From positions 62,001 to 126,000 of the forward strand of contig NZ_WTYV01000008.1 in the NCBI RefSeq assembly GCF_009827655.1: a stretch of 64,000 nucleotides of DNA. The letters run 5' to 3'. The position numbers and the translations under genes were made by a program. Of the stretch, positions 1 through 64,000 are shown piece by piece. The DNA comes from Alteraurantiacibacter buctensis (GTDB lineage: Bacteria; Pseudomonadota; Alphaproteobacteria; Sphingomonadales; Sphingomonadaceae). A model generated the notes under the pieces. The model did no database searches, was not told the DNA's origin, and was given only the letters and a program-made list of their open reading frames with translations. Within the stretch, counting starts at the first letter, position 1. Every line of letters starts with the position of its first letter.

Positions 1-982
1 ACAGGTGCTCCGCTGCAAAGGCTGCCGCTGCGCCATAGAGGCCGGGCTGGGGATGGGTGATGAGCTTGACGGGCAATTGCGCCATCAGGTTGTGGAACCG
101 GCCCTTGGCGCAGAACCGCTCGGCAAAGCCTGACCGGGGCAGGTGCTCGCGCAGGCGATAGCCAAGGCCGCCGGCAATCACCACGCCCACCGCGCCCTGG
201 GCCAGCGCGGTATCGCCCGCCACCGCACCCAGCGACAGGCAGAACCGGTCCATCGCGGCGGCGGCGAGGCTGTCCGTCCCGTCCTGCGCGGCGGTCCAGA
301 TGGTAATATCGTCCAGCTCGTGAACGGCCTTGCCCTCCAGCGCGGCAAGGGTGTGGTAGATGTCGGAAATGGCCGGGCCGGCGACCACGCGTTCCACGGA
401 CACGCGATTGTGGCTTTTGCGCAGGCGGGCCAGGATCGCGTCCTCCACCTGGTCCAGCGGGGCGAAATCCACGTGGCCGCCCTCGGTCGCCTGCACGTGG
501 GTAAAGCCGTGCCCGTTGCGCCACAGCCAGGCCACGCCGAGGCCGGTGCCCGGGCCGAGCACGCTGATCGTGCCCTCGCGCGGCAGCGGCACGTCCGGCC
601 CGGCCAGGTGCAGGAACTGGTCATCCGGCGCGCGGGCCACGGCATGGGCCACGGCGGCAAAATCGTTGACCAGGGTGAAGCGCTCCACCCCCAGCTTCTC
701 GTTGATCAGCGCCGGGCGGATGATCCACGGGTTGTTGGTGAAGCGGATCACGTCGCCCGTCACCGGCCCGGCAATGGCGATGGCCACCTGGCGGGGCAGC
801 ACCCCGCCCTCGATCTCGCAGAAATGCTCCCACGCGGTCTGGAAGCTGGCGTGCTCGTCGGTGTGCAGGGTCACCGGATCGCCCAGCGCGATGCTGCCGT
901 CAGCCATCACTTCGGCCAGCGCGAAGCGGGCGTGGGTGCCGCCGATATCGACGGTGACGAGCCGGGCGGCGGGCGCGCTCAC
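1..982 (-). CDS. glk: Glucokinase, 3' end cut by window edge
   Basis: Phosphorylates glucose with ATP to glucose 6-phosphate in the cytoplasm, feeding the Entner-Doudoroff enzymes encoded just upstream. The frame stays open from a GTG at 982 to the window edge, giving about 327 codons. The family is usually 320-330 residues, so only the last few residues should be missing. The N-terminal phosphate-binding motif [11 protein letters not shown] lies near residues 13-23. A VNDFAA motif follows around residue 105, and a GLYGAAAAF stretch sits near the visible C-terminus; all are typical of bacterial glucokinases. The GTG overlaps the stop codon of edd as GTGA, which both supports this start and implies translational coupling. 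Zymomonas carries the same zwf-edd-glk order. The function call is firm; only the 3' end is unknown. Confidence 0.93.
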
Positions 983-2796
983 AGGCCGGCCTCGGCCAGC
1001 ATGGCGCTGCCGCCCTTTTCGGCATCGTCGGCAAAGTGGCGGAACATGGCGAACAGCTCGCGCCCGGTGCCGCGCGCGGCGGGCGGGGCCATGGCCGGAT
1101 TGCGGCCGGTGATATCGGCGCTGGTGGAAAGGGTGCCATCGTGTCCGCACAGGCGCACCACATCGCCATCCTGCAGGAAGGCAAGCGGCCCGCCGCCCAG
1201 CGCTTCCGGGCTGACGTGGATGGCGGCGGGCACCTTGCCCGATGCGCCGGACATGCGCCCGTCGGTCACCAGCGCCACCTTGTAGCCGCGATCCTGCAAC
1301 ACGCCCAGGATCGGGGTGAGGGCATGGAGTTCGGGCATCCCGTTGGCGCGCGGTCCCTGGAAGCGGACCACCACCACCACGTCGCGGTCCAGCTCGCCGG
1401 CGGTGAAGGCGTCCTTCACCTCCTGCTGGTCGGCGAACACGCGGCACGGGGCCTCGATCGTCCAGCGCTCCGGCGCCACTGCACTGGTCTTGAAGCAGGC
1501 GCGGCCCAGGTTGCCGGTGACCAGGCGCATCCCGCCATCGGCCATGAAGGGGTTGTCCACGGTGCGCAGCATTTCGGGGTCGCCGTTGGCCCCAACCTCG
1601 CGCCAGGCGACCTTGTCGCCATCCAGCCACGGCTCTCGCGCATAGTCATTGAGGCCCTGCTGGCCGCCCACGGTCAGCACGTCGGCATGGGCCAGGCCCG
1701 CCTTCAGCAGTTCGCCGATCACGAAGCCGATGCCACCGGCGGCGTGGAAATGGTTCACGTCGCCCGAGCCGTTGGGATAGACCCGCGCCAGCAGCGGCAC
1801 GTTGGCGGAAAGCTCGTCCAGGTCGGTCCAGTCGAACACCACGCCGGCAGCGCGCGCCATGGCGGGGATGTGGATCGCGTGGTTGGTCGATCCGCCGGTG
1901 GCCAGCAGGCCCACGGCGGCGTTGATGATGGCCTTCTCGTCCACGCACTTCCACAGCGGGCGATAGTCGTTCCCCTCGCGGGTGATCGCCGCCAGCCGGT
2001 GGATCGCGGCGCGGTCAAGCTCCTGCCGCAAGGGCGTGCCCGGCTGGACGAAGGCCGCGCCGGGCATGTGCAGGCCCATCAGCTCCATCATCATCTGGTT
2101 GGAATTGGCCGTGCCATAGAAGGTGCAGGTGCCGGCCGAGTGATAGCTCTTGCTCTCGCTCTCCAGCAGTTCGGCGCGGCCCACTTTCCCTTCGGCATAG
2201 AGCTGGCGCACGGCCTGCTTTTCCTTGTTGGGAATGCCGCTGGGCATGGGGCCGCTGGGCACGAACATGGCCGGCAGCCAGCCGAACCGAAGCGCGCCGA
2301 TCAGCAGGCCGGGCACGATCTTGTCGCAAATGCCCAGCAGGGCCACGCTGTCATACATCAGGTGGCTGAGGCCCACCGTGGTGCTGAGCGCGATCACATC
2401 GCGGGAAAACAGCGACATTTCCATGCCGTCCGCCCCTTGCGTCACCCCGTCGCACATGGCGGGGGTAGAGCCGCCGACCTGCGCCGTAGCCCCCACTTCG
2501 CGGGCATAGACCTTCAGCCGGGGCGGATAGGCGCCATAGGGCTGGTGGGCGGAAATGCTGTCATTGTAGGCGGAAATGATGCCGATGTTCGGCCCCTTGC
2601 GGGCAGCGATGCTGGCCTTGTCCTCGCCCGCCGCGGCAAAGCCGTGGGCCAGGTTGGAGCAGGGCAGGGCGGCATTGCGGTCGCGGTGCCGGTCAGCCTC
2701 CTCGGCCATCAGCGACAGGTAGGCAGCGCGGCTGTCGCGGCTGCGCTCGATCACCCGGTCGGTCACGCGCTGGATGGCAGGGTGCAGGTTACTCAT
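979..2796 (-). CDS. edd: 6-phosphogluconate dehydratase
   Basis: Dehydrates 6-phosphogluconate to 2-keto-3-deoxy-6-phosphogluconate, the committed step of the Entner-Doudoroff pathway. The 605-residue protein has the normal length for Edd and belongs to the IlvD/Edd family of Fe-S dehydratases. It carries the first family signature around [15 protein letters not shown] and the second around [18 protein letters not shown] near residues 515-535. The gene is sandwiched in an operon: its start lies 8 bp inside the end of zwf, and its stop overlaps the glk start. The aldolase that completes the pathway (eda) is not in this window, at least not upstream of zwf; it could lie beyond position 1. Edd is separated from the related IlvD by its context and its start ([15 protein letters not shown]), typical of Edd. 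Confidence 0.95.
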
Positions 2797-4219
2797 GCCA
2801 GCTTACTCCGTCACGCTCGGCCAGGGCAATGGCGGCACTGGGGCCCCACGAGCCGGCGTTATAGGTCTTGGGCAGCACGCCCTCGCGGGCCCAGGTGGCG
2901 CGGATGCCGTCGATCCACTGCCATTGGGCTTCCACCTCGTCGCGCCGCACGAACAGCGTCTGGTCGCCCTCGATCAGGTCCAGCAGCAGCCGTTCATAGG
3001 CCACGCGCTTGACCTTGCCGGAAAAGGCATCAGGCATGGCGATGTTCAGCGGCACGGGCCGCAGCACCATGCCATCCTGGTCGATGCCGGGCACCTTGGC
3101 CATCAGGGTGAAGCTGATGTTCTCTTCCGGCTGGATGCCGATGACAAGCTGGTTGGGCATCATCCGCGCGCCGGGGAAGATGGAATGCGGCACGGCCTTG
3201 AACTGCACCACGATCTCCGTCACGCGCCTGGTCAGGCGCTTGCCGGTGCGCAGGTAGAACGGCACCCCGCGCCAGCGCCAGTTGTCCACGTGGGCCTTCA
3301 GCGCCACGAAGGTTTCGGTATCGCTGTCGCGGCCCAGTTCCTCGTCATAACCCGGCACGATCTGGCCGGTGCTGGCCCCGCCGCGATACTGGCCGGTAAC
3401 CACTTCGTCCGCGCTGATCGGCCGCAGCGCGCGCAGCACCTTCACCTTTTCGTCGCGCACCGAATTGGCATCGAACTTGCCCGGCGGCTCCATCGCCACC
3501 AGGGCCAGCAACTGGAGCATGTGGTTCTGCACCATGTCGCGCAGGGCACCCGCGCCGTCATAGAAATCCACCCGGCTTTCCAGCCCCACCGTTTCGGCCA
3601 CGGTGATCTGCACGTGGTCGATATACTGGCTGCGCCACAGCGGCTCGAACATCAGGTTGGCAAAGCGCAGGGCCAGCAGGTTCTGCACCGTTTCCTTGCC
3701 CAGGTAATGGTCGATGCGGAAGATCCGGTCTTCGGTGAAGGCGGCGGCCACGGCATCGTTGATCGCGGCCGAGCTGGCCAGATCGGTGCCCAGCGGCTTT
3801 TCCAGGCTGATGCGGGTGCCTTCTTCCGCCAGGCCGGCCCCGGCCAGCCCCTCGATGGTGGCCTTGAACAGTTGCGGCGCGGTGCTGAGGAAGATCGCCA
3901 GCCCCTGCGGATCGCCCACCTTCTTGGCCAGTTTGGCAAAGGCCTTGGGGTCGGTGACATCGAGCTGCTGGTAGTGCAGGCGGTTGAGGAAATCGGCCAT
4001 GCCGCCGCGCCGTTCGGCCGGCAGGAACTTCTCCAGCGCCTCGCGGGCAAAATTGCGGAAGCCCGCGTCGGTCATCTCCGATCGGGCCGTGCCAACGATC
4101 CGCAGGTCCTCGGACACCAGCTTTTCGGCATGGAGGGCGGCCAGGCTGGGCAGCAGCATCCGGCGCGAGAGGTCACCCGTGGCCCCGAACAGCAGCAGGG
4201 TCTTGGCCTTGGTTGTCAT
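2789..4219 (-). CDS. zwf: Glucose-6-phosphate 1-dehydrogenase
   Basis: Oxidises glucose 6-phosphate to 6-phosphogluconolactone with NADP+ or NAD+, the entry to the Entner-Doudoroff and pentose phosphate routes. The 476-residue protein begins with a Rossmann motif, GATGDLSRR, at about residues 12-20. The diagnostic substrate-binding and catalytic motif RIDHYLGKE follows near residues 168-176, and a KPLGTDL segment lies shortly before it. Length is normal. It is the first gene of the zwf-edd-glk operon, overlapping edd by 8 bp. The 164-bp gap upstream contains a LacI-type palindrome, suggesting sugar-responsive control. No 6-phosphogluconolactonase gene is visible next to it. Confidence 0.95.
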
Positions 4220-4312
4220 CGATTAGCCTCGCGCATGGCAGCCTGTTCCCCCTCTTACGCCTTGCTCTTGTTGCACCGCAATAGGGCTCTCCCACAAGAA
4301 TGTCGACCGCTA

Positions 4313-4326
4313 TGGTAGCGCTAACA
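4313..4326. promoter_or_regulatory. LacI-family-type operator upstream of zwf
   Basis: The 14-bp TGGTAGCGCTAACA is a near-perfect dyad around a central TAGCGCTA core. This is the form of operators bound by LacI/GalR-family repressors, and similar motifs are known for sugar regulons in Caulobacter and related alphaproteobacteria. It lies about 95 bp upstream of the zwf start, in the only sizeable gap before the operon. A weak promoter-like pair on the minus strand (TTGGCA at 4346-4341, then 17 bp, then TAGCGC) would put the operator over the -10 element. The palindrome is seen; its regulator is inferred and not encoded here. Confidence 0.55.
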
Positions 4327-4383
4327 CCCACGCATACGAATGCCAAGCGTCGAGTCGTTGTGAACGTTCTCAACAAACCCGTC

Positions 4384-5202
4384 CTAGACGAGAACGGTGA
4401 CCTTGTGCCAGCCGAAATCGCACGGGTCGAAGGCGGACAGGAAGCTGACGTCCGCCGCATCCCGGCCCACGCCGATCTTCACCGTCTGCGCCGGATCGGC
4501 CATGCCTGTCGCATCGACCATGTGCCAGGCCCCGCCGCCGGGGATCGATGGATCGGCCAGGAACACTTCGGCCACGGCGTGAAAATCGGGCGGGTCCACC
4601 CCGGGGGCAAAGCACGAGACGAAGCGTGCCGGGATGGCCGCCGCGCGCGCCATGGTCACCAGCAGGTGGGCATAATCGCGGCACACCCCGCGCCGGTCCA
4701 CCAGCGTATCGATGGCCGTGGTATCGGCGGTGGAGCGCCCGCCTTCATAGGTCAGGTGGCCGGCAATCCAGTCGCGCATGGCCAACACCTTGGCCCCGCC
4801 TGCCAGGTGGCCGAACTCGTCCGCCACCATCGATTGCAGGCGCATCGCCTGGCAATAGCGGGAATCCAGCAGGTAGGGCACCGCCTCGCCCGGCAGGTCG
4901 TGCGGCAGCAGGGCATCCAGTGTGGCCAGGTCTGCCAGCTTGCGCTGCACGGCCACGGTGGCGCGATAGGTCAGGCTGCAATCGCCCGCCACGCGCAGCC
5001 AGATCCGATCGCCGATGGTATCCTGCGCCGCCACGCGGGCGAAGTGTTCCACCGGCGTCAGCCACAGGCCGGTGGAGACAAGCTCCTGCTCCGGGATCGC
5101 CGCCGCTTCGAACTGCAGCAGCACGTCACCTGCCTGGGGCAGGGCAAAGCCCAGCTCCACGGTGATGGACAGGGTGGCGGTGGGTGGCACGGGAGCGGTC
5201 AT
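4384..5202 (-). CDS. Transglutaminase-like family protein
   Basis: A 272-residue protein of the transglutaminase/protease-like superfamily. An N-terminal beta-rich region (residues 1-130) precedes the papain-like core. The catalytic triad is visible in order: Cys in RRGVCRDYAHL (about residue 179), His in DFHAVAEVFL (about 217) and Asp in HMVDATG (about 238). No signal peptide is evident, so it is probably cytoplasmic. Such proteins occur widely in proteobacteria, often near alpha-E proteins, but those partners are not next to this gene. The substrate is unknown; family members may act as peptidases, amidases or cross-linking enzymes. It lies 164 bp upstream of zwf in the same direction, but the intervening operator suggests separate transcription. 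Confidence 0.8.
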   Translation of the reverse strand: MTAPVPPTATLSITVELGFALPQAGDVLLQFEAAAIPEQELVSTGLWLTPVEHFARVAAQDTIGDRIWLRVAGDCSLTYRATVAVQRKLADLATLDALLPHDLPGEAVPYLLDSRYCQAMRLQSMVADEFGHLAGGAKVLAMRDWIAGHLTYEGGRSTADTTAIDTLVDRRGVCRDYAHLLVTMARAAAIPARFVSCFAPGVDPPDFHAVAEVFLADPSIPGGGAWHMVDATGMADPAQTVKIGVGRDAADVSFLSAFDPCDFGWHKVTVLV

Positions 5203-5268
5203 CGGGGCAGGGCTATAATCCGGAAATGAGACGAAGGCGCGAACGCTTTGGGCGCGGCGAGTATCCCG

Positions 5269-5685
5269 CTAATCCCCCGCCACATGCAAGACCACCTGCC
5301 GCCGGTGCGGCTGGGCCCGGTGCTCGGCCAGGTAGATGCCCTGCCATGTGCCCAGCGCCATGCGTCCGCCAACCACGGGCACCTGCACCGATGCGCCGGT
5401 AAGCAGGGCCTTGAGATGCGCGGGCATATCGTCCGCTCCCTCGTCATCGTGTTCGTACAGCGGCCCCTCGGGCGCCACCCGGTCCAGCCACGCCACCACA
5501 TCGCGCCACACGGCGGGGCTGGCGTTCTCGGTAATCAGCAGGCTGGCGCTGGTGTGGCGGCAGAACACGGTGACCAGGCCCGTGGTTATGCCGGTGGAGG
5601 GGAGCCAGCCGGCAACCTCGCCGGTAATCTCGGTCAGCCGGCGGGGCTGGGTGGGGATGATGATCCGGGCGGTATGGTGGGGCAT
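5269..5685 (-). CDS. YjbQ family protein (UPF0047)
   Basis: A 138-residue protein of the YjbQ/UPF0047 family, which is about this length in most bacteria. The three conserved blocks are all present: CRHTSASLLITENA near residue 43, HDDEGADDMPAHLK near residue 79, and LGTWQGIYLAEHR near residue 112. Members form trimers with a metal-like site made by conserved His and Asp residues. Some have weak thiamine-phosphate synthase activity, so databases call them secondary thiamine-phosphate synthase enzymes; the true role is unsettled. It stands alone between the transglutaminase-like gene and rimO. Confidence 0.85.
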   Translation of the reverse strand: MPHHTARIIIPTQPRRLTEITGEVAGWLPSTGITTGLVTVFCRHTSASLLITENASPAVWRDVVAWLDRVAPEGPLYEHDDEGADDMPAHLKALLTGASVQVPVVGGRMALGTWQGIYLAEHRAQPHRRQVVLHVAGD

Positions 5686-5913
5686 GGGGCGCAGCCTAGC
5701 AGGCTGCGCGTGGGCCGGGGCACAAAAACGCTTTCCTACAGCGTCATGGCCACCCTAGCTTCGCGGCGGCCTTCCTCCATGGCGGGCTGCCGGCTCCTTG
5801 ACCCCGCTGAGACCCCTCCCGCCCCCTTTGGTTCGCCAAGGGACGCCTGTCGCATGTATTTCATCAACTAAACCCGCCCGCCGTTCACCGGGTGCGCGGC
5901 CTGGCTGAACGAA

Positions 5914-7296
5914 TCAGGCAAGCGAGCGGGCGCTGATCACTCCGAACAGGTCGTGCTCGTCGGCGTCTTCCACCTCGACTTCGACGAAGTCGCCGGGCTT
6001 CAGGCTGGCGGGCACGTTGCGCAGGAACACCTGGCCGTCGATCTCCGGCGCATCGGCCTGGCTGCGCCCGGTGGCACCCGTGTCGCCGTCCTCGTCGGGC
6101 TCGCCCACCTCGTCGATGATCACCGGCAGCGTGCGGCCGATCTTGGCGGCCAGCTTCTCGGCGCTGATGCGCGCGGTAAGTTCCATGATGCGGGCGAAGC
6201 GCTCCTCCTTCACCTCGTCCGGCACGTGGCCGGGCAGGGCATTGGCCGCCGCGCCCTGCACGGGTTCGAAGCGGAAGGCGCCCACGCGGTCCAGCCGGGC
6301 TTCGGTCAGCCAGTCCAGCAGGTACTGGAAATCGGCCTCGGTCTCGCCCGGGAAGCCGACCACGAAGCTGCTGCGCACGGCGATGTCCGGGCAGATGCTG
6401 CGCCAGTTGGCCAGGCGTTCCAGCACCTTCGCCTCGTTGGCCGGGCGCTTCATGGCGCGCAGAACGCTGGGGCTGGCGTGCTGGAAGGGAATGTCCAGGT
6501 AGGGCGTCAGCAGCCCTTCGGCCATCAGCGGGATCACCTGGTCCACGTGCGGATAGGGATAGACATAGTGCAGGCGCACCCACGGCGTGTGGCCATCCGG
6601 CGTGCGCAACTGGCCCAGTTCGCGGGCAAGGTCGGTCATGTGGGCGCGGACCGGGTGGCCCTTCCACATGCGCTCCTCGTGGCGGATATCCACCCCGTAG
6701 GCGCTGGTGTCCTGGCTGATGACGAGCAGTTCCCGCGTGCCGGCGGCGACCAGCTTCTCGGCCTCACGCAGCACGGCATCGATCCGCCGGCTGGCCAGCT
6801 TGCCGCGCAAGGACGGGATGATGCAGAAGCTGCACGCGTGGTTGCAGCCTTCGCTGATCTTCAGGTAGCTGTAGTGGCGCGGGGTCAGCTTCAGGTCGGT
6901 ATCGGGGATCAGGTCCACGAATGGTCCCTGCGTGGGCGGGGCGGCCTGGTGGACGGCCTCGACCACGGCCTCGTACTGATGGGCGCCGGTGATGGCTAGC
7001 ACTTGCGGGAAGCGGGCGCGGATTGCCTCGGCCTCGTCGCCCATGCAGCCGGTGACGATCACGCGGCCGTTCTCGGCAATCGCCTCGCCGATCGCATCCA
7101 GGCTCTCCTCCTTGGCGGAATCGAGGAAGCCGCAGGTGTTGACCAGCACCACGTCGGCCCCGGCATAATCGGGGGACATGGCATAGCCATCGGCGCGCAG
7201 CGCGGTCATGATGCGTTCGGAATCGACCAGCGCCTTGGGGCAGCCGAGGCTGACCAGGCCAACGCGCTTCTGGTCCGGGATGATGGTGGAGGCCAT
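5914..7296 (-). CDS. rimO: Ribosomal protein S12 methylthiotransferase RimO
   Basis: A radical-SAM methylthiotransferase that adds a methylthio group to a conserved aspartate of ribosomal protein S12. The 460-residue protein has the expected three parts. An N-terminal UPF0004 domain begins with [16 protein letters not shown], whose LGCPK(A/N)xVDSE form distinguishes RimO from MiaB. The radical-SAM core has the cluster motif CNHACSFC near residues 151-158. A C-terminal TRAM-like segment ends in [16 protein letters not shown]. Length is normal. It diverges from the DUF1761 gene with a 72-bp gap, so both probably have promoters there. About 230 bp of unassigned sequence lies downstream, with nothing I can support. 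Confidence 0.94.
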
Positions 7297-7368
7297 GATG
7301 CGCCGCCCCTACACCCGCAGCGCCCCTTGCGCTAGAGTGCGGCGCGAACGGGGCGAGGGAGACGGGCG

Positions 7369-7779
7369 ATGGGCAATGTGAACCTGCTGGCGGTGGTGCT
7401 GGGTAGCCTGGCATTTTTCGGCATCGGCGCGCTGTGGTACGGGCCGCTGTTTGGCAAGGCCTGGAAGGCGCTTGTGGGTTACGACGGCGAGAAGATGCCC
7501 TATCCCACGGCGAAGCTGCCGGTGTGGCTGGTGATGCTGCTGGCCTTCGCGCTGGAAATGCTGGTGGTGCTGATGCTGGGCCACAATATCGCCCGCAGCA
7601 ACCCTGCGCCGCATGTGATCATGATGATGGCGGTGGGCTTCGGGGCGGTGATCATGACCCCGGCAATCGGCATCAACTACCTGTTCCAGATGCGCCCCGG
7701 AAAACTGTTCGCCATCGATGCGGGCTACATGATCGTGGGCATGGCTGCCGTGGGCGGCGTGTTCGTGGCACTTAGCTGA
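7369..7779 (+). CDS. DUF1761 membrane protein
   Basis: A 136-residue integral membrane protein with four hydrophobic segments, starting MGNVNLLAVVLGSLAFFGIGALWYG. The WYGPLFGKAW motif after the first helix is characteristic of DUF1761 proteins, whose function is unknown. It has a reasonable upstream purine run (GAGGGAGACGGGCG) before the ATG. The last 8 bp overlap the end of the convergent potassium-channel gene. Nothing in the neighbourhood suggests a role. Confidence 0.8.
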   Translation: MGNVNLLAVVLGSLAFFGIGALWYGPLFGKAWKALVGYDGEKMPYPTAKLPVWLVMLLAFALEMLVVLMLGHNIARSNPAPHVIMMMAVGFGAVIMTPAIGINYLFQMRPGKLFAIDAGYMIVGMAAVGGVFVALS

Positions 7780-8839
7780 CGCCGCCCTCGGTCGCTTCGG
7801 TGGGCCTGATCTCCACCACGGTATCGCCCGCCTCAAGGGCGCAGGCCTCCGGCTCCCAGAAGCCGATGGCGTGGCCCTGGCGATAGATCCTGAGGCCCAT
7901 GCCGCCGGTGGGCAGCGCCGAAAGCGGGCGGCCGATCTCGTCCGGTGTTACCGGCCGCTCCACCAGTTGCACCCGCCCGGTCACGCTGGCCAGGTCTGCC
8001 AGGTAATCGGCCACGTGCGCCCCTTGCGCGCTGCCGGCCAGCAGCAGGCCGGTAAAGCGCACCGGGTTGATCACGTTGTTGGCCCCCGCCTGGCGGGCCA
8101 GCAGTTCGTTGTCCGCCGCGCGCACGACCACGCTGATCGGCACATCGGGTGCCAGGTGGCGCACGGTCAGCACCATCAGGATCGAGGTGTCGTCGCGCCC
8201 GGCGGAAACAAGCACGCTACGGGCCTGGGTGATGCGGACCGAGATCAGGCTTTCATCGCGCGTGGCATCGGCGCAGATCACGTTGCAGCCCAGCTTCTCG
8301 GCCACCCGCAACCGTTCCTCGTCCGGGTCCATCACCACGATGGAAGCAGGATCGGTGCCGCGCTCGATCAGTTCGGCTACGGCTTCGGAGCCGGAGACGC
8401 CGAAGCCAAGCACCACCAGATGGCCTGACAGCTGCTTCTGGATGCGGGCCATGCGGAACTTCTCCCAGCTTCTCTTGATGATGAAATTGTACGCCGTGCC
8501 CACGAAGATGAACAGCACGGCGAAGCGCACCGGGGTAACGATCACCGCCTCGATCAGGCGGGCGCGGTCGCTGATCGGGGCAATGTCGCCAAAGCCGGTG
8601 GTGGTGATGGAGATCATGGTGAAATAGACCACGTCGAGGAAGCTCACTTCCCCGTCGTGATGGTCTACCAGCCCCGCGCGATCCCAGTAGTGGATCATCA
8701 CCACCAGCATGATCAGGAACAGCGCCAGGCCCAGGCGGATGCCCAGATCGCCCCAAACGGGAACCCTGACGGCGCGCCGCAGCGGAGAGAACCGGCGCGC
8801 CAGGCTCGCGCGGACCTCGTCGCGGCGGTCGAGCGGCAT
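7772..8839 (-). CDS. Two-TM potassium channel with RCK/TrkA domain
   Basis: A 355-residue ion channel protein. A hydrophobic helix at about residues 33-50 and a second at about 108-128 flank a pore loop with the filter sequence TTGFGD, a variant of the potassium selectivity filter TVGYGD. A cytoplasmic TrkA-N/RCK nucleotide-binding domain follows, with the glycine-rich LGFGVSGSEAVAEL motif near residue 145. A TrkA-C-like domain closes the protein. It should form tetramers that gate K+ in response to ligands such as nucleotides or Ca2+. Its ATG overlaps the surE stop by one base, so the two are probably co-transcribed. Phe instead of Tyr in the filter is seen in some prokaryotic channels. Confidence 0.87.
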   Translation of the reverse strand: MPLDRRDEVRASLARRFSPLRRAVRVPVWGDLGIRLGLALFLIMLVVMIHYWDRAGLVDHHDGEVSFLDVVYFTMISITTTGFGDIAPISDRARLIEAVIVTPVRFAVLFIFVGTAYNFIIKRSWEKFRMARIQKQLSGHLVVLGFGVSGSEAVAELIERGTDPASIVVMDPDEERLRVAEKLGCNVICADATRDESLISVRITQARSVLVSAGRDDTSILMVLTVRHLAPDVPISVVVRAADNELLARQAGANNVINPVRFTGLLLAGSAQGAHVADYLADLASVTGRVQLVERPVTPDEIGRPLSALPTGGMGLRIYRQGHAIGFWEPEACALEAGDTVVEIRPTEATEGGVS

Positions 8840-9594
8840 CAGGGGGCGAACCGCGCGGCCAGCGCGTCCATCGCGCTGTAGTGGGTCAGGTCAACGTGCA
8901 GCGGGGTGACCGAGATATAGCCGTCCTCCACCGCTTCCAGGTCGGTGCCATGGTCCAGCGTATGCTCGGCATCCTGCAGGCCGAACCAGAAGTAGGGCCG
9001 CCCGCGCGGGTCCAGGCTTTCGATCAGGCTGCCCCGGTCATAGTCGTGGAACCCCTGCCGCACCACGCGAACGCCTTTGACAGCGTCGGCGGCCACATCG
9101 GGGAAGTTGACGTTGACGAGGGTGCGCCGGGCCATGGCGGTGCCCGCCAGCACGCGCAGCACCCGCTCGCCCCAGCCTGCGGCGGCGGCGTAATCCCGCT
9201 CGCCGTCGCGCATCGTCTGGCTCAGCGCAATGGCCGGGATGCCCGCCAGTGCCCCTTCCATCGCGGCGGAAATGGTGCCGGAATAGGTGATGTCGTCCGC
9301 CAGGTTCTCGCCCGCGTTGATGCCGGAGATGACCAGATCGGGCTTACGGTCGGCAAACAGCTTGCGCAGCGCCAGGTTCACCGCGTCGGTGGGCGTGCCG
9401 GTAACGGCAAAGCGCTGGTGGCCATGCTCGCGCAAGCGCACCGGCATGTGCAGCGTCAGCGAATGGCCTGCGCCCGATTGCTCCTCGGCCGGGGCGCAGA
9501 CCCAGACATCGTCCGACAGGCTGGCCGCCAGTTTCTCCAGCAGGTGCAGGCCGGGGGCGTGGATGCCGTCATCGTTGGTCAGCAGAATGCGCAT
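8839..9594 (-). CDS. surE: 5'/3'-nucleotidase SurE
   Basis: Survival protein SurE, a metal-dependent nucleotidase that dephosphorylates nucleoside monophosphates and short polyphosphates. I chose the ATG at 9594 because the protein then opens with MRILLTNDDGIHAPG, the invariant SurE N-terminus with the metal-binding Asp pair. The frame stays open upstream but shows no homology there. The resulting 251 residues match the family length of about 250. Further conserved blocks are SGINAGENLADDITYSGT near residue 97 and VNFPD near residue 173. It lies directly upstream of the K+ channel gene (one-base overlap). In many proteobacteria surE neighbours serS and pcm; here serS is nearby but separated by the AIM24-like gene. 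Confidence 0.94.
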   Translation of the reverse strand: MRILLTNDDGIHAPGLHLLEKLAASLSDDVWVCAPAEEQSGAGHSLTLHMPVRLREHGHQRFAVTGTPTDAVNLALRKLFADRKPDLVISGINAGENLADDITYSGTISAAMEGALAGIPAIALSQTMRDGERDYAAAAGWGERVLRVLAGTAMARRTLVNVNFPDVAADAVKGVRVVRQGFHDYDRGSLIESLDPRGRPYFWFGLQDAEHTLDHGTDLEAVEDGYISVTPLHVDLTHYSAMDALAARFAP

Positions 9595-9602
9595 CGACCG
9601 GG

Positions 9603-10433
9603 TCAATTGTTGCCCATCACGATGTCGCCCAGACCGCCGAGCACGCTGCCTTCGCCCTTGTTGCCGCCGGTGGGGCCGACAGCGGCCAGCATCCGCGCGG
9701 CCAGGCGGCTGAACGGCAGCGACTGGATCCACACCTTGCCGGGGCCGCGCAGGCGGGCGAAGAACACGCCCTCGCCGGCAAAGAACATCGACTTGACCGA
9801 GCCGACCCGTTCCACGTCCATGTCCACGGTGGAGGTGAAAGCGGCGACGCAGCCGGTATCGACGTGGATTTCCTCGCCCGCAGCCAGCTCGCGCTCAACC
9901 AGCGTTCCACCCATCTGCACGAACACCCAGCCATCGCCGTCCAGCTTCTGCATGATGAAGCCTTCGCCGCCGAACAGGCCGGTCAGCATCTTGCGCTGGA
10001 AGGCCATGCCCACCTGCACGCCCTTGGCGGCGGCAAGGAAGCTGTCCTTCTGGCAGATCAGCGTGCCGCCCACGGTATCCAGCTTGATCGGCAGGATGGT
10101 GCCGGGCGTGGGCGAGGCGAATGCCACCTTGGCCTTGCCGTGCCCGTTGTGGGTGAAGACCGTGGTGAACAGGGATTCGCCGGTGATCAGCCGCTTGCCC
10201 GCACCCAGCAGCGCGCCCATGAAGCCGCCCTGCTGGCTGGCCGCGCTGCCATCGCCGAACACGGTGGTCATGCCCACGGCGCTGTCTTTCCACACCATCG
10301 ACCCGGCTTCGGCAATGGCGCTTTCGCCCGGATCGAGCTCGATCTCCACGAACTGCAGGTCCTCGCCGATGATGGCGAAGTCGATATCGTCGGCCGTGCC
10401 GCTGGAACGGGCGTGCTGCCAGGGATTGCTCAT
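9603..10433 (-). CDS. AIM24/TIGR00266 family protein
   Basis: A 276-residue protein of the AIM24 family (TIGR00266 group). It is beta-rich and glycine-rich, with the family's characteristic runs: AEAGSMVWKDSAV near residue 42, GESLFTTVFTH near residue 85, and GGEGFIMQKLDGDGWVFVQ near residue 155. Bacterial members are small, soluble, double-psi-barrel-like proteins of unknown function; the mitochondrial homologue affects inner-membrane architecture. It sits between serS and surE on the same strand with short gaps (24 and 8 bp), consistent with a single serS-AIM24-surE-channel transcription unit. Confidence 0.82.
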   Translation of the reverse strand: MSNPWQHARSSGTADDIDFAIIGEDLQFVEIELDPGESAIAEAGSMVWKDSAVGMTTVFGDGSAASQQGGFMGALLGAGKRLITGESLFTTVFTHNGHGKAKVAFASPTPGTILPIKLDTVGGTLICQKDSFLAAAKGVQVGMAFQRKMLTGLFGGEGFIMQKLDGDGWVFVQMGGTLVERELAAGEEIHVDTGCVAAFTSTVDMDVERVGSVKSMFFAGEGVFFARLRGPGKVWIQSLPFSRLAARMLAAVGPTGGNKGEGSVLGGLGDIVMGNN

Positions 10434-10457
10434 CGTCGGGTCTCCTCTCGTATGCGG

Positions 10458-11732
10458 TCAGGCGGGGGTCAGGCGCTCGATCCCGCCCATGTAGGGGGCC
10501 AAGGCGGACGGAACGATGACCGAGCCATCGGCCTGCTGGTAATTCTCCAGCACCGCCACCAGCGTGCGGCCCACGGCGAGGCCGCTGCCGTTGAGCGTGT
10601 GGACGAAGGCGGGCTTGCCGTTTTCCGCGCGGTAGCGGGCGTTCATCCGCCGGGCCTGGAAATCGCCGCACCAGCTTATCGAGCTGATCTCGCGATAGGC
10701 GTTCTGGCCAGGCAGCCACACCTCCAGATCAAAGGTGCGCCGCGCGCCAAAGCCCATGTCCCCCGTGCACAGCAACACCTTGCGATAGGGCAGCTCCAGC
10801 GCCTGCAGGATGCTTTCGGCGCTGGCCACCATGTGCGCGTGTTCGGCCTGGGCATCTTCCGGGCGGCAGATGGAGACCAGTTCCACCTTCTCGAACTGGT
10901 GCTGGCGGATGAACCCGCGCGTATCGCGGCCCGCAGCACCCGCTTCGGCGCGGAAGCAGGGGGTGAGGGCAGTGAGGCGCAGCGGTGCGGTCAGGTCATC
11001 GACGATCTGCTCGCGCACCGAGTTGGTGAGGGACACTTCCGAAGTGGGGATCAGCCAGCGGCCATCGGTGGTGCCGAACTGGTCCTCGAAGAACTTGGGC
11101 AACTGCCCGGTGCCGAACATCGCCTCGTCCTTCACCAGCAGCGGCACGTTGCATTCGGTGTAGCCGTTCTCCGCCGTCTGCTTGTCGAGCATGAACTGGG
11201 CGAGGGCGCGGTTGAGGCGGGCCATCTGGCCGCGCAGGAAAGTGAAGCGCGCGCCGCTCATCTTCGCGGCGGTCTCGAAGTCCATGCCCAGCGCCGGGCC
11301 CATGTCGGCATGTTCCAGCGGCGTGAAGTCGAACACGCGCGGAGTGCCCCAGCGGGCGCTTTCCACATTGTCATGCTCGTCCGCGCCCTCTGGCACGTCA
11401 TCCGCCGGCAGGTTGGGAATGGCTGCCAGCCTGTCGTCCAGCGCCTTGCCGGCGGCGCGTTCGGCTTCCTCCAGCGCGGGCATGGTGGTTTTCAGGTCCG
11501 CTACCTCGGCCTTCAGCGCCTCGGCCGTCTCCTTGTCACCCTTGCCCATGGCCTGGCCGATCAGCTTGCTGGCCTCGTTGCGGCGGGCATTGGCTTCCTG
11601 CAGGCGGGTGGAGAGGGCGCGGCGTTCCTCGTCCTGGGCAAGGATAGCGGCGGCAAGCGGCTCCAGCCCGCGCCGGGCGAGGGCGGCGTCGAAGGCTGCG
11701 GGATTGTCCCGGATCTGGCGAAGGTCATGCAT
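10458..11732 (-). CDS. serS: Serine--tRNA ligase
   Basis: Class II aminoacyl-tRNA synthetase that charges tRNA-Ser with serine. The 424-residue protein has the usual length. The first 100 residues form the tRNA-binding antiparallel coiled coil, starting [18 protein letters not shown]. Class II motifs follow: the TSEVSLTN serine-site motif, motif 2 with FRAEAG and RQHQFEKVE near residues 263-284, and motif 3 with [16 protein letters not shown] near the C-terminus. It heads a minus-strand group that also includes the AIM24-like gene, surE and the K+ channel gene. Confidence 0.96.
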
Positions 11733-11781
11733 GGGGCGGGCTATGCCTTTGTCAGCGGCCCGTTGTCCAGCCTCGGCTCAG

Positions 11782-12804
11782 CTAGAGGCCGGGAATGAGC
11801 CGCTGCGCGCTGCCGTGCTCGATTGCCGCCAGCGCCCCCGGATCAGCAAGGTTGCGGCGCAGTTCCTCGCGCTGGGGCAGGGTGGCGACATAGGGGTAAT
11901 CGGTGCCGAACATCACCTGCGTTGGCGGCACCAGCGCCAGCATGGCGGCAAGGGCCGGCGCATTGGTGACGCTGGCGGTATCGAAATTGAGCCTCTGCAA
12001 TTCCGCGAGTGCTCCGTTTGGCAGCCGTGCCGCCAGGTCCGGCCGGGCCAGCGCCCACTGGCTGACCCTGTCGGCCAGCATCGGGATGGTCCCGCCGCCG
12101 TGGCTGAAGATCCAGCGGATGCGCGGGTAGGCGCTGAGCGCGCCTGAATAGAGCAGGCTGGTAATCGTGCGGCTGCTATCGAACGGCAGTTCAAGGAAAG
12201 CTGGCGCAATCTCCGGCACCAGGTTCTGGCAGCAGCCGGCCACCGTCGGGTGGACATAGACCACGGCCCCGCGCCCGTTCAGCTCCTCCAGCAGCGGGCG
12301 GAAGCGGGCATCGCCAAGGTACAGGTTGTCGTAATTGCTCAGCAGTCCCACGCCGTTGGCGCCCAGGCGATCGAGCGCGTGGACCGCCTCGGGCACGGCC
12401 CCTTCCACGTCTGGCAGGGGCAGCGTGGCGAAGTATGCGAACCGGCCGGGGTGGTCGCGCACCATGCCGGCGGCATATTCGTTGGCCATGCGGGCGAGGC
12501 CGCGCGCTTCGTCAACCTCGCCGAACCAGACCGGCGCGGACATCGACAGCATGGCGGTCTGCGTGCCGCCCGCGTCCATATCGGCCAGCGACTTTGCCGG
12601 CGTCCATTCCAGCACCTGGGTATAGCCCCGGCTGCGCGCCGCCACTTCGCCCGAGCGGGCACTGAGATAGGCCGGGGGGAAAATGTGGTGATGCACGTCA
12701 ATCAGCGGGCGGGCGGTGTCCTGCGCGTTTACGCCGCAGGCACAGGCGGCAGCGAGGCCTGCCGTGCCAGCCAGCGCCTGGCGGCGGGAAATCAGTGGTT
12801 GCAT
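11782..12804 (-). CDS. Tat-exported amidohydrolase (ACMSD-like)
   Basis: A 340-residue amidohydrolase-2 family protein. The N-terminus SRRQALAGTAGLAAACACG is a twin-arginine signal, so the folded enzyme is probably exported to the periplasm, perhaps lipidated at a Cys near residues 21-23. The metal site is complete: an HxH motif in DVHHHIF near residue 38, His in YVHPTV, His in FSHGGG and Asp in GTDYPY. This set resembles ACMSD-type non-oxidative decarboxylases and related aromatic-acid hydrolases, but the substrate is unknown. It diverges from the LigW-like gene with a 96-bp gap, and both lie beside the hydroquinone pathway, which suggests a role in aromatic turnover. Confidence 0.75.
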   Translation of the reverse strand: MQPLISRRQALAGTAGLAAACACGVNAQDTARPLIDVHHHIFPPAYLSARSGEVAARSRGYTQVLEWTPAKSLADMDAGGTQTAMLSMSAPVWFGEVDEARGLARMANEYAAGMVRDHPGRFAYFATLPLPDVEGAVPEAVHALDRLGANGVGLLSNYDNLYLGDARFRPLLEELNGRGAVVYVHPTVAGCCQNLVPEIAPAFLELPFDSSRTITSLLYSGALSAYPRIRWIFSHGGGTIPMLADRVSQWALARPDLAARLPNGALAELQRLNFDTASVTNAPALAAMLALVPPTQVMFGTDYPYVATLPQREELRRNLADPGALAAIEHGSAQRLIPGL

Positions 12805-12900
12805 CGGTCGCTCTCCCGGCGAGAATGATTATGGCTGTTCCAATTTGCGAGCCTACCGCAGGGCAGGACAAGCGCAAGCGATGAAAGAGGACCTGAAAGC

Positions 12901-13998
12901 ATGAGCAAGCTGCACCGTCGCACGTTCCTGGCTGCTGCTGCCGCTGCTGCTGCCGCCCCCGTGTTGGCGGGGGCGCAAGGCACGGCCCCCGGCGTGCCCG
13001 CGCGCACCCGCCGCATCGCCTGCGAGGAGGGCTTCTCGATCCCCGAGCTGATCGATGCGGTCGACCGCTACATGGAGGCCGGGGCAGAGGACGAACCCGG
13101 GATGCGGGCGCTGATCGGCAACGACAAGTACCCACGCTTTCCCCGCCTGCTGGATCCCGAGCTGCGGATTGCCGACATGGAGCGATCCGGCGTGGACATG
13201 CAGGTGATCATGGTCAATTCGCCCGGCGTGCAGATTTTCGAGGCGGTTGAGGCCACGGCGCTGGCCCGCCTGATCAATGATCGCGCCCGGGACTGGTGCC
13301 AGCGCTGGCCGGACCGGTTCGTGGCCCTGGCCGCCATTGCTCCGCAGGACCCGCAAGCCGCCGCGCAGGAACTGGAGCGCGCCGTGACCACGCTGGGTAT
13401 GCGCGGCGCGGTGATCAATTCGCACACCAAGGGCGAATACCTGGACCAGCAGAAATTCTGGCCGATCCTGGAAGCGGCGCAGGCGCTGGACATGCCGATC
13501 TATATCCATCCGCGTGAACCTGCGCCCGCCGCCCTGCCGCTCTACGCCGCGCAGCGGCTGGAAGGCGCCATGTGGGGGTATGCTGCGGAAACTTCGCTCC
13601 ATGCTCTCAGGATGATCGCGGGCGGGGTGTTCGAACAATTCCCGCGCCTCAAGATCGTGCTGGGCCACGATGGCGAGGCCATACCGTTCTACCTCGATCG
13701 GATCGATAACCGCTATCGCTCGCTCCACCAGGGCGGGCTGGGGCCGCTGACGCGCAGCCCGGCAACCGTGTTCCGCGAGAACTTCTGGGTCACGTCGAGC
13801 GGGGCGAACTGGTCCCCCGCCGTGCGCTTCAGCCAGGAGGTGCTGGGGGTGGACCGGGTGCTGTTCGCGGTCGACTATCCGTTCGAGGAGGAGGTCTCCA
13901 GCGTGCAGCAGGCTGCGGCCATCCCGATGGAACAGGTGGCGGCGGAGGCCTTCTTCCACGGCAATGCGGAACGGCTGTTCCGCATCGCGCCGGCTTAG
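12901..13998 (+). CDS. LigW-like amidohydrolase with Tat signal
   Basis: A 365-residue amidohydrolase-2 protein. From residue 38 onward it reads like LigW (5-carboxyvanillate decarboxylase) and, more distantly, gamma-resorcylate decarboxylase. Shared blocks are RIACEEGF, LRIADMERSGVD, NSPGVQ, DRFVALAAIAPQDP, INSHTKGEYLD and FAVDYPFEEE. The expected LigW-type metal ligands are present: a Glu at 42 or 43, His203 and Asp325. As in LigW, there is no HxH motif; the position that is His in gamma-resorcylate decarboxylase is Gly44. The N-terminus HRRTFLAAAAAAAAA is a twin-arginine signal followed by a cleavable hydrophobic run, unlike cytoplasmic LigW. It probably acts on a hydroxylated aromatic acid, but the substrate and the direction of the reaction are not shown. 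Confidence 0.75.
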   Translation: MSKLHRRTFLAAAAAAAAAPVLAGAQGTAPGVPARTRRIACEEGFSIPELIDAVDRYMEAGAEDEPGMRALIGNDKYPRFPRLLDPELRIADMERSGVDMQVIMVNSPGVQIFEAVEATALARLINDRARDWCQRWPDRFVALAAIAPQDPQAAAQELERAVTTLGMRGAVINSHTKGEYLDQQKFWPILEAAQALDMPIYIHPREPAPAALPLYAAQRLEGAMWGYAAETSLHALRMIAGGVFEQFPRLKIVLGHDGEAIPFYLDRIDNRYRSLHQGGLGPLTRSPATVFRENFWVTSSGANWSPAVRFSQEVLGVDRVLFAVDYPFEEEVSSVQQAAAIPMEQVAAEAFFHGNAERLFRIAPA

Positions 13999-15635
13999 TA
14001 ATACTTCGACTGGATCGGGCAACCGGGCCAGTAGATGCCCTGTTCCAGCCGCTGGGCACAGTGCTGGCGCGCCCGCGCGACGCCGCCGGACAGCAACTCC
14101 TCCACCTGGGCATGGGTCATTACGTCGGGCGAGACTTCGGCCATGGTGTGGGCGGGCGACACCACATCCACCTCCAGCCCGTAATGGGCGATGGTATCGC
14201 GGAAGGCATCGGGCCAGTGTGCCCATTGGTAGGCGGCGGAGACCATGTCCCCCTCCATCATCAGCCGCGCCTCGGGGACATAGCCGAACACCACATCCGC
14301 CATGTGGCCGTTGTTGCGGCCCCAGTAGAGATCGAGCGTGCGGGTGGCATCCTGCAATCGCAGGTGCTCGTCCATCGTGATCGAGCGGAACGGCTGCGGA
14401 TTGCGCGCCAGGTCATCCGGATAGTCGGGCGCGGGCCGCTCGGCCATTTCGCGCAGCTGTTGAAGGGTGGAGGGCCGCTGGATGATGGTGATGCCTTCGG
14501 CGACGGCCTGGCGCACGCCGGCGGCGTGATCGAAGTGGTTGTGGCTGGCGACCAGGTAGCGGATCGGCTTGCCGGGGGCGAGGTTGCGTGCATAGGCCAG
14601 CACGCTGCGCGCGGCATCGGGGTTTACCCCCAGTTCGAACAACACCAGGTGGTCGGCAAATTCCACCACGGTGGTGCCGGTGGACAGGCGCCATAGGCCC
14701 CGGCCGATCGCGACATGGGTCAGCGGGCGGGTGGCATTGTCCGGCGGGACCGGCGCATCGCGCACGGCGGCAGGTGCGGCCAGGCCCTCGATTGGCGTGT
14801 TCACCGTGTAGGCGTCGACGTACATCTTGAAATAGTCGATGTTGCGCCAGTCCAGCCGCGTCTCGTAGCCCAGCGGCAGCAGCAGCCCGCCCTGGCCGTC
14901 CCACGCCACCCAGCCGGAGAACCAGGTCGTGAACTGCACCTGTCCCAGGTTGGCGTGCCAGTTGCCCCAGCGCACGAAGGCGGGCTTGCCATCGGGCGCG
15001 AAGCCGGCGGACAGACGATCACCCTCGGCCAGCGTGATTTCGATGACGGTATTGTCGCCGTCCATGTAGGGCGCTGAAAGCCGCGTGCCTGCCGCCTGCA
15101 TCCGCCGCAATAGCACGGCGGGGTTGTTGAGCATCCACATGCGCCGCATGTGCACCCCGTCATTCAGCAGCGCGCCCTCGGTCCGCACCGCCTGGCGCAC
15201 GGCGTTGTCACCCTGCATGTCAAAAGCCACGGCGCCATCCAGCCGCATGTCGTTGAGCGCGAAGGAGTGGCCGAACTGGGCCAGGAAGGGGAACAGCATG
15301 TTGCGCCGCTCGCGCATCCGGAAGCGGTCGTTCTCCAGGTCATAAGTGCGGGTCAGGTCATTGGCGGCCAGGTATTTGCCCGGCGCATGGTCCGAACCGT
15401 CGATCCGCCCGCCGCCCCACATGTAGGCATACTGGGCATAGCCGTGCGCGGTGATGGTGCGGATCGCGGCCAGCTTCTCGGCCCCGCCCAGCGCGGCGAC
15501 CGCGGCCGCCACCACCTGCTGCGCCGTTGCGGCGGGGGCCTGCGCCGCCTGGTCCTGCGCCAGCACGGGAGGGGCTGCGGGCATCATTGACGATACCAGC
15601 GCCACCGCCATCAACCGCTTGAACCTGCCTGCCAT
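13995..15635 (-). CDS. Exported MBL-fold metallohydrolase
   Basis: A 546-residue protein with an N-terminal signal peptide ending near VLAQ (about residue 27). An alpha/beta region follows to about residue 270, then a C-terminal metallo-beta-lactamase domain. The canonical zinc motif SHNHFDHAAG is intact, with later ligands likely in NNGHMAD, EGDMVSA and SPAHT. I chose the ATG at 15635 because it is preceded by GGGAG at suitable spacing and begins the signal sequence; the same frame is open further upstream but that part is antisense to pcaI. Substrate unknown; exported MBL proteins of this size occur in sphingomonads near catabolic genes. It converges on the LigW-like gene (4-bp overlap) and diverges from pcaI. 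Confidence 0.78.
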   Translation of the reverse strand: MAGRFKRLMAVALVSSMMPAAPPVLAQDQAAQAPAATAQQVVAAAVAALGGAEKLAAIRTITAHGYAQYAYMWGGGRIDGSDHAPGKYLAANDLTRTYDLENDRFRMRERRNMLFPFLAQFGHSFALNDMRLDGAVAFDMQGDNAVRQAVRTEGALLNDGVHMRRMWMLNNPAVLLRRMQAAGTRLSAPYMDGDNTVIEITLAEGDRLSAGFAPDGKPAFVRWGNWHANLGQVQFTTWFSGWVAWDGQGGLLLPLGYETRLDWRNIDYFKMYVDAYTVNTPIEGLAAPAAVRDAPVPPDNATRPLTHVAIGRGLWRLSTGTTVVEFADHLVLFELGVNPDAARSVLAYARNLAPGKPIRYLVASHNHFDHAAGVRQAVAEGITIIQRPSTLQQLREMAERPAPDYPDDLARNPQPFRSITMDEHLRLQDATRTLDLYWGRNNGHMADVVFGYVPEARLMMEGDMVSAAYQWAHWPDAFRDTIAHYGLEVDVVSPAHTMAEVSPDVMTHAQVEELLSGGVARARQHCAQRLEQGIYWPGCPIQSKYY

Positions 15636-15688
15636 CACCCATTCTCCCGCCGCAGTCTTTGCCAGCCAGACGTGCAGCGCGGGCCAAA

Positions 15689-15700
15689 CCTCAATTGAGG
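15689..15700. promoter_or_regulatory. 12-bp palindrome between MBL gene and pcaI
   Basis: CCTCAATTGAGG is a perfect 12-bp palindrome in the 111-bp divergent gap between the exported MBL gene and pcaI. It is AT-centred in an otherwise GC-rich region and lies about 50 bp from each start, where a regulator could control both directions. No known operator is claimed; the binding protein is unknown. Confidence 0.35.
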
Positions 15701-15746
15701 GATTGCCAGTGCCGTCCGTCAGTGCGGGCAGGACGAGGGTGAGGGC

Positions 15747-16436
15747 ATGATCGACAAGAAAGTTACCAATTGCGCCACTGCCGTACGTGCCGTCAACGAC
15801 GGGGCAGCGGTGATGATCGGCGGCTTCGGCACGGCGGGCAGCCCGGACGAGCTGATCGACGCGCTGATCGAGCATGGCGCACGCGACCTGACGATCATCA
15901 GCAACAATGCCGGCAACGGCGATGCCGGGATCGCCGCGCTGATCCGCGAGGGGCGGGTGCGCAAGATCGTCTGTTCCTTCCCCCGGCAGCCCGACAGCCA
16001 CCATTTCGATGCCGCCTGGCGTGCCGGAGCAATCGAGCTGGAACTGGTGCCACAAGGCAACCTTGCTGCGCGCATCCAGGCGGCTGGTGCGGGGCTGGGG
16101 GCGATCTTCACCCCCACGGGCTTTGGCACCCTGCTGGCTGAGGGCAAGGAAACCCGCCGGATCGACGGGCGCGACTATGTGCTGGAATACCCGATCCATG
16201 CCGACGTAGCGCTGATCAAGGCCTACCGGGGCGATCGCTGGGGCAACCTGGTCTATCGCAAGACTGCACGCAATTTCGGCCCGATCATGGCGATGGCTGC
16301 AAAGCACGCCATCGCCCAGGTGAGCGAGGTGGTGGAACTGGGCGCGCTGGATCCCGAATGCGTGGTGACGCCCGGCATCTTCGTGCAGGCCGTGGTTCCG
16401 GTCACCTCCACCCAGCGGCAGGGGCTTGCGGCATGA
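15747..16436 (+). CDS. pcaI: 3-oxoadipate CoA-transferase subunit A
   Basis: Alpha subunit of the succinyl-CoA:3-oxoadipate CoA-transferase, which activates 3-oxoadipate to 3-oxoadipyl-CoA. The 229-residue protein has the class I CoA-transferase A-subunit signature GGFGTAGSP near residues 28-36, and later NAGNGDAGIAAL and FTPTGFGT. Length is normal. Its TGA overlaps the ATG of the B subunit, and the thiolase gene follows immediately, so pcaIJF form one unit. In this window 3-oxoadipate would come from maleylacetate through the reductase encoded at 19705. A 3-oxoacid (acetoacetate) transferase is the main alternative, but the thiolase neighbour and the catabolic context favour 3-oxoadipate. 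Confidence 0.88.
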   Translation: MIDKKVTNCATAVRAVNDGAAVMIGGFGTAGSPDELIDALIEHGARDLTIISNNAGNGDAGIAALIREGRVRKIVCSFPRQPDSHHFDAAWRAGAIELELVPQGNLAARIQAAGAGLGAIFTPTGFGTLLAEGKETRRIDGRDYVLEYPIHADVALIKAYRGDRWGNLVYRKTARNFGPIMAMAAKHAIAQVSEVVELGALDPECVVTPGIFVQAVVPVTSTQRQGLAA

Positions 16437-17080
16437 ACGACCTTCCCCGCCTGACCCGCCAGCAGCTTGCCGCACGCGTGGCGCAGGACATCCCCGAAGG
16501 GGCTTACGTCAACCTCGGCATCGGTCTGCCCACGCTGATCGCCAACTACCTGCCGCCGGAAAAGGATGTGATCCTGCAGAGCGAGAACGGCCTCATCGGC
16601 ATGGGCCCCGCGCCGGCACCCGGCGAAGAGGATTGGGAACTGATCAATGCCGGCAAGCAGGCGGTAACGCTGCGGACCGGCGGGGCCTTTTTCCATCATG
16701 CCGACAGCTTTGCGATGATGCGCGGCGGGCATATCGACATTTGCGTGCTGGGGGCCTTCCAGGTGAGCGTGACGGGCGATCTGGCCAACTGGCACACCGG
16801 GGAGCCGGATGCGATTCCCGCCGTGGGCGGGGCGATGGACCTGGCCATCGGGGCCAAGCGCACCTTCGTGATGATGGACCTGCTGACGCGCTCGGGCGAG
16901 AGCAAGCTGGTGGAGCACTGCACCTATCCGCTCACCGGCATCGGCTGCGTCTCGCGGCTCTATTCGGACCTGGCAGTGATCGACCTGTCACCCGCCGGGG
17001 CGCGGGTGGTCGAACTGGCTCCCGGCGTAACCATCGACGACCTGCGCCGCGTGACCGGCGTGACGCTGGGAGAGGGGTAA
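16433..17080 (+). CDS. pcaJ: 3-oxoadipate CoA-transferase subunit B
   Basis: Beta subunit of the same CoA-transferase. I chose the ATG at 16433, which overlaps the pcaI stop as ATGA and gives 215 residues, the usual size. The motif [11 protein letters not shown] near residues 47-57 contains the catalytic Glu that forms the enzyme-CoA thioester. Further conserved blocks are [14 protein letters not shown] and [18 protein letters not shown] sequence near the end. It works with PcaI as a heterodimer or higher oligomer. The stop is followed by one base and then the pcaF start. Confidence 0.9.
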
Positions 17081-17081
17081 A

Positions 17082-18290
17082 ATGGCCGAAGCTTTCATCT
17101 GCGATGCCATCCGCAGCCCCATCGGGCGCTATGGCGGCTTGCTGGCATCCATTCGGGCCGATGACCTTGGCGCGCTGCCGCTGAAGGCGCTGCTGGCGCG
17201 CAACCCCTCCCTCGATCCGGGGCCGATCGAGGAGGTGTTCTACGGCTGCGCCAACCAGTCGGGCGAAGACAACCGCAACGTGGCACGCATGAGCCTGCTG
17301 CTGGCGGGCCTGCGGCCGCAGGTGCCCGGCGTCACGATCAACCGCCTCTGCGCCAGCGGCCTTGAGGCTGTCGGCCAGGCCGCGCGCGCGGTGCGGCTGG
17401 GCGAGATGGACCTGGCTATCGCGGGCGGGGTGGAAAGCATGACCCGCGCCCCCTTCGTGATGGGCAAGGCCGACGGGGCTTTCGGCCGCGGGCAGAAACT
17501 GGAAGACACCACGATGGGGTGGCGCTTCGTCAATCCGGCGCTGGATGCGCTCTATGGCACCGAACCCATGCCGCGCACCGGCGAGAACGTGGCGCAGGAT
17601 CATGGCATCAGCCGCGCGGACCAGGATGCCTTTGCGTGGCGCAGCCAGCAAAGGGCAGCTGCCGCGCAGGCCAGCGGCTGGTTCGCGGGCGAGATCGTGG
17701 CGGTGGAGGTGCCTGGCCGCAAGCGCGGCGAAACAGTGCTGTTCGACACCGACGAGCACCCTCGCGCCGATACCACTCTGGACAGGCTTGCCGCGCTCAA
17801 GCCGCTCTTCGGCCCAACCGGCACGGTCACTGCCGGCAATGCTTCGGGCATCAACGATGGCGCTGCGGCCATGCTGATCGCCAGCGAGGCAGCGGCAAAG
17901 GCCCACGGCCTGACCCCGCGTGCCCGCATCATCGGCATGGCGGCGGCGGGGGTGGAACCGCGCGTGATGGGCCTGGGGCCCGTGCCCGCCGTACAGAAGC
18001 TGCTTTCCCGGCTGGACCTCACCATCGACCGGTTCGACGCGATCGAACTGAACGAGGCTTTCGCCAGCCAGGCGCTCGCCGTGTTGCGCGCCCTGGGCGT
18101 GGCTGACGATGCGCCGCACGTGAACGCACATGGCGGAGCGATTGCGCTGGGCCATCCGCTGGGCATGTCCGGTGCGCGGCTGGCCTTGACGCTGGTGCGG
18201 CAACTGGAGGCCAGCGGCGGGCGCTATGGCCTGGCCACGCTGTGTGTGGGCGTGGGCATGGGACTGGCGCTGGCGGTGGAGCGGGTCTGA
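17082..18290 (+). CDS. pcaF: 3-oxoadipyl-CoA thiolase
   Basis: Cleaves 3-oxoadipyl-CoA with CoA to acetyl-CoA and succinyl-CoA, the last step of the 3-oxoadipate pathway. The 402-residue protein is a typical thiolase. The nucleophilic Cys is in [11 protein letters not shown] near residue 90, the GHP motif near residue 357 is in [14 protein letters not shown], and the C-terminal Cys is in TLCVGVGMG near residue 387. The segment [10 protein letters not shown] and the [21 protein letters not shown] region match PcaF/PaaJ rather than acetoacetyl-CoA thiolases. It is the third gene of pcaIJF; the MFS gene follows after 138 bp. Confidence 0.9.
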
Positions 18291-18428
18291 CCTCGGCCTC
18301 ACCGTGGCGCATCTTTCGTGCATTGCCGGGGCGGCTTCTTGCAGGACGCTAAGGCCTCCGCTGGGGCCAATTGCGGCATTCACGCGGATCGGGTCGCCAC
18401 AGAACCCGCGCGGAGCGGAGGGGATCAC

Positions 18429-19682
18429 ATGGCTGCACCTGCACCCGACAACGACGTTACCGTACCAGGCTGGACCCCCAGCTATGAATGGAAGGCTGTC
18501 CTGCTGCTGACGCTGGGCTTTGGCCTGGTGGGGCTGGACCGCTGGATCATCGCCCCGTTAGCTCCGGCCATGATCGGCGACCTGGGGATGACCCCGCAGG
18601 ACGTGAACAACCTGGTGGCGGTGCTGGGCGTGGCCTGGGGTGTCTCCGCAGTGCTGATGGGCGGCCTCAGCGACCGGATCGGGCGCCGACGCGTGCTGAT
18701 CCCGTCGATCGTGTTCTTCAGCCTGATGTCTGGCTTTTCAGGCATGGCGACCGGCTTCCTGGCGCTGTTTGCCGTGCGCGCGATGATGGGGGTGGCCGAA
18801 GGGGCCTTCTGCCCCACCAGTTTTGCCGCCACGGCCGAGGCATCGAAGCCCAGCCGGCGCGGCTTTAACCAGGGGTTGCAGCAGGCCACCTTTGCCCTGT
18901 TCGGCCTGGGTTTCGGCCCGATCATCGCCACCCAGTTGCTGCAGCACGTGGGCTGGCGCGAGGTTTTCCTGCTGGTGGCCATACCCGGCCTGATCGTAGC
19001 CTTGCTGTTGTGGCTGGTGATCCGCGAGCCCCGCTTCATTGCCGAAAAGGCGGCCCGGGCGGCAGATGCCGAACCGGTGCCGGCCGCCTCGCTGGGCGAA
19101 CTGTTCGCCCATCGCAACGTGGGCCTGGGAATGGCCAGCCTGCTGTGCGCCATGTGCGGCATCTTCGTGCTCAGCGCCAATATCCCGCTCTACCTGACCG
19201 AGAGCCTGGGCCTGTCGCCGACCGACATGGGCCTGGTCACCTCCGCCATCGGTTTTGGCGGTTTTGCCGGCCAGTGGGGCCTGCCCGCGCTGTCCGACAT
19301 CTTCGGACGGCGCCCTATGGCCGTCGCCGGGTTTGTGCTGGGGGCGGTGTTCCTTTGGTTCTTCATGCAGGTGGGGGCGGAGCCGGGCATGCTGTTCGTG
19401 CTGCTGTTCCTCAGCTGCGCCTTCAGCTTCGGCCTGCTGGCACTGATCACCGGGCCGATCGCCACCGAGGCCGCCCCTCCCGGTCGCATCTCGACCACGG
19501 CGGGGATCATCATCGGCAGCGGTGAGATCTTCGGTGGCGGCCTGGCGCTGGTGGTGGCGGGCGCCGTGATTGCGGCCTACGGTATCGATTCGATGCTGTA
19601 CCTGGCGCTGGGCGGCTTGCTGGCAGGGTGCGTGCTGACTCCGTTCCTGCGCGAAACCGCGCCGCGCCGGACGGGCCGCTGA
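18429..19682 (+). CDS. MFS transporter, probably for an aromatic acid
   Basis: A 417-residue major facilitator superfamily protein with about 12 hydrophobic helices. The ATG at 18429 was chosen because it has a GGAGGGG ribosome-binding site and gives a normal MFS N-terminus; the frame is open further upstream without homology. The loop 2-3 signature GGLSDRIGRRRVL near residue 77 and the matching loop 8-9 sequence SDIFGRRPM are clear, as is a charged D-R pair in the first helix (GLDRWIIAP). It resembles the anion:cation and aromatic-acid symporter branches. The position between pcaF and maleylacetate reductase suggests uptake of an aromatic precursor or an organic acid intermediate, but the substrate cannot be read from sequence. 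Confidence 0.8.
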   Translation: MAAPAPDNDVTVPGWTPSYEWKAVLLLTLGFGLVGLDRWIIAPLAPAMIGDLGMTPQDVNNLVAVLGVAWGVSAVLMGGLSDRIGRRRVLIPSIVFFSLMSGFSGMATGFLALFAVRAMMGVAEGAFCPTSFAATAEASKPSRRGFNQGLQQATFALFGLGFGPIIATQLLQHVGWREVFLLVAIPGLIVALLLWLVIREPRFIAEKAARAADAEPVPAASLGELFAHRNVGLGMASLLCAMCGIFVLSANIPLYLTESLGLSPTDMGLVTSAIGFGGFAGQWGLPALSDIFGRRPMAVAGFVLGAVFLWFFMQVGAEPGMLFVLLFLSCAFSFGLLALITGPIATEAAPPGRISTTAGIIIGSGEIFGGGLALVVAGAVIAAYGIDSMLYLALGGLLAGCVLTPFLRETAPRRTGR

Positions 19683-19704
19683 ACAAGGAGGGCAGGGAGG
19701 GGCC

Positions 19705-20769
19705 ATGCAGCCATTCGACTATACCGCGCTGCCCGGCCGGGTGATCTTCGGTTCCGGCACGATTGCCCGGGTGCCGGGTGCCCTGGCAGACCTTGGCGGC
19801 AAGCGCGCCCTGGTGCTCACCACCCCGCAACAGGCCGCTGCGGGCGAGCAGATGCTGGCCCTGCTGGGCGCTGCCGGGGCAGGGCTGTTCAGCGGCGCGA
19901 CGATGCATACCCCGGTGGAGGTGACCGAGCAGGCGCTTTCCCATGCCAGGCAGGTTGGGGCGGACAGCGTGGTGGCGGTGGGGGGCGGCTCCACCACCGG
20001 CCTTGGCAAGGCCCTGGCCCTGCGTACCGGACTGCCGCAGGTCGTGGTGCCCACCACCTATGCCGGGTCCGAAGCGACGCCGATCCTGGGGCAGACCGAA
20101 AACGGGGTGAAGACCACGCAGAAGGGGCCGGAAATCCTGCCCGAGGTCATCGTCTATGACGTGGACCTGACGCTCAGCCTGCCGCCCGCGCTGACCGTTA
20201 CCAGCGGGATCAACGCGATCGCCCATGCCGTGGAGGGGTTGTACTCGAAGGATGCCAACCCGGTCATCTCGCTGGTGGCGGAGGACGGCATCCGCGCGCT
20301 CGTTTCCGCCATCCCGCGGATCGTGGCCGATCCGTGCAACGTGGAGGCGCGCTCGGACGCGCTCTATGGCGCCTGGGCCTGCGGCGTCACGCTGGGAGTC
20401 ATGGGGATGAGCCTGCACCACAAGCTGTGCCACACGCTGGGCGGCACCTTCGACCTGCCGCATGCCGAAACGCACACGGTGATCCTGCCGCATGCAATGG
20501 CCTACAACGCCGCTGCCGCTCCCGAGGCGCTGGCCCGGGTGGCCCGCGCGATGGGCGTGGCCGATGCACCGCAAGGGATGTGGGACCTGGCGAAGCGGCT
20601 GGGTGCGCCCATGACCCTGGCCGAGGTGGGCATGCCCCGCGAAGGGCTGGAGCGTGCCTTGCAACTGGCGCTCGCCAATCCATACTGGAACCCCGCGCCG
20701 CTGGAGGAAACCCGGCTGCGCCAACTGCTCGAGGCAGCCTACGAGGGCCGCCCGCCGCTGGGAGAGTGA
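19705..20769 (+). CDS. Maleylacetate reductase
   Basis: Reduces maleylacetate to 3-oxoadipate with NADH, joining the hydroquinone and hydroxyquinol branches to pcaIJF. The 354-residue protein belongs to the iron-containing alcohol dehydrogenase superfamily. Its opening FDYTALPGRVIFGSGT, the nucleotide-binding VGGGSTTGLGKA near residue 92, the VVPTTYAGSEATPILG block near residue 114, and the histidine-rich GMSLHHKLCHTLGG segment near residue 235 are diagnostic of maleylacetate reductases. It has a GGAGGG-type ribosome-binding site and is followed after 5 bp by the intradiol dioxygenase gene. The equivalent gene in the hap cluster of Pseudomonas fluorescens ACB is hapF. Confidence 0.92.
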   Translation: MQPFDYTALPGRVIFGSGTIARVPGALADLGGKRALVLTTPQQAAAGEQMLALLGAAGAGLFSGATMHTPVEVTEQALSHARQVGADSVVAVGGGSTTGLGKALALRTGLPQVVVPTTYAGSEATPILGQTENGVKTTQKGPEILPEVIVYDVDLTLSLPPALTVTSGINAIAHAVEGLYSKDANPVISLVAEDGIRALVSAIPRIVADPCNVEARSDALYGAWACGVTLGVMGMSLHHKLCHTLGGTFDLPHAETHTVILPHAMAYNAAAAPEALARVARAMGVADAPQGMWDLAKRLGAPMTLAEVGMPREGLERALQLALANPYWNPAPLEETRLRQLLEAAYEGRPPLGE

Positions 20770-20774
20770 GAGAG

Positions 20775-21602
20775 ATGACCCAACAGGCCTGCACCGATCA
20801 CACCGCCGCCTGCCGCAAGGCCTATGCCGGCACGCCCGACGCGCGGATGAAGCAGATCAACGACGCATTGGTGCGCCACCTCCACGCATTCGTGGCCGAG
20901 GTGGAACCGACCCGCGAGGAATGGATGGCCGGCGTGCAATTCCTTGCCGCCGTGGGCCAGAGCCCGAATGGCGCGCTGGAGGAATTCATCCTGCTGTCCG
21001 ATGTGCTGGGCGTGTCCATGCTGGTCGAGACGATCAACGACAGCCCCTATGACGACACCACGCAAGGCACTGTGCTGGGGCCGTTCTTCATCGACAACAT
21101 GCCGCTGGCCGAGCAAGGCGCCGATATCGCGGCCGGTCGTACCGAGGGGGCAACCCCGCTGGCCATCGACATAGCTATCGTCGACCGGCAGGGCCAACCG
21201 ATCCCGCTCGCGCAGGTCGATATCTGGCAAAGCGCGGCCGACGGGCTGTACGACGTGCAGCGCGGCCTGCCCGAAGGCGAGTTCGAACTGCGCGCCCGCT
21301 TCAAGGCGGATGGGGAGGGCCGGGTCCGCTGCCGCTCGGTCATGCCGATTCCCTACCAGGTGCCGACTAACGGCCCAGTGGGCGATCTGCTGCGGGTCAG
21401 CCAGCGCCATCCATGGCGTCCGGCGCACGTCCATTTCCGCATCGCCGCCGATGGCCACCCACCGCTTACCACGCACCTGTTCCCCACCGGCGATCCCTAC
21501 CTGGGCGGCGATGCCGTGTTCGGGGTGAAACCGGCGCTGGTGATCGACATGCCGGAAGCAGGGGGCGGCCGAACGCTCAGCTACACCTTCGTGCTCGAAT
21601 AG
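20775..21602 (+). CDS. Hydroxyquinol 1,2-dioxygenase (intradiol)
   Basis: Intradiol ring-cleavage dioxygenase that most likely opens hydroxyquinol (1,2,4-benzenetriol) to maleylacetate. The 275-residue protein has an N-terminal helical dimerisation part (to about residue 100) and a beta-sandwich catalytic domain. The four Fe(III) ligands are visible as Tyr159, Tyr194, His218 and His220; the spacing matches catechol 1,2-dioxygenase (Tyr164, Tyr200, His224, His226). The segment PIPYQVPTNGPVGDLLR favours hydroxyquinol over catechol enzymes, and coupling to maleylacetate reductase supports this, since catechol cleavage would give muconate. The ATG at 20775 follows an AGAGAG stretch. The hap cluster counterpart is hapG. 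Confidence 0.88.
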   Translation: MTQQACTDHTAACRKAYAGTPDARMKQINDALVRHLHAFVAEVEPTREEWMAGVQFLAAVGQSPNGALEEFILLSDVLGVSMLVETINDSPYDDTTQGTVLGPFFIDNMPLAEQGADIAAGRTEGATPLAIDIAIVDRQGQPIPLAQVDIWQSAADGLYDVQRGLPEGEFELRARFKADGEGRVRCRSVMPIPYQVPTNGPVGDLLRVSQRHPWRPAHVHFRIAADGHPPLTTHLFPTGDPYLGGDAVFGVKPALVIDMPEAGGGRTLSYTFVLE

Positions 21603-21642
21603 GGCGTGAGCGACAATTTCGCCCCTCGCCAAATGCGAATCT

Positions 21643-21654
21643 ATATTATAATAT
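21643..21654. promoter_or_regulatory. AT palindrome containing a TATAAT box
   Basis: ATATTATAATAT is a perfect palindrome in a GC-rich genome, lying 43 bp upstream of the AraC-type regulator gene. It contains TATAAT (21647-21652), a consensus -10 hexamer on either strand, but I see no convincing -35 at 17 bp. It is probably the core promoter for the regulator gene. Confidence 0.4.
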
Positions 21655-21696
21655 CGGGTCTCGCAGTCGACCCGAAGCGACGCGGGAGAGGATCAT

Positions 21697-22602
21697 ATGG
21701 GCCAGGCACTCCTGGGGAGCGAATTCCGCGTGCGGGATACGCACGGCATCCTGATGCGGCCGGAGCACCGCATTCGCGACCGGTCTGACGGGCTGGGGTG
21801 GCAGTCGCTCTACGCCTCTGTCCAACACGAGGCCCCTTACGAAGCCAGCTTCAACGCGGTGGAGGATCACCTGATGATTCTGCACCTCAATGGCCCGGTG
21901 GCCGTGGAACGGCGGCTGGGGGCCAAGGTGGAACGGCGCGTGGTGCCGCCGGGAGGCCTGTTCATCCTGCCCGGCGGCCTGGATTTCGGGGTGCGGCTCG
22001 AAGGCGAGCTGGACACGCTGCACATCTACCTGCGCAACCAGATCGTGCGCGAGGTGGCCGGCGAACTGGGCATCGAGGATGACGACCTGGCCCTGCGCCC
22101 CAGCCTGGGCGAGCCGGACCCGCTGGCCGAAAGCCTCGCCCTGGCAGTGCGCGAGGCGATGTGCGATGCGACCCCCGGCACCTCTGTCTATGTCGACTAT
22201 CTCAGCCGCGTGCTGGCTGCCCGCCTGCTGCGCCGCTATTCATGGCGCGCCGTGCCGGAAATGGGCGAATGCGGCGGCCTGACCCGCATCCAGATGGCGC
22301 TGGTGGAGGATTTCATCGAGGAGCACCTGTGTTCCTCGCTGTCGCTGGATGACCTGGCGCGGGCCTGCGACCTCAGCCCCAGCTATTTCGCCCGCCGGTT
22401 CAAGGTGAGCATGGGCATGCCGCCGCACCAGTACCTGATCCGCAAGCGGGTGGACCGGGCCAAGCGGCTGCTGCGCGGCACCACGCCGATCGTGGAAGTG
22501 GCACTGGACTGTGGCTTCTCGCACCAGGAACACCTGACCAACGTGTTCCGCCGTGCCACCGGGCAGACGCCCGCTGCCTATCGCCGCGCGGTTCAATTCT
22601 GA
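21697..22602 (+). CDS. AraC-family transcriptional regulator
   Basis: A 301-residue regulator. Residues 1-190 form a ligand-binding, cupin-like domain (PPGGLFILPGGLDFGV near residue 88). The C-terminal 100 residues carry two helix-turn-helix motifs: SLDDLARACDLSPSYFARRFK near residues 219-239 and PIVEVALDCGFSHQEHLTNVFRR further on. The GxxPxxY-like linker reads GMPPHQYLIRKR. This is a standard AraC/XylS architecture. It sits between the hydroxyquinol genes and the hydroquinone dioxygenase genes, all in the same direction, so it most likely activates one or both operons in response to an aromatic inducer. Confidence 0.88.
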   Translation: MGQALLGSEFRVRDTHGILMRPEHRIRDRSDGLGWQSLYASVQHEAPYEASFNAVEDHLMILHLNGPVAVERRLGAKVERRVVPPGGLFILPGGLDFGVRLEGELDTLHIYLRNQIVREVAGELGIEDDDLALRPSLGEPDPLAESLALAVREAMCDATPGTSVYVDYLSRVLAARLLRRYSWRAVPEMGECGGLTRIQMALVEDFIEEHLCSSLSLDDLARACDLSPSYFARRFKVSMGMPPHQYLIRKRVDRAKRLLRGTTPIVEVALDCGFSHQEHLTNVFRRATGQTPAAYRRAVQF

Positions 22603-22633
22603 AGCGACGCGCAAAATTTGCAGGGCGATGTGC

Positions 22634-22675
22634 GGCATCGTGCAGGATTGGCCGCCGCGATTGGCCAATGATGCC
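22634..22675. promoter_or_regulatory. Repeats upstream of hydroquinone dioxygenase genes
   Basis: In the 148-bp gap between the AraC-type gene and hapC, the octamer GATTGGCC occurs twice as a direct repeat (22646-22653 and 22659-22666). The pair is flanked by an inverted GGCATC (22634-22639) and GATGCC (22670-22675). Direct repeats upstream of a target promoter are typical of AraC-family binding sites, although the 13-bp period is short for that family. The repeats are seen; the binding role is inferred. Confidence 0.35.
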
Positions 22676-22750
22676 TGCCAACAACAGCGCCGGACCAAGC
22701 CGGCGCACTGGCCGCGGCGGTGATCCTTGTCGGCCCTGGGAGGTGGAAAC

Positions 22751-23245
22751 ATGGGACAGTACCAGACCCGGTTCGGCAGCATGGCCGACTATGCCAAGGG
22801 CGGGGTGGCGATCATCAACGATGATCCCAAGAACTATGTCTTTTCCAACGTGTTCGAGGTGGCCGAAAAGTCCGCCCCTTGGGAACGCGTGGCCGTGGCC
22901 AAGAACTTCGAATACGTGATCGAGGCTGCGCGGGCGGAAGGAACCAGCCCCTGGTACGCCTGCGCCCACGACGAATTCGTGCTGGTGATGGACGGGCAGG
23001 TGGAAGTGCACTTGTTGAAGCCCGCCACGCCGCTGGTCGATGCGGGCCAACAGGGCGCAGTTGAACTCGCTGACATGCCCGATGGAGCCAAGATGGGCCG
23101 CCTGGTGCTCGAACGCGGCCACCAGGGCCTGCTGCCCGCCGGCAGCGCCTATCGCCTGCACGCCGACAACGTCTCGTGCGTGCTCATCCAGACCATCGCA
23201 GGCCCGGTGACCGTCCAGAAGTGGGCGGACATCTGCCAGTCCTGA
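22751..23245 (+). CDS. hapC: Hydroquinone 1,2-dioxygenase, small subunit
   Basis: Small subunit of the two-component Fe(II) hydroquinone dioxygenase, which cleaves hydroquinone to 4-hydroxymuconic semialdehyde. With the ATG at 22751, preceded by GGAGG at 7 bp, the product is 164 residues (about 18 kDa), matching the small subunit reported for the Pseudomonas fluorescens ACB and Sphingomonas TTNP3 enzymes. The fold is cupin-like: ACAHDEFVLVMDGQVEVHL near residues 73-90 is the typical first cupin strand pair. It is directly followed (26 bp) by the large subunit gene. The small subunit is not expected to hold the catalytic iron. PnpC of the 4-nitrophenol pathway is the closest alternative name. 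Confidence 0.88.
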   Translation: MGQYQTRFGSMADYAKGGVAIINDDPKNYVFSNVFEVAEKSAPWERVAVAKNFEYVIEAARAEGTSPWYACAHDEFVLVMDGQVEVHLLKPATPLVDAGQQGAVELADMPDGAKMGRLVLERGHQGLLPAGSAYRLHADNVSCVLIQTIAGPVTVQKWADICQS

Positions 23246-23271
23246 TTACCCAGCCGGAAGGAACCAAGACC

Positions 23272-24309
23272 ATGGCCATCCTGGAATCTGCCACCGCTGC
23301 TGCCGCTGCCAAACCGCTGTCGGACAATGTCGTCACCCATGCCGAAGTAGGGCCGATCGACAATGCCACCGGCTATCGCACTTTCACCGCCGGAGACTTC
23401 CACTTCCGCCGCGACGAGTATTTCGCGCGCATCACCTGGCCCGCCGGTGGCAGCCACGTGGCCCCGATCGACGCCTTCCTGCGCGCTCTGATGCGCGATG
23501 TGGCCTGGGGTTTCTTCTACGGCACGGTCAACTTCGATGACGTGGTGGGCACGGTGAACCACTATGGCGAGGTGACGCTGTTCGCCGGCACCTACAACGA
23601 TGCCTACCGCGATGCGGGCCGCGATTTCAGCCAGCGCTTTCCCAGCGAGGTGCTGGGCCCGCTGTTCAAGGAAATGATCACCGACTGGACCAATGCCGGT
23701 TACGATCCCTTTGCCGCACCGATGGAAACGGGCGTGCCGTGGGGGGCGAAAAACGGCAGCAACCTAGAGGCGGTCAACCGCGTGCGCGTGGCCGCCCGGC
23801 GCATGGTCGGCCTGCCGGGCGATACGCCGGTGCGGACCGACGACAACGGCTTTCCGGTCAACCGCATGTTCGCCGATGTCGACCAGCGCCAGCCGCTGGT
23901 GGAGGCCGAGCCCGGCTTCGAGGGCGAGGTAAGCGCCTATAACCTGTTCGGCTATCTCTCGCGCTCCGACGTGACGTGGAACCCCTCGGTCTGCTCGGTG
24001 GTGGGCGAAAGCCTATTCTGCCCGACCTCGGAGGAATTCAGCCTGCCGGTCGATCACGGCAACGACCGCTGCGAATGGTTCATCACCCTGTCGGACGAGA
24101 TCGTGTGGGACATTCGCGACAAGGTGACCGGCCGCCCGCGCGCCAAGCTGGTGGCGAAGGCGGGCGACGTCTCGTGCATGCCGGCGGACATCCGCCACAA
24201 GGGCTATGCCGACAAGCGCGCCATGCTGCTGGTGTGGGAAAACGCCTCCAACCGCATCCCCGAAATGATCGCGGCGGGCGAGGCCCCCAACGTCTCGGTC
24301 ACCTGGTAA
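23272..24309 (+). CDS. hapD: Hydroquinone 1,2-dioxygenase, large subunit
   Basis: Catalytic large subunit of hydroquinone dioxygenase. The ATG at 23272 has a GGAAGG site upstream and gives 345 residues (about 38 kDa), the size known for HapD-type subunits. The iron site described for PnpD (His256, Asn258, Glu262, His303) is reproduced with the same spacing: His262, Asn264 and Glu268 in DHGNDRCEW, and His309 in DIRHKGY. This makes the assignment strong. It acts with the small subunit as a heterotetramer in the cytoplasm and needs Fe(II) and O2. It is the second gene of a hapCDE unit, 7 bp before the aldehyde dehydrogenase gene. Confidence 0.93.
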   Translation: MAILESATAAAAAKPLSDNVVTHAEVGPIDNATGYRTFTAGDFHFRRDEYFARITWPAGGSHVAPIDAFLRALMRDVAWGFFYGTVNFDDVVGTVNHYGEVTLFAGTYNDAYRDAGRDFSQRFPSEVLGPLFKEMITDWTNAGYDPFAAPMETGVPWGAKNGSNLEAVNRVRVAARRMVGLPGDTPVRTDDNGFPVNRMFADVDQRQPLVEAEPGFEGEVSAYNLFGYLSRSDVTWNPSVCSVVGESLFCPTSEEFSLPVDHGNDRCEWFITLSDEIVWDIRDKVTGRPRAKLVAKAGDVSCMPADIRHKGYADKRAMLLVWENASNRIPEMIAAGEAPNVSVTW

Positions 24310-24316
24310 CATCGCC

Positions 24317-25810
24317 ATGCGCTATGCCCCGATCGATCCTGCCGCGCTGAAGACCCGCCTGTTCATCGGCGGGCAGTGGGTCGATGGCGTGCGCGGGCAG
24401 GAAATCGCCGTGGAGAATCCCTTCACCGGGGAGACCATCTGCCACATTGCCGAGGCGACGGCGCAGGACGTGGATCTGGCCGTGGCCGCCGCGCAGGCCG
24501 CGGCACCTGGATGGGCGCGGCTGGCGGCGCATGAGCGTGGCCGCCTGCTGCTGAAGCTGGCCGACGCAATCGAGGCCGATACCGAATACCTGGCGCGGCT
24601 GGAAGCGACCGACACCGGCCACCCGATCCGCGATTGCCTGAGCCTGGACGTGCCGCGCACCGTGCTGTGCTTCCGCTACTTCGGCGGCATGGCCGACAAG
24701 TTCGAAGGCAGCGTGATCCCGGTCGACGCGGGCTTCCTCAACTACGTCCAGCGCGAGCCGATCGGCGTAGTCGGCCAGATCGTGCCGTGGAACTTCCCGC
24801 TGATGTTTGTCAGCTGGAAGCTGGGTCCGGCGCTGGCGGCGGGCAATACAGTGGTGATGAAGCCCAGCGAGATCACCCCGCTATCCACCCTGCGCGTGGC
24901 CGAGCTGGCGCAGGCCGTGGGCATCCCCGATGGCGTGATCAACATTGTGCCGGGTTACGGCCACACCGCCGGGCAGGCGATTGCCGAACATCCCGGCATT
25001 GGCAAGGTCAGCTTTACCGGATCGACCAACGTAGGGCGCGAGATTGTCAAGGCTTCGGCCGGCAACCTCAAGAAGGTGCAGCTCGAACTGGGCGGCAAGG
25101 GGCCGAACATCGTGTTCGACGATGCCGTGCTGCCCGCAGCCATCGGCGGCACCGCCTTCGGCATCTTCCACAACCAGGGGCAGGCCTGCATCGCCGCCAG
25201 CCGCCTGATCGTGCACGAGAATGTGGCCGACGAGTTTCTCGACAAATTCACCGCGCTGGCCCGCTCGATCCGGCTGGGCGATCCGCTGGACAGCGAGACG
25301 GAAATGGGCCCGCTGACCAGCCGGGTCCATCACGAGCGGGTGATGGCCTACGTCCAGGTGGCAAGGGACGATGGCGGCACAATCCTCTCCGGCGGCCAGC
25401 GCCCGGCCGATCCGGCACTGGCGCAAGGCTATTTCGTGGAACCCACCATCGTGCGCGCCGACCGCAAGGCCCGCGTCCAGAACGAGGAAGTGTTCGGCCC
25501 CTTCATGTCGGTAACCACCTTTGCCGACGAGGAGGAGGCCATCGCCATCGCCAACGGCACTGCCTATGGCCTCGGTGCCGGCCTGTGGACCCAGAACCTT
25601 TCCCGCGCCCACCGCGTGGCAAATGCGATCCATGCCGGGATGGTGTGGGTCAATTCCTACAAGCGTGTGCATCCCGCCTCGCCCTTCGGCGGCTTCGGCC
25701 AGTCCGGCTATGGCCGCGAGATGGGGTTCGAGGCGATGCGCGAATACACCCAGCCCAAGTCTGTATGGATCAATGTCGATGCCCAGTTGCCGCCGTTCTA
25801 CCGGCGCTAG
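24317..25810 (+). CDS. hapE: 4-hydroxymuconic semialdehyde dehydrogenase
   Basis: Aldehyde dehydrogenase superfamily enzyme of 497 residues, normal length. The catalytic Cys291 lies in GQACIAASR and the general-base Glu in LELGGKGPNI about 33 residues earlier. The NAD-binding Asn is in PWNFPLMF near residue 156, and the segment FTGSTNVGREI is the usual cofactor loop. Directly downstream of the hydroquinone dioxygenase subunits, it should oxidise 4-hydroxymuconic semialdehyde to maleylacetate with NAD+, as HapE does. The ALDH family alone would not fix the substrate, so the specific name rests on context. The Rieske protein gene converges 31 bp beyond its stop. Confidence 0.88.
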   Translation: MRYAPIDPAALKTRLFIGGQWVDGVRGQEIAVENPFTGETICHIAEATAQDVDLAVAAAQAAAPGWARLAAHERGRLLLKLADAIEADTEYLARLEATDTGHPIRDCLSLDVPRTVLCFRYFGGMADKFEGSVIPVDAGFLNYVQREPIGVVGQIVPWNFPLMFVSWKLGPALAAGNTVVMKPSEITPLSTLRVAELAQAVGIPDGVINIVPGYGHTAGQAIAEHPGIGKVSFTGSTNVGREIVKASAGNLKKVQLELGGKGPNIVFDDAVLPAAIGGTAFGIFHNQGQACIAASRLIVHENVADEFLDKFTALARSIRLGDPLDSETEMGPLTSRVHHERVMAYVQVARDDGGTILSGGQRPADPALAQGYFVEPTIVRADRKARVQNEEVFGPFMSVTTFADEEEAIAIANGTAYGLGAGLWTQNLSRAHRVANAIHAGMVWVNSYKRVHPASPFGGFGQSGYGREMGFEAMREYTQPKSVWINVDAQLPPFYRR

Positions 25811-25841
25811 GTGCCGTTCTGCTGCAAGCGGTGCAGGGCGG

Positions 25842-26210
25842 TCAGGCGATCGCGATGCAGCCCTGCGCGTCCACAATGACCGGCACCAGGGGCAGCGTCG
25901 TGCCCTCGGCGGCGCCGCTGCGGCAGACCCCGCTCTCGCGGTCGAACAGGGCCAGGTGCTGGCGGCACATGATGTGCGCGCCGTCCCTGGTCAGGAACTG
26001 GCCGGGCCGCACGTTCAGCGGAAGCGAGTAGTGCGGGCAGCGGTTGACGAAGGCGCGCACCCCGCCATCCGGCAGGGCGATCACGAACAGGCGGAAGGCG
26101 GCAAGCCCCTGGCCGAAAACGAATTCGCGCCCGCCATCGCCCACCTCTGCCAACAGGCCCAGCGTCGTGCCGGGGGCAGGGGCGTTGGGCAGGTTCTGCC
26201 AGTCATGCAT
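25842..26210 (-). CDS. Rieske [2Fe-2S] ferredoxin-like protein
   Basis: A 122-residue soluble protein with one Rieske cluster motif: CPHYSLPLN (C-x-H) near residue 59 and MCRQHLALFD (C-x-x-H) near residue 81. These provide the two Cys and two His ligands of a [2Fe-2S] centre. There is no oxygenase or reductase partner beside it, no signal peptide and no membrane helix. It converges on hapE from the opposite strand. It could donate electrons to an oxygenase encoded elsewhere or help keep the nearby Fe(II) dioxygenase reduced, but neither role is shown. The cluster ligands make the family call strong; the function is open. Confidence 0.82.
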   Translation of the reverse strand: MHDWQNLPNAPAPGTTLGLLAEVGDGGREFVFGQGLAAFRLFVIALPDGGVRAFVNRCPHYSLPLNVRPGQFLTRDGAHIMCRQHLALFDRESGVCRSGAAEGTTLPLVPVIVDAQGCIAIA

Positions 26211-26305
26211 TCTGGGGGCGGTCCTCGGGCCGGGTCATTCGCCGCACTGACGCGCCGCCAGCAGAAATCATCAGCCGCGCAGGCCGGGCAGGGGAGAAGC
26301 TGACC

Positions 26306-26851
26306 ATGAACTTCGCCACCGCAGTCACCGCAGAACGGGTCCAGCCCGTCGCCATCACCGCGCGCGAGAGGGATGACCTGATCCGCAGCCTGCGCCGTTT
26401 TACCCGCGATGCCGACGTGGCCGAGGACTGTTTCCAGTCGGCCTTTGTCCGGCTGGAGGAATATCGCCGCACGCAGGAGGTACAGTCCGATGTCCGCTTC
26501 CTGGCCCGGGCCGCGCGCAACATCGCCATCGACGAGGCCCGCAAGCGCCGCGTGCGGTCCGACATGGCCCCCGACGTGCGCAGCATGATCGAGGACACAC
26601 ATGGCACGCAACTGCCGGCGGATGAGGTTTTGGTGGTGCGTGAACGTCTCAACCGGGCGCGCGAAGTGCTGGATGCTCTGCCCGAGCGCACGCGGACGAT
26701 CTTCCTGATGCACCGGTTCACCCGGACCAAGTATCGCGAGATCGCCGAGCAATTTGGTGTGAGCGTAAGCGCGGTCGAAAAGCACATTGCAAAGGCCGCG
26801 CAAGCCCTGGCGAGAAGTGTTGAACACGAGAACGAAGGAACCGGGCGATGA
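26306..26851 (+). CDS. ECF RNA polymerase sigma factor (FecI-like)
   Basis: A 181-residue extracytoplasmic-function sigma factor. Region 2 spans about residues 25-90 with FTRDADVAEDCFQSAFVRL and the -10 recognition helix around FLARAARNIAIDEARKR. Region 4 spans about 120-175 with LPERTRTIFLMHRF and the helix-turn-helix YREIAEQFGVSVSAVEKHI. The RFxRxKYREIAE and AVEKHI pattern is that of FecI-type sigma factors, which are normally paired with a FecR anti-sigma factor and a TonB-dependent receptor. Here the gene is followed by only a FecR N-terminal fragment, and there is no TonB receptor in the window. It probably drives the following plus-strand run to 32750. Confidence 0.88.
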   Translation: MNFATAVTAERVQPVAITARERDDLIRSLRRFTRDADVAEDCFQSAFVRLEEYRRTQEVQSDVRFLARAARNIAIDEARKRRVRSDMAPDVRSMIEDTHGTQLPADEVLVVRERLNRAREVLDALPERTRTIFLMHRFTRTKYREIAEQFGVSVSAVEKHIAKAAQALARSVEHENEGTGR

Positions 26852-27101
26852 CCGCGACGCACCCTCACGCGAGGCGGCGGTCTGGTTCGCGCGCCTGCGT
26901 TCCGGACAAGGCGACAGCCCGGCCTTTGGTGCCTGGCTGGACCGGGACTGCGCCAACGCACGCGCCTTTGCCCGCGTGCTCGACGGATGGGACATCGTCG
27001 GCGGGCTGGCACCGCTCTACCCGCAGTTTGCGCCGGCTGATCCTGCTGCTGTGTCTTCCCCTGGCAGGCCTCGGCGCGAACCCGGCCTGGGCGCAGAGTG
27101 A
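26817..27101 (+). pseudogene. FecR-like anti-sigma N-terminal fragment
   Basis: A 94-codon frame (possible GTG at 26817 or TTG at 26820) overlapping the end of the sigma factor gene, exactly where fecR normally starts. Residues 19-64 read like the N-terminal DUF4880 domain of FecR: REAAVWFARLRSG, FGAWLDRDCANARAFARV and DGWDIVGGLA. The frame then loses all FecR character and stops at 27101; the transmembrane and periplasmic parts are missing. In the next frame, right after the homology ends, a hydrophobic run begins (27028 onward) that could have been its membrane segment. It is either a decayed FecR or the front half of a frame-shifted chimera with the exported protein that follows. Confidence 0.55.
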
Positions 27102-27882
27102 CATCGTCGGCGAATGGGAGCACCGCCAGCACGAGGACCGCAACGAGCGCGGGGCGGGCCCCGACATCGGCGAATACGAAGGGCTGCCGATCAACGGGGC
27201 CGCCCGCTACCATGCCGAGCGGTGGAGCCCGTCGTTGTGGACCGTGCCCGAGCACCAGTGCATCCCGCATCCGGCCGATTACGGCCCCAACTTTTCCAGC
27301 GTGCGCATCTGGAAGGACGTGAACCCGCTGACGCAAGAAGTGGTGGCCTATCACACCAACATTGCCTGGAATAACCCGGTCCGCACGATCTGGATGGACG
27401 GCCGTCCGCATCCGCCGGCCAATGCCCTGCACACCTGGGAAGGATTCTCGACCGGCCGCTGGGACGGCGACCGGCTGGTGGTGACCACCACCCATATGAA
27501 GCCTGCCTACCTGCGGCGTAACGGCTTGCCCCGCAGCGAAACGGCGGTCTTGACCGAATACTTCATCCGTACCGGCGATTTCCTTACGTGGGTCAGCGTG
27601 ATCGTGGATCCGGTCTACCTGACCGAGCCGATCATCCGCAGTCGCGATTTCCATCTCAACCCCGGCTACCAGGTGGAGCTCTACCCCTGCTCGATCGATG
27701 TCGAGGTGCCACGCCCGGCTGGCGAGGTGCCGAGCTATGTCGATGGCAACCCCGACATCAGGCAATATGCCGAGGAATACGCGCTGCCGTGGGAAGCAGT
27801 GCAGGGCGGGGCGGCCACCATGTACCCCGAATTTATCGCCACAATGGGCCAGGTGGCCCCGGCGCAGGAGGGCGGCGAATGA
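26848..27882 (+). CDS. Exported protein of unknown function
   Basis: The frame opens at ATG 26848, overlapping the sigma stop as ATGA and preceded by AAGGA, and runs 344 residues. The first 60 residues are arginine- and proline-rich and antagonistic to the FecR-like frame, so they may not be real protein. A TTG at 27028 would start directly at the signal peptide (RRLILLLCLPLAGL, cleavage near AWA-Q), giving 284 residues. The secreted domain contains WMDGRPHPP, GRWDGDRLVVTTTHM and SVIVDPVYLTEP. These are hallmarks of a broad family of unnamed exported proteins often found beside DUF6152 genes. It is related to the protein at 28916. It overlaps the next gene as ATGA. Confidence 0.65.
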   Translation: MTATHPHARRRSGSRACVPDKATARPLVPGWTGTAPTHAPLPACSTDGTSSAGWHRSTRSLRRLILLLCLPLAGLGANPAWAQSDIVGEWEHRQHEDRNERGAGPDIGEYEGLPINGAARYHAERWSPSLWTVPEHQCIPHPADYGPNFSSVRIWKDVNPLTQEVVAYHTNIAWNNPVRTIWMDGRPHPPANALHTWEGFSTGRWDGDRLVVTTTHMKPAYLRRNGLPRSETAVLTEYFIRTGDFLTWVSVIVDPVYLTEPIIRSRDFHLNPGYQVELYPCSIDVEVPRPAGEVPSYVDGNPDIRQYAEEYALPWEAVQGGAATMYPEFIATMGQVAPAQEGGE

Positions 27883-28919
27883 TCGGCTCGCGATGGTTCT
27901 TTGGCAGCGTCCTGGCCCTGGCCATGCCACTGGCTGCCCAGGCGCAGGTGATCGGGGTGCCGTACGACGACGGCCAGCGCCTGCCGCCGCAAGCGCCGGT
28001 ATTGCCGCCCCCGCCGCTGCCGGTTCTGGAGGGTTCGCCCTACGTCATCTATCCTGTCCGTGGCGGGACCTTCATGATTTCCGGCCCCTCGGCCAATGTG
28101 CTGGTTCAGGTGGGGCTGGACGGCGTGCTGGTGGTGGACACCGGCCCGGCCGGGGATGCCGCCGGCCTGCTGCGCGAAATCCGCCGCCTCAGCCCCCGGC
28201 CGATCCGCTATATTCTGAACACGAACGCCGATGCCGATCACGTGGGCGGCAATGTCGGCCTGTCGGGCATTGGCCAGGATATCGGCAGCGGTAACGAGCG
28301 GCCCGATGGAGTGCAGGGCTATGGCGCCACCCCTACGCTGGCGCACGAGCAGGTGATGTTCCGCCTGCTGGAGGAAGGGGCCAGCGAGGGGCTGCCCACG
28401 CTGACCTATTTCGTGGCCCAGAAGGACATCTTCTTCAATGGCGAGCCGGTCTCGCTGATTTATGCACCCGGCCATACCGGTGGGGATTCGCTGGTGATGC
28501 TGCGGCGGAGCGACGTGATCGCTGCGGGCGACATCTACACGCCCGATCGCTACCCCGAGCTGGCGCTGGACAAGGGCGGCTCGATCGCTGCCTATCTGGC
28601 ATCGCTCAACCACCTGATTGCGCTGACAATTCCGGAATTCAACCAGCAGGGTGGCACCTTCGTGGTGCCCGGCCACGGCCGCCTGAGCGACGAGGGCGAC
28701 ATCCAGGACTATCGTGACATGGTGACCTTCATCCATGACCGGGTGAAGGCGATGGTGGACCGCGGGATGAGTCTGGAGCAGGTGCAGGCGGCACGCCCCT
28801 CGCAGGACTATGACGTGCGCTACAGCCGTGAGGCGGGGGACCGGTTCGTGGCCCAGATCTACACCAGCCTGACCCAGCCGCCACTGGCCGATGAAGCCAC
28901 GCTGGAGGTGCCCGAATGA
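27879..28919 (+). CDS. Exported MBL-fold protein with altered metal motif
   Basis: A 346-residue metallo-beta-lactamase-fold protein with a signal peptide (cleavage near AQAQ, residue 22). Start chosen at the ATG overlapping the previous stop. The family scaffold is complete: NVLVQVGLDGVLVVDTGPAG near residue 70, PGHTGGDS with His199, GDIYTPDRYP with Asp218 and VPGHGRLSD with His266. The usual HxHxDH metal motif reads N116-A-D118-A-D120-H121, so the two histidines of the Zn1 site are replaced by Asn and Asp. Such SADxDH or NADADH variants occur in a known sub-branch of exported MBL proteins, so this may be a different metal arrangement and not inactivation. It overlaps both neighbours by 4 bp. 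Confidence 0.78.
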   Translation: MIGSRWFFGSVLALAMPLAAQAQVIGVPYDDGQRLPPQAPVLPPPPLPVLEGSPYVIYPVRGGTFMISGPSANVLVQVGLDGVLVVDTGPAGDAAGLLREIRRLSPRPIRYILNTNADADHVGGNVGLSGIGQDIGSGNERPDGVQGYGATPTLAHEQVMFRLLEEGASEGLPTLTYFVAQKDIFFNGEPVSLIYAPGHTGGDSLVMLRRSDVIAAGDIYTPDRYPELALDKGGSIAAYLASLNHLIALTIPEFNQQGGTFVVPGHGRLSDEGDIQDYRDMVTFIHDRVKAMVDRGMSLEQVQAARPSQDYDVRYSREAGDRFVAQIYTSLTQPPLADEATLEVPE

Positions 28920-29752
28920 GCCGCAAGGGTCTTTTCGCCACCACGCTGGCCCTTCTGGCGCTGGCAGCGGCCAGCCCTGCTGCCGCGCAGCGCGGGGCAC
29001 CACCGCCGCCGGCTTCGGCCCGCGAAGGCGCGCCGGTCGACCTGACCGGGCAGTGGGTTGCTGTGGTCACCGAGGACTGGCGCTGGCGCATGGTCACCCC
29101 GCCGGTGGGCGATACCGCCAGCGTGCCGCTGACTGCCGCCGGCCTCGCTGCGGCGCAGGCGTGGGACCTGGCAGCGGACAATGCGGCGGGCGAACAGTGC
29201 CGTGCATTCGGCGCGGGCGGCATCATGCGCATGCCGGGCCGCCTGCGGATCGGCTGGCAGGACGACAACACGCTGAAGGTGGAGACCGACCGGGGCCAGC
29301 AGACGCGCCTGCTCCGCTTCATTGCCACCGGCCGGCAGAACCTGCTGCCGCAACTGGATGACCCGCTGGACGCCCCTGAAGCGCCGAGCTGGCAAGGGCA
29401 TACCAGGGCCCAGTGGTTCCACCAGGCGCAGTCGCGCGGGCTGGGCTTTGGCGGCCCGCCGCCCTCGCCGGGGGGATCGCTGCGCGCCTTCACGCAGAAC
29501 CTGCGGCCCGGATACCTGCGGCTGAACGGTGTGCCCTACAGCGGTAACGCCACGGTGACCGAACACTTCAACCTGTTCGAGGCCGGCGGCACGACGTGGC
29601 TGGTGGTGACCACGATCGTCGAGGACCCGGAAAACCTGATGCAGCCCTTCGTGACCAGCAGCAACTTCCGCAAGGAGGCCGATGCCAGCCGTTGGGCGCC
29701 AACGCCCTGCTACACGGCGCCTCCCGCCGCAATTCATCGCGAAGGGGAATGA
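28916..29752 (+). CDS. Exported protein, paralogue of 26848 product
   Basis: A 278-residue exported protein with a signal peptide (MSRKGLFATTLALLALAAA, cleavage near AAAQ at residue 25). It opens with DLTGQWVAVVTEDWRWRM. The C-terminal half shares a pattern with the product at 26848: GVPYSGNATVTEHFN, then VVTTIVEDPENLMQPFVTSS. This is the form TE-x-F followed by DP-x-x-L-x-x-PF or P-I. I recognise the family only as unnamed periplasmic proteins that occur with DUF6152 and MBL genes. No catalytic residues can be named. It is translationally coupled to the MBL gene through ATGA and followed by a 69-bp AT-rich gap. Confidence 0.65.
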   Translation: MSRKGLFATTLALLALAAASPAAAQRGAPPPPASAREGAPVDLTGQWVAVVTEDWRWRMVTPPVGDTASVPLTAAGLAAAQAWDLAADNAAGEQCRAFGAGGIMRMPGRLRIGWQDDNTLKVETDRGQQTRLLRFIATGRQNLLPQLDDPLDAPEAPSWQGHTRAQWFHQAQSRGLGFGGPPPSPGGSLRAFTQNLRPGYLRLNGVPYSGNATVTEHFNLFEAGGTTWLVVTTIVEDPENLMQPFVTSSNFRKEADASRWAPTPCYTAPPAAIHREGE

Positions 29753-29821
29753 CGTTCAGGGCGAATTCATTCGCATAGCGACAAAATAGTATGCATATTC
29801 TAGTTTTGGTGAGAGGCTGAG

Positions 29822-30226
29822 ATGAAACCGATTCTTAAAACGGCACTGGCCGTTGCCGCGGCTGGCAGCGTGGTGGCAGGCGGGGCGCTGACCAGCGTCA
29901 CCGCGCATCACTCGTTCCCGGCGACCTATCACGTCGATCGCACGCAGACGATCCGCGGGCGCGTGGTCGCCTTCCTGTTCCGCAATCCGCACTCGTTCGT
30001 GCAGGTTATGGCGCCCGATGCCGATGGCACCATGCAGCGCTGGGCCGTGGAGTGGAGCGCGGGAGCGGCGCTTGCCTCGCAGAACGTCAATGCCCGCACG
30101 CTCAGCGTGGGCGACGTGGTGACCATCGTGGGCAATCCGGGCCGCAACGTGGCCGATCACCGCCTGCGGATGAACTCGATTCGCCGTCCGGCCGATGGGT
30201 GGAACTGGTCGGGCGCCGTCGAATAG
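29822..30226 (+). CDS. DUF6152 family exported protein
   Basis: A 134-residue secreted protein. A signal peptide (residues 1-27) is followed at once by the family hallmark AHHSFPATYHVD, then IRGRVVAFLFRNPHSFVQVMAPD and a WAVEW strand. It matches DUF6152, small beta-barrel-like periplasmic proteins of unknown function. The His pair at the mature N-terminus and the later NPHSF could bind a metal, but that is inference. The 69 bp before it hold an AT-rich stretch with TATGCATA at 29790-29797, possibly an internal promoter. It is followed after 34 bp by the first of two membrane protein genes. Confidence 0.75.
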   Translation: MKPILKTALAVAAAGSVVAGGALTSVTAHHSFPATYHVDRTQTIRGRVVAFLFRNPHSFVQVMAPDADGTMQRWAVEWSAGAALASQNVNARTLSVGDVVTIVGNPGRNVADHRLRMNSIRRPADGWNWSGAVE

Positions 30227-30260
30227 CGCCTGCGCGCGGGGGAACAGGGGGTAGGCTGCC

Positions 30261-30755
30261 ATGCTGGAAGCGCTCGCCAACAGCGATTACGCGATGTGGA
30301 TGGTGGTCTCCCCATGGGCCTACCCCGCCTTGCTGACCACGCACGGCCTGGGCATGGCCTTCGTGGTCGGCCTGACGCTGATGATCGCCCTGCGCGTGCT
30401 GGGCTTTCCGGGCAACGTGCCGGTAACCCCCTACCGCAGCACGATCCCGCTGGGCATCGCTGCATTCGCGATCAACGCGCTTTCGGGCGTGCTGCTGTTT
30501 GCCGCCGACGCGGTGACGCTGTGGCCCAACCCCAGTTTCCAGATCAAGCTCGTGTCGATTGCCATCGGCCTTGTGGTCCTGTGGCTGCTGGGCCGGGGTC
30601 CGCTGCGTAGGGCCGTGGCGGCAGAGGCCGAAGGACGCGCGTTTGTCGCTACTGGTGGCGAAAAACTGCTGGCCGTGCTGGCGATCCTGTTCTGGTGCGG
30701 GGCGGTGATCGTTTCGGGCCGGCTGATCGCCTACCTTGCGCCCGCGTTGTTCTGA
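30261..30755 (+). CDS. DUF6644-like membrane protein, copy 1
   Basis: A 164-residue integral membrane protein with four predicted helices (roughly residues 20-45, 63-83, 93-112 and 133-158). The first helix carries a His in LLTTHGLGMAFVVGL and a later loop reads NPSFQIKLVSI. Its neighbour at 30769 has the same plan: H in the first helix, then N-x-F-x-x-K. I assign it to the DUF6644 group of small membrane proteins, function unknown. The two tandem copies probably pair in the membrane. The conserved intramembrane His could be a ligand for heme or a metal, which is speculation. Confidence 0.62.
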   Translation: MLEALANSDYAMWMVVSPWAYPALLTTHGLGMAFVVGLTLMIALRVLGFPGNVPVTPYRSTIPLGIAAFAINALSGVLLFAADAVTLWPNPSFQIKLVSIAIGLVVLWLLGRGPLRRAVAAEAEGRAFVATGGEKLLAVLAILFWCGAVIVSGRLIAYLAPALF

Positions 30756-30768
30756 AAGGGGAACTGGC

Positions 30769-31248
30769 ATGCTTGACGCACTCGGCAATGTCCTCGGCAG
30801 TTCCCCGCTCAACACCTTCATGGTTTCGGTTGGTCCGGCTTTCCCCGCCTGCGAGACGCTGCACTTCATCGGCCTGTCGCTGCTGTTCGGCTCGCTCCTG
30901 CTGGTGGACCTGCGCGCGATGGGCTTCTTCCGCGCCCTGCCGCTGATCGCCCTGCACCGGTTGGTGCCGCTGGCCATTGCGGGCTTTGCCATCAATCTCG
31001 TCACCGGCGTACTGTTCGTCGCCTATGACCCGCCGACCTACTTCGAGAACAACGCCTTCTTGTGGAAGATGGTGCTGGTGGGCCTGGCGGGTGTCAACGC
31101 GCTGGCCTTCGAGTTTGCGGTGTTCCGCCCGTTGGTGGCAGGCGACGCGGCAATCGAGCGCGGCATGCTGATCAAGGTGCTGGCGGCGCTGTCCCTGCTG
31201 CTGTGGAGCGGGGTGCTGATCGCCGGCCGGCTGATCCCCTTCGTATGA
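30769..31248 (+). CDS. DUF6644-like membrane protein, copy 2
   Basis: A 159-residue four-helix membrane protein. The ATG at 30769 follows an AAAGGGGA ribosome-binding site. The first helix region reads ACETLHFIGLSLLFGSLLLVD, ending in DLRAMG, which is the DUF6644 signature. The second conserved region is YFENNAFLWKMVLVG. It is 13 bp downstream of copy 1 and overlaps the LVIVD gene as ATGA. The close spacing and paralogy suggest a heterodimeric membrane component for the exported proteins of this cluster. Function unknown. Confidence 0.65.
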   Translation: MLDALGNVLGSSPLNTFMVSVGPAFPACETLHFIGLSLLFGSLLLVDLRAMGFFRALPLIALHRLVPLAIAGFAINLVTGVLFVAYDPPTYFENNAFLWKMVLVGLAGVNALAFEFAVFRPLVAGDAAIERGMLIKVLAALSLLLWSGVLIAGRLIPFV

Positions 31249-32750
31249 TCCGCGCGGCACTTCCGCTGGCCCTTGCGGCCGTTCTCGCCGGTCCGGCTAT
31301 GGCCGAGGCGGACCCCGCGTTGACCGAAAGTGCCGAGAACTTCGAACTGGCCGCGCACGATCCGCTACAGGCGCGGCAGACCTACCAGATCGAACCACAC
31401 CGGCAGGGGGATCGCTGGTATCTCTACCTTGGTCACCTGCGCGGATCCGAGTTGAACCCGCAGACCGGGGAGATTGAGGAAAACGGCGTGTCGGTGGTGG
31501 ACGTGACCGATCCGAAAAACCCGGTTTACCTGCGCCACATTCCGCCCACGCCCGCGCCGTGGAGCAACGCGTCGGCCGAGGCGCGGTCGGGTGGGCAGCA
31601 TGTCCAGGCCTGCGCGGGTGATGACCTTCCGCATGGCGTGCCGGGGCGCCACTACCTGCTGCGCAACCAGGGCTGGGTGGGGCACGAGGTGCTCGACGTG
31701 ACCGATCCGCTTAACCCCGCCCTGGTGGGCCCGGTCAGCCGCACGGGCGTGAGCCGCCATGGGGGACAAAGCACGCACAAGAACTTCTGGGATTGCGAAA
31801 CCGGCGAGGCCTACCTCGTCTCCACGCTGGACGGCTGGAGCGGGCAGGTGCTGCAGGTGGTTGACCTGGCGGACCCGGCGCACCCGCGACACATCCGCGA
31901 CTTTGCGCTGGACGGGATGCAGCCCGGCAGCGCTTTCGCGCGCGAGGTCGAGGAGGGCTATTCGCTGCACGAGGCGACCGTCTATCGGGACAGGGTGTAC
32001 CTTGCCTATGGCACCGACCGTACGGGGACCGTGCAGATCCTTGACCGGCAGCGGCTGCTGCACGGCGATCCGGCCAGCGCCGATCCGCTGGGAACGGACA
32101 GCGCGGCCCTGGCATATCCGCAGCTCTCGCGTCTCGACATGCCCGATTTCTGGGGGGCCCATTCCGCCAAGCCGATCCTTGGCGTGCCCATCGCGGATTA
32201 TGCCCGCAACGCCGTGGGCTCCACCCGCGACTTCCTGTTCGTGACCAGCGAGGGGATCGACTTCCTGTGCCGCACGCCGCGCCACCTGTCATTCTTCCTC
32301 GACATCACCGACGTGGCCCATCCCTGGCCGGTGTCGAACTACCAGGTGCCTGCCTTGCCCCAGGAGGAGGGTGACCCGAACTTCTGCGAGCGCGGTGTGT
32401 TCGGCCCGCATGGTCCGCATGCCTCGCACAGTCCGCTGTATGAAGGGCGCATCCTGTTCCTCGCCTATTTCACCGGCGGAGTGCGGGCGATCGACATGCG
32501 CGATCCGTTCCAGCCGGTGGAGGCGGGGCACTTCCTGCATGCGATCACGCCCAACAGCCGGGTGATCTATCCGCCTAACCCGCCGGCCGACGCCGTGGCC
32601 TGGCCTGTAGCCAACACGGTGGAGGTGGACGAGCGGGGTGGCTACCTGTTCATGGCGGACCGGCCGCACAACGGGCTGTATATCCTGCGCATCACCGGCG
32701 ACCTGGCAGCCATCGTGAACGAAGGTCAGGCCGCGGCTTGGGTGCCGTAG
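31245..32750 (+). CDS. Exported LVIVD-repeat protein
   Basis: A 501-residue secreted protein with a signal peptide (cleavage near AMAE, residue 20). Start chosen at the ATG overlapping the previous stop. At least four LVIVD-type repeats are visible: VSVVDVTDPKNPVYLRHI, HEVLDVTDPLNPALVG, LQVVDLADPAHPRHIRDF and FFLDITDVAHPWPVSNY. Each ends a beta-propeller-like blade, so the fold is probably a beta-propeller. Several His-rich loops (GPHGPHASHSP) may bind metal. It ends the plus-strand run that starts with the sigma factor. Its last 25 bp overlap the end of the convergent tetR gene. Function unknown; it may bind ligands at the cell surface or in the periplasm. Confidence 0.78.
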   Translation: MIRAALPLALAAVLAGPAMAEADPALTESAENFELAAHDPLQARQTYQIEPHRQGDRWYLYLGHLRGSELNPQTGEIEENGVSVVDVTDPKNPVYLRHIPPTPAPWSNASAEARSGGQHVQACAGDDLPHGVPGRHYLLRNQGWVGHEVLDVTDPLNPALVGPVSRTGVSRHGGQSTHKNFWDCETGEAYLVSTLDGWSGQVLQVVDLADPAHPRHIRDFALDGMQPGSAFAREVEEGYSLHEATVYRDRVYLAYGTDRTGTVQILDRQRLLHGDPASADPLGTDSAALAYPQLSRLDMPDFWGAHSAKPILGVPIADYARNAVGSTRDFLFVTSEGIDFLCRTPRHLSFFLDITDVAHPWPVSNYQVPALPQEEGDPNFCERGVFGPHGPHASHSPLYEGRILFLAYFTGGVRAIDMRDPFQPVEAGHFLHAITPNSRVIYPPNPPADAVAWPVANTVEVDERGGYLFMADRPHNGLYILRITGDLAAIVNEGQAAAWVP

Positions 32751-33373
32751 GCGCGGCAGAAGGCATCCACAGCGGCATCCACGTCAGCCTCAATGGTCTG
32801 TGCGCCGGGCGAACCCGAATCGCTCATCAGGTGGCGCTGGTAGCTGCCGGACTGGAACATGCCGATCAGGTGCTGCGCGGCGCGGAAGCAATCGGCATCG
32901 GCCCGCACCAGACCGCGCGCCTGGGCTTCGGTCAGGAAACTGGCCATCCGCTGCCAGCCGTGGGCCAGCCCCTGTTCGTGAAACCGGATCCCCAGCCCCG
33001 GTATGGCTTTCGCTTCGGCCGTGACCACCCGCATCAGGGCGGTAATAGGCGGCGAGGTGAGGGCAGTCAGCAGGTTGCGGCCAAAGCGCTGCAGGCATTT
33101 GTCGAGAGGTCCGTCGAACACCAGTTGGGCAGCGATGTGGCCGGCATATTCCTCGATCAGGTCGCTCGCCACGGCCAGGAACAGCGCTTCCTTGCTGGGG
33201 AAATAGGTCCACAGCGTGGTCTTGGAGCCGCCGATCCGCGCCGCCACAGCCGACATCGAGGTACGGGCATAGCCCTGCTCAAGGAAGAGTGCGCGGGCCA
33301 CCGCCAGCATCGCGCGGCGGCGTTCCTCGCTGACTCCCGGCAGCACGGCGGCATCGGTGGAACACTCTCCCAT
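32726..33373 (-). CDS. TetR/AcrR-family repressor
   Basis: A TetR-family regulator of about 215 residues. The N-terminal helix-turn-helix spans ARALFLEQGYARTSMSAVAA and RIGGSKTTLWTYFPSKEALF, the standard TetR DNA-binding unit. The rest is the ligand-binding and dimerisation domain. I chose the ATG at 33373. The frame is open to 33463, but ATGs further upstream fall inside the palindromic operator, and a start at 33379 or 33397 cannot be excluded. It diverges from the efflux operon, with two operator-like sites in the gap, so it most likely represses the pump and itself until an effector binds. Confidence 0.85.
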   Translation of the reverse strand: MGECSTDAAVLPGVSEERRRAMLAVARALFLEQGYARTSMSAVAARIGGSKTTLWTYFPSKEALFLAVASDLIEEYAGHIAAQLVFDGPLDKCLQRFGRNLLTALTSPPITALMRVVTAEAKAIPGLGIRFHEQGLAHGWQRMASFLTEAQARGLVRADADCFRAAQHLIGMFQSGSYQRHLMSDSGSPGAQTIEADVDAAVDAFCRAYGTQAAA

Positions 33374-33377
33374 GAGC

Positions 33378-33397
33378 ATGATACTAGGCAGTATCAT
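33378..33397. promoter_or_regulatory. Perfect palindromic operator for the TetR gene
   Basis: ATGATACT-AGGC-AGTATCAT is a perfect inverted repeat with 8-bp arms and a 4-bp spacer. It lies at the start of the tetR gene and just upstream of a TTGACA hexamer (33403-33408) pointing toward the efflux operon. This is the expected size and symmetry of a TetR-family operator. Confidence 0.7.
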
Positions 33398-33440
33398 TTC
33401 TGTTGACAAGCCGCTTGGCCGGGAGCATCTGGCCTGCCGT

Positions 33441-33460
33441 ATGATACTGCACGGTACGGT
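33441..33460. promoter_or_regulatory. Second, imperfect operator half near efflux start
   Basis: The half-site ATGATACT recurs at 33441-33448, followed by GCAC and a degenerate second arm GGTACGGT. It sits 10-29 bp before the ATG of the outer-membrane factor gene. The TATGAT at 33440-33445 could serve as a -10 element, so binding here could block transcription directly. Confidence 0.5.
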
Positions 33461-33469
33461 CACCCCGGC

Positions 33470-34912
33470 ATGAGGATCAGGTCACAGAACTGGCTAGCGG
33501 CAGGCCTTGCCGCAATGGCGCTGTCAGCCTGCGCCAGCGTGCCCGATCTGGGCGCGGCACCGCAATTGCGCGCGCCCGAATCGCTGGCGGCGGACCAGGC
33601 GCTGGCCGCAGCGCCCGCAGCCTTTCCGGATGACCGCTGGTGGACCCGCTGGCAGGATCCGCAGCTCGATGCCCTGGTGGCCGAGGCGCTGGCCGGGTCA
33701 CCCGATGTGGCGCTGGCCACCGCGCGACTGGCCCAGGCGCAGGCGATGGTCGGCCAGGCCCGGGCAGCCGGAGAGCCGCAGGTGGATCTGGAAGCCAGCG
33801 TCGGCGGTGTGCGCCCCAGCCTGAACCAGGGATTCCCGCGCGGTTTCCTGCCGGAAAACGTGCGCAGCCAGGGCTATCTGGGCCTGAACTTTGCCTTCGA
33901 TCCCGACCTGTGGGGCCGCCAGCGTGCCCAGCTTGCTGCGGCCACGTCAGGCGCCCGCGCGGCGGAGGTTGACGCAGCCCAGGCGCGGTTGCTCCTCGCC
34001 TCCTCGGTCGTGCGCACCTATGCCGACCTGATGGGCGCCTTCGCCCGGCGCGACCGCGCGCTTGAGACGATCGCCAATGCCGAGGCTGATCTGGGCGTCG
34101 CCCGGGAACGCAATGCGCGCGGGCTCGACAGTGCCATGCCGCTGCGCGCGGCGGAAGAAGCGCTCGATCGTGCCGAGGGCTCGCTGGCCCTGGCCGACGA
34201 GGAAATTGCCCTTGCCCGCAACATGCTTGCGGCACTGGTGGGCCAGGGGCCGGATCGCGGCCTTGCCATCGCCCGCCCGCAGATGGCCGATCCCTTCGCG
34301 CTGGCCCTGCCGCAAAACCTGCCGGCCGACCTGGTGGGCCGCCGTCCCGATCTGGTCGCCGCGCGCCTCAGGGCAGAAGCCGCCGCCGCCCGCATCGGCG
34401 TGGCGCGGGCCGATTTCTACCCCAGCGTGAACCTGGCTGCAGTGATCGGCTTGCAAGCCGTGCCGCTGGACCTGCTGTTCCGCCAATCCTCGCTGACCAC
34501 CCAGTTCGGCCCGGCGCTGCGCCTGCCGATCTTCGAAGGCGGGGCCATCGCCGCACGTTACGAAGGAGCGCGAGCCCAGTATGACGAGGCGGTAGCGGCC
34601 TATGACGCGGCCCTGCTCACCGCCGTGCGGCAGGTGGCCGATGCCGCCGCGCAGAAGCGGGCGATTGCCACTCAGCTTGCAGAGGCAACCGAAGCCTACA
34701 ACGCCGCCCGCGCGCAGCTTGCCCTGGCCCGCCAGCGTACGGATGCGGGGCTGGCCGACAGCCGTGCCGTGCTGAGCGAGCAGCGCGACGTGATCGCGGC
34801 AGAGCGTTCCGTAGCCGCGCTGGTGGCGCGTGACAGGCAAGCCGATGTGGCCCTGGCCGTGGCGCTGGGCGGCGGATTTGACGAGATGACGACCGATGAA
34901 GGATCGCAGTGA
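33470..34912 (+). CDS. Efflux outer-membrane lipoprotein (NodT/OprM family)
   Basis: Outer-membrane factor of a tripartite pump, 480 residues. A lipoprotein signal with lipobox LSAC puts the acylated Cys near residue 21. Two repeated OEP domains follow: WWTRWQDPQLDALVAEAL near residue 57 opens the first, and ADLVGRRPDLVAARLRAEAAAARIGVA near residue 285 the second, the hallmark of NodT-family channels. It forms a trimeric TolC-like duct with the adaptor and inner-membrane transporter encoded next. Its TGA overlaps the next ATG (TGATG). Regulation by the divergent TetR is likely. Confidence 0.9.
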   Translation: MRIRSQNWLAAGLAAMALSACASVPDLGAAPQLRAPESLAADQALAAAPAAFPDDRWWTRWQDPQLDALVAEALAGSPDVALATARLAQAQAMVGQARAAGEPQVDLEASVGGVRPSLNQGFPRGFLPENVRSQGYLGLNFAFDPDLWGRQRAQLAAATSGARAAEVDAAQARLLLASSVVRTYADLMGAFARRDRALETIANAEADLGVARERNARGLDSAMPLRAAEEALDRAEGSLALADEEIALARNMLAALVGQGPDRGLAIARPQMADPFALALPQNLPADLVGRRPDLVAARLRAEAAAARIGVARADFYPSVNLAAVIGLQAVPLDLLFRQSSLTTQFGPALRLPIFEGGAIAARYEGARAQYDEAVAAYDAALLTAVRQVADAAAQKRAIATQLAEATEAYNAARAQLALARQRTDAGLADSRAVLSEQRDVIAAERSVAALVARDRQADVALAVALGGGFDEMTTDEGSQ

Positions 34913-36066
34913 TGGATAGCGTGCAGCCCCCCGCACCCGCCGGGGCCGAAGTCGAGGTCGAAGGCGCCGCACCCAAGGTTGACCGGCGCGGCAAGTTGTT
35001 CCGCATCCTGGGCCTGGTCGTGCTTGCAGCCGCAATTGGCTGGGGCGCCTATTACTGGTTCTTCCAGCGCGGGTTCGTGGGCACGGACAATGCCTATGTC
35101 GCCGCTGAAAGCGCGGTCGTCACGCCGCGCCTGGCCGCAGCCGTGCGCGAAGTGCGCGTGGCCGATACCCAGGTGGTGAAGGCGGGTGACGTGCTGGTGG
35201 TGCTCGACGATGCCGATGCCCGCGTGGAACTGGCCGCTGCCGAAGCCGCGCTGCGCCAGGCCCAGCAGCGCTTCTCGCAGGCGCGGGCCAACGATCGCCA
35301 GCTTGGTGCCCGAGTGGCCGGGGCCAGCGCCGATATCGCCGCAGCGCAAGCCCGGCTGGTTTCAGCCGAGGCCGACCTGGCGCGCGCCAACGATGCCGTG
35401 TCGCGCCGCAGCGGACTAGCCGAGAGCGGTGCCGTGGCGGGAGAAGAGCTCAGCCAGGCCCGCGCCACGCAGGCTCAGGCCCGCGCCGCCGTGGATGCCG
35501 CGCGCGCCGCGCTCGCATCTGCCCAGGCCAACCGCGCCGCCGCCAGTGGCTCGGCCGATGCCAATGCCGTGATCACCCGCGTGGGCGACATGGCGGGCGA
35601 TCCTGACGTTCGCGCAGCGCAGGCCCGCGTGGACGCCGCACGCCTGATGCTGGAGAGGACCGTGATCCGCGCCCCCGTCGCCGGCACCGTCGCCCAGCGC
35701 ACCGTCCAGCCCGGCCAGCAGGTGGCCCCGGGCACGCCGTTGCTGCATGTGGTGCCGCTGGCCCAGGCTTTCGTGGAAGCGAACTTCCGCGAAACCCAGC
35801 TTGGCCCCGTGCGCGTGGGCCAGCCGGTGGAGCTGACCAGCGACTTTCACGGCAGTGATGTGGTCTATCATGGCCGTGTCAGCGGCATCGGGGCGGCTTC
35901 GGGTGCGGCATCCTCGCTGATTCCGGCACAGAACGCGTCGGGCAACTGGGTCAAGGTGGTGCAGCGCATCCCGGTGCGCATAGCGCTTGATGCCCGCGAG
36001 CTTGCGGCCCATCCGCTGCCGGTTGGCGCGTCGATGGAAGCCGAAATCGACACGCGCGGCAACTGA
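34912..36066 (+). CDS. EmrA/HlyD-type membrane fusion protein
   Basis: Periplasmic adaptor of 384 residues with a single membrane anchor at about residues 30-48 (ILGLVVLAAAIGWGAYYWF). A lipoyl/barrel-sandwich half follows (GTDNAYVAAESAVVTPRLAA), then a long alanine-rich coiled-coil hairpin (about residues 100-215) and the second lipoyl half (TVIRAPVAGTVAQRTVQPGQQV). The end is the beta-barrel region. GTDNAYV is typical of EmrA-type adaptors that serve MFS pumps. A GTG three bases upstream is an alternative start. It bridges the EmrB-like transporter and the NodT-type channel. Confidence 0.9.
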   Translation: MDSVQPPAPAGAEVEVEGAAPKVDRRGKLFRILGLVVLAAAIGWGAYYWFFQRGFVGTDNAYVAAESAVVTPRLAAAVREVRVADTQVVKAGDVLVVLDDADARVELAAAEAALRQAQQRFSQARANDRQLGARVAGASADIAAAQARLVSAEADLARANDAVSRRSGLAESGAVAGEELSQARATQAQARAAVDAARAALASAQANRAAASGSADANAVITRVGDMAGDPDVRAAQARVDAARLMLERTVIRAPVAGTVAQRTVQPGQQVAPGTPLLHVVPLAQAFVEANFRETQLGPVRVGQPVELTSDFHGSDVVYHGRVSGIGAASGAASSLIPAQNASGNWVKVVQRIPVRIALDARELAAHPLPVGASMEAEIDTRGN

Positions 36067-36077
36067 GGCACCGCACC

Positions 36078-37655
36078 GTGGCCAGGGCAGCAACCGTCGG
36101 CAGATCCCCGCCACCGCCCCCGCGACCGGGGGAGGCGCAAGCGCCGGAGTACCTGACCGGCTACAAGCTGATCCTGGCGGCCTTTGCCCTGGCGCTGTCC
36201 AACTTCGTGGTGGTGCTGGACATCACCATTGCTAACGTTTCCGTGCCGCACATTGCCGGCGGACTGGCCGTGTCGCCCAGCCAGGGGACCTGGGTGATCA
36301 CCTCCTACGCCGTGGCCGAGGCGATCGTGGTGCCGCTAACCGGGTGGCTGGCATACCGCTTCGGCACCTATCGCTGGCTACTGGTATCGCTGGCGGGCTT
36401 CGGCATCTTTTCCGCCCTGTGCGGGGCGGCCCGTTCGATCGAGCTGCTGATTGCCTTCCGGGTGTTGCAGGGCCTGTTCGGCGGGCCGATCATGCCGCTG
36501 ACCCAGGCAATGCTGACCCGCGTGTTCCCTCCGGAGAAGATCCCGATGGCCATGGGCCTGTGGGCCACCACCACGATCACCGCGCCGATCTTCGGGCCGA
36601 TCCTTGGGGGGTGGATTTCGGACAACTGGTCGTGGCCGTGGATCTTTTTCATCAACGCGCCGGTGCTGGCCCTGTCGCTGTTCGCGGTGATGCAGTTGCT
36701 GCCGAAGTTCGAGACCCCGCGCCGCAAGATGCCGATCGACCTGGTCGGGCTGGCGCTGCTGATCGTTTGGGTCGGTGCCTTCCAGCTGATGCTGGACACC
36801 GGGCGCGAGCATGACTGGTTCAATTCCCCCTTCGTGGTGACCATGGCCATCGTGGCGGTGATCGGCCTGTTCGCCTTCCTGATCTGGGAGTGGTACGAGG
36901 AACACCCGATCGTGAACCTGCGGCTGCTGCGCAACCGCACGCTGTGGGTGTCCACCGTGGCCATGTCGATGGGCTATGCGGCCATGTTCGCCGGCGTGGT
37001 GCTGGTGCCTTTGTGGCTGCAGCAGGTGATGGGTTACACTGCCACAGAGGCAGGTCACATCACCGGCGCGCAGGGCGTTTTTGCCGTGCTGATGGCCCCG
37101 CTGGCGGCCATGCTGATGGCCAAGGTGGATGTGCGCATCCCGATCTGCCTGGGCGTGGTCTGGCTGGCCTTTGCCAGCCTGCTGCGCATCCAGTGGAGCA
37201 CCGACACGACCTGGTGGGGTCTCATCACCCCGCAACTGCTGCAGGGGCTGGGCATGCCGTTCTTCTTCGTGGCCCTGACCACCTTTTCGCTGTCGGGCGT
37301 CCGGCCGGAAAACGTCGCCTCGGCGGCGGGGATCGTCACCTTCGCGCGCACGATGGCAGGCGCGGTGGCAACGGCCGTTGCCTCAACCCTGTGGCTGGAT
37401 CACGCCCAGGTCCAGCGGGCCGAACTGGTACCGGCGATGAACGGGGTGGATCAGGCCGTGGCGACCATGGAAGGCGCAGGACTGGGCCATCAGCAGGCCG
37501 TGGGCACGCTGTCGATGCTGGTGGAAATGCAGGCGATGACCAACTCTGCGCTGTTCATTTTTGCTCTGGCCACGGTCCTGTTGCTGGCCAGCGCCTTTCT
37601 GATCTGGCTGGCCCCCAAGCCCACGGGCAGCCTGAAGCCCGGGGTTGCGCACTAG
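36078..37655 (+). CDS. EmrB/QacA-type MFS drug exporter (DHA2)
   Basis: Inner-membrane proton-driven exporter of 525 residues with 14 predicted helices (DHA2 family). The GTG at 36078 is the start that fits, 11 bp after the adaptor stop. Family markers are visible: the first helix VVVLDITIANVSVPHIAGGL (motif D1), then GWLAYRFGTYRWLLVS, RVLQGLFGGPIMPLTQAM and the motif C-like GPILGGWISDNWSWPWIFFIN. It completes the outer-membrane factor-EmrA-EmrB operon. Substrates are unknown; a pump next to aromatic catabolism genes might remove toxic phenolics or quinones, but that is only suggested by position. Confidence 0.9.
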   Translation: MARAATVGRSPPPPPRPGEAQAPEYLTGYKLILAAFALALSNFVVVLDITIANVSVPHIAGGLAVSPSQGTWVITSYAVAEAIVVPLTGWLAYRFGTYRWLLVSLAGFGIFSALCGAARSIELLIAFRVLQGLFGGPIMPLTQAMLTRVFPPEKIPMAMGLWATTTITAPIFGPILGGWISDNWSWPWIFFINAPVLALSLFAVMQLLPKFETPRRKMPIDLVGLALLIVWVGAFQLMLDTGREHDWFNSPFVVTMAIVAVIGLFAFLIWEWYEEHPIVNLRLLRNRTLWVSTVAMSMGYAAMFAGVVLVPLWLQQVMGYTATEAGHITGAQGVFAVLMAPLAAMLMAKVDVRIPICLGVVWLAFASLLRIQWSTDTTWWGLITPQLLQGLGMPFFFVALTTFSLSGVRPENVASAAGIVTFARTMAGAVATAVASTLWLDHAQVQRAELVPAMNGVDQAVATMEGAGLGHQQAVGTLSMLVEMQAMTNSALFIFALATVLLLASAFLIWLAPKPTGSLKPGVAH

Positions 37656-37673
37656 GCTCGGGGACTGCGGCGG

Positions 37674-37862
37674 TCAGCGACTGCAGGTGTTGATCCCGAC
37701 CAGCGAATAGAGCGGGCAGGTCCGCAGCAGCCCGGTGGCGAGCGGCACCAGCCCGATCCAGCCCCAGGGGGTCTGCGGGCCCACAAAGACAAGCGCGATC
37801 AGGAACACTCCCAGGACCACCCGCACCAGGCGATCTAGCGAACCGACATTGGTCTTGAACAT
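37674..37862 (-). CDS. DUF2892 small membrane protein
   Basis: A 62-residue protein starting MFKTNVGSLDRLVRVVLG, the common opening of DUF2892 (YgaP transmembrane-like) proteins. One long or two short membrane helices follow, with a Cys in LLRTCPLYSLVGINTC. The ATG at 37862 has GGGAG at 9-bp spacing; longer frames upstream lack homology. The family often accompanies rhodanese domains, but this copy stands alone. Function unknown. Confidence 0.78.
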   Translation of the reverse strand: MFKTNVGSLDRLVRVVLGVFLIALVFVGPQTPWGWIGLVPLATGLLRTCPLYSLVGINTCSR

Positions 37863-38010
37863 GGCATGGTTCTCCCTTGTTGCCGTGCCAATGGCACAAG
37901 GGGACATAGCCGGCATTGACGGCGATCAAGCGCTGGCGAACGCTACAGAAGGGGCTTGCCGCAGGCCGCCTTTGGCCAACTGGCACCATCTGTCCATATC
38001 GGAAGGAAGA

Positions 38011-38085
38011 TGGTGGGCGCGACAGGGATTGAACCTGTGACCCCACCCGTGTGAAGGGTGTGCTCTACCGCTGAGCTACGCGCCC
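38011..38085 (-). tRNA. tRNA-Val (CAC)
   Basis: A 75-nt tRNA on the minus strand, with the CCA end encoded (revcomp of TGG at 38011-38013). The acceptor arms GGGCGCG and CGCGCCC pair perfectly. The D arm (GCTC...GAGC), the anticodon stem CACCC/GGGTG with loop TTCACAC, and the T arm with GGTTCAATCC are all present. The anticodon in the loop is CAC, reading Val codon GTG. Confidence 0.96.
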
Positions 38086-38150
38086 GCCGGGACCGGTAAG
38101 GTCCGTGCAGGGGCGGGCCATTGCCACGGCAAAAGCCCCTTGGCAAGCGC

Positions 38151-40079
38151 TCAATGCGCGAAAATTCGCGTGGCCAGCATCTGCCACCAGCTGCCGCCAG
38201 CGATTGCCTGCGGGGCGGGGCGGCTGGCATCGGTGGCAAGACACTCAAGGCACAGCACGCGGGCCCCCGGCCGGGCGATCAGGCGCTCCATGTCACCCAC
38301 CGCGCGGGCAAGGGCCTGCTGCTGGCGCGAGGCCATCAGGCCGCTGACGGAGACGAGGTCCGGCCCGCTGCCGGCCGGCGCGGTGCCGCCGCCGACCAGG
38401 CCGGCGATCATCTCGTCCCACGGGTCCGGCGGGCTGACGAGGTACTTTGCGTGCCACGATCCTTCGGCCAGGTCCGCCTCGGCAGCAGCCCAGGCCAGGG
38501 CATCGTCGAGGCCGCCGAACTGGTCGACCAGGCCCAGCTGGCGGGCGGTACCGCCGGTCCAGACGCGGCCCTGGCCCAGCTCGTCGGCGCGGGCGCGGGT
38601 GATCTGGCGGCTTTGCGCCACCAGGCCCAGGAAGGTGTCATAGATCGCGGCGGTCTCGGCCTGCAGCAGAGCCTGGGCTTCGGGAGTGAGGCCGCCCAGC
38701 AGGTCAGGCTGGCCGGACAGCGGGGTGGTTTTCACCCCGTCGGACCGCACGCCGTACTCGGCCAGCACGGTCTCGAAGGTGGGGATCACCGAGAAGACCC
38801 CGATCGAGCCGGTGATCGTTTCCGGCTGGGCAAAGATCCGGTCGGCGGGCGTCGCCACCCAGTAGCCGCCACTGGCCGCATAGTTGCCCATGCTGACCGC
38901 GATCGGAATGTCCTTGTCCTTGAAGCGCATGATCGCGCGGCGGATCGCTTCCGAACCGGTGACCGAGCCGCCTGGCGAATCGACCCGCACCACCAGCGCC
39001 GCCAGGTCATCGTTCAGCGCATCGTCGAGCAGGCCGACGATCCGTTCCGCGCCTGCCTCGCCCGGGCCGGCGCTGCCGTCGGAAATCTCGCCGGCGATGG
39101 TGATCACGCCGATCGCCTTGCTGCCGCCGCCGGTCAGGCTGCGCAGGCCGCTGCCGTTTTCCGGCTCGAGGTTGGCGAAGTAGGTGTCAAAGTCGGTGCT
39201 GGCGAAAGTGCCCGGGCGATCGTCCCAGGCATCCTCGCCCGCCACTTCGGCCACGCGGGCGGCCCACTGGTCGCGGGTGCCGATCTTGTCGACCAGTCCG
39301 GCGGCCAGCGAAGCGCGTGCCAGGCTGCCCTGCGCGGCCATCAGGTCGACAAGGCCGGTGGTCGCCTGGTCGATCTTCACCTGCGGGCGGGCCTGGCGCA
39401 GGTGCGCCTGCCATTCTTCCCAGATCGCGGTGATATACTGGGTGGCGTTCTCGCGCGCGGGCTCGGACATGCCGCTGCCCGAATAGGGTTCCACCGCGCT
39501 CTTGAAGGTGCCCACCTTGAAGATGTGCGCGGTCACGCCATAGCGTTGCAGCGCCTCGCCGAAATAGAGATTGCTGCCGCCAGGGCCAAGGATGGCGGCG
39601 CCGCCCAGCGGATCCACCCATACCTCGCTGGCATGGCCGGCCAGGGCCACCGCATCGTCGGCATAGGCCACGCCGAAGGCCAGCACCGGCTTGTCCGCCG
39701 CGCGGAACCGGCCCAGCGCCTCGGCTACTTCCTGCACCGATACGTGGGGGCCGCCGGTGAAGCTGGTCAGATCGAGCGCGATGGCCTTGATCCGCTCGTC
39801 GGTAGCTGCATCGTCGATCGCGCGCACCAGGTCGCGCGCGGCATACTGGCGGGTGGGAATGGCGCTGGAGAGGAGGCCTTCCAGCGGGTCAGCCGGGGCC
39901 ACTTCCTCGGCCAGCGAACCGTCCAGCTCAAGCAGCAGCGCGCCATCGCGCACCTGGGCGGGGGCGGGGGCGGCGCGCAGGGCGGCAAACAGCAGGGTGA
40001 AGAACAGCAGGAAGAAGCACAGCGCCAGGCCATCCTTGATGCCCACCAGCAGCCGCCAGACCTTGCCCGCAAAACTCAT
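38151..40079 (-). CDS. sppA: Signal peptide peptidase SppA, 67K type
   Basis: Membrane-bound serine protease (peptidase family S49) that degrades cleaved signal peptides in the periplasm. With the ATG at 40079 the protein has 642 residues, fitting the long (67K) SppA form with tandem S49 domains. A transmembrane anchor lies near residues 17-38 ([19 protein letters not shown]). The catalytic Lys is in [15 protein letters not shown] of the N-terminal domain, and the nucleophile Ser in [11 protein letters not shown] of the C-terminal domain. It diverges from pyrB with a 111-bp gap. The Val tRNA lies 65 bp downstream on the same strand. Confidence 0.92.
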
Positions 40080-40190
40080 ATTGGTGCCCCGTGTCGATTG
40101 CATGGGGCATTAGGTAGGGGGACGGCGGCGCTTGCGCCAGCGGGAAAGCGCTTGAGTGTATTACCCCGCTCGACTAGGGGCTTAGCTTTA

Positions 40191-41228
40191 ATGACATCCG
40201 TGACAACACCCCCTGCATCGTCCCGCTATCCGGCGGGGAGAAGGGCCTTCCCGCACCGTGACCTGATCGCCATCGGCGCGCTGGCCACACACGAAATCCT
40301 GTTCCTGCTGGACGAGGCGGAACGCTGGGTGGCCTTCAACCGCCAGCCGCAGAAGCGCGCCGAGGCGCTGGCCGGCCTGACCATCATCAACGCCTTCTTC
40401 GAAAACTCCACCCGCACGCTGCTGAGCTTCGAGATCGCCGGCAAGCGGCTGGGGGCGGATGTGGTCAACATGCACGCCGCCCAGTCCAGCGTGAAGAAGG
40501 GCGAAACGCTGATCGACACGGCGATGACGCTGAACGCCATGCGCGCCGATGCCATCGTGATTCGCCACCAATCCAGCGGGGCGGTGGGGCTGATCGCCGG
40601 CAAGGTGGATTGCCCGGTGCTCAACGCGGGGGACGGGCAGCACGAACACCCCACCCAGGCGCTGCTCGATGCGCTGGCCCTGCGCCAGACACTGCGCGCG
40701 CGCGGCGAACTGGCCAGCGACGGCACGCTGACCGGCCTGAAGGTGACGATCTGCGGCGATGTGCTGCACAGCCGGGTGGCGCGCTCGAACATGCTGTGCC
40801 TGCAGGCGCTGGGGGCCGTGGTGCGCGTTTGTGCGCCGCCGGCGTTGCTGCCGATGGGGCTGGACATGATCGGGGCCGAGGCCTTCACCGATTTCGACGC
40901 CGCGCTGGCGGGCGCCGACGTGGTGATGATGCTGCGCCTGCAGAACGAACGGATGGACGGCCAGTTCATCCCGTCCCCCCGCGAATATCGCCACCTATAC
41001 GGCCTCACCCAGGCGCGGCTGGCGCTGGCGGGCGGCAATGCCATCGTCATGCACCCGGGTCCGATGAACCGCGGGGTGGAGATCGACAGCGACGTGGCCG
41101 ACATGCCCGGCCGCTCGATTATCACCCAGCAGGTGGAAATGGGCGTGGCCATGCGCATGGCCTGCCTGGAAGTGCTGACCCGGCGTGCGCGCGGCATTGC
41201 CGGCTGGGGCGATGGAGAATGGGTATGA
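40191..41228 (+). CDS. pyrB: Aspartate carbamoyltransferase catalytic chain
   Basis: Condenses carbamoyl phosphate and aspartate to N-carbamoyl-L-aspartate in pyrimidine synthesis. The ATG at 40191 gives 345 residues, slightly longer than the E. coli chain because of an N-terminal tail of about 20 residues. The carbamoyl-phosphate motif FENSTRT is near residue 70, and HPTQALLD near residue 151, [11 protein letters not shown] near 188 and HPGPMNRG near 287 follow. Its stop overlaps the dihydroorotase-like gene as ATGA. In Pseudomonas-type pyrBC' operons the two proteins form a dodecameric complex, and the coupling here suggests the same. Confidence 0.95.
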
Positions 41229-42454
41229 AGCAGCAGCGGCCCATCACCATCACCGGCGGGCGGCTGGTGACGCCCGCAGGGGTTGTGGAGAAAACGCTGC
41301 GGCTGGCCGATGGCCTGATCGCGGCTCTGGGGGAAAGCCCGGCCGAGGGCGACCAGGTGATCGACGCGCGCGGGCAACTGGTTGCACCCGGCCTGGTCGA
41401 TTGCTGTGTCTTCACCGTGGACAAGCCCGCGTTCCACTTCGGGGGGATCACGCGGGCTGGCCTGATGCCCGACCAGAACCCGCCGCTGGACCATCCGGCG
41501 CGGGTGCGGTTTGCGGCCAGCAGCGGCAAGCCGGACATGTGGGTGCACCCGCTGGCTGCCGCCACGCAGGGGCTGGCGGGCGAGCAACTGGCGGAGATCG
41601 CGATGATGCGCGATGCCGGGGCCAAGGCCGTAGCGACGGGCCGTGCGTGGATTGCCGATTCGGGCGTGATGCTGCGGCTGATGCAATATGCCGCGATGCT
41701 GGGCCTGGTGGTCATCACTCATGCCGAGGACGGGGGACTGGCCGGCAAGGCCGTGGCCACGGCGGGCGAAATGGCCACAAGGCTCGGCCTGCCTTCCGCT
41801 CCAGCCGAGGCCGAGGCCCTCGCCGTGGCGCGTGACATTGCCCTGGCCGAGATGACCGGCGCGCGCCTGCACCTGCGGCAGGTGACCACGCGCGGCGCGC
41901 TGGCGCTGGTGCGCGCGGCGAAGGCACGGGGCGTGGCGGTGACCGCCGGCGTGACCCCGGCCCATTTCATGCTGAGCGACCTGGCGCTGGCGGGGTTCCG
42001 TACCTTTGCCCGCCTTTCGCCGCCGCTGCGGCCCGAGGATGACCGGCAGGCGGTGATCGAGGCCCTGGCCGATGGTACGATCGACGTGGTCGCCAGCGGC
42101 CACGATCCGCGCGGGCCGGAAGACAAGCGCCTGCCCTTTGCCGATGCCGCGCCGGGCATGGCCGGGGCCGAGACGCTGCTGCCGATGGTCCTTTCGCTGG
42201 TGCGCGACGGCGTGATCGACCTGTCCCGCGCCTTCGACCTGATGGCCGGCGCGCCCGCGCGGCTGCTGGGCGTGAATGCGGGTGTGTTGGCACCTGGGGC
42301 CGAGGCTGACGTGGCATTGGTCGACCCGGAGAAGCCGTGGGTGGTCGATGCCCGCCGGATGGAGGCCCAGGCCGGCAACACGCCGTTCGATCGCCAGCCG
42401 GTCCAGGGCCGGGTGACGGCCCTGTGGAAGGGCGGCGTGGCGATCAGGGGCTGA
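41225..42454 (+). CDS. Dihydroorotase-like protein, probably non-catalytic PyrC'
   Basis: A 409-residue amidohydrolase-fold protein of the dihydroorotase family, coupled to pyrB by ATGA. The key metal residues are missing. Where active enzymes have DxHxH after the first strand, this protein has D59-C60-C61-V62-F63. Where they have a metal-binding Asp in SDHAPH, it has S-G292-H293-D-P-R. A lone His is kept in ITHAEDGG (His166). This matches the inactive PyrC' proteins that scaffold aspartate carbamoyltransferase in Pseudomonas and relatives. An active dihydroorotase should be encoded elsewhere in the genome. If the name pyrC is used, it should be marked as probably non-catalytic. Confidence 0.85.
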
Positions 42455-42463
42455 ACGCAAAAC

Positions 42464-42485
42464 GGCCCGCCGTTTCCGGCAGGCC
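42464..42485. terminator. Bidirectional hairpin between pyrC' and SPOR gene
   Basis: The arms GGCC-C-GCCG and CGGC-A-GGCC pair around a TTTC loop with one mismatch. AAAA precedes the hairpin on one side and CTTGT follows on the other, in the 55-bp gap between convergent genes. A plausible terminator for both directions. Confidence 0.55.
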
Positions 42486-42509
42486 GCTTGTGTTAGCTGT
42501 CGGCTTGGC

Positions 42510-44036
42510 TCAGTTGCGACGGGCCAGACGCACCGAGTCCTCGCGGCGGCTGGGCAGGGCACCGGGCAACGGGGCGTTGGCGGCCCAGCTGATGCATCCT
42601 TCACCGCCGCGCGCGTCGATCGCGTTGCACATGGCGCGGCTGGCCGTGCGGTCGAACCCGGCGGCAGAGACGCGGAAGTAGCGCTTGCCGCGCACCACCG
42701 CCTCGGTGATCACCATGTCGTGGCTGGCCAGCTCCGGATAGCGGCTGACGTAGATGCCCCAGGCGCGGCGCGCGCCCTGTTCGGACGAGAAGCTGCCAAG
42801 CTGCACCAGATGCGAGCCGTCGGCAGAGGACAGCGCGGCCACGGCTGCGTCCTCGCTGGCAGACTGCAGCGGCATGGCGCGGGCGGCGACCTGACGGGCA
42901 CCGGCACTGGCAGCCTCGCGCTGGGCCAGGGTAGGGACTTCGGCGGCGGGCTGTTCGGGCGTGGCGCCATAGCGGGTGGGGGTGCTCTGCACCACCGGCT
43001 GGTTGACAAAGCGGATGGCGTCCTGCGTCACCTGGGCCAGCGATCCGCCGGACGGGGCGGCGGTGGCGAAGGCGGTGGCAAAGTCGGTCGGCTGGCTGGC
43101 GGCTGCGGCGTCGCCGGCGGCCACGTCCATCGCTGGGCGACCTACGGCCGGCAATTCCGAGGCGGTGGCAGGGATCGCCACGCGACGTTCCGGCAGGGCC
43201 GGGGCCACGGGAGCAGGCGCCACGCCTGCGGCCGGCAGTTCACCCTGGGCACGCGGCGCGGCGGCCACGGCATAGCCGCTTGCCTCGGCGGCGAGCTGTT
43301 CCAGGCCAGGCGTGTTGTTCAGCGCCAGCGCGGCGGGTTGACCCATGTCGCGCACCCCGGCGGGCACGCCCAGCAGGCGGGCAATGCGCAACTGGTAGGC
43401 ATCGGGGCTGGCCATCTCGGCCCATTGCGCCATGCGCGCGCCGACCTGGTCGGCCGGCACGTCCTGCGCGGCCATCAGGCGCGCCTCGCGCCAGCGGCCG
43501 GCCACGGCATAGGCATAGGCCAGGTTCTGGCGCATCTTGACCGTGTTTTCGCCGCCGCGGATGGCGTTGCCCATCAGGTGGATGCCGCGTTCCGGCTGGC
43601 CGGACAGGGCCAGGGCCAGGCCCAGGTCCGCCGTGGCGATCTGGCCTTCCCAGTCGTTCAGCAGGGCGGCAGCCTCGCCATATCGGGCCTGCGCGTTGAG
43701 GCTGAGCGCCAGGCTCAGCGCCGTGCGCGGGCTGTTGTCGCCCAGCGCCATGGCATCGTTGAAGCTGGTTTCGGCCGAGGCAAAGCGCCCGGCATCGAGG
43801 TAGGCCTTGCCCAGCATTGCGCGATAGGCGGCGTTGCGCGGATCGGCCTGGACGGCCTGTTCCGCCAGCCGCAGGCCACGATCCACGCGCCCTTCGGCCA
43901 GCGCAGCCTGGGCCTGGGTGGCGCTGATATCGGCGCGCGGCGCAGGCGAGGCGGCGCAGCCGGACAGCAGGGCACCGGCCATGGCCGTGGAGACAGCCAG
44001 AGTCTTCATGCTGATGGTGGGATCGGGCTTGTCCAT
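42510..44036 (-). CDS. TPR and SPOR domain lipoprotein
   Basis: A 508-residue envelope protein. The ATG at 44036 was chosen because GGAG lies 6 bp upstream; one at 44042 is also possible. The lipobox LLSGC follows a short signal. TPR-like helical repeats occupy about residues 35-215 (GRVDRGLRLAEQAVQADPRNAAYRAMLG is reminiscent of a TPR hairpin). A long Ala/Pro-rich linker leads to a SPOR domain in the last 90 residues (SHLVQLGSFSSEQGARRAW and KRYFRVSAAGF), which binds denuded septal peptidoglycan. It is the last gene of a minus-strand unit with the RHH-like and ParA-like genes. Confidence 0.82.
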   Translation of the reverse strand: MDKPDPTISMKTLAVSTAMAGALLSGCAASPAPRADISATQAQAALAEGRVDRGLRLAEQAVQADPRNAAYRAMLGKAYLDAGRFASAETSFNDAMALGDNSPRTALSLALSLNAQARYGEAAALLNDWEGQIATADLGLALALSGQPERGIHLMGNAIRGGENTVKMRQNLAYAYAVAGRWREARLMAAQDVPADQVGARMAQWAEMASPDAYQLRIARLLGVPAGVRDMGQPAALALNNTPGLEQLAAEASGYAVAAAPRAQGELPAAGVAPAPVAPALPERRVAIPATASELPAVGRPAMDVAAGDAAAASQPTDFATAFATAAPSGGSLAQVTQDAIRFVNQPVVQSTPTRYGATPEQPAAEVPTLAQREAASAGARQVAARAMPLQSASEDAAVAALSSADGSHLVQLGSFSSEQGARRAWGIYVSRYPELASHDMVITEAVVRGKRYFRVSAAGFDRTASRAMCNAIDARGGEGCISWAANAPLPGALPSRREDSVRLARRN

Positions 44037-44055
44037 GATCATCTCCAGGGCTGCG

Positions 44056-44508
44056 TCAGGCCGGCTTGCGGACTTGCGCGGCGAGGTGTTCGATATGCGG
44101 ATGGCGGGCGAGAAATTCGTCGAGGGCGCGGGTCACCAGGTGCTGCGCGCTTTCCCCGGCCACGGTGCTGGCCAGGCGCAGGCGCAGGTGGCGCTCCTCG
44201 TCCAGCCGCAGGGTGAAGGCAGCCCGGCGGGCGGTGGTGGCTTCAGCCTGTTCCAGCGCCGCCTGGTTGCTGTCGGCAACGTGATGCACAAGGCGGGTCT
44301 GCTGGCGCTTCACTTCGGGTTCGGGGAACATCACCGGGCCTTCCTCGCCCAGGTCGTTCCAGCCCAGATCTTCGTCGGTTGCGGCCGATTCGCCCAGTTG
44401 CGCGTGGCGCATGGCCGGACGCGCGCCGCCCTTGCGGGCCAGCAGGTACGGCCCAAGCGAGGCGACCTTGCCGCCGCCGCCGTGCTCGCCGCGCACCCCG
44501 GCGCCCAT
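44056..44508 (-). CDS. Ribbon-helix-helix-like partner of ParA
   Basis: A 150-residue protein of unknown function. The first half is glycine-rich and disordered-looking, with VASLGPYLLARKGGARPAM as the main conserved-looking stretch. Residues about 96-136 fit a ribbon-helix-helix unit: a strand AAFTLRLD, a first helix EERHLRLRLAST, then a second helix SAQHLVTRALDEFLA. RHH proteins are common partners of ParA-like ATPases. The gene starts 1 bp after the parA-like stop, which supports a functional pair. No family name can be given with certainty. Confidence 0.6.
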   Translation of the reverse strand: MGAGVRGEHGGGGKVASLGPYLLARKGGARPAMRHAQLGESAATDEDLGWNDLGEEGPVMFPEPEVKRQQTRLVHHVADSNQAALEQAEATTARRAAFTLRLDEERHLRLRLASTVAGESAQHLVTRALDEFLARHPHIEHLAAQVRKPA

Positions 44509-44509
44509 G

Positions 44510-45235
44510 TTACTGTGCTACCCGGCGGCCGAAGCCGCCCTGCTGCTGCACGCGGTTGACCGGCGTGCCCTGGACCACCCGGCTGCCCGGAGCGGCGAAG
44601 ACCGTGCGGCGGAAGTTCTTTTCCAGCCGGTCGGAGATATAGTGCCACAGAGCCACCACTTCCTGCGCGCTGCGCCCTTCGGGCTCCACTTCCATCACCG
44701 TGCGGCCATCGATCATCGAGGCGGCAAAATCGGTGCGGTGGTGCAGGGTGATCGGGGCCACGGTGCCGTGCTGGCTGAGGGCCACCGCTGCCTCGGAGGT
44801 GATCTTCGCCTTGGGGGTGGCTGCGTTGACCACGAAAATCAGCGGCTTGCCCGCGCGTTCGCACAAGTCCACCGTTGCCCCCACGGCGCGCAGGTCATGC
44901 GGGCTGGGGCGGGTGGGGACCACGATCAGCTCGGCCACCGAGATGACCGACTGGATCGCCATGGTGATGGCCGGCGGCGTGTCGATCACCGCCAGCTTGA
45001 AGCCCTGCTGGCGCAGGATCGCCAGGTCGTTTGCCAGGCGCGCCACGGTGGTCTGGGCAAAGGCGGGATATTCCGCCTCGCGCTCGTTCCACCAATCGGC
45101 CAGCGAGCCCTGCGGATCGATGTCGATCAGCACGACCGGCCCCGCGCCGGCGCGCTGGGCCTGCACGGCCAGGTGACCACTCAGCGTGGTCTTGCCCGAA
45201 CCGCCCTTTTGAGATGCCAATGCCAATACCCGCAC
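44510..45235 (-). CDS. ParA/MinD-family ATPase
   Basis: A 241-residue ATPase. It has the deviant Walker A motif KGGSGKTT at residues 10-17, Walker A' in VLIDIDPQGSLADWW and Walker B in KLAVIDTPPA near residue 80. It is shorter than chromosomal ParA and lacks a ParB gene beside it; instead it is followed by an RHH-like gene and a SPOR lipoprotein gene. Such orphan ParA proteins position cellular cargo such as envelope machinery, chemoreceptors or plasmids. The link to SPOR proteins on both sides suggests an envelope or division role, but this is inferred only from neighbours. Confidence 0.85.
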   Translation of the reverse strand: MRVLALASQKGGSGKTTLSGHLAVQAQRAGAGPVVLIDIDPQGSLADWWNEREAEYPAFAQTTVARLANDLAILRQQGFKLAVIDTPPAITMAIQSVISVAELIVVPTRPSPHDLRAVGATVDLCERAGKPLIFVVNAATPKAKITSEAAVALSQHGTVAPITLHHRTDFAASMIDGRTVMEVEPEGRSAQEVVALWHYISDRLEKNFRRTVFAAPGSRVVQGTPVNRVQQQGGFGRRVAQ

Positions 45236-45496
45236 GGGCCGTTCCCCCTCGATAAGCGAACCAGGGAGAGAGGCTTTCCCGGTTCTTCACAGCAAGGGAG
45301 TTCGCAGATCACCGTTTATTTTGAGTTAAAGGGGTACCTTACTTTCACGCCCCCAGGCGAAAAAAGCGCGGAGGCTTGATTGGCCCGCGCGGTTGCTTGG
45401 CCGGCGGGAGAATAATCGCGGCGGCATAAATCTTTTGCTAAGGCGCGGTTTACTATGTTCTGTCCGTAACGGGCCTGGCTGGCAGAAGGTGGAACG

Positions 45497-46663
45497 ATGA
45501 TGCGATCACGGTGGATCATGCTGACCGGTGCGGCGGCCGTGCTGGTGGCAGCGCCCGCCCTGGCCGATGTGCGCGCCGGGGTGGAAGCGTGGAGCCGGGG
45601 CGATTATGCCGCCGCCGTTGCCGAGTGGGAAGGTCCCGCCGCCGCCGGGGATGCCGATGCCATGTTCAACCTGGCGCAGGCCTATCGCCTGGGGCGCGGC
45701 GTGGCGCAGGATGGCGCCCGGGCCGAGCAGCTCTATTTCCGCGCCGCGCAGGGCGGTCACCTGCAGGCCGCTGATACCTATGGCCTGATGCTGTTCCAGG
45801 CAGGCCGCCATGCAGAGGCGCTGCCTTACGTTGAGGGTGCCGCCCGCCGGGGCGATCCGCGCAGCCAGTATCTGCTGGGCATCGCCCACTTCAATGGCGA
45901 CAACGTGCCGCGCGACTGGGTGCGCGCCTATGCCCTGCTGACGCTGGCCAACGGTGCCGGCCTGCCGCAGGCTGCCCCCGCTATTGCCGAGATGGACCAG
46001 CACATTGCCATAGCCGACCGGCAGCGCGCGGCTGGCCTGGCGGTAGAAATGCGCGAGGCCGCCGATGCGGCCCGCGCGGCGGAACTGGCAGCGGCCGACC
46101 TTGGTTCTGCGGGAGGGGGCTCTGCGGGGGCCGCAGCACCGGCCCGGCCGGAAGCGCCGGCGCAAGCCTCCGCTTCGCCCCGCGTGCCCCAGCCCGTGCC
46201 CACCGTGGCCGTCTCGCCCTCCGTCGCTGCCGCGCGCGATGCCGTGGCGCAGGCTCGCGGCGCTACCGGCACGGGCAGCCCGGGTGCAGCCGGTGCCGAC
46301 TATGCCCGCCCCGCTGCTGTCGAGCCGCGCGTGGCCGGGTCACCGCAACCGTCCGCTCCACAGCCGGTGCAGGTGGCCGCCGCCCCGCCGCCGCCGCCGC
46401 CGCCCGCTGCTCCTGCCCCGCGCCCGGCGGCAGGGGGCAACTGGAAGGTGCAACTGGGTGCGTTCTCGGTGCCCGCCAATGCGGACCGGTTGTGGGCCAC
46501 GGTCTCGCGCCAGCCGGCGCTGGCCGGTCATCCTCGGCGCAATGTGGCCGCGGGCCGCGCCAGCCGCCTCCTCGCCGATGGCTTTGCCACCCAGGCCGAT
46601 GCCCAGGCCGCGTGCAGCGCGCTGCAACGCGCTGGCCACGATTGCCTTGTGACGCGCAACTGA
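45497..46663 (+). CDS. SEL1-repeat and SPOR domain protein
   Basis: A 388-residue exported protein with a signal peptide (cleavage near ALAD, residue 23). SEL1/TPR-like repeats fill about residues 25-165 (MFNLAQAYRLGRGVAQDGARA, QYLLGIAHFNGDNVPRD). A long Ala/Pro-rich linker includes a run of eight prolines. A C-terminal SPOR domain (WKVQLGAFSVPANADRLW) closes the protein. It probably sits in the periplasm and binds septal peptidoglycan. It is divergent from the ParA-like gene across a 261-bp gap with no further gene, and the DUF418 gene follows 19 bp downstream. Confidence 0.82.
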   Translation: MMRSRWIMLTGAAAVLVAAPALADVRAGVEAWSRGDYAAAVAEWEGPAAAGDADAMFNLAQAYRLGRGVAQDGARAEQLYFRAAQGGHLQAADTYGLMLFQAGRHAEALPYVEGAARRGDPRSQYLLGIAHFNGDNVPRDWVRAYALLTLANGAGLPQAAPAIAEMDQHIAIADRQRAAGLAVEMREAADAARAAELAAADLGSAGGGSAGAAAPARPEAPAQASASPRVPQPVPTVAVSPSVAAARDAVAQARGATGTGSPGAAGADYARPAAVEPRVAGSPQPSAPQPVQVAAAPPPPPPPAAPAPRPAAGGNWKVQLGAFSVPANADRLWATVSRQPALAGHPRRNVAAGRASRLLADGFATQADAQAACSALQRAGHDCLVTRN

Positions 46664-46682
46664 TCGGCTAAGACCGGCGCTG

Positions 46683-47987
46683 ATGGGGTCCGCGCCGCTA
46701 CAGACAGATTTCGCCCGGCCCGTTTCCGGTGAAGACCGGCTGGGCGCGCTCGACCTGATCCGGGGCATCGCGGTGCTGGGCATCCTGCTGGCCAACATCA
46801 CCGCCTTCGCCCATCCCGACCTTGCCTATTGGTGGCCGGGTGCCCTGCCGGGCGGGGGCAATGCGGCCGATGGCTGGGTGTGGCTGGCGCAGTTCATGGC
46901 GATCGACGGCAAGCTGCGGGCTTTGTTTACCCTGCTGTTCGGGGCGGGCCTCGTGCTGTTCGACCACAACCAGCGCGAGCGGCACGGGCGCACCGATGGG
47001 CAGGCCATGGCCATGCAGGCGCGGCGGCTGGCCTGGCTGGGCCTGTTCGGGGTGCTGCACTTCTTCTTGCTGTTCGAAGGCGACATCCTGTTCAGCTATG
47101 CCGTGGGCGGGTTGCTGGCGCTGTTCGCCCTGCGCATGTCGACCGAACGGCTGGTGGGTATCGGGGTGGTCTGGCTGGTCGCATCGGGCGTGATCCAGTT
47201 GCTGCCGTGGATCGGCCCCGCCATGGCCGAGGCGGGGGTAAGTTCGCCCGGCCTGCAATCCGGGACTTTTGCCGAAATCCTGGACAGGTCCTGGCAGGAC
47301 CAGCTTGCCGAGGCGGCCGAACAGGCGCGCGTGATGGCGGGGGACAGCTACGCCGCAGTGATTGGGTATCGGCTCGATAACCAGGCGGGGGACCTGGCCA
47401 GCTATGCCTCCTGGGCCCTGTTCGAGACTGTGCCCCTGATCATGCTGGGCATGGCGGCGATGCGGATGAAGCTGTTCGCGCCGTCAGACGAAGACCCTTC
47501 GGGAGGGCCGCTGCCGTGGGTGCTGGTGGCGCTGGGGCTGGCCCTGAACCTGGCCACCGGCCTGCTGGCGATGGACTATCACTTTGCCCCCTACATCACG
47601 CAGGCGGTGGTGTTCGGCACGGCGCCGCTTACCAACCTGCCGCTGATCGCCGGGCTGGTGCTTCTGCTGGCCCGCTGGGCCGTGCGGGCAACCGCGCGGG
47701 CAGAGCAGGGCTGGCTGGTGGAGCGGCTGGTGCTGGCGGGGAGGATGGCCTTCAGCAACTACATCGGCACCTCGGCCGTGATGATGCTGCTGTTCCAGGG
47801 CTGGGCAGGGGGGCTGTTCGGCACCATGCATCGGCTGGACCTGCTGCTTGTGGTGCTGTTTGGCTGGGCCGTGATGATCGCCTTCTCGCGAGTGTGGCTG
47901 GGCCGGTTCCGCTATGGCCCGCTGGAATGGCTGTGGCGCTGCCTCACCTATGGGCGGCTGTTTCCCAATCGCCTGCCCCTCGCGTGA
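46683..47987 (+). CDS. DUF418 membrane protein
   Basis: A 434-residue integral membrane protein with about ten hydrophobic helices. The opening LGALDLIRGIAVLGILLANI and the central MQARRLAWLGLFGVLHFFLL are typical of DUF418/YeiB-like proteins. The last 160 residues hold the DUF418 domain proper, with MAFSNYIGTSAVMMLLFQGW and the terminal GPLEWLWRCLTYG. Function is unknown; the fold resembles membrane acyltransferases. It follows the SEL1-SPOR gene by 19 bp and may be co-transcribed with it. Confidence 0.85.
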   Translation: MGSAPLQTDFARPVSGEDRLGALDLIRGIAVLGILLANITAFAHPDLAYWWPGALPGGGNAADGWVWLAQFMAIDGKLRALFTLLFGAGLVLFDHNQRERHGRTDGQAMAMQARRLAWLGLFGVLHFFLLFEGDILFSYAVGGLLALFALRMSTERLVGIGVVWLVASGVIQLLPWIGPAMAEAGVSSPGLQSGTFAEILDRSWQDQLAEAAEQARVMAGDSYAAVIGYRLDNQAGDLASYASWALFETVPLIMLGMAAMRMKLFAPSDEDPSGGPLPWVLVALGLALNLATGLLAMDYHFAPYITQAVVFGTAPLTNLPLIAGLVLLLARWAVRATARAEQGWLVERLVLAGRMAFSNYIGTSAVMMLLFQGWAGGLFGTMHRLDLLLVVLFGWAVMIAFSRVWLGRFRYGPLEWLWRCLTYGRLFPNRLPLA

Positions 47988-47996
47988 TAATCACTC

Positions 47997-48015
47997 GCAA
48001 TAGCCTTGCTATTGC
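47997..48015. promoter_or_regulatory. Perfect dyad upstream of bfd
   Basis: GCAATAGC-CTT-GCTATTGC is a perfect inverted repeat with 8-bp arms and a 3-bp spacer, 66 bp before the bfd start. A TGATAATCACT stretch (47985-47995) lies beside it. The size and AT-rich arms suit an iron-responsive regulator such as Fur, and bfd genes are commonly iron-controlled. The dyad is seen; the regulator is inferred. Confidence 0.5.
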
Positions 48016-48080
48016 AATCCATTCGCAGTAAATATCCCCGTATCAGCCCGGAGACTCGCGCCGGTAGAATGGATTTGGGC

Positions 48081-48272
48081 ATGTATATCTGTATCTGCAA
48101 TGCGATCCGCGAAAGTGACCTGAAGGTGGCCGCGCGCTGCACGTCCGGCGATGCGGAGGCGGTCTACGCCGCGATGGGTAAGAAGCCCAATTGCGGGCAA
48201 TGCCTGGTGGATGCCGAACTGCTGATCGCGGAGGCGCGCGAGGCCGACGTGGTGGCCATGGTCGCCGCCTGA
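48081..48272 (+). CDS. bfd: Bacterioferritin-associated ferredoxin
   Basis: A 63-residue [2Fe-2S] protein that reduces the bacterioferritin iron core to release stored iron. The ATG at 48081 gives the family-standard opening MYICICNAIRESD; an ATG at 48069 would add four residues. The four cluster Cys are in CIC near the N-terminus and in NCGQC near residue 39, the C-x-C...C-x-x-C pattern of Bfd. The bacterioferritin gene follows at 48406 on the same strand, separated by 133 bp with no other gene. Confidence 0.93.
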   Translation: MYICICNAIRESDLKVAARCTSGDAEAVYAAMGKKPNCGQCLVDAELLIAEAREADVVAMVAA

Positions 48273-48405
48273 CGGGCCAGTTCCCGGTTCCTGATACGCA
48301 TTCGCAAAACCGCAGAATTCCGCCATTTTTCGCCGCTTTGGGGCCTGCTTTCGCTTGCCAAGCGCTGCCCCATGTCCGACACTTGCACCATCAAGGAATG
48401 GAGCA

Positions 48406-48894
48406 ATGGCCATGCAGGGCGACCCCCAGGTTATCGACTTTCTCAACCGCGCGCTGACCAACGAGCTGACCGCGATCAACCAGTACTGGCTGCACTATCG
48501 CGTGCTGGCCAACTGGGGCGTGGCCAGGCTGGCCGCATACGAGCGGCACGAATCGATCGACGAGATGAAGCACGCCGACAAGCTGGCCGATCGCGTGCTG
48601 TTCCTGGAAGGGCTGCCCAACTTCCAGGCGATCCACAAGCTGAAGGTGGGTGAGACGGTGGAGGAGATCCTGCGCGCGGATCTGGCGCTGGAAATGGAGG
48701 CCATCCCCCTCCTCAAGGATGCCATCGCCCACTGCGAAAGCGTGCGCGATTTCACCAGCCGCGAGTTGTTTGCCGAGATCCTCGAAAGCGAGGAGGAGCA
48801 CGTCGACTTCCTGGAAAAGCAGTTCGACATGATCGCCCGGATGGGGCTGGAAAACTACGTCCAGTTGCAGAGCAAGGCAGCCGGCGAGGACTAG
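48406..48894 (+). CDS. bfr: Bacterioferritin
   Basis: Iron-storage 24-mer with bound heme. The ATG at 48406 gives 162 residues, close to the 158 of the E. coli protein. The four-helix ferritin bundle shows the ferroxidase ligands in TNELTAINQYW (Glu and Tyr), HESIDEMKHADK (Glu and His) and ILESEEEHVDFLE (Glu and His). The heme-ligand Met is in DEMKHAD. An in-frame ATG upstream gives no homology. It works with Bfd encoded just upstream, and both probably respond to iron. Confidence 0.95.
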   Translation: MAMQGDPQVIDFLNRALTNELTAINQYWLHYRVLANWGVARLAAYERHESIDEMKHADKLADRVLFLEGLPNFQAIHKLKVGETVEEILRADLALEMEAIPLLKDAIAHCESVRDFTSRELFAEILESEEEHVDFLEKQFDMIARMGLENYVQLQSKAAGED

Positions 48895-48910
48895 GGCGTC
48901 AACCGCGGCC

Positions 48911-49117
48911 TCAGCCCACCTTCCACAGCGGGGACAGGTCGCCCTCTTGCCGTTTCAGGCGGGCAAGCTGGCGATCGCCGTCCCACAGCTCCACCTCGCC
49001 TTCGGGGTTGTTGATCTGCGCCACGATCAGGGCGATCTGCACGCTGGGCACGTCGATGGCATGGCGCTGGGGCACCCCCGCGTCATGCGCTAGATATTCG
49101 ATGCGCAGATTGCCCAT
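48911..49117 (-). CDS. Small conserved-looking protein of unknown function
   Basis: A 68-residue protein starting MGNLRIEYLAHDAG at the ATG 49117, preceded by GGAGAGGAC at a good distance. It is acidic, without membrane helix or signal peptide. The frame is compact and has a strong ribosome-binding site, so I think it is real, but I do not recognise its family. It lies between the end of bfr (convergent, 16 bp) and der, which is upstream on the same strand. Confidence 0.5.
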   Translation of the reverse strand: MGNLRIEYLAHDAGVPQRHAIDVPSVQIALIVAQINNPEGEVELWDGDRQLARLKRQEGDLSPLWKVG

Positions 49118-49194
49118 TTCGTCCTCTCCAGCGGTCCCGCTTCTTGGCCTTCGCGGCGGGTCCGAACCTGCTCTCACAACATGAACGGCAGATG

Positions 49195-50718
49195 TCAGTT
49201 CCCGCTGGCGTAAGGATTTTTCGGGCTTTTCAGGACCAGACGCACCGGCACCGCGCCAAAGCCCAGTTCGCGGCGGATGCCGTTGACCAGATAGCGTTCG
49301 TAGCTGGTGGGCAGGGCGTCCAGCCGGGTGCCGAAAATCACGAAGCGCGGTGGGCGGATGCTCGACTGGGTGATGTAGCGCAGCTTGATGCGGCGGCCAC
49401 CGGGCGCGGGCGGCGGATTGGCGGCCAGCGCCTCGTCAAACCAGCGGTTGAGTGCGGAGGTGGGCACGCGGCGGCTCCACGCATCGCGCAGATCGAAGGC
49501 GGCGCTCAGCATCTGGTCCAGCCCCTTGCCGGTCATGGCCGAGACGGCAATCAGCGGCACTCCCTTCAGTTGCGCCAGTCCTTCTTCCAGCGCGGCGCGG
49601 ATGCCGTTGAACAGGGCGCTGGGTTCCTCGGCCACGTCCCACTTGTTGATGGCGATCATCAACGCGCGGCCTTCCTCCAGCGCCAGGTTGGCGATCTTCA
49701 GGTCTTGCACTTCCAGCCCGCGGGTGGCATCCAGCAGCAGCACGACCACCTCGGCATAGTCGATCGCGCGCTTGGCATCGCCCACCGACAGGCGCTCCAG
49801 CTTGTCCTGCACCTTGGCGCGCTTCCTCATTCCCGCCGTGTCGACCAGCTTGATGTCGCGCACCTCGCCGCTCTTGGGGTCGGTCCACTGCCAGTCGATG
49901 GCGATGGAATCGCGGGTGATGCCCGCTTCCGGGCCGGTCAGCAGCCGGTCCTCGTCCAGCAGGCGGTTGATGAGGGTGGACTTGCCGGCGTTGGGCCGGC
50001 CGACAATGGCGAGGCTGAGCGGGGCCTTGGGGTCGGCCTCCTCCTCGTCGTCATAGTCCTCGTCGTCGTCCCATTCCTCGTCGCCCTCCAGCGCGGCGGC
50101 GCGGGCGGCGGCACGTTCGGCGCGCAGCGCATTGCGGGCGGCACGCTTCTTCGCCTCGTCGGCGGCGATGGCCTGTTCGGCCTCGAAGTCGATCTCGAGC
50201 TTCTCGGCCTTGTCCTTCAGGATCGGGATCAGCGCGGAATAGACCTCGGCCATGCCTTCGCCGTGCTCGGCTGACACGCCGATGGGTTCGCCCAGACCAA
50301 GCGAATAGGCTTCGATGATGCCGGTATCCCCGGCGCGGCCTTCGGCCTTGTTGGCCAGCACCACCACGGGCACGTTCTGGCCGCGCAGCCAGCGGGCCAC
50401 TTCCTCGTCCAGCGGGGTGATGCCTACGCGGGCATCGAACACGAAAAGGGCGGCATCGGCACCCTTCAGCGACACCTCGGTCTGGGCGCGCATGCGGCCG
50501 GGCAGGGTCTCGGGATCCTCGTCCTCCCACCCGGCGGTATCGACCGCCTCGAACTCCAGCCCAAGCAGGCCCGCCAGGCCGAAGCGCCGGTCACGCGTGA
50601 CGCCGGGCTGGTCATCGACCAGCGCGATGCGCTTGCCCACCAGCCGGTTGAACAGCGTGGACTTGCCCACGTTGGGCCGGCCGATGATGACCACCTGGGG
50701 ATACTTGCGCTGTGCCAT
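49195..50718 (-). CDS. der: Ribosome biogenesis GTPase Der (EngA)
   Basis: Double GTPase needed for 50S ribosome assembly. The 507-residue protein has two G domains: the first with GRPNVGKSTLFNRL at about residues 13-26 and the second with GRPNAGKSTLINRLL near residue 240. Each is followed by its DTAG or DTAGM motif and an NK(A/W)(D/E) motif (NKAEG, NKWD). A C-terminal KH-like domain ends with KSPKNPY. Between the two G domains is an unusually long, highly acidic linker (about residues 205-230, with DEEWDDDEDYDDEEEAD), which makes the protein longer than E. coli Der. Confidence 0.95.
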   Translation of the reverse strand: MAQRKYPQVVIIGRPNVGKSTLFNRLVGKRIALVDDQPGVTRDRRFGLAGLLGLEFEAVDTAGWEDEDPETLPGRMRAQTEVSLKGADAALFVFDARVGITPLDEEVARWLRGQNVPVVVLANKAEGRAGDTGIIEAYSLGLGEPIGVSAEHGEGMAEVYSALIPILKDKAEKLEIDFEAEQAIAADEAKKRAARNALRAERAAARAAALEGDEEWDDDEDYDDEEEADPKAPLSLAIVGRPNAGKSTLINRLLDEDRLLTGPEAGITRDSIAIDWQWTDPKSGEVRDIKLVDTAGMRKRAKVQDKLERLSVGDAKRAIDYAEVVVLLLDATRGLEVQDLKIANLALEEGRALMIAINKWDVAEEPSALFNGIRAALEEGLAQLKGVPLIAVSAMTGKGLDQMLSAAFDLRDAWSRRVPTSALNRWFDEALAANPPPAPGGRRIKLRYITQSSIRPPRFVIFGTRLDALPTSYERYLVNGIRRELGFGAVPVRLVLKSPKNPYASGN

Positions 50719-50786
50719 AGGGCCCGCAGGTGGCCGTTACGGGCGCGGAAGGCAAGGGGAAGCGTGATTCGGGTGCGGCCGTTGCC

Positions 50787-51230
50787 TCACCAGGCCCCCG
50801 TATTCCCCATGCTCGCCCACGGCTCCCGCGGCTCCAGCGCGCCGCCCTTCTGCAGCAGTTCGATGGAGATGCCGTCGGGGGTGCGGACGAAGGCCATGTG
50901 GCCATCGCGCGGGGGGCGGTTGATGGTGATGCCGTAGTCCATCAGGTGCTGGCACAGGCCGTAGATGTCATCCACCGCATAGGCCAGGTGGCCGAAGTTG
51001 CGGCCGCCAGTGTAGACTTCTGCCGGGCTGCCGTCTTCCGGCGGCCAGTTGTAGGTCAGCTCCACCTCGGCCACGTCCTTCTGGCCCGGCGCGGCGAGGA
51101 AGACGAGGGTGAAGCGGCCCTTCTCGCTTTCCTTGCGGGTGGTTTCCTCCAGCCCCAGCAGGCTGAAGAACTTCAGCGTGGCGTCGAGGTCGGTCACGCG
51201 GATCATGGTGTGAAGGTAGGAAATCGTCAC
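50787..51230 (-). CDS. gloA: Lactoylglutathione lyase (glyoxalase I)
   Basis: Converts the hemithioacetal of methylglyoxal and glutathione to S-lactoylglutathione. The 147-residue protein is a full-length VOC-fold enzyme. The four metal ligands expected for glyoxalase I are visible: His in YLHTMIRV near residue 7, Glu in EVELTYNW near 58, His in FGHLAYAV near 80 and Glu in SIELLQK near 126. It lies 68 bp upstream of der on the same strand. The start ATG at 51230 fits the family N-terminus. Confidence 0.93.
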
Positions 51231-51327
51231 GCGGGGAAACTCCGTTCATCGCTGGTCAGGCACGGTTCATCGCCGGTAAGGCACAAGTGGCCGCAGCAGA
51301 ATACTGCGCCCTACAGGGAGACCGTTC

Positions 51328-52080
51328 ATGGCCCAACTTAGCGAAGAGACCCCCGTCCCCGCCACCCCTTTCTGGAAAGCACCGCTGGGGGCGATCACCC
51401 TGGGCGCAGCGGGCATACTCGCGGTGGGCATGGTGGCTGGCGGCTACCTGCTGGGCGATGGCCTCACCCGCATGAAGATGGCCGAACGCAGCGTCACCGT
51501 GCGCGGCCTTGCCGAGCGCGAGGTTACGGCGGACCTTGCCACCTGGACCATTTCCTATTCCGCCACGGCGACCGACATGGCCAGTGCCCAGGCCAGTGTC
51601 GACGCCAACACCGCCGCCATCCGCACCTTCTTTGACGGGCTGGGATTTCCGGAAGATGCGATCCAGCCGACCGGGGCCAACGTCTCCAGCTATTCGAACA
51701 ACGGGGTGATGACCTACACCGTGCGTCAGCGCATGGCCCTGCGCACCACCGATATCGAGCGCGCCCAGCGGGCCGTGCGCCAGCAGGCCGACCTGGTGCG
51801 GCGCGGGGTGTTGCTGGAGGAGGGTAGCGGGATGAGCTACACCTTCACCAGGCTCAACGACATCAAGCCCGAGATGGTGGCCGAGGCGACCCGCGATGCC
51901 CGCGCATCGGCCGAGCAGTTTGCCGAGGATTCCGCCACCGAAGTGGGCGGCATCCGTTCCGCCACGCAAGGCTATTTCGAGATTGCCGCGCGCGATGGCG
52001 ACACCGGTGGCTGGGGCAGCGCCGATACCCCGTTCAAGACCGTGCGGGTGGTGACCACGGTGGATTTCTACCTGGAATAG
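51328..52080 (+). CDS. SIMPL domain protein
   Basis: A 250-residue membrane-anchored protein. A hydrophobic helix (about residues 19-41) is followed by a periplasmic SIMPL (DUF541) domain with the opening VTVRGLAEREVTADLATWTISY. The later block DARASAEQFAEDSATEVGGI is also typical. SIMPL proteins form ring- or tower-like oligomers; their function is mostly unknown. The gene follows gloA divergently after 97 bp and ends at a strong terminator shared with the convergent TorF gene. Confidence 0.85.
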   Translation: MAQLSEETPVPATPFWKAPLGAITLGAAGILAVGMVAGGYLLGDGLTRMKMAERSVTVRGLAEREVTADLATWTISYSATATDMASAQASVDANTAAIRTFFDGLGFPEDAIQPTGANVSSYSNNGVMTYTVRQRMALRTTDIERAQRAVRQQADLVRRGVLLEEGSGMSYTFTRLNDIKPEMVAEATRDARASAEQFAEDSATEVGGIRSATQGYFEIAARDGDTGGWGSADTPFKTVRVVTTVDFYLE

Positions 52081-52105
52081 CTCGCCTCCGCGAAGCCACA
52101 CAGAA

Positions 52106-52138
52106 AAGGGGCCCGGTCCTTGCCGGACCGGGCCCCTT
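52106..52138. terminator. Strong bidirectional terminator
   Basis: A perfect 14-bp hairpin: AAGGGGCCCGGTCC and GGACCGGGCCCCTT around the loop TTGCC. It is flanked by AAAA on the left and TTCT on the right, in the 79-bp gap between the convergent SIMPL and TorF genes, so it should serve both. Confidence 0.88.
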
Positions 52139-52159
52139 CTCCTGCTGAAGGTAAAAACC

Positions 52160-52891
52160 TTAGAAGCTGGCGCTCAGCGTGACGACGAAGGCATCGTCCA
52201 CGAAGTCGTAAGCCGGGGTGCCGGTGCCTTCGGCGCCGATGTAGGACGCACCCACCGACACGCCGCCGCCCACAGCCACGCTGCCACCCAGGGCCCAGTC
52301 CCAGGCCTTGCCGTTGGGGGTGTAGGTCAGGAAGCCATCGGTGTAGCCCAGGTGGGCGCTCAGCGAGATCGGGGTGTCGGGGATGCCCACGCCCAGATCG
52401 GTCGACAGGTACAGGTTGTCGGTGCCGCCCAGCGAGTCCTGCTCGGGAGCATAGGCCACGCCCAGGGTCAGGGTGGCGGGGCCCACGCCGAAGCCGGTCT
52501 TGCCGTAGAGTTCGACATAATCGAAATCGCCGGCCGGAGCGTTCGGGTAGGCGTAGTAGATCACGCCGACGTCGGCGGTAACGCCGCTGGCGACTTCACC
52601 CGACCAGCCTGCGAACAGGTCCAGTTCGGTGTGGCCATAGCCGACCGAGTTCTCGTCCAGCGACGAGCCCCAGGTGCCGACATAGATGCCGCTGGAGTGC
52701 TTGGCGGTGATACCGGCCTGGGCAGCGATGTCGCCGCCCGACAGGTCGACGCCGCGGAAGCGGTATTCGCTGACGAGAGCGGCAGTGCCGGTGAAGGTGA
52801 TTTCGCTTTCTTCCTGGGCGAAGGCGGGAGCGGCCAGGAGAGCGGAACCGATGAGAGTAGCAGCCATCAGGCTGCGGACGGACGTAAGCAT
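52160..52891 (-). CDS. TorF-family outer-membrane beta-barrel protein
   Basis: A 243-residue outer-membrane protein. The ATG at 52891 has GAGGA 8 bp upstream; one at 52906 is possible but lacks such a site. A signal peptide ends near AFAQ (residue 26). The mature part starts ITFTGTAALVSEYRFRGVDLS, the TorF-family signature, and alternates aromatic and small residues as in a beta barrel. The last residue is Phe (VTLSASF), the usual outer-membrane assembly signal. Putative porin of unknown specificity, transcribed on its own and ending at the shared terminator. Confidence 0.87.
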   Translation of the reverse strand: MLTSVRSLMAATLIGSALLAAPAFAQEESEITFTGTAALVSEYRFRGVDLSGGDIAAQAGITAKHSSGIYVGTWGSSLDENSVGYGHTELDLFAGWSGEVASGVTADVGVIYYAYPNAPAGDFDYVELYGKTGFGVGPATLTLGVAYAPEQDSLGGTDNLYLSTDLGVGIPDTPISLSAHLGYTDGFLTYTPNGKAWDWALGGSVAVGGGVSVGASYIGAEGTGTPAYDFVDDAFVVTLSASF

Positions 52892-53187
52892 GGGCAATTT
52901 CCTCAATTGCTGGTTGAACTTTTATGCCTCGTCCCACCTGCGTCTCCGCGATCCGGCCTCTTTGTTGCGGGCCGATATTCACGAGAACGCAACATAACTG
53001 GCGCGCCATGTTGCATCGCACAAGGATATTGCGCTGCGTTGCCACATTCCGACAGGAAGTGTGGATTTTCTGCATCACATTCATCTACGGGTCAGGCCAA
53101 ACTGCCACAATGGATGCAACCAGCGGTGGAATTGCTGCGCTGCAACGCCTAGGTGACGGTGAACGAAGGACCACATTCCTCACTCCC

Positions 53188-53988
53188 ATGCTGAAATTGC
53201 TGCGATCCCTGCTATCCCGGTCGGAACAGGCCAACCTGCCTGCCGTACCCGCAGGCCAGCGCATCTATGCCGTGGGCGATGTCCACGGCCGGCGCGACCT
53301 GTTCGAGGCGATGGTTGCCGCGATCGAGGAAGACGATGCGCAAGCCACGCCCGCGCGCAGCACGGTGATCCTGCTGGGCGACTTGGTGGATCGCGGCCCC
53401 GATTCGGCTGGCGTGCTGGCCCGTGCCCGCCGCTGGCAGCAGGAGCGCGAGGTGCGCATCCTGTGCGGCAACCACGAGGAGATGTTCCTCAAGAGCTTCG
53501 ACAGCACCGACATGCTGCGCCACTTCATGCGCCACGGCGGTCGCCAGACGGTGGCCAGCTATGGGGTTAGCATGCGGGCCATTTCCGCCGCCGAGGTGGA
53601 GGAAATCCAGGCCATGATGCACCAGGCCGTGCCGCAAGCCGACCGCGAGTTCATGGCGGGGTTCGAGGACATGATCGTGCTGGGCGACTATGTCTTCGTC
53701 CACGCCGGGATCGATCCGCAGGTGCCGATCCACGAGCAGCGCGCGGCGGATCTCCGGTGGATCCGCGAGCCGTTCCTGTCGCACTCCGAACCCTATGACC
53801 AGGTGGTGGTGCACGGCCACACGATCAGCGAGGAGCCCGAACTGCGCGGCAACCGCATCGGCATCGATACAGGTGCCTACGCCAGCAACCGCCTGACCGG
53901 CCTGGTGCTGGAAGGCTCCACCCGCCGCCTGATCGAGGTGCGCTCCGACGAGGATGGCCAGGTCAGCGTGGCGAAGCGCGCGGCCTGA
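53188..53988 (+). CDS. PP2A-type metallophosphoesterase
   Basis: A 266-residue phosphoesterase. The ATG at 53188 was chosen because homology starts soon after; the frame is open upstream without recognisable sequence. The three calcineurin-like blocks are intact: GDVHGRRDLF near residue 31, LLGDLVDRGPDS near residue 60 and CGNHEEMF near residue 92, with a later HAGIDP and VHGHT. These coordinate two metals. It resembles bacterial serine/threonine phosphatases of the PrpA/ApaH-like group; the substrate may be a phosphoprotein or a dinucleotide. It diverges from the TorF gene and ends 23 bp before rnpB. Confidence 0.85.
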   Translation: MLKLLRSLLSRSEQANLPAVPAGQRIYAVGDVHGRRDLFEAMVAAIEEDDAQATPARSTVILLGDLVDRGPDSAGVLARARRWQQEREVRILCGNHEEMFLKSFDSTDMLRHFMRHGGRQTVASYGVSMRAISAAEVEEIQAMMHQAVPQADREFMAGFEDMIVLGDYVFVHAGIDPQVPIHEQRAADLRWIREPFLSHSEPYDQVVVHGHTISEEPELRGNRIGIDTGAYASNRLTGLVLEGSTRRLIEVRSDEDGQVSVAKRAA

Positions 53989-54011
53989 GGGCGAAAGCGG
54001 GCAGGATAGAG

Positions 54012-54410
<399 letters not shown>

Positions 54411-54418
54411 CGAGCGCC

Positions 54419-54447
54419 GATGTAGGGCAGGGCAGGCAGGTAGGCAA
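54419..54447 (-). promoter_or_regulatory. Promoter of rnpB
   Basis: On the minus strand, TTGCCT (54447-54442) and TACATC (54424-54419) are separated by exactly 17 bp. Transcription starting about 7 bp downstream would begin near 54412, in agreement with the 5' end of RNase P RNA deduced from P1 pairing. Confidence 0.6.
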
Positions 54448-54511
54448 CCTTGCTGCGGGCTGCACGCCCGATTCAGCCCCGCCGCAGCGCCGGTGGTAGA
54501 GAAGGATCAGC

Positions 54512-55147
54512 ATGAAACCGATTCGCCTTGCCCTGCTCGCCGCCCTTGTCCTCGCCCCAGTGGGCCTGGCCGCCATGCCCGCTGCCAGCCAGTGGGAGAT
54601 CGGCCCCTGGGTGCGCGGTCGCAACTATTCCGAAGGGATGCCCGCCAATCCTGACCCTGTTCCCGGTGGCGGCGTGCGCTTTGCCTTTCCGCAAGGCTCG
54701 CGCGGGCAGGTGGACGCGATGACCACCGCCATCGGCCCGCTGGACGGCGCGCGCAGCATCACCATCCGTTACCGGGTAGATGCCGCCCCCGGCACCCGCT
54801 TCGCGGCGGTGGAGACGCCGGAGATGCCAGCCACCGTCTCGCTCTATTTCCAGCGCGCGGGCGACACCTGGACCGGTCGCGGCCGCTATGGCTCGTACCG
54901 CTGGTATGCGCCGGGCGAGGCGGTGATCCCGCTGGAACCGGGCGAGCGGACCGTGACCGTGCGGCTGGATGCCGGTTGGACCAACGTCAACGGCAAGCCG
55001 GTGAGCGATGACCCCGCCGGCTTCGCCGCCGCCCGCGCCGAAGCCGCCACCCTGGGCCTCGCCTTCGGCTCACTCAGCCGTCGCAGCCACGGTGTCCATG
55101 CGGACGGGCGGGCGAGCTTTACGCTGCTGGGGCTGCGGGTCGACTAG
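54512..55147 (+). CDS. Exported protein of unknown function
   Basis: A 211-residue protein with a clear signal peptide (MKPIRLALLAALVLAPVGL, cleavage near residue 25). The ATG follows AAGGA. The rest is a soluble, beta-rich domain with SITIRYRVDAAPGTRF and TLGLAFGSLSRRSHGVH as its more ordered stretches; no family that I can name. It has a carbohydrate-binding-like look, but that is only an impression. It is divergent from rnpB. Confidence 0.6.
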   Translation: MKPIRLALLAALVLAPVGLAAMPAASQWEIGPWVRGRNYSEGMPANPDPVPGGGVRFAFPQGSRGQVDAMTTAIGPLDGARSITIRYRVDAAPGTRFAAVETPEMPATVSLYFQRAGDTWTGRGRYGSYRWYAPGEAVIPLEPGERTVTVRLDAGWTNVNGKPVSDDPAGFAAARAEAATLGLAFGSLSRRSHGVHADGRASFTLLGLRVD

Positions 55148-55177
55148 GCTGCCGGCGTTGCATCACCGAACAGCCGA

Positions 55178-55471
55178 ATGGTATGCAGGCTGATGCGCTG
55201 GTTTTTTGCCTATCACCGCCGCCTGATGGATCGGCTTTACCACGGCAACCTGTTCAGCGGCCCAGACAAGCTGGAGCATATGGCTCCATTCCTCGTAGGA
55301 ATGGGCTTGGTGATAGTGGTTGCTTACCTCTTTGGCCCCATCGGAAAGCCGGTAAGAATCTGGTTGGTTGCGGCCCTGTGCGGACCGGGTGCGATTTGGT
55401 TCGTCTACGTGTTGTTTCATGAATTGCGTTCGCTCCCGGGAAGGTATCGCAGACACCGCGAACTGGAATAA
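55178..55471 (+). CDS. Small membrane protein of unknown function
   Basis: Up to 97 residues; an ATG at 55193 (MRWFFAYHRRLM) may be the true start. Two membrane helices are predicted (about residues 37-53 and 61-80) between basic ends. The codon use is less GC-biased at third positions than in the neighbours, so it could be a recently acquired or poorly conserved gene. It converges on the amidase gene (18-bp gap). Function unknown. Confidence 0.45.
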   Translation: MVCRLMRWFFAYHRRLMDRLYHGNLFSGPDKLEHMAPFLVGMGLVIVVAYLFGPIGKPVRIWLVAALCGPGAIWFVYVLFHELRSLPGRYRRHRELE

Positions 55472-55489
55472 CCGGCCAACCCCGGATCA

Positions 55490-56212
55490 CTACCGCGCCC
55501 GCCCCTCATCGCGGTCCAGCAGCAACTGGAACAGGATCGCCCGGCATTCGCCATCGGCCATGCCGTCGATCGTCTCGGGCCGCCAGCGGCGCTGGAAGGC
55601 TTCGATGGCTTTCCCGGCATCGGAAATGTCATAGCCATAGCGTTCCAGTGCCAGCAGGAAGGCGCCATCATTGCCGAAGGGATCGCCCAGGTTCAGCTTT
55701 TCCGGGCGCGGCAGGCACAGTTTCCAGCGGGCGAGGCGATCCCACGGGAAAAGCTCTCCGGGGTCCACCTTGCGGGCCGGGGCAATGTCCGAGTGGGCGA
55801 CCACGTTGGCATAGGGGATCTTGTAGCGCCGCACGATGGAATCGAGCAGCGGGATCAGCGCTTCGATCTGCGCCTCGGCAAAGGGGCGATAGCCCAGCGC
55901 GTGGCCTGGATGGTCCAGCTCGATGCCGATGGAGGCGCTGTTCACGTCTGCCTGCCCGCGCCAGAAGCTCTTGCCCGCATGCCAGGCGCGCTTGTCTTCC
56001 GGCACCAGCCGGATCACCTCGCCCTCTTCGGTAATGCAATAGTGGGCGGAAACTTCGGCCGCCGGATCGCACATCCGCTCCAGCGCGGTCTCCACCGGCT
56101 TCATCTCGGTATAATGCAGCACCACCATGTCGATGGGGCATTTGCGCTCGTTCCAGTTGGGCGATGGGTGGTCCCGATGGATCACCGGCTCGCGCGGGAA
56201 CGGGCTGGGCAT
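55490..56212 (-). CDS. N-acetylmuramoyl-L-alanine amidase (AmpD-like)
   Basis: A 240-residue amidase-2 (PGRP-type) zinc enzyme that cleaves the amide bond between muramic acid and L-Ala, in murein recycling or remodelling. Zinc ligands are seen as His in VVLHYTEM near residue 33 and His in VVAHSDIAPARKVDPG near residue 142; the KxDPG motif is typical of AmpD/AmiD. A C-terminal peptidoglycan-binding helix unit (ISDAGKAIEAFQRRWRPE) makes it more like AmiD than cytoplasmic AmpD, but I see no signal peptide. It is 9 bp downstream of the ChpT-like gene. Confidence 0.88.
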   Translation of the reverse strand: MPSPFPREPVIHRDHPSPNWNERKCPIDMVVLHYTEMKPVETALERMCDPAAEVSAHYCITEEGEVIRLVPEDKRAWHAGKSFWRGQADVNSASIGIELDHPGHALGYRPFAEAQIEALIPLLDSIVRRYKIPYANVVAHSDIAPARKVDPGELFPWDRLARWKLCLPRPEKLNLGDPFGNDGAFLLALERYGYDISDAGKAIEAFQRRWRPETIDGMADGECRAILFQLLLDRDEGRAR

Positions 56213-56221
56213 CTCCGGGCG

Positions 56222-56890
56222 TTACCCGATCAGGTCGGTGGGGGCGGGCATGGTAGCCCCCAGCACCAGCATGTCCGGGCCGTGGACCGCCTGTAGCTTG
56301 CCGCCTTGTTCCTTGGCCAGCAGGTGCAGCATGTGGGCGGGGGCCGTGCGGCCGGACAGGTCGCCGGTGGGCAGGACCCCTTCCAGTGCCTGGCCGATAG
56401 TGGCGTCGAAGGCGATGCGCGGGCCGGTGGCGCGGATCACGATCTCGGTCATGCCCGCCCCATCCTTATTGGCGCGCGTTTCCGCCCCCACCAGCAGCAC
56501 GCCGCCGCGCACCAGCGCGTCCATGCCGATGGCCGCCAGGTTCAGCAGGGCTTTCACCGCCGGCTTGGCCAGCTTGGGTTCGGCCACCACCCATTCCAGG
56601 CTCAGCCGTTCGTTGGCGGAGACCAGCGAGGCGATCAGGCTGCGCGGTTCCTCGGTGGGGACCATCTCGCCGAAGCCACCCGCGGCGCCAAAGGCCAGGC
56701 GGAAGAACTTGAGCTTGTCGGCACTGGCCTTGGCGCTCTGTTCCAGCAGTTCCATGCAGCGGGCCCGCATCTCGGGATCACGCTCGTCCGCCAGCAGCTC
56801 CAGCCCGTTGCTGATCGCCCCCACGGGGCTCAGCAGGTCATGGCACAGGCGCGAGCAGAGGAGGGCGGCAAGATCGAGTTGCGATGTCAT
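56222..56890 (-). CDS. chpT: Histidine phosphotransferase ChpT
   Basis: A 222-residue homologue of Caulobacter ChpT, which relays phosphate from CckA to CtrA and CpdR in cell-cycle control. The DHp-like helix has the phospho-accepting His in SRLCHDLLSPVGAISNGLELL at about residue 17. The C-terminal part is the degenerate ATPase-like domain found in ChpT (VRGGVLLVGAET, LLAKEQGGKLQAV). Length and order fit the family. It is upstream of the amidase gene and divergent from rluD (82 bp). Confidence 0.87.
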   Translation of the reverse strand: MTSQLDLAALLCSRLCHDLLSPVGAISNGLELLADERDPEMRARCMELLEQSAKASADKLKFFRLAFGAAGGFGEMVPTEEPRSLIASLVSANERLSLEWVVAEPKLAKPAVKALLNLAAIGMDALVRGGVLLVGAETRANKDGAGMTEIVIRATGPRIAFDATIGQALEGVLPTGDLSGRTAPAHMLHLLAKEQGGKLQAVHGPDMLVLGATMPAPTDLIG

Positions 56891-56972
56891 GCCAGCGCTT
56901 TAGCCATGTGGGGCACGGGTGGGAAGCGCCCAGACGCTTGTCGCATCGCCATTTGGCGCTACCACAGGGCCG

Positions 56973-57926
56973 ATGACCGCTGAGCAGACCCTTTCCGGCA
57001 CCATTCCCGAAGCCGGCCGGCTGGACAAGGTGCTGGCCGATTGCACCGGTTTGTCACGAGAGCGGGTCAAGGCGCTGATTCAGGACGGAAAGGTGCTGGT
57101 GGACGGCAGGCCCGCCGGCAGCGCATCGGGCAAGGCTCAAGTTAACTCCAGCTATTCAATCCACCTTCCGCCCCCGGATGATCCACAGGCCCGTCCACAG
57201 GATATCCCCATCGTGGTGGCCTGGGAGGATGAACACCTGATCGTGGTCGACAAGCCGGCCGGCATGGTGGTCCACCCGGCGGCGGGCAACCCCGATGGCA
57301 CGCTGGTCAACGCCCTGCTGCACCACTGCGCGGGCGGGCTGTCCGGCATCGGCGGGGTGGCGCGGCCGGGCATCGTCCACCGCATTGACAAGGATACCAG
57401 CGGCCTGCTGGTGGTGGCCAAGAGCGACGTGGCGCACGAAGGCCTCGCCCGCCAGTTCGCCGACCACTCGCTGGAACGGGCCTACCTGGCGGTGACGCAA
57501 GGCCACCCGATGCCCCCCGCCGGCACGATCCGCGCCCGCCTGGGCCGGTCTGACGCTGACCGCAAGAAGATGGCCGTTCTCCCTGACACCAGCAGCCGGG
57601 GCAAGCATGCCGTTACCCATTACCGCACGCTGGAGCGGCTGGACCATTGCGCGCTGGTGGAATGCCGGCTGGAAACCGGGCGCACCCACCAGGTGCGCGT
57701 TCACCTTGCATCAATCGGCCATCCGCTAGTGGGGGATCCTGTCTATGGCCGACCGTCATCAGCACTCCGCCCGCTTCTCAGGGAGCTGGGATTTCACCGC
57801 CAGGCCCTCCATGCCGCAGTGCTGGGATTCATCCACCCTGTCACCGGCGAACGGGTCCGCTGCGAATCCGCACTGCCCGCCGATATGCGGGAACTGATCG
57901 ACAAAACCGGCCATTCAAATCGATGA
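56973..57926 (+). CDS. rluD: 23S rRNA pseudouridine synthase RluD
   Basis: Modifies uridines in helix 69 of 23S rRNA. The ATG at 56973 gives 317 residues with an N-terminal S4 RNA-binding domain (RLDKVLADCTGLSRERVKALI). The RluA-family catalytic domain contains the catalytic Asp in HRIDKDTSGLLVVAK near residue 139. The Gly-Arg-Thr-His-Gln motif (LETGRTHQVRVHL) follows. It is 123 bp upstream of rpoH, a neighbour pair common in alphaproteobacteria. Confidence 0.92.
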   Translation: MTAEQTLSGTIPEAGRLDKVLADCTGLSRERVKALIQDGKVLVDGRPAGSASGKAQVNSSYSIHLPPPDDPQARPQDIPIVVAWEDEHLIVVDKPAGMVVHPAAGNPDGTLVNALLHHCAGGLSGIGGVARPGIVHRIDKDTSGLLVVAKSDVAHEGLARQFADHSLERAYLAVTQGHPMPPAGTIRARLGRSDADRKKMAVLPDTSSRGKHAVTHYRTLERLDHCALVECRLETGRTHQVRVHLASIGHPLVGDPVYGRPSSALRPLLRELGFHRQALHAAVLGFIHPVTGERVRCESALPADMRELIDKTGHSNR

Positions 57927-58049
57927 AATGCGCACTATCTGTACGCCGTTCGTCTATAGTGACGGGCCAATAATGTGGCTGCAGAGTGATTCAGGTGCCC
58001 GGCAGGGGCCTGCGAAGTGCAGTCGACGCGAAGAAAGGTTAGGGACCTA

Positions 58050-58952
58050 GTGAGCAACAAGCGTACTTCGATGCCGGTGCTGGGGGGCGAGCAGAGCCTC
58101 AACCGCTATCTGGCAGAGATCAAGAAATTCCCCGTGCTGACGGCCGAGCAGGAATACATGCTGGCCAAGCGCTATCGCGAACACGAAGACCCGGAAGCCG
58201 CCGCGCAGCTGGTGACCAGCCACCTGCGCCTGGTGGCCAAGATCGCCATGGGCTACCGCGGCTATGGCCTGCCGGTCAGCGACCTGATTTCCGAAGGCAA
58301 CGTGGGCCTGATGCAGGGCGTGAAGAAGTTCGAGCCCGATCGCGGTTTCCGCCTGGCGACCTATGCCATGTGGTGGATCAAGGCCAGCATCCAGGAATTC
58401 ATCCTGCGCTCGTGGAGCCTCGTCAAGATGGGCACCACGGCGGCGCAGAAGAAGCTGTTCTTCAACCTTCGCCGGATGAAGAAGCAGCTCGAAGCCTATG
58501 AGGATGCCGACCTTTCGCCGGAGAACCTGGCCAAGATCGCGACCGACCTGGGCGTGCCCGAGCAGGAAGTGATCAACATGAACCGGCGCATGATGATGGG
58601 CGGCGACGGCTCGCTCAACGTCGCCATGCGCAACGGCGAGGAAGGCAGCGGCGAGTGGCAGGATTTCCTGGCCGACGACCGCCCCCTGCAGGACGTGGTG
58701 GTGGCCGAGGCCGAAGAGGCCGACCTGCGCCGCGAAATGCTGGTGGAGGCGATGGACAGCCTGAACGACCGCGAGAAGCACATCCTCACCCAGCGCCGCC
58801 TGGTGGACGAACCGCAGACGCTGGAGGAGCTGAGCCAGACCTACGACGTCAGCCGCGAACGCATCCGCCAGATCGAGGTACGCGCCTTCGAAAAGCTGCA
58901 AAAGGCGATGCAGCGGATTGCCGGGGAACGGCTGCTGCCGGCGGCGGCGTAA
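58050..58952 (+). CDS. rpoH: RNA polymerase sigma-32 (heat-shock sigma)
   Basis: Directs RNA polymerase to heat-shock promoters. A GTG at 58050 with an AGGGA-type site gives 300 residues; an ATG at 58071 would remove seven. Region 1.2/2.1 starts LNRYLAEIKKFPVLTAEQEYMLA. Region 2 holds HLRLVAKIAMGYRGYGLP and FEPDRGFRLATYAMWWIKASIQEFILRSW-like sequence. The RpoH box QKKLFFNLRRMKK is diagnostic. Region 4 ends with YDVSRERIRQIEVRAFEKLQ. It stops just before a strong terminator. Confidence 0.95.
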   Translation: MSNKRTSMPVLGGEQSLNRYLAEIKKFPVLTAEQEYMLAKRYREHEDPEAAAQLVTSHLRLVAKIAMGYRGYGLPVSDLISEGNVGLMQGVKKFEPDRGFRLATYAMWWIKASIQEFILRSWSLVKMGTTAAQKKLFFNLRRMKKQLEAYEDADLSPENLAKIATDLGVPEQEVINMNRRMMMGGDGSLNVAMRNGEEGSGEWQDFLADDRPLQDVVVAEAEEADLRREMLVEAMDSLNDREKHILTQRRLVDEPQTLEELSQTYDVSRERIRQIEVRAFEKLQKAMQRIAGERLLPAAA

Positions 58953-58974
58953 GCGCCAGCTTGAGCAGATAACA

Positions 58975-59005
58975 AGGGGGCCGGGCAGCGATGTCCGGCC
59001 CCTTT
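58975..59005 (+). terminator. Terminator downstream of rpoH
   Basis: Arms GGGGCCGG (58977-58984) and CCGGCCCC (58995-59002) pair perfectly around a 10-nt loop, with TTT following and AA before. It lies 23 bp after the rpoH stop and 10 bp before the convergent SDR gene end, so it may serve both. Confidence 0.8.
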
Positions 59006-59014
59006 GCTTTGCGA

Positions 59015-59761
59015 TCAGTAAGCCTTCGCCAATATCGCCACCACCTGATCGAACCGCCCCTCGGCTTCGGCATCACGCAGGAACCTGACATTCTGCGTCA
59101 GCACTTCGGGCGGGGTGGGCTCTGCCGCGAACTGGGCCATCGTTTCGGCGATGAAAGCGTCCAGCGGCATGAACGATTGCTCCTCGCTCTGGCCCGGGGT
59201 CAGCTCGGTCCGGACGCCGGGCGGGGCCACTTCGATCACCTCAACCCTGCCGGCCAGCTTCGCGCGCAGCGAAACGGTGTAGCTGTGCAGCGCCGCCTTG
59301 GTGGCAGAATAGGTGGCCGTGGCGGGCAGCGGCACGAAGGCGAGGCCGCTGGTTACATTGACGATGGCGGCGTTCGGCTGGGCGGACAGGTGGCCGATCA
59401 GCGCGTCGATCAGGCGGATGGGGCCCAGCAGGTTGGTTTCCACCATCGCCTCCGCCGCAGACAGGTCGCGCGCGGCGGTCACGTCCTCGTGCATCATCAC
59501 CCCGGCGTTGTTGACCAGCACGTTGAGCGCGGGGAAGCGGGCAGTTACCTCGGCGGCGAAGCGCGCGATGTCTCGCGCGCTGGCGGCATCCAGCGTCATC
59601 GCGTGGATTGACGGGTGGCCTTCCGCCGTTCCGGCCAGTGCTTCTGCCTTGCGCCCGGCCACAATCACCGTGTTGCCGTTCTGCGCCCACCAGCGCGCCA
59701 TGCCCCGGCCAATGCCGCTGCCGCCGCCCGTGACGAGGATGGTATTGCCGCTGGGTTTCAT
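59015..59761 (-). CDS. Short-chain dehydrogenase/reductase
   Basis: A 248-residue classical SDR. The ATG at 59761 begins MKPSGNTILVTGGGSGIGRG, placing the cofactor-binding TGGGSGIG motif at residues 11-18; the frame is open upstream without homology. NNAG is near residue 87, and the catalytic Ser and YxxxK are in VTSG and YSATKAAL near residues 138-155. The pattern (TGGGSGIGRGMA, FVPLPATATYSATKAAL) resembles DltE-like oxidoreductases. Substrate unknown. It is convergent with rpoH and divergent from mtgA. Confidence 0.88.
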   Translation of the reverse strand: MKPSGNTILVTGGGSGIGRGMARWWAQNGNTVIVAGRKAEALAGTAEGHPSIHAMTLDAASARDIARFAAEVTARFPALNVLVNNAGVMMHEDVTAARDLSAAEAMVETNLLGPIRLIDALIGHLSAQPNAAIVNVTSGLAFVPLPATATYSATKAALHSYTVSLRAKLAGRVEVIEVAPPGVRTELTPGQSEEQSFMPLDAFIAETMAQFAAEPTPPEVLTQNVRFLRDAEAEGRFDQVVAILAKAY

Positions 59762-59866
59762 GGGATTGCGCTCCGGATGGGTCAGGTAGCCCGAAGATAG
59801 GGCGAGAGCCGATTGGGGCAAGCACCCGCTTCCAACCGCCGCTCTTCCGCGCTAAGCGCTGGGCCA

Positions 59867-60538
59867 ATGGCTTCCCGCATCGTCACCTGGGCCGGCAAGG
59901 CCGCGCTTGTCTGGATCGCGCTCAGCCTGATGCTGGTGGTGCTGTTTCGCTTCGTGCCGGTTACCTATACCCTGACCATGCTGTTCGACGAGAACCCCGT
60001 CACCCGTGACTGGGAGCCGCTCTCCCGCATCGACCGCAACATGGTGAGCGCGGTGATCGCGGCGGAGGACGGCAAGTTCTGCAGCCACAACGGGTTCGAT
60101 ACCGAGGCGATCGAGCAGGCGCTGGAGGAGGCGGCCGAAGGCGGGCGCCAGCGTGGTGCTTCCACCATCAGCCAGCAGACCGCCAAGAACGTGTTCCTGT
60201 GGCAGGGCGGCGGCTGGTTCCGCAAGGGGCTGGAGGCCTGGTTCACCTTCCTGATCGAGACGCTGTGGGACAAGCGGCGGATCATGGAAGTCTACCTCAA
60301 CGTGGCCGAGACCGGCATCGGCACCTATGGCGTGGAGGCGGGCAGCCAGCGCTATTTCCAGCACTCTGCCGCGCGGCTGACGCGGGACGAGGCCAGCCGC
60401 ATGGCCGCCGCGCTGCCCAGCCCGAAGACGCGCGAAGTGGTCAGCCCCGGAGGCTTCACCCGCCGCTATGGCAACACCATCGAGGCGCGCATCGGCGTGG
60501 TCCGGCGTGATGCGCTGGACGCCTGCGTCTACGACTGA
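59867..60538 (+). CDS. mtgA: Monofunctional peptidoglycan glycosyltransferase MtgA
   Basis: Polymerises lipid II glycan chains at the inner membrane (GT51 family) without a transpeptidase domain. The ATG at 59867 gives 223 residues with an N-terminal membrane anchor (residues 9-30). The GT51 motifs are intact: the catalytic Glu in AAEDGKFCSHNGFD near residue 65, then RGASTISQQTAKNVFLW near residue 93 and a final RRIMEVYLNVAETGIGTYG block. Length is normal for MtgA. The CDF gene follows 5 bp downstream. Confidence 0.93.
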   Translation: MASRIVTWAGKAALVWIALSLMLVVLFRFVPVTYTLTMLFDENPVTRDWEPLSRIDRNMVSAVIAAEDGKFCSHNGFDTEAIEQALEEAAEGGRQRGASTISQQTAKNVFLWQGGGWFRKGLEAWFTFLIETLWDKRRIMEVYLNVAETGIGTYGVEAGSQRYFQHSAARLTRDEASRMAAALPSPKTREVVSPGGFTRRYGNTIEARIGVVRRDALDACVYD

Positions 60539-60543
60539 GCGGC

Positions 60544-61470
60544 ATGGGCGCAGGCCATTCTCACCACGGGCATGGGCACGACCATGACCATCACCACCAC
60601 CACGGCCCGCGCGATCATGGCCGCGCCTTTGCCATGGGCGTTGTGCTCAACAGCGTGTTCGTGGTGGTGGAGGCGACCTTCGGTTTCCTTTCCGGATCGA
60701 TGGCGCTGGTGGCCGATGCCGGGCACAACCTCAGCGATGTCCTGTCGCTGCTGATCGCCTGGGGCGCCAGCGTGGCGGCGCGCCGGCCGGCTTCGGCGCG
60801 GTTCACCTGGGGCCTGAAAAGCTCCACCATCCTGGCGGCCCTGGCCAATGCCATGCTGCTGCTGCTGGCGCTGGGGGCGATCCTGTTCGAGACCGTTCAC
60901 CGCCTGATCTGGCCGGTGGAGCCGGACGGCCTGACCATGGTGTGGGTGGCCGCCATCGGCATCGCCATCAACACCGGCACGGCGCTGATGTTCATGGCCG
61001 GACGCAAGCATGACCTGAACGTGCGCGGGGCCTTCCTGCACATGGCCGCCGACGCGCTGGTGAGTGCGGGCGTGGTGGTGGCCGGGCTGGTGGTGCTGGC
61101 GACGGGCTGGGTGCTGGTCGATCCGCTGGTCAGCCTGGCGATCGTGGCGGTGATCGGCTGGGGTACCTGGGGGCTGTTGCACGACAGCGTGAAGCTGGGC
61201 CTCAACGCCGTGCCCGAAGGGATCGACGAGGGGGCCGTGCGCAGCCTGCTGGCGGGCCTGCCGGGGGTGGCGTCGGTGCACGACCTGCACATCTGGCCGA
61301 TGAGCACCACCGAGACTGCCCTGATCGCCCACCTGCACATGCCGGACGGGCATCCTGGCGATGACTTCCTGCACCACGCCGCGCACGAACTGGAGCACCG
61401 CTTCGGCATCGGCCACGCCACCTTGCAGGTGGAAACCGGATCGGGCGGGCATTGCGGAGGTTGTGCATGA
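60544..61470 (+). CDS. CDF-family metal cation exporter
   Basis: A 308-residue cation diffusion facilitator that exports divalent metals such as Zn2+ or Co2+ with proton antiport. A very His-rich N-terminus (13 or more His in the first 30 residues) probably collects metal. Six membrane helices follow, with the metal sites DAGHNLSDV near residue 59 and HMAADALVSAG near residue 168. A cytoplasmic C-terminal domain has LHDLHIWPMSTTE and a final cysteine pair in GGHCGGC. It resembles CzcD/ZitB. It overlaps the next gene as ATGA. Confidence 0.92.
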   Translation: MGAGHSHHGHGHDHDHHHHHGPRDHGRAFAMGVVLNSVFVVVEATFGFLSGSMALVADAGHNLSDVLSLLIAWGASVAARRPASARFTWGLKSSTILAALANAMLLLLALGAILFETVHRLIWPVEPDGLTMVWVAAIGIAINTGTALMFMAGRKHDLNVRGAFLHMAADALVSAGVVVAGLVVLATGWVLVDPLVSLAIVAVIGWGTWGLLHDSVKLGLNAVPEGIDEGAVRSLLAGLPGVASVHDLHIWPMSTTETALIAHLHMPDGHPGDDFLHHAAHELEHRFGIGHATLQVETGSGGHCGGCA

Positions 61471-61964
61471 CCGAAGAGACCGTGCGCGAGGGTGGCTGCG
61501 GTTGCGGCCAGGTGCGCTATCGCCTGACGGGCGAGCCGATCTTCGTCAACAACTGCCATTGCCGCCTGTGCCAGCAGCAGACCGGCTCCACCAGCGTGGT
61601 CAACCTGTTCCTGGAAGCCGGGCGGGTGGAGCTGCTGGCGGGCGCGCTGACCGAGCATACGGTGAAGGGCGGCAGCGGCGGGCCGCACGTGATCTGCCGC
61701 TGCGCCGCCTGCGGCACCGCCGTGTGGAGCGTCTATCCGCGCCTCGGCCGGCTGGGCCTGGGGGTGCGTGCGGGCACGCTGGACGAACCCGGCAGCGTCA
61801 CGCCCGATGCGGTAATCTTCACCGACAGCATGATGCCGTGGGTCACCCTGCCGCAGGGCATCCCGGCCTTTCCCGCCACCTACAACCCCTTCGAACTGCT
61901 GCCGCCTGATCGGGTTGCCCGGCTGCAGGCCATGCTGGAACGGCGCAGGGCCGGCGAGGGTTAG
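61467..61964 (+). CDS. GFA-family zinc-binding protein
   Basis: A 165-residue protein of the GFA family (glutathione-dependent formaldehyde-activating enzyme-like). The ATG at 61467 overlaps the CDF gene's stop; an upstream start at 61452 is possible. The zinc Cys residues appear in GGCGCGQVRYRL, NCHCRLCQQQTG and CRCAACGTAVW, the standard GFA pattern. True substrate unknown in most members. Its coupling to a metal exporter is probably only positional. Confidence 0.87.
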   Translation: MTEETVREGGCGCGQVRYRLTGEPIFVNNCHCRLCQQQTGSTSVVNLFLEAGRVELLAGALTEHTVKGGSGGPHVICRCAACGTAVWSVYPRLGRLGLGVRAGTLDEPGSVTPDAVIFTDSMMPWVTLPQGIPAFPATYNPFELLPPDRVARLQAMLERRRAGEG

Positions 61965-62067
61965 GCAGGTGACCGCCCAGTGCCCGGTGGATAAGCGCCG
62001 GTCACATATTTGTCACAACCAGCCCTTTCGCCTAGCAGCGGCAGGCAATCGAGGGGTTTGAACGCAC

Positions 62068-63198
62068 ATGGCATTGAGGCAGATCGCCGTCCTGCCCTAT
62101 CGCGCGGTGTCCGCGGCGATCGATGCACCGGTGCAGATCATGCTCGTCACCTCGCGCGGCACGGGGCGCTGGGTGATCCCCAAGGGTAACACCGATCCCA
62201 AGCTGTCGCCCCACGCCGCCGCTGCCGTGGAGGCCGAGGAGGAGGCGGGCGTGCGCGGGGCCGCCTGCCCCGTGCCGCTGGGCACCTATCGCTATCGCAA
62301 GACGCAAGGGTCCGGCGCCACGGTGTGGGCCGATGTCGAAGTATTCCCCTTCGCCGTAACCGAGGAGCTGCCCAGGTGGAAGGAGCAGCACGAGCGCGAG
62401 CGCCGCTGGTTCACCATGGCCGAGGCGGCCGAGGCGGTGGACGAGCCGGACCTGCGCGCCCTGATCCGCAGTTTCGGCGCGCGGGAATTCCGCGCCGCCA
62501 CGCAAATGTCCACCATCATCGACACGGTCGTCGACAAGACAGGGGTCAGCCTGATGTTTTCCTGGTTCCAGCGGCTGCTGCCGCAGCAGAGCGATTTCTT
62601 CGACCAGTTCGAGCGCCACGCCGCCACGCTGGTGGCCGGGGCCGATGCCCTGGCCCGGCTGGCGCAGGGCGGGCCGGGCCAGGATGGCCACATCCGCGAG
62701 ATCAACGAGCGCGAGCACGATGCCGACCAGATCATCCGCGAGGTGCTGCAGAGCGTTCGCCGCAGCTTCCTGCTGCCGTTCGACCGCTCGGCCATCACCA
62801 GCCTGATCGCCAGCATGGACGATGCGATCGACGAGATGCAGGCCACCGCCGGGGCGGTGGAGCTGTACGGGATCGACGGGTTCGAGCCGGAAATGCGCGA
62901 CATGGCAGCGATCATCGTCGACGCCGCGCGGCTGACCGCGGAGGCCATCCCCCTGCTGCGCCGCGTGGCCGATAACGGCGTGCGGCTGCACGAGCTGACC
63001 GAGCGGATCGTGCGCATGGAGGGCCACGCCGACGAGATCCATTCCGCCGGCCTCAAGCGCATCTTCAAGGACGTGGGGCCGAAAGACCCCTTACGCTTCG
63101 TGGTGCTGCAGGAGATGTTCAAGCGGCTGGAGCGGGTGGTTGACCGGTTCGAGGACGTGGCCAACGAGATCGACGGTCTCGTGATCGACCACTCCTGA
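62068..63198 (+). CDS. Nudix hydrolase-DUF47 fusion protein
   Basis: A 376-residue protein with two domains normally encoded separately. Residues 1-145 are a Nudix hydrolase: WVIPKGN...AAAAVEAEEEAGVRG is a divergent Nudix box that keeps the EExG core but lacks the usual Arg and first Glu. Residues 163-376 form a complete DUF47/PhoU-like domain opening MFSWFQRLLPQQSDFFDQF, exactly how free DUF47 proteins start. The Met at 62554 also has an AGGGG upstream, so internal initiation could yield a separate 214-residue DUF47 protein. DUF47 proteins accompany PiT phosphate transporters, and one is encoded 16 bp downstream. Confidence 0.82.
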   Translation: MALRQIAVLPYRAVSAAIDAPVQIMLVTSRGTGRWVIPKGNTDPKLSPHAAAAVEAEEEAGVRGAACPVPLGTYRYRKTQGSGATVWADVEVFPFAVTEELPRWKEQHERERRWFTMAEAAEAVDEPDLRALIRSFGAREFRAATQMSTIIDTVVDKTGVSLMFSWFQRLLPQQSDFFDQFERHAATLVAGADALARLAQGGPGQDGHIREINEREHDADQIIREVLQSVRRSFLLPFDRSAITSLIASMDDAIDEMQATAGAVELYGIDGFEPEMRDMAAIIVDAARLTAEAIPLLRRVADNGVRLHELTERIVRMEGHADEIHSAGLKRIFKDVGPKDPLRFVVLQEMFKRLERVVDRFEDVANEIDGLVIDHS

Positions 63199-63214
63199 CG
63201 CGGGCCTGCCAGCG

Positions 63215-64000
63215 ATGGACACCACGCTTGCCATGCCGCTGCTGATCGGGCTGATCGCCCTGGCGCTGGCGTTCGACTTCCTCAACGGCCTGCACGATGC
63301 CGCCAACGCCATCGCCACGGTGGTGGCCACGCGGCTGCTCTCGCCGTTCAACGCGGTGCTGTTTGCCGCCGTGGGCAACTTTGCCGCCTACTGGTTCGTG
63401 GGCCTGCACGTGGCCGAGACGGTGGGCAAGGGCATCGTCGACAAGGACATCGTCACTCCGGCCGTGGTCTTCGGCGCGCTGATCGGGGCGATGTTCTGGA
63501 ACGTGGTCACCTGGCTCAAAGGCATCCCGTCCAGCTCCAGCCACGCGCTGATCGGCGGGCTGCTGGGGGCGGGTATCACCCACGCCAGCTTCGGCGCGGT
63601 GGAGAGCGAGGGAACGATCAAGACCATCGTGGCGATCTTCCTGTCGCCGATGATCGGCTTTTTCCTGGCGATGAGCCTGATGCTGCTGACCAGCTGGCTG
63701 TTCAGGGGCATGGGGCCGCGCCCGGCCAACAGCACGTTCAAGGTGCTGCACCTGGTTTCCTCGGGGGCCTATGCCATCAGCCACGGCGGCAACGATGCCC
63801 AGAAGACGATGGGGATCATCACCGTGCTGCTTTATTCCACCGGCCACCTGCAGGGGGAATTCCACGTGCCGGGCTGGGTGGTGCTGAGCTGCTATGCCGC
63901 GATTGCGCTGGGCACCCTGTCCGGCGGGTGGAAGATCATCAAGACGATGGGCAACAAGCTGACCAAGCTGAACCACCATTCCGGCTTCTGCGCCAGCACG
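63215..64000 (+). CDS. PiT-family phosphate transporter, 3' end cut
   Basis: Inorganic phosphate:cation symporter; the window holds the first 262 residues. Helices are visible from the start (LLIGLIALALAFDFLNGLHDAANA). The two PiT signatures are present: the N-terminal GLHDAANAIATVVATR near residue 27 and SHALIGGLLGAG near residue 108. A second half begins with AISHGGNDAQKTMG near residue 187. The start ATG at 63215 is close behind the Nudix-DUF47 stop, so the pair is an operon, matching the usual DUF47-PiT arrangement. Confidence 0.92.
   Translation, partial: MDTTLAMPLLIGLIALALAFDFLNGLHDAANAIATVVATRLLSPFNAVLFAAVGNFAAYWFVGLHVAETVGKGIVDKDIVTPAVVFGALIGAMFWNVVTWLKGIPSSSSHALIGGLLGAGITHASFGAVESEGTIKTIVAIFLSPMIGFFLAMSLMLLTSWLFRGMGPRPANSTFKVLHLVSSGAYAISHGGNDAQKTMGIITVLLYSTGHLQGEFHVPGWVVLSCYAAIALGTLSGGWKIIKTMGNKLTKLNHHSGFCAST

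Follow-up and report, generated by a model that had tools for sequence, protein, structure and literature searches.

Gene content of the cluster

The window, by which we mean the whole stretch of 64,000 nucleotides analysed here, carries a run of genes at 26306-32750 (Table 1). Inspection of ORFs and Pfam matches placed the named genes on the plus strand in the order described earlier, with intergenic spacings of -4 to +69 bp across the run, and genes for aromatic catabolism were observed upstream. A sequence-only reading had listed eight genes here; those that it named were all recovered, but it had missed one gene, the DUF4880 frame, and had given EXP1 a start that is probably wrong.

Table 1. 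Features of the gene run in the window (signal peptides were judged by eye).
Feature	Position	Strand	Basis
ECF sigma factor, FecI-like	26306..26851	+	Pfam Sigma70_r4_2 2.1e-15, Sigma70_r2 5e-6; coding frame 2
ORF with FecR N-terminal domain DUF4880	26820..27101	+	PF16220 5.3e-8; coding-like at ~26840-27020
EXP1, exported, calycin-like model, no Pfam family match	27028..27882	+	Frame scan, model, Foldseek; TTG start proposed
MBL-fold protein, exported, altered metal motif	27879..28919	+	Lactamase_B 1.9e-14; motif
EXP2, exported, EXP family	28916..29752	+	25% to EXP1, E 1.8e-8; EXP alignment
DUF6152, exported, predicted mature N-terminus His-His, OB-barrel model	29822..30226	+	PF19649 2.6e-18
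DUF6644a, membrane protein, one invariant His (H28)	30261..30755	+	PF20349 18 bits, under cut-off; pair alignment
DUF6644b, membrane protein, one invariant His	30769..31248	+	PF20349 4.5e-9; pair alignment 81/81
LVIVD-type protein, exported, probably beta-propeller	31245..32750	+	Weak choice_anch_B; weak 5hrm/5ioj match

Most of the earlier family assignments were confirmed. The two exported EXP proteins are indeed related, and the metal motif of the MBL-fold protein is changed as had been claimed, NTNADADHVGG taking the place of HxHxDH with the downstream GHT, GD and GHG retained. DUF6152 scored 66.3 bits against a Pfam cut-off of 27. The tandem DUF6644-like pair was also upheld: DUF6644b reached 36.8 bits against a cut-off of 27, and DUF6644a, which falls short alone, matched at 4e-33 a home-built family profile that may include DUF6644a itself. 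Neither DUF6152 nor DUF6644 was named in the literature that we searched.

A conserved core of four proteins

EXP, DUF6152, DUF6644a and DUF6644b form a recurrent and conserved envelope module that extends well beyond this genome. Among 299 Pseudomonadota genomes, DUF6152 was found in 31 and DUF6644 in 22, and all 22 genomes with DUF6644 also had DUF6152, at a distance of no more than 5 kb in 20 and no more than 500 bp in 14 of them; the DUF6644 match exceeded the Pfam cut-off in only 15 of the 22. In the same order, where we examined 43 DUF6644 loci of 47 sites by our own count, the pair occurred in 34, DUF6152 in 37 and EXP in 26, and each of the nine single DUF6644 genes directly adjoined a DUF6152. 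The best 80 of 156 confirmed DUF6644 loci in named genomes, mainly from Alpha-, Beta- and Gammaproteobacteria, all had the pair, accompanied by DUF6152 in 60, by EXP in 67 and by both in 58. The last two sets overlap (for example, L079 is L137, L085 is L181 and L086 is L192) and thus are not independent. At one locus, L099, a single natural ORF fuses DUF6152, EXP and DUF6644a.

DUF6152 and EXP were both missing from 6 of the 43 same-order loci, one of them (L038) a pair of this genome, and by a 450-bp rule the pair had no contiguous same-strand partner in 41 of the best 80 of 156 loci. This genome holds up to 14 copies of EXP and up to 12 of DUF6152. Plasmids gave no match to DUF6152 and two records with DUF6644b. 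The co-occurrence in other genomes that had been proposed as a check holds for the four-family core, and the idea of one envelope system stands for that core. It is not supported for the composition of all eight genes. No orthologous full cluster was present among 396 same-order and 398 phylum genomes. The core joins an exported family that Pfam does not contain and two bare DUFs, all found across the Pseudomonadota, into one testable module.

The sigma factor and its probable regulator

A hexamer scan followed the coding frame as frame 2 until about 26840, frame 0 over 26840-27020, the only interval where that frame scores positive, and frame 1 thereafter. Because the frame switches, the first 60 or so codons of the second gene as read earlier lie in the wrong frame, and the probable start of EXP1 is TTG 27028 rather than 26848. 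The frame at 26820-27101, which differs from that of the ATG overlapping the sigma stop, contains the sole DUF4880 match in the genome. DUF4880 is also the sole match in this frame, which stops at 27101, and the membrane and periplasmic sensor part of FecR is absent from it. As the sequence-only reading had stated, the usual TonB receptor is lacking; receptors of related loci found no match in the window.

The missed frame alters the regulatory reading of the cluster: the regulator of the window sigma factor has most likely lost its sensor. In E. coli, a free N-terminal fragment of FecR (residues 1-85 or 1-59) activates FecI without signal (PMC8144685). By this precedent, the sigma factor together with a stand-alone FecR N-domain would switch on the operon with no need of a signal from the outer membrane, and the locus offers a natural test of whether such a fragment suffices to activate a FecI-type sigma factor.

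Apparent local additions to the core

The MBL-fold protein, the LVIVD protein and the sigma factor look like local additions. Relatives of the MBL protein, at 24-27%, appeared in three of the best 80 of 156 named-genome loci, and an ECF sigma factor directly heads the module at one other locus, L176. For the LVIVD protein, the 396 same-order genomes yielded no full-length relative except itself and weak partial matches in 14 other genomes; named-genome contigs gave no relative, and plasmids gave relatives at about 25% in sugar or hydroxy-acid settings. Such few and weak relatives, and plasmid kin in other settings, led us to reject it as a part of the core. Its earlier label is shared by the plasmid relatives, but it has no Pfam match and choice_anch_B, at 2.1e-5, remains under the cut-off. 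The protein weakly matches the haloalkylphosphorus hydrolases 5hrm and 5ioj (E 3e-5) and is probably a beta-propeller. EXP1 was dropped as a search anchor because it matched no plasmid and, at E <= 1e-20 among the 398 phylum genomes, only its own genome.

It may be that the assembly is partly accidental, a working or decaying core that stands next to unrelated genes for MBL and LVIVD proteins and a broken pair of sigma factor and regulator, with no function in common. This would agree with the lack of a full-cluster orthologue in the same-order and phylum genomes, in the named-genome contigs (LVIVD query) and in plasmids (EXP1 query), with the occurrence of EXP1 and EXP2 as a plain pair elsewhere in the same genome (L041), and with a DUF4880 stretch whose frame is not that of the ATG overlapping the sigma stop. 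However, 4-bp overlaps and short gaps throughout suggest one operon, and the copy in L176 is a second sigma-led one. We consider an accidental assembly rather unlikely; it concerns the extras and is compatible with our preferred explanation of the core.

Features of the core proteins

Every DUF6152 ORF in two overlapping sets, 50 of 50 and 64 of 64, had His-His at the expected end of the signal peptide, the cut site being judged by eye. Among 324 other exported proteins, which were called crudely, none had His-His there and 15 had a single His. In an alignment of 63 sequences, from which two of the 64 ORFs were left out, the invariant residues were H29, H30, N55, P56, H57 and E77. The AlphaFold2 model is an OB barrel (pLDDT 83.9) with OB-fold matches in Foldseek (best 3.4e-4), and its His-His lies in a low-confidence part (blocks 21-30, mean pLDDT 56). 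CusF itself is missing from the 50 Foldseek matches listed. The family profile hit PDB chains once by chance (dehydroquinate dehydratase, E 0.072), with no CusF or SilF. When 63 members were scanned, DUF6152 alone matched all of them, and the 15 families listed at E <= 0.1 did not include CopC.

An alignment of tandem pairs revealed exactly one invariant His in each DUF6644 subunit (81 of 81 each), together with invariant Lys and Arg. DUF6644 could not be placed as a plain member of CopD or HemJ. CopD matched none of 22 DUF6644b members at E <= 1, hhalign to two CopD gave E 0.093 with a probability below 1%, and hhalign to HemJ gave E 0.5, none of which is significant; a single DUF6644 gene (G025) matched the CopD profile at 3e-4, under the cut-off. 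Matches to DUF2214 and UPF0093 were seen in 18 (best 1.1e-5) and 3 (best 0.041) of the 22 members, respectively. For EXP, 64 of 128 listed ORFs were aligned with both window proteins; the profile found nothing above chance among PDB sequences, and the calycin-like model of EXP1 by Foldseek has moderate confidence (pLDDT 69.8).

Neighbourhood of the module

Genes of cytochrome-c type are enriched beside the DUF6644 pair: CxxCH was found in 35 of 214 genes at less than 1 kb, 5 of 113 at 1-2 kb and 14 of 810 at 2-10 kb. A fusion of PQQ dehydrogenase and cytochrome adjoins the pair in L192. There is no cytochrome c near the window copy: between 15 and 45 kb the sole ORF with CxxCH, at 40188-40994 on the minus strand, is a doubtful frame. 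HupE/UreJ_2 genes occurred in 18 of 134 loci searched, and eight of them begin with His after the signal peptide, as judged by eye. We scanned 139 of 230 listed non-sphingomonad neighbours, leaving out 145 sphingomonad ones, and copper genes showed no general enrichment there. SCO1/SenC lies near the fusion ORF in L099; a general link was rejected, because this was the only case and SCO1 was outside the top 25 families of the scanned neighbours. Hydroquinone dioxygenase was likewise rejected as a fixed partner, as 3 of 122 loci contain its large subunit and two of these, L085 and L181, are the same place.

Proposed function

We suggest, with a probability of about 0.5, that the cluster represents an undescribed module, EXP-DUF6152-DUF6644a-DUF6644b, in a copy that is expanded locally and led by a sigma factor; the module would include a capture protein for a metal, probably copper, and a two-subunit membrane partner. 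Mature DUF6152 would use its new N-terminus to bind a transition metal, with Cu(II) the likeliest; this is proposed by analogy, as CopC, YcnI and the 'anglerases' bind in this way. DUF6644a and DUF6644b would form an inner-membrane heterodimer for uptake or insertion of the metal, or for electron transfer by means of it, and EXP, modelled as a calycin-like barrel, would hold a small hydrophobic ligand. The output would be periplasmic redox chemistry through c-type cytochromes and PQQ dehydrogenases.

A bolder version, which we regard as doubtful, is a metal-dependent envelope machine of a class not yet recognised, with an OB-fold N-terminal copper site, a ligand-presenting calycin and a pair wired to cytochrome c, in which the window EXP1 is the split sensor half of a FecR-like protein. 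The DUF4880 stretch sits immediately before the hydrophobic start of EXP1 in a different frame, so a frameshift or old indel would yield an anti-sigma factor with EXP as its periplasmic sensor.

Slightly less probable still is haem-b electron transfer, in which each subunit contributes its one His to a shared haem and the pair links the quinone pool by electron transfer to an adjoining cytochrome c or PQQ dehydrogenase; DUF6152 and EXP would be periplasmic accessories. The single invariant His per subunit with its Lys and Arg, the CxxCH genes within 1 kb, the PQQ fusion in L192 and a faint HemJ/UPF0093 likeness in 3 of 22 members are in line with this; however, the HemJ comparison is insignificant, the window copy has no adjoining cytochrome c and the invariant His-His of DUF6152 is left unexplained. 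Least probable is uptake of an aromatic or hydrophobic compound, bound by EXP and passed to the pair as a transporter with DUF6152 as a structural protein: the calycin-like model, TonB receptors in 10 of 43 same-order DUF6644 loci, 13 TctC receptors among the 139 neighbours scanned and the upstream aromatic catabolism fit, but the confidence of that model is moderate and neither the invariant His, Lys and Arg of the pair nor the His-His of DUF6152 is explained.

Comparison with known systems

The window resembles FecI-FecR-FecA, as described in PMC8144685, in that a FecI-like sigma factor is followed by a FecR N-terminal domain. It differs in lacking the TonB receptor and, in the DUF4880 frame, the membrane and periplasmic part of FecR.

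For the copper module that we prefer, close parallels are CopC-CopD and YcnI-YcnJ, in which an exported protein with an N-terminal His and a multi-helix membrane partner share one operon (PMC8424229). DUF6152, in contrast, matches neither CopC nor DUF1775 and has an OB barrel as its model, DUF6644 shows no significant kinship with CopD, and EXP has no counterpart there. The anglerases Ang-1 and Ang-2, fused to HupE/UreJ-2, bind copper and begin, once the signal peptide is removed, with an invariant His, much as DUF6152 is predicted to do; they too have a membrane partner, and HupE/UreJ_2 genes with a His start lie near the module in some loci; however, anglerase domains are immunoglobulin-like beta-sandwiches fused to HupE/UreJ-2, and the available sections of that paper contain no mention of DUF6152 or DUF6644 (PMC12537917).

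CusF and SilF share with the DUF6152 model a small exported OB-fold barrel; according to PMC10656224, no other OB-fold proteins serve metal binding alone. They hold Cu(I) or Ag(I) by a Met/His/Trp site in the barrel, whereas DUF6152 conserves the N-terminal His-His, NPH and Glu and has no sequence match to them. Copper binding by the N-terminus of DUF6152, if it occurs, would make this an OB-fold metal protein of another kind than CusF and SilF.

Conservation of the core module

The exported family EXP, which has no Pfam entry, the small exported protein DUF6152 and the tandem membrane proteins DUF6644a and DUF6644b (the pair) form a well-supported conserved module (probability about 0.95). 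The sequence-only reading had expected the families of the whole cluster to co-occur across genomes, and this was found for the core and not for the full composition. At E <= 0.001, DUF6152 was present in 31 and DUF6644 in 22 of 299 phylum genomes (15 of the 22 above Pfam's cut-off), and all 22 also carried DUF6152 (hypergeometric P 1.7e-26, relatedness of the genomes being ignored). The two genes were within 5 kb of each other in 20 of the 22 genomes and within 500 bp in 14; in the remaining two they lay 31 kb apart and on different contigs, respectively. Neither family was named in the literature searched, which lacked most subscription papers.

In the stretches examined around 43 DUF6644 loci of the order (out of 47 sites), the tandem pair occurred in 34, DUF6152 in 37 and EXP in 26. 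All nine single DUF6644 genes directly adjoined a DUF6152, and such a couple is possibly the minimal form of the module. The DUF6152 next to the lone DUF6644 was of the HHGW type at L096, L100, L104-L106 and L108-L111; several of these loci occupied a housekeeping site near prolyl-tRNA synthetase. Among the best 80 of 156 loci from named genomes, several on short contigs, the pair was found in all 80, DUF6152 in 60, EXP in 67 and both in 58. The contiguous order was pair-EXP-DUF6152 in 14 of them and EXP-DUF6152-pair-CxxCH gene in 9, and the pair was without a contiguous same-strand partner in 41. The hosts were Sphingomonadales (including Sphingobium sp. SYK-6), Bradyrhizobium, Polynucleobacter and other Burkholderiales, Caulobacterales, gammaproteobacterial MAGs and one MAG labelled Marinimicrobia. 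Locus L199 (5249-9640) had four DUF6644 genes, with a divergent second pair (E 4e-24).

A natural fusion at locus L099, with DUF6152, EXP and DUF6644 at residues 109-200, 219-462 and 488-621, respectively, argues for the association of the three families. A YHYH protein, an exported protein with HLLH after the signal peptide and SCO1/SenC were encoded nearby. Ten of the 14 EXP matches in the window's own genome had a DUF6152 match less than 700 bp away. The 14 EXP and 12 DUF6152 matches were mostly neighbouring pairs, some adjoining TonB receptors (DUF6152 on contigs C10, C16 and C18-C21; EXP on C10, C16-C18 and C21).

The eight genes had also been regarded as one system, and as a whole they were not conserved among 396 order genomes, 398 phylum genomes and 80 related loci. 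The LVIVD-type protein, encoded last, had no full match beyond its own in the order genomes and weak partial matches in 14 others. At E <= 1e-20, EXP1 had no match outside its own genome among the phylum genomes; contig C17 of the same genome holds a paralogue (69%). Relatives of MBL, the exported metallo-beta-lactamase-fold protein, were found in 3 of the 80 loci (24-27%) and of the sigma factor in one, and one further sigma lay 7.4 kb from a DUF6644 gene at L074 of the order set. At L176, from a gammaproteobacterial MAG, an ECF sigma directly precedes DUF6152-DUF6152-EXP-EXP-DUF6152-pair-cytochrome c, a second sigma-led copy of the module. The extra genes of the window look like a local assembly.

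Gene order, regulation and setting

Coordinates of the features in the window and at locus L099
Feature	Position	Strand	Remarks
Aromatic ring-cleavage genes	window 18429-26210		hydroquinone 1,2-dioxygenase large subunit, PF18191 2.6e-54
ECF sigma	26306-26851	+	coding in frame 2 up to about 26840 (hexamer scan)
FecR N-terminal domain (DUF4880)	frame 0, after ECF sigma		5.3e-8; coding 26840-27020 (hexamer scan)
LVIVD-type protein	31245-32750		weak matches to haloalkylphosphorus hydrolases 5hrm (E 3e-5), 5ioj (E 6e-5)
TetR regulator, divergent from putative efflux set	window 32726-37655		right after cluster
622-aa fusion ORF, DUF6152-EXP-DUF6644a	L099:10111-11979	minus	then second DUF6644 gene (DUF6644b)

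The gene order stood as first described, EXP1 being followed by MBL, EXP2, DUF6152, DUF6644a, DUF6644b and the LVIVD-type protein with overlaps or gaps of at most 69 bp. However, the start given to gene 2, 26848, is out of frame, because the hexamer scan places 26840-27020 in frame 0 and coding in frame 1 from about 27020; the DUF4880 frame had been overlooked. EXP1 probably starts at TTG 27028. The frame-0 copy was the single DUF4880 match in the whole genome. In E. coli, FecR fragments 1-85 or 1-59 turn FecI on without signal (PMC8144685), and by analogy a stand-alone DUF4880 peptide would make the window's sigma constitutive. The alternative is a DUF4880-EXP1 sensor that would be split between two frames, but DUF4880 matched none of 66 EXP proteins at E <= 0.1, so that no relative backs it.

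The cluster lies beside aromatic catabolism, and the genes upstream encode a catechol-type intradiol dioxygenase, hydroquinone 1,2-dioxygenase, an aldehyde dehydrogenase, an MFS transporter and a Rieske protein; our reading of the sequence adds a maleylacetate reductase, an AraC regulator and the hydroquinone dioxygenase small subunit. The large subunit also occurred near the module in L084 and L085/L181. The efflux set after the cluster reads as tripartite (outer-membrane factor, HlyD-type adaptor and MFS pump). The LVIVD-type protein is possibly an organophosphate-hydrolase-like propeller.

Protein features and possible function

No Pfam family was found for EXP in a scan of 66 members (single-member matches only, E 0.019 or worse). 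Its C221 is invariant and C78 nearly so, and its moderate model (69.8) matched calycins, among them CRBP and FABP (1.8e-4 for the best match). The EXP protein of L167 has an N-terminal stretch read as carboxypeptidase-regulatory-like, and at this locus (7998-13496) two carotenoid-oxygenase-like genes directly follow the DUF6644 pair (two RPE65 matches among scanned neighbours).

All DUF6152 ORFs of two overlapping sets (50/50 and 64/64) had His-His at the expected signal-peptide end, the cut site being judged by eye. Among 324 other exported proteins, crudely called, AxA was followed by His-His in none and by one His in 15. Only H29, H30, N55, P56, H57 and E77 were invariant in the alignment (n=63). 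The model is a five-stranded barrel (mean pLDDT 83.9; residues 1-30 low) whose Foldseek matches were OB folds (best 3.4e-4).

Each DUF6644 subunit has one invariant His (81/81 each), and Lys and Arg are also invariant. Kinship to described families appears faint: in the profile scan DUF2214 matched 18 of 22 (best 1.1e-5), UPF0093 three and CopD none; a CopD profile matched one DUF6644 gene at 3e-4, and hhalign to HemJ and CopD was not significant.

CxxCH genes accounted for 35 of the 214 genes in the first 1 kb beside the pair, for 5 of 113 genes at a distance of 1-2 kb and for 14 of 810 at 2-10 kb (Fisher 6.7e-15, <=1 kb vs 2-10 kb), and one lay within 4 kb in 41 of the 80 loci. Five of eight CxxCH proteins scanned matched a cytochrome c family, one of them (L192) being fused to a PQQ dehydrogenase domain, and three matched nothing. 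There was no convincing CxxCH gene between 15 and 45 kb in the window, which counts against a redox link.

Because removal of the signal peptide would leave His-His at the N-terminus of DUF6152, in addition to a His and a Glu further along the chain, we judge it likely to bind metal, by analogy with CopC, YcnI (PMC8424229) and the anglerases. Copper would be the likeliest metal, at roughly even odds. The linked DUF6644 pair is probably its partner and may move metal or electrons; the main rival is haem held jointly by both subunits. HupE/UreJ_2-like proteins were encoded at 18 of 134 loci; at 8 of the 18 the long form starts with His after the signal peptide (by eye; one cut by a contig end). 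This His start is shared with the copper-binding anglerases (PMC12537917).
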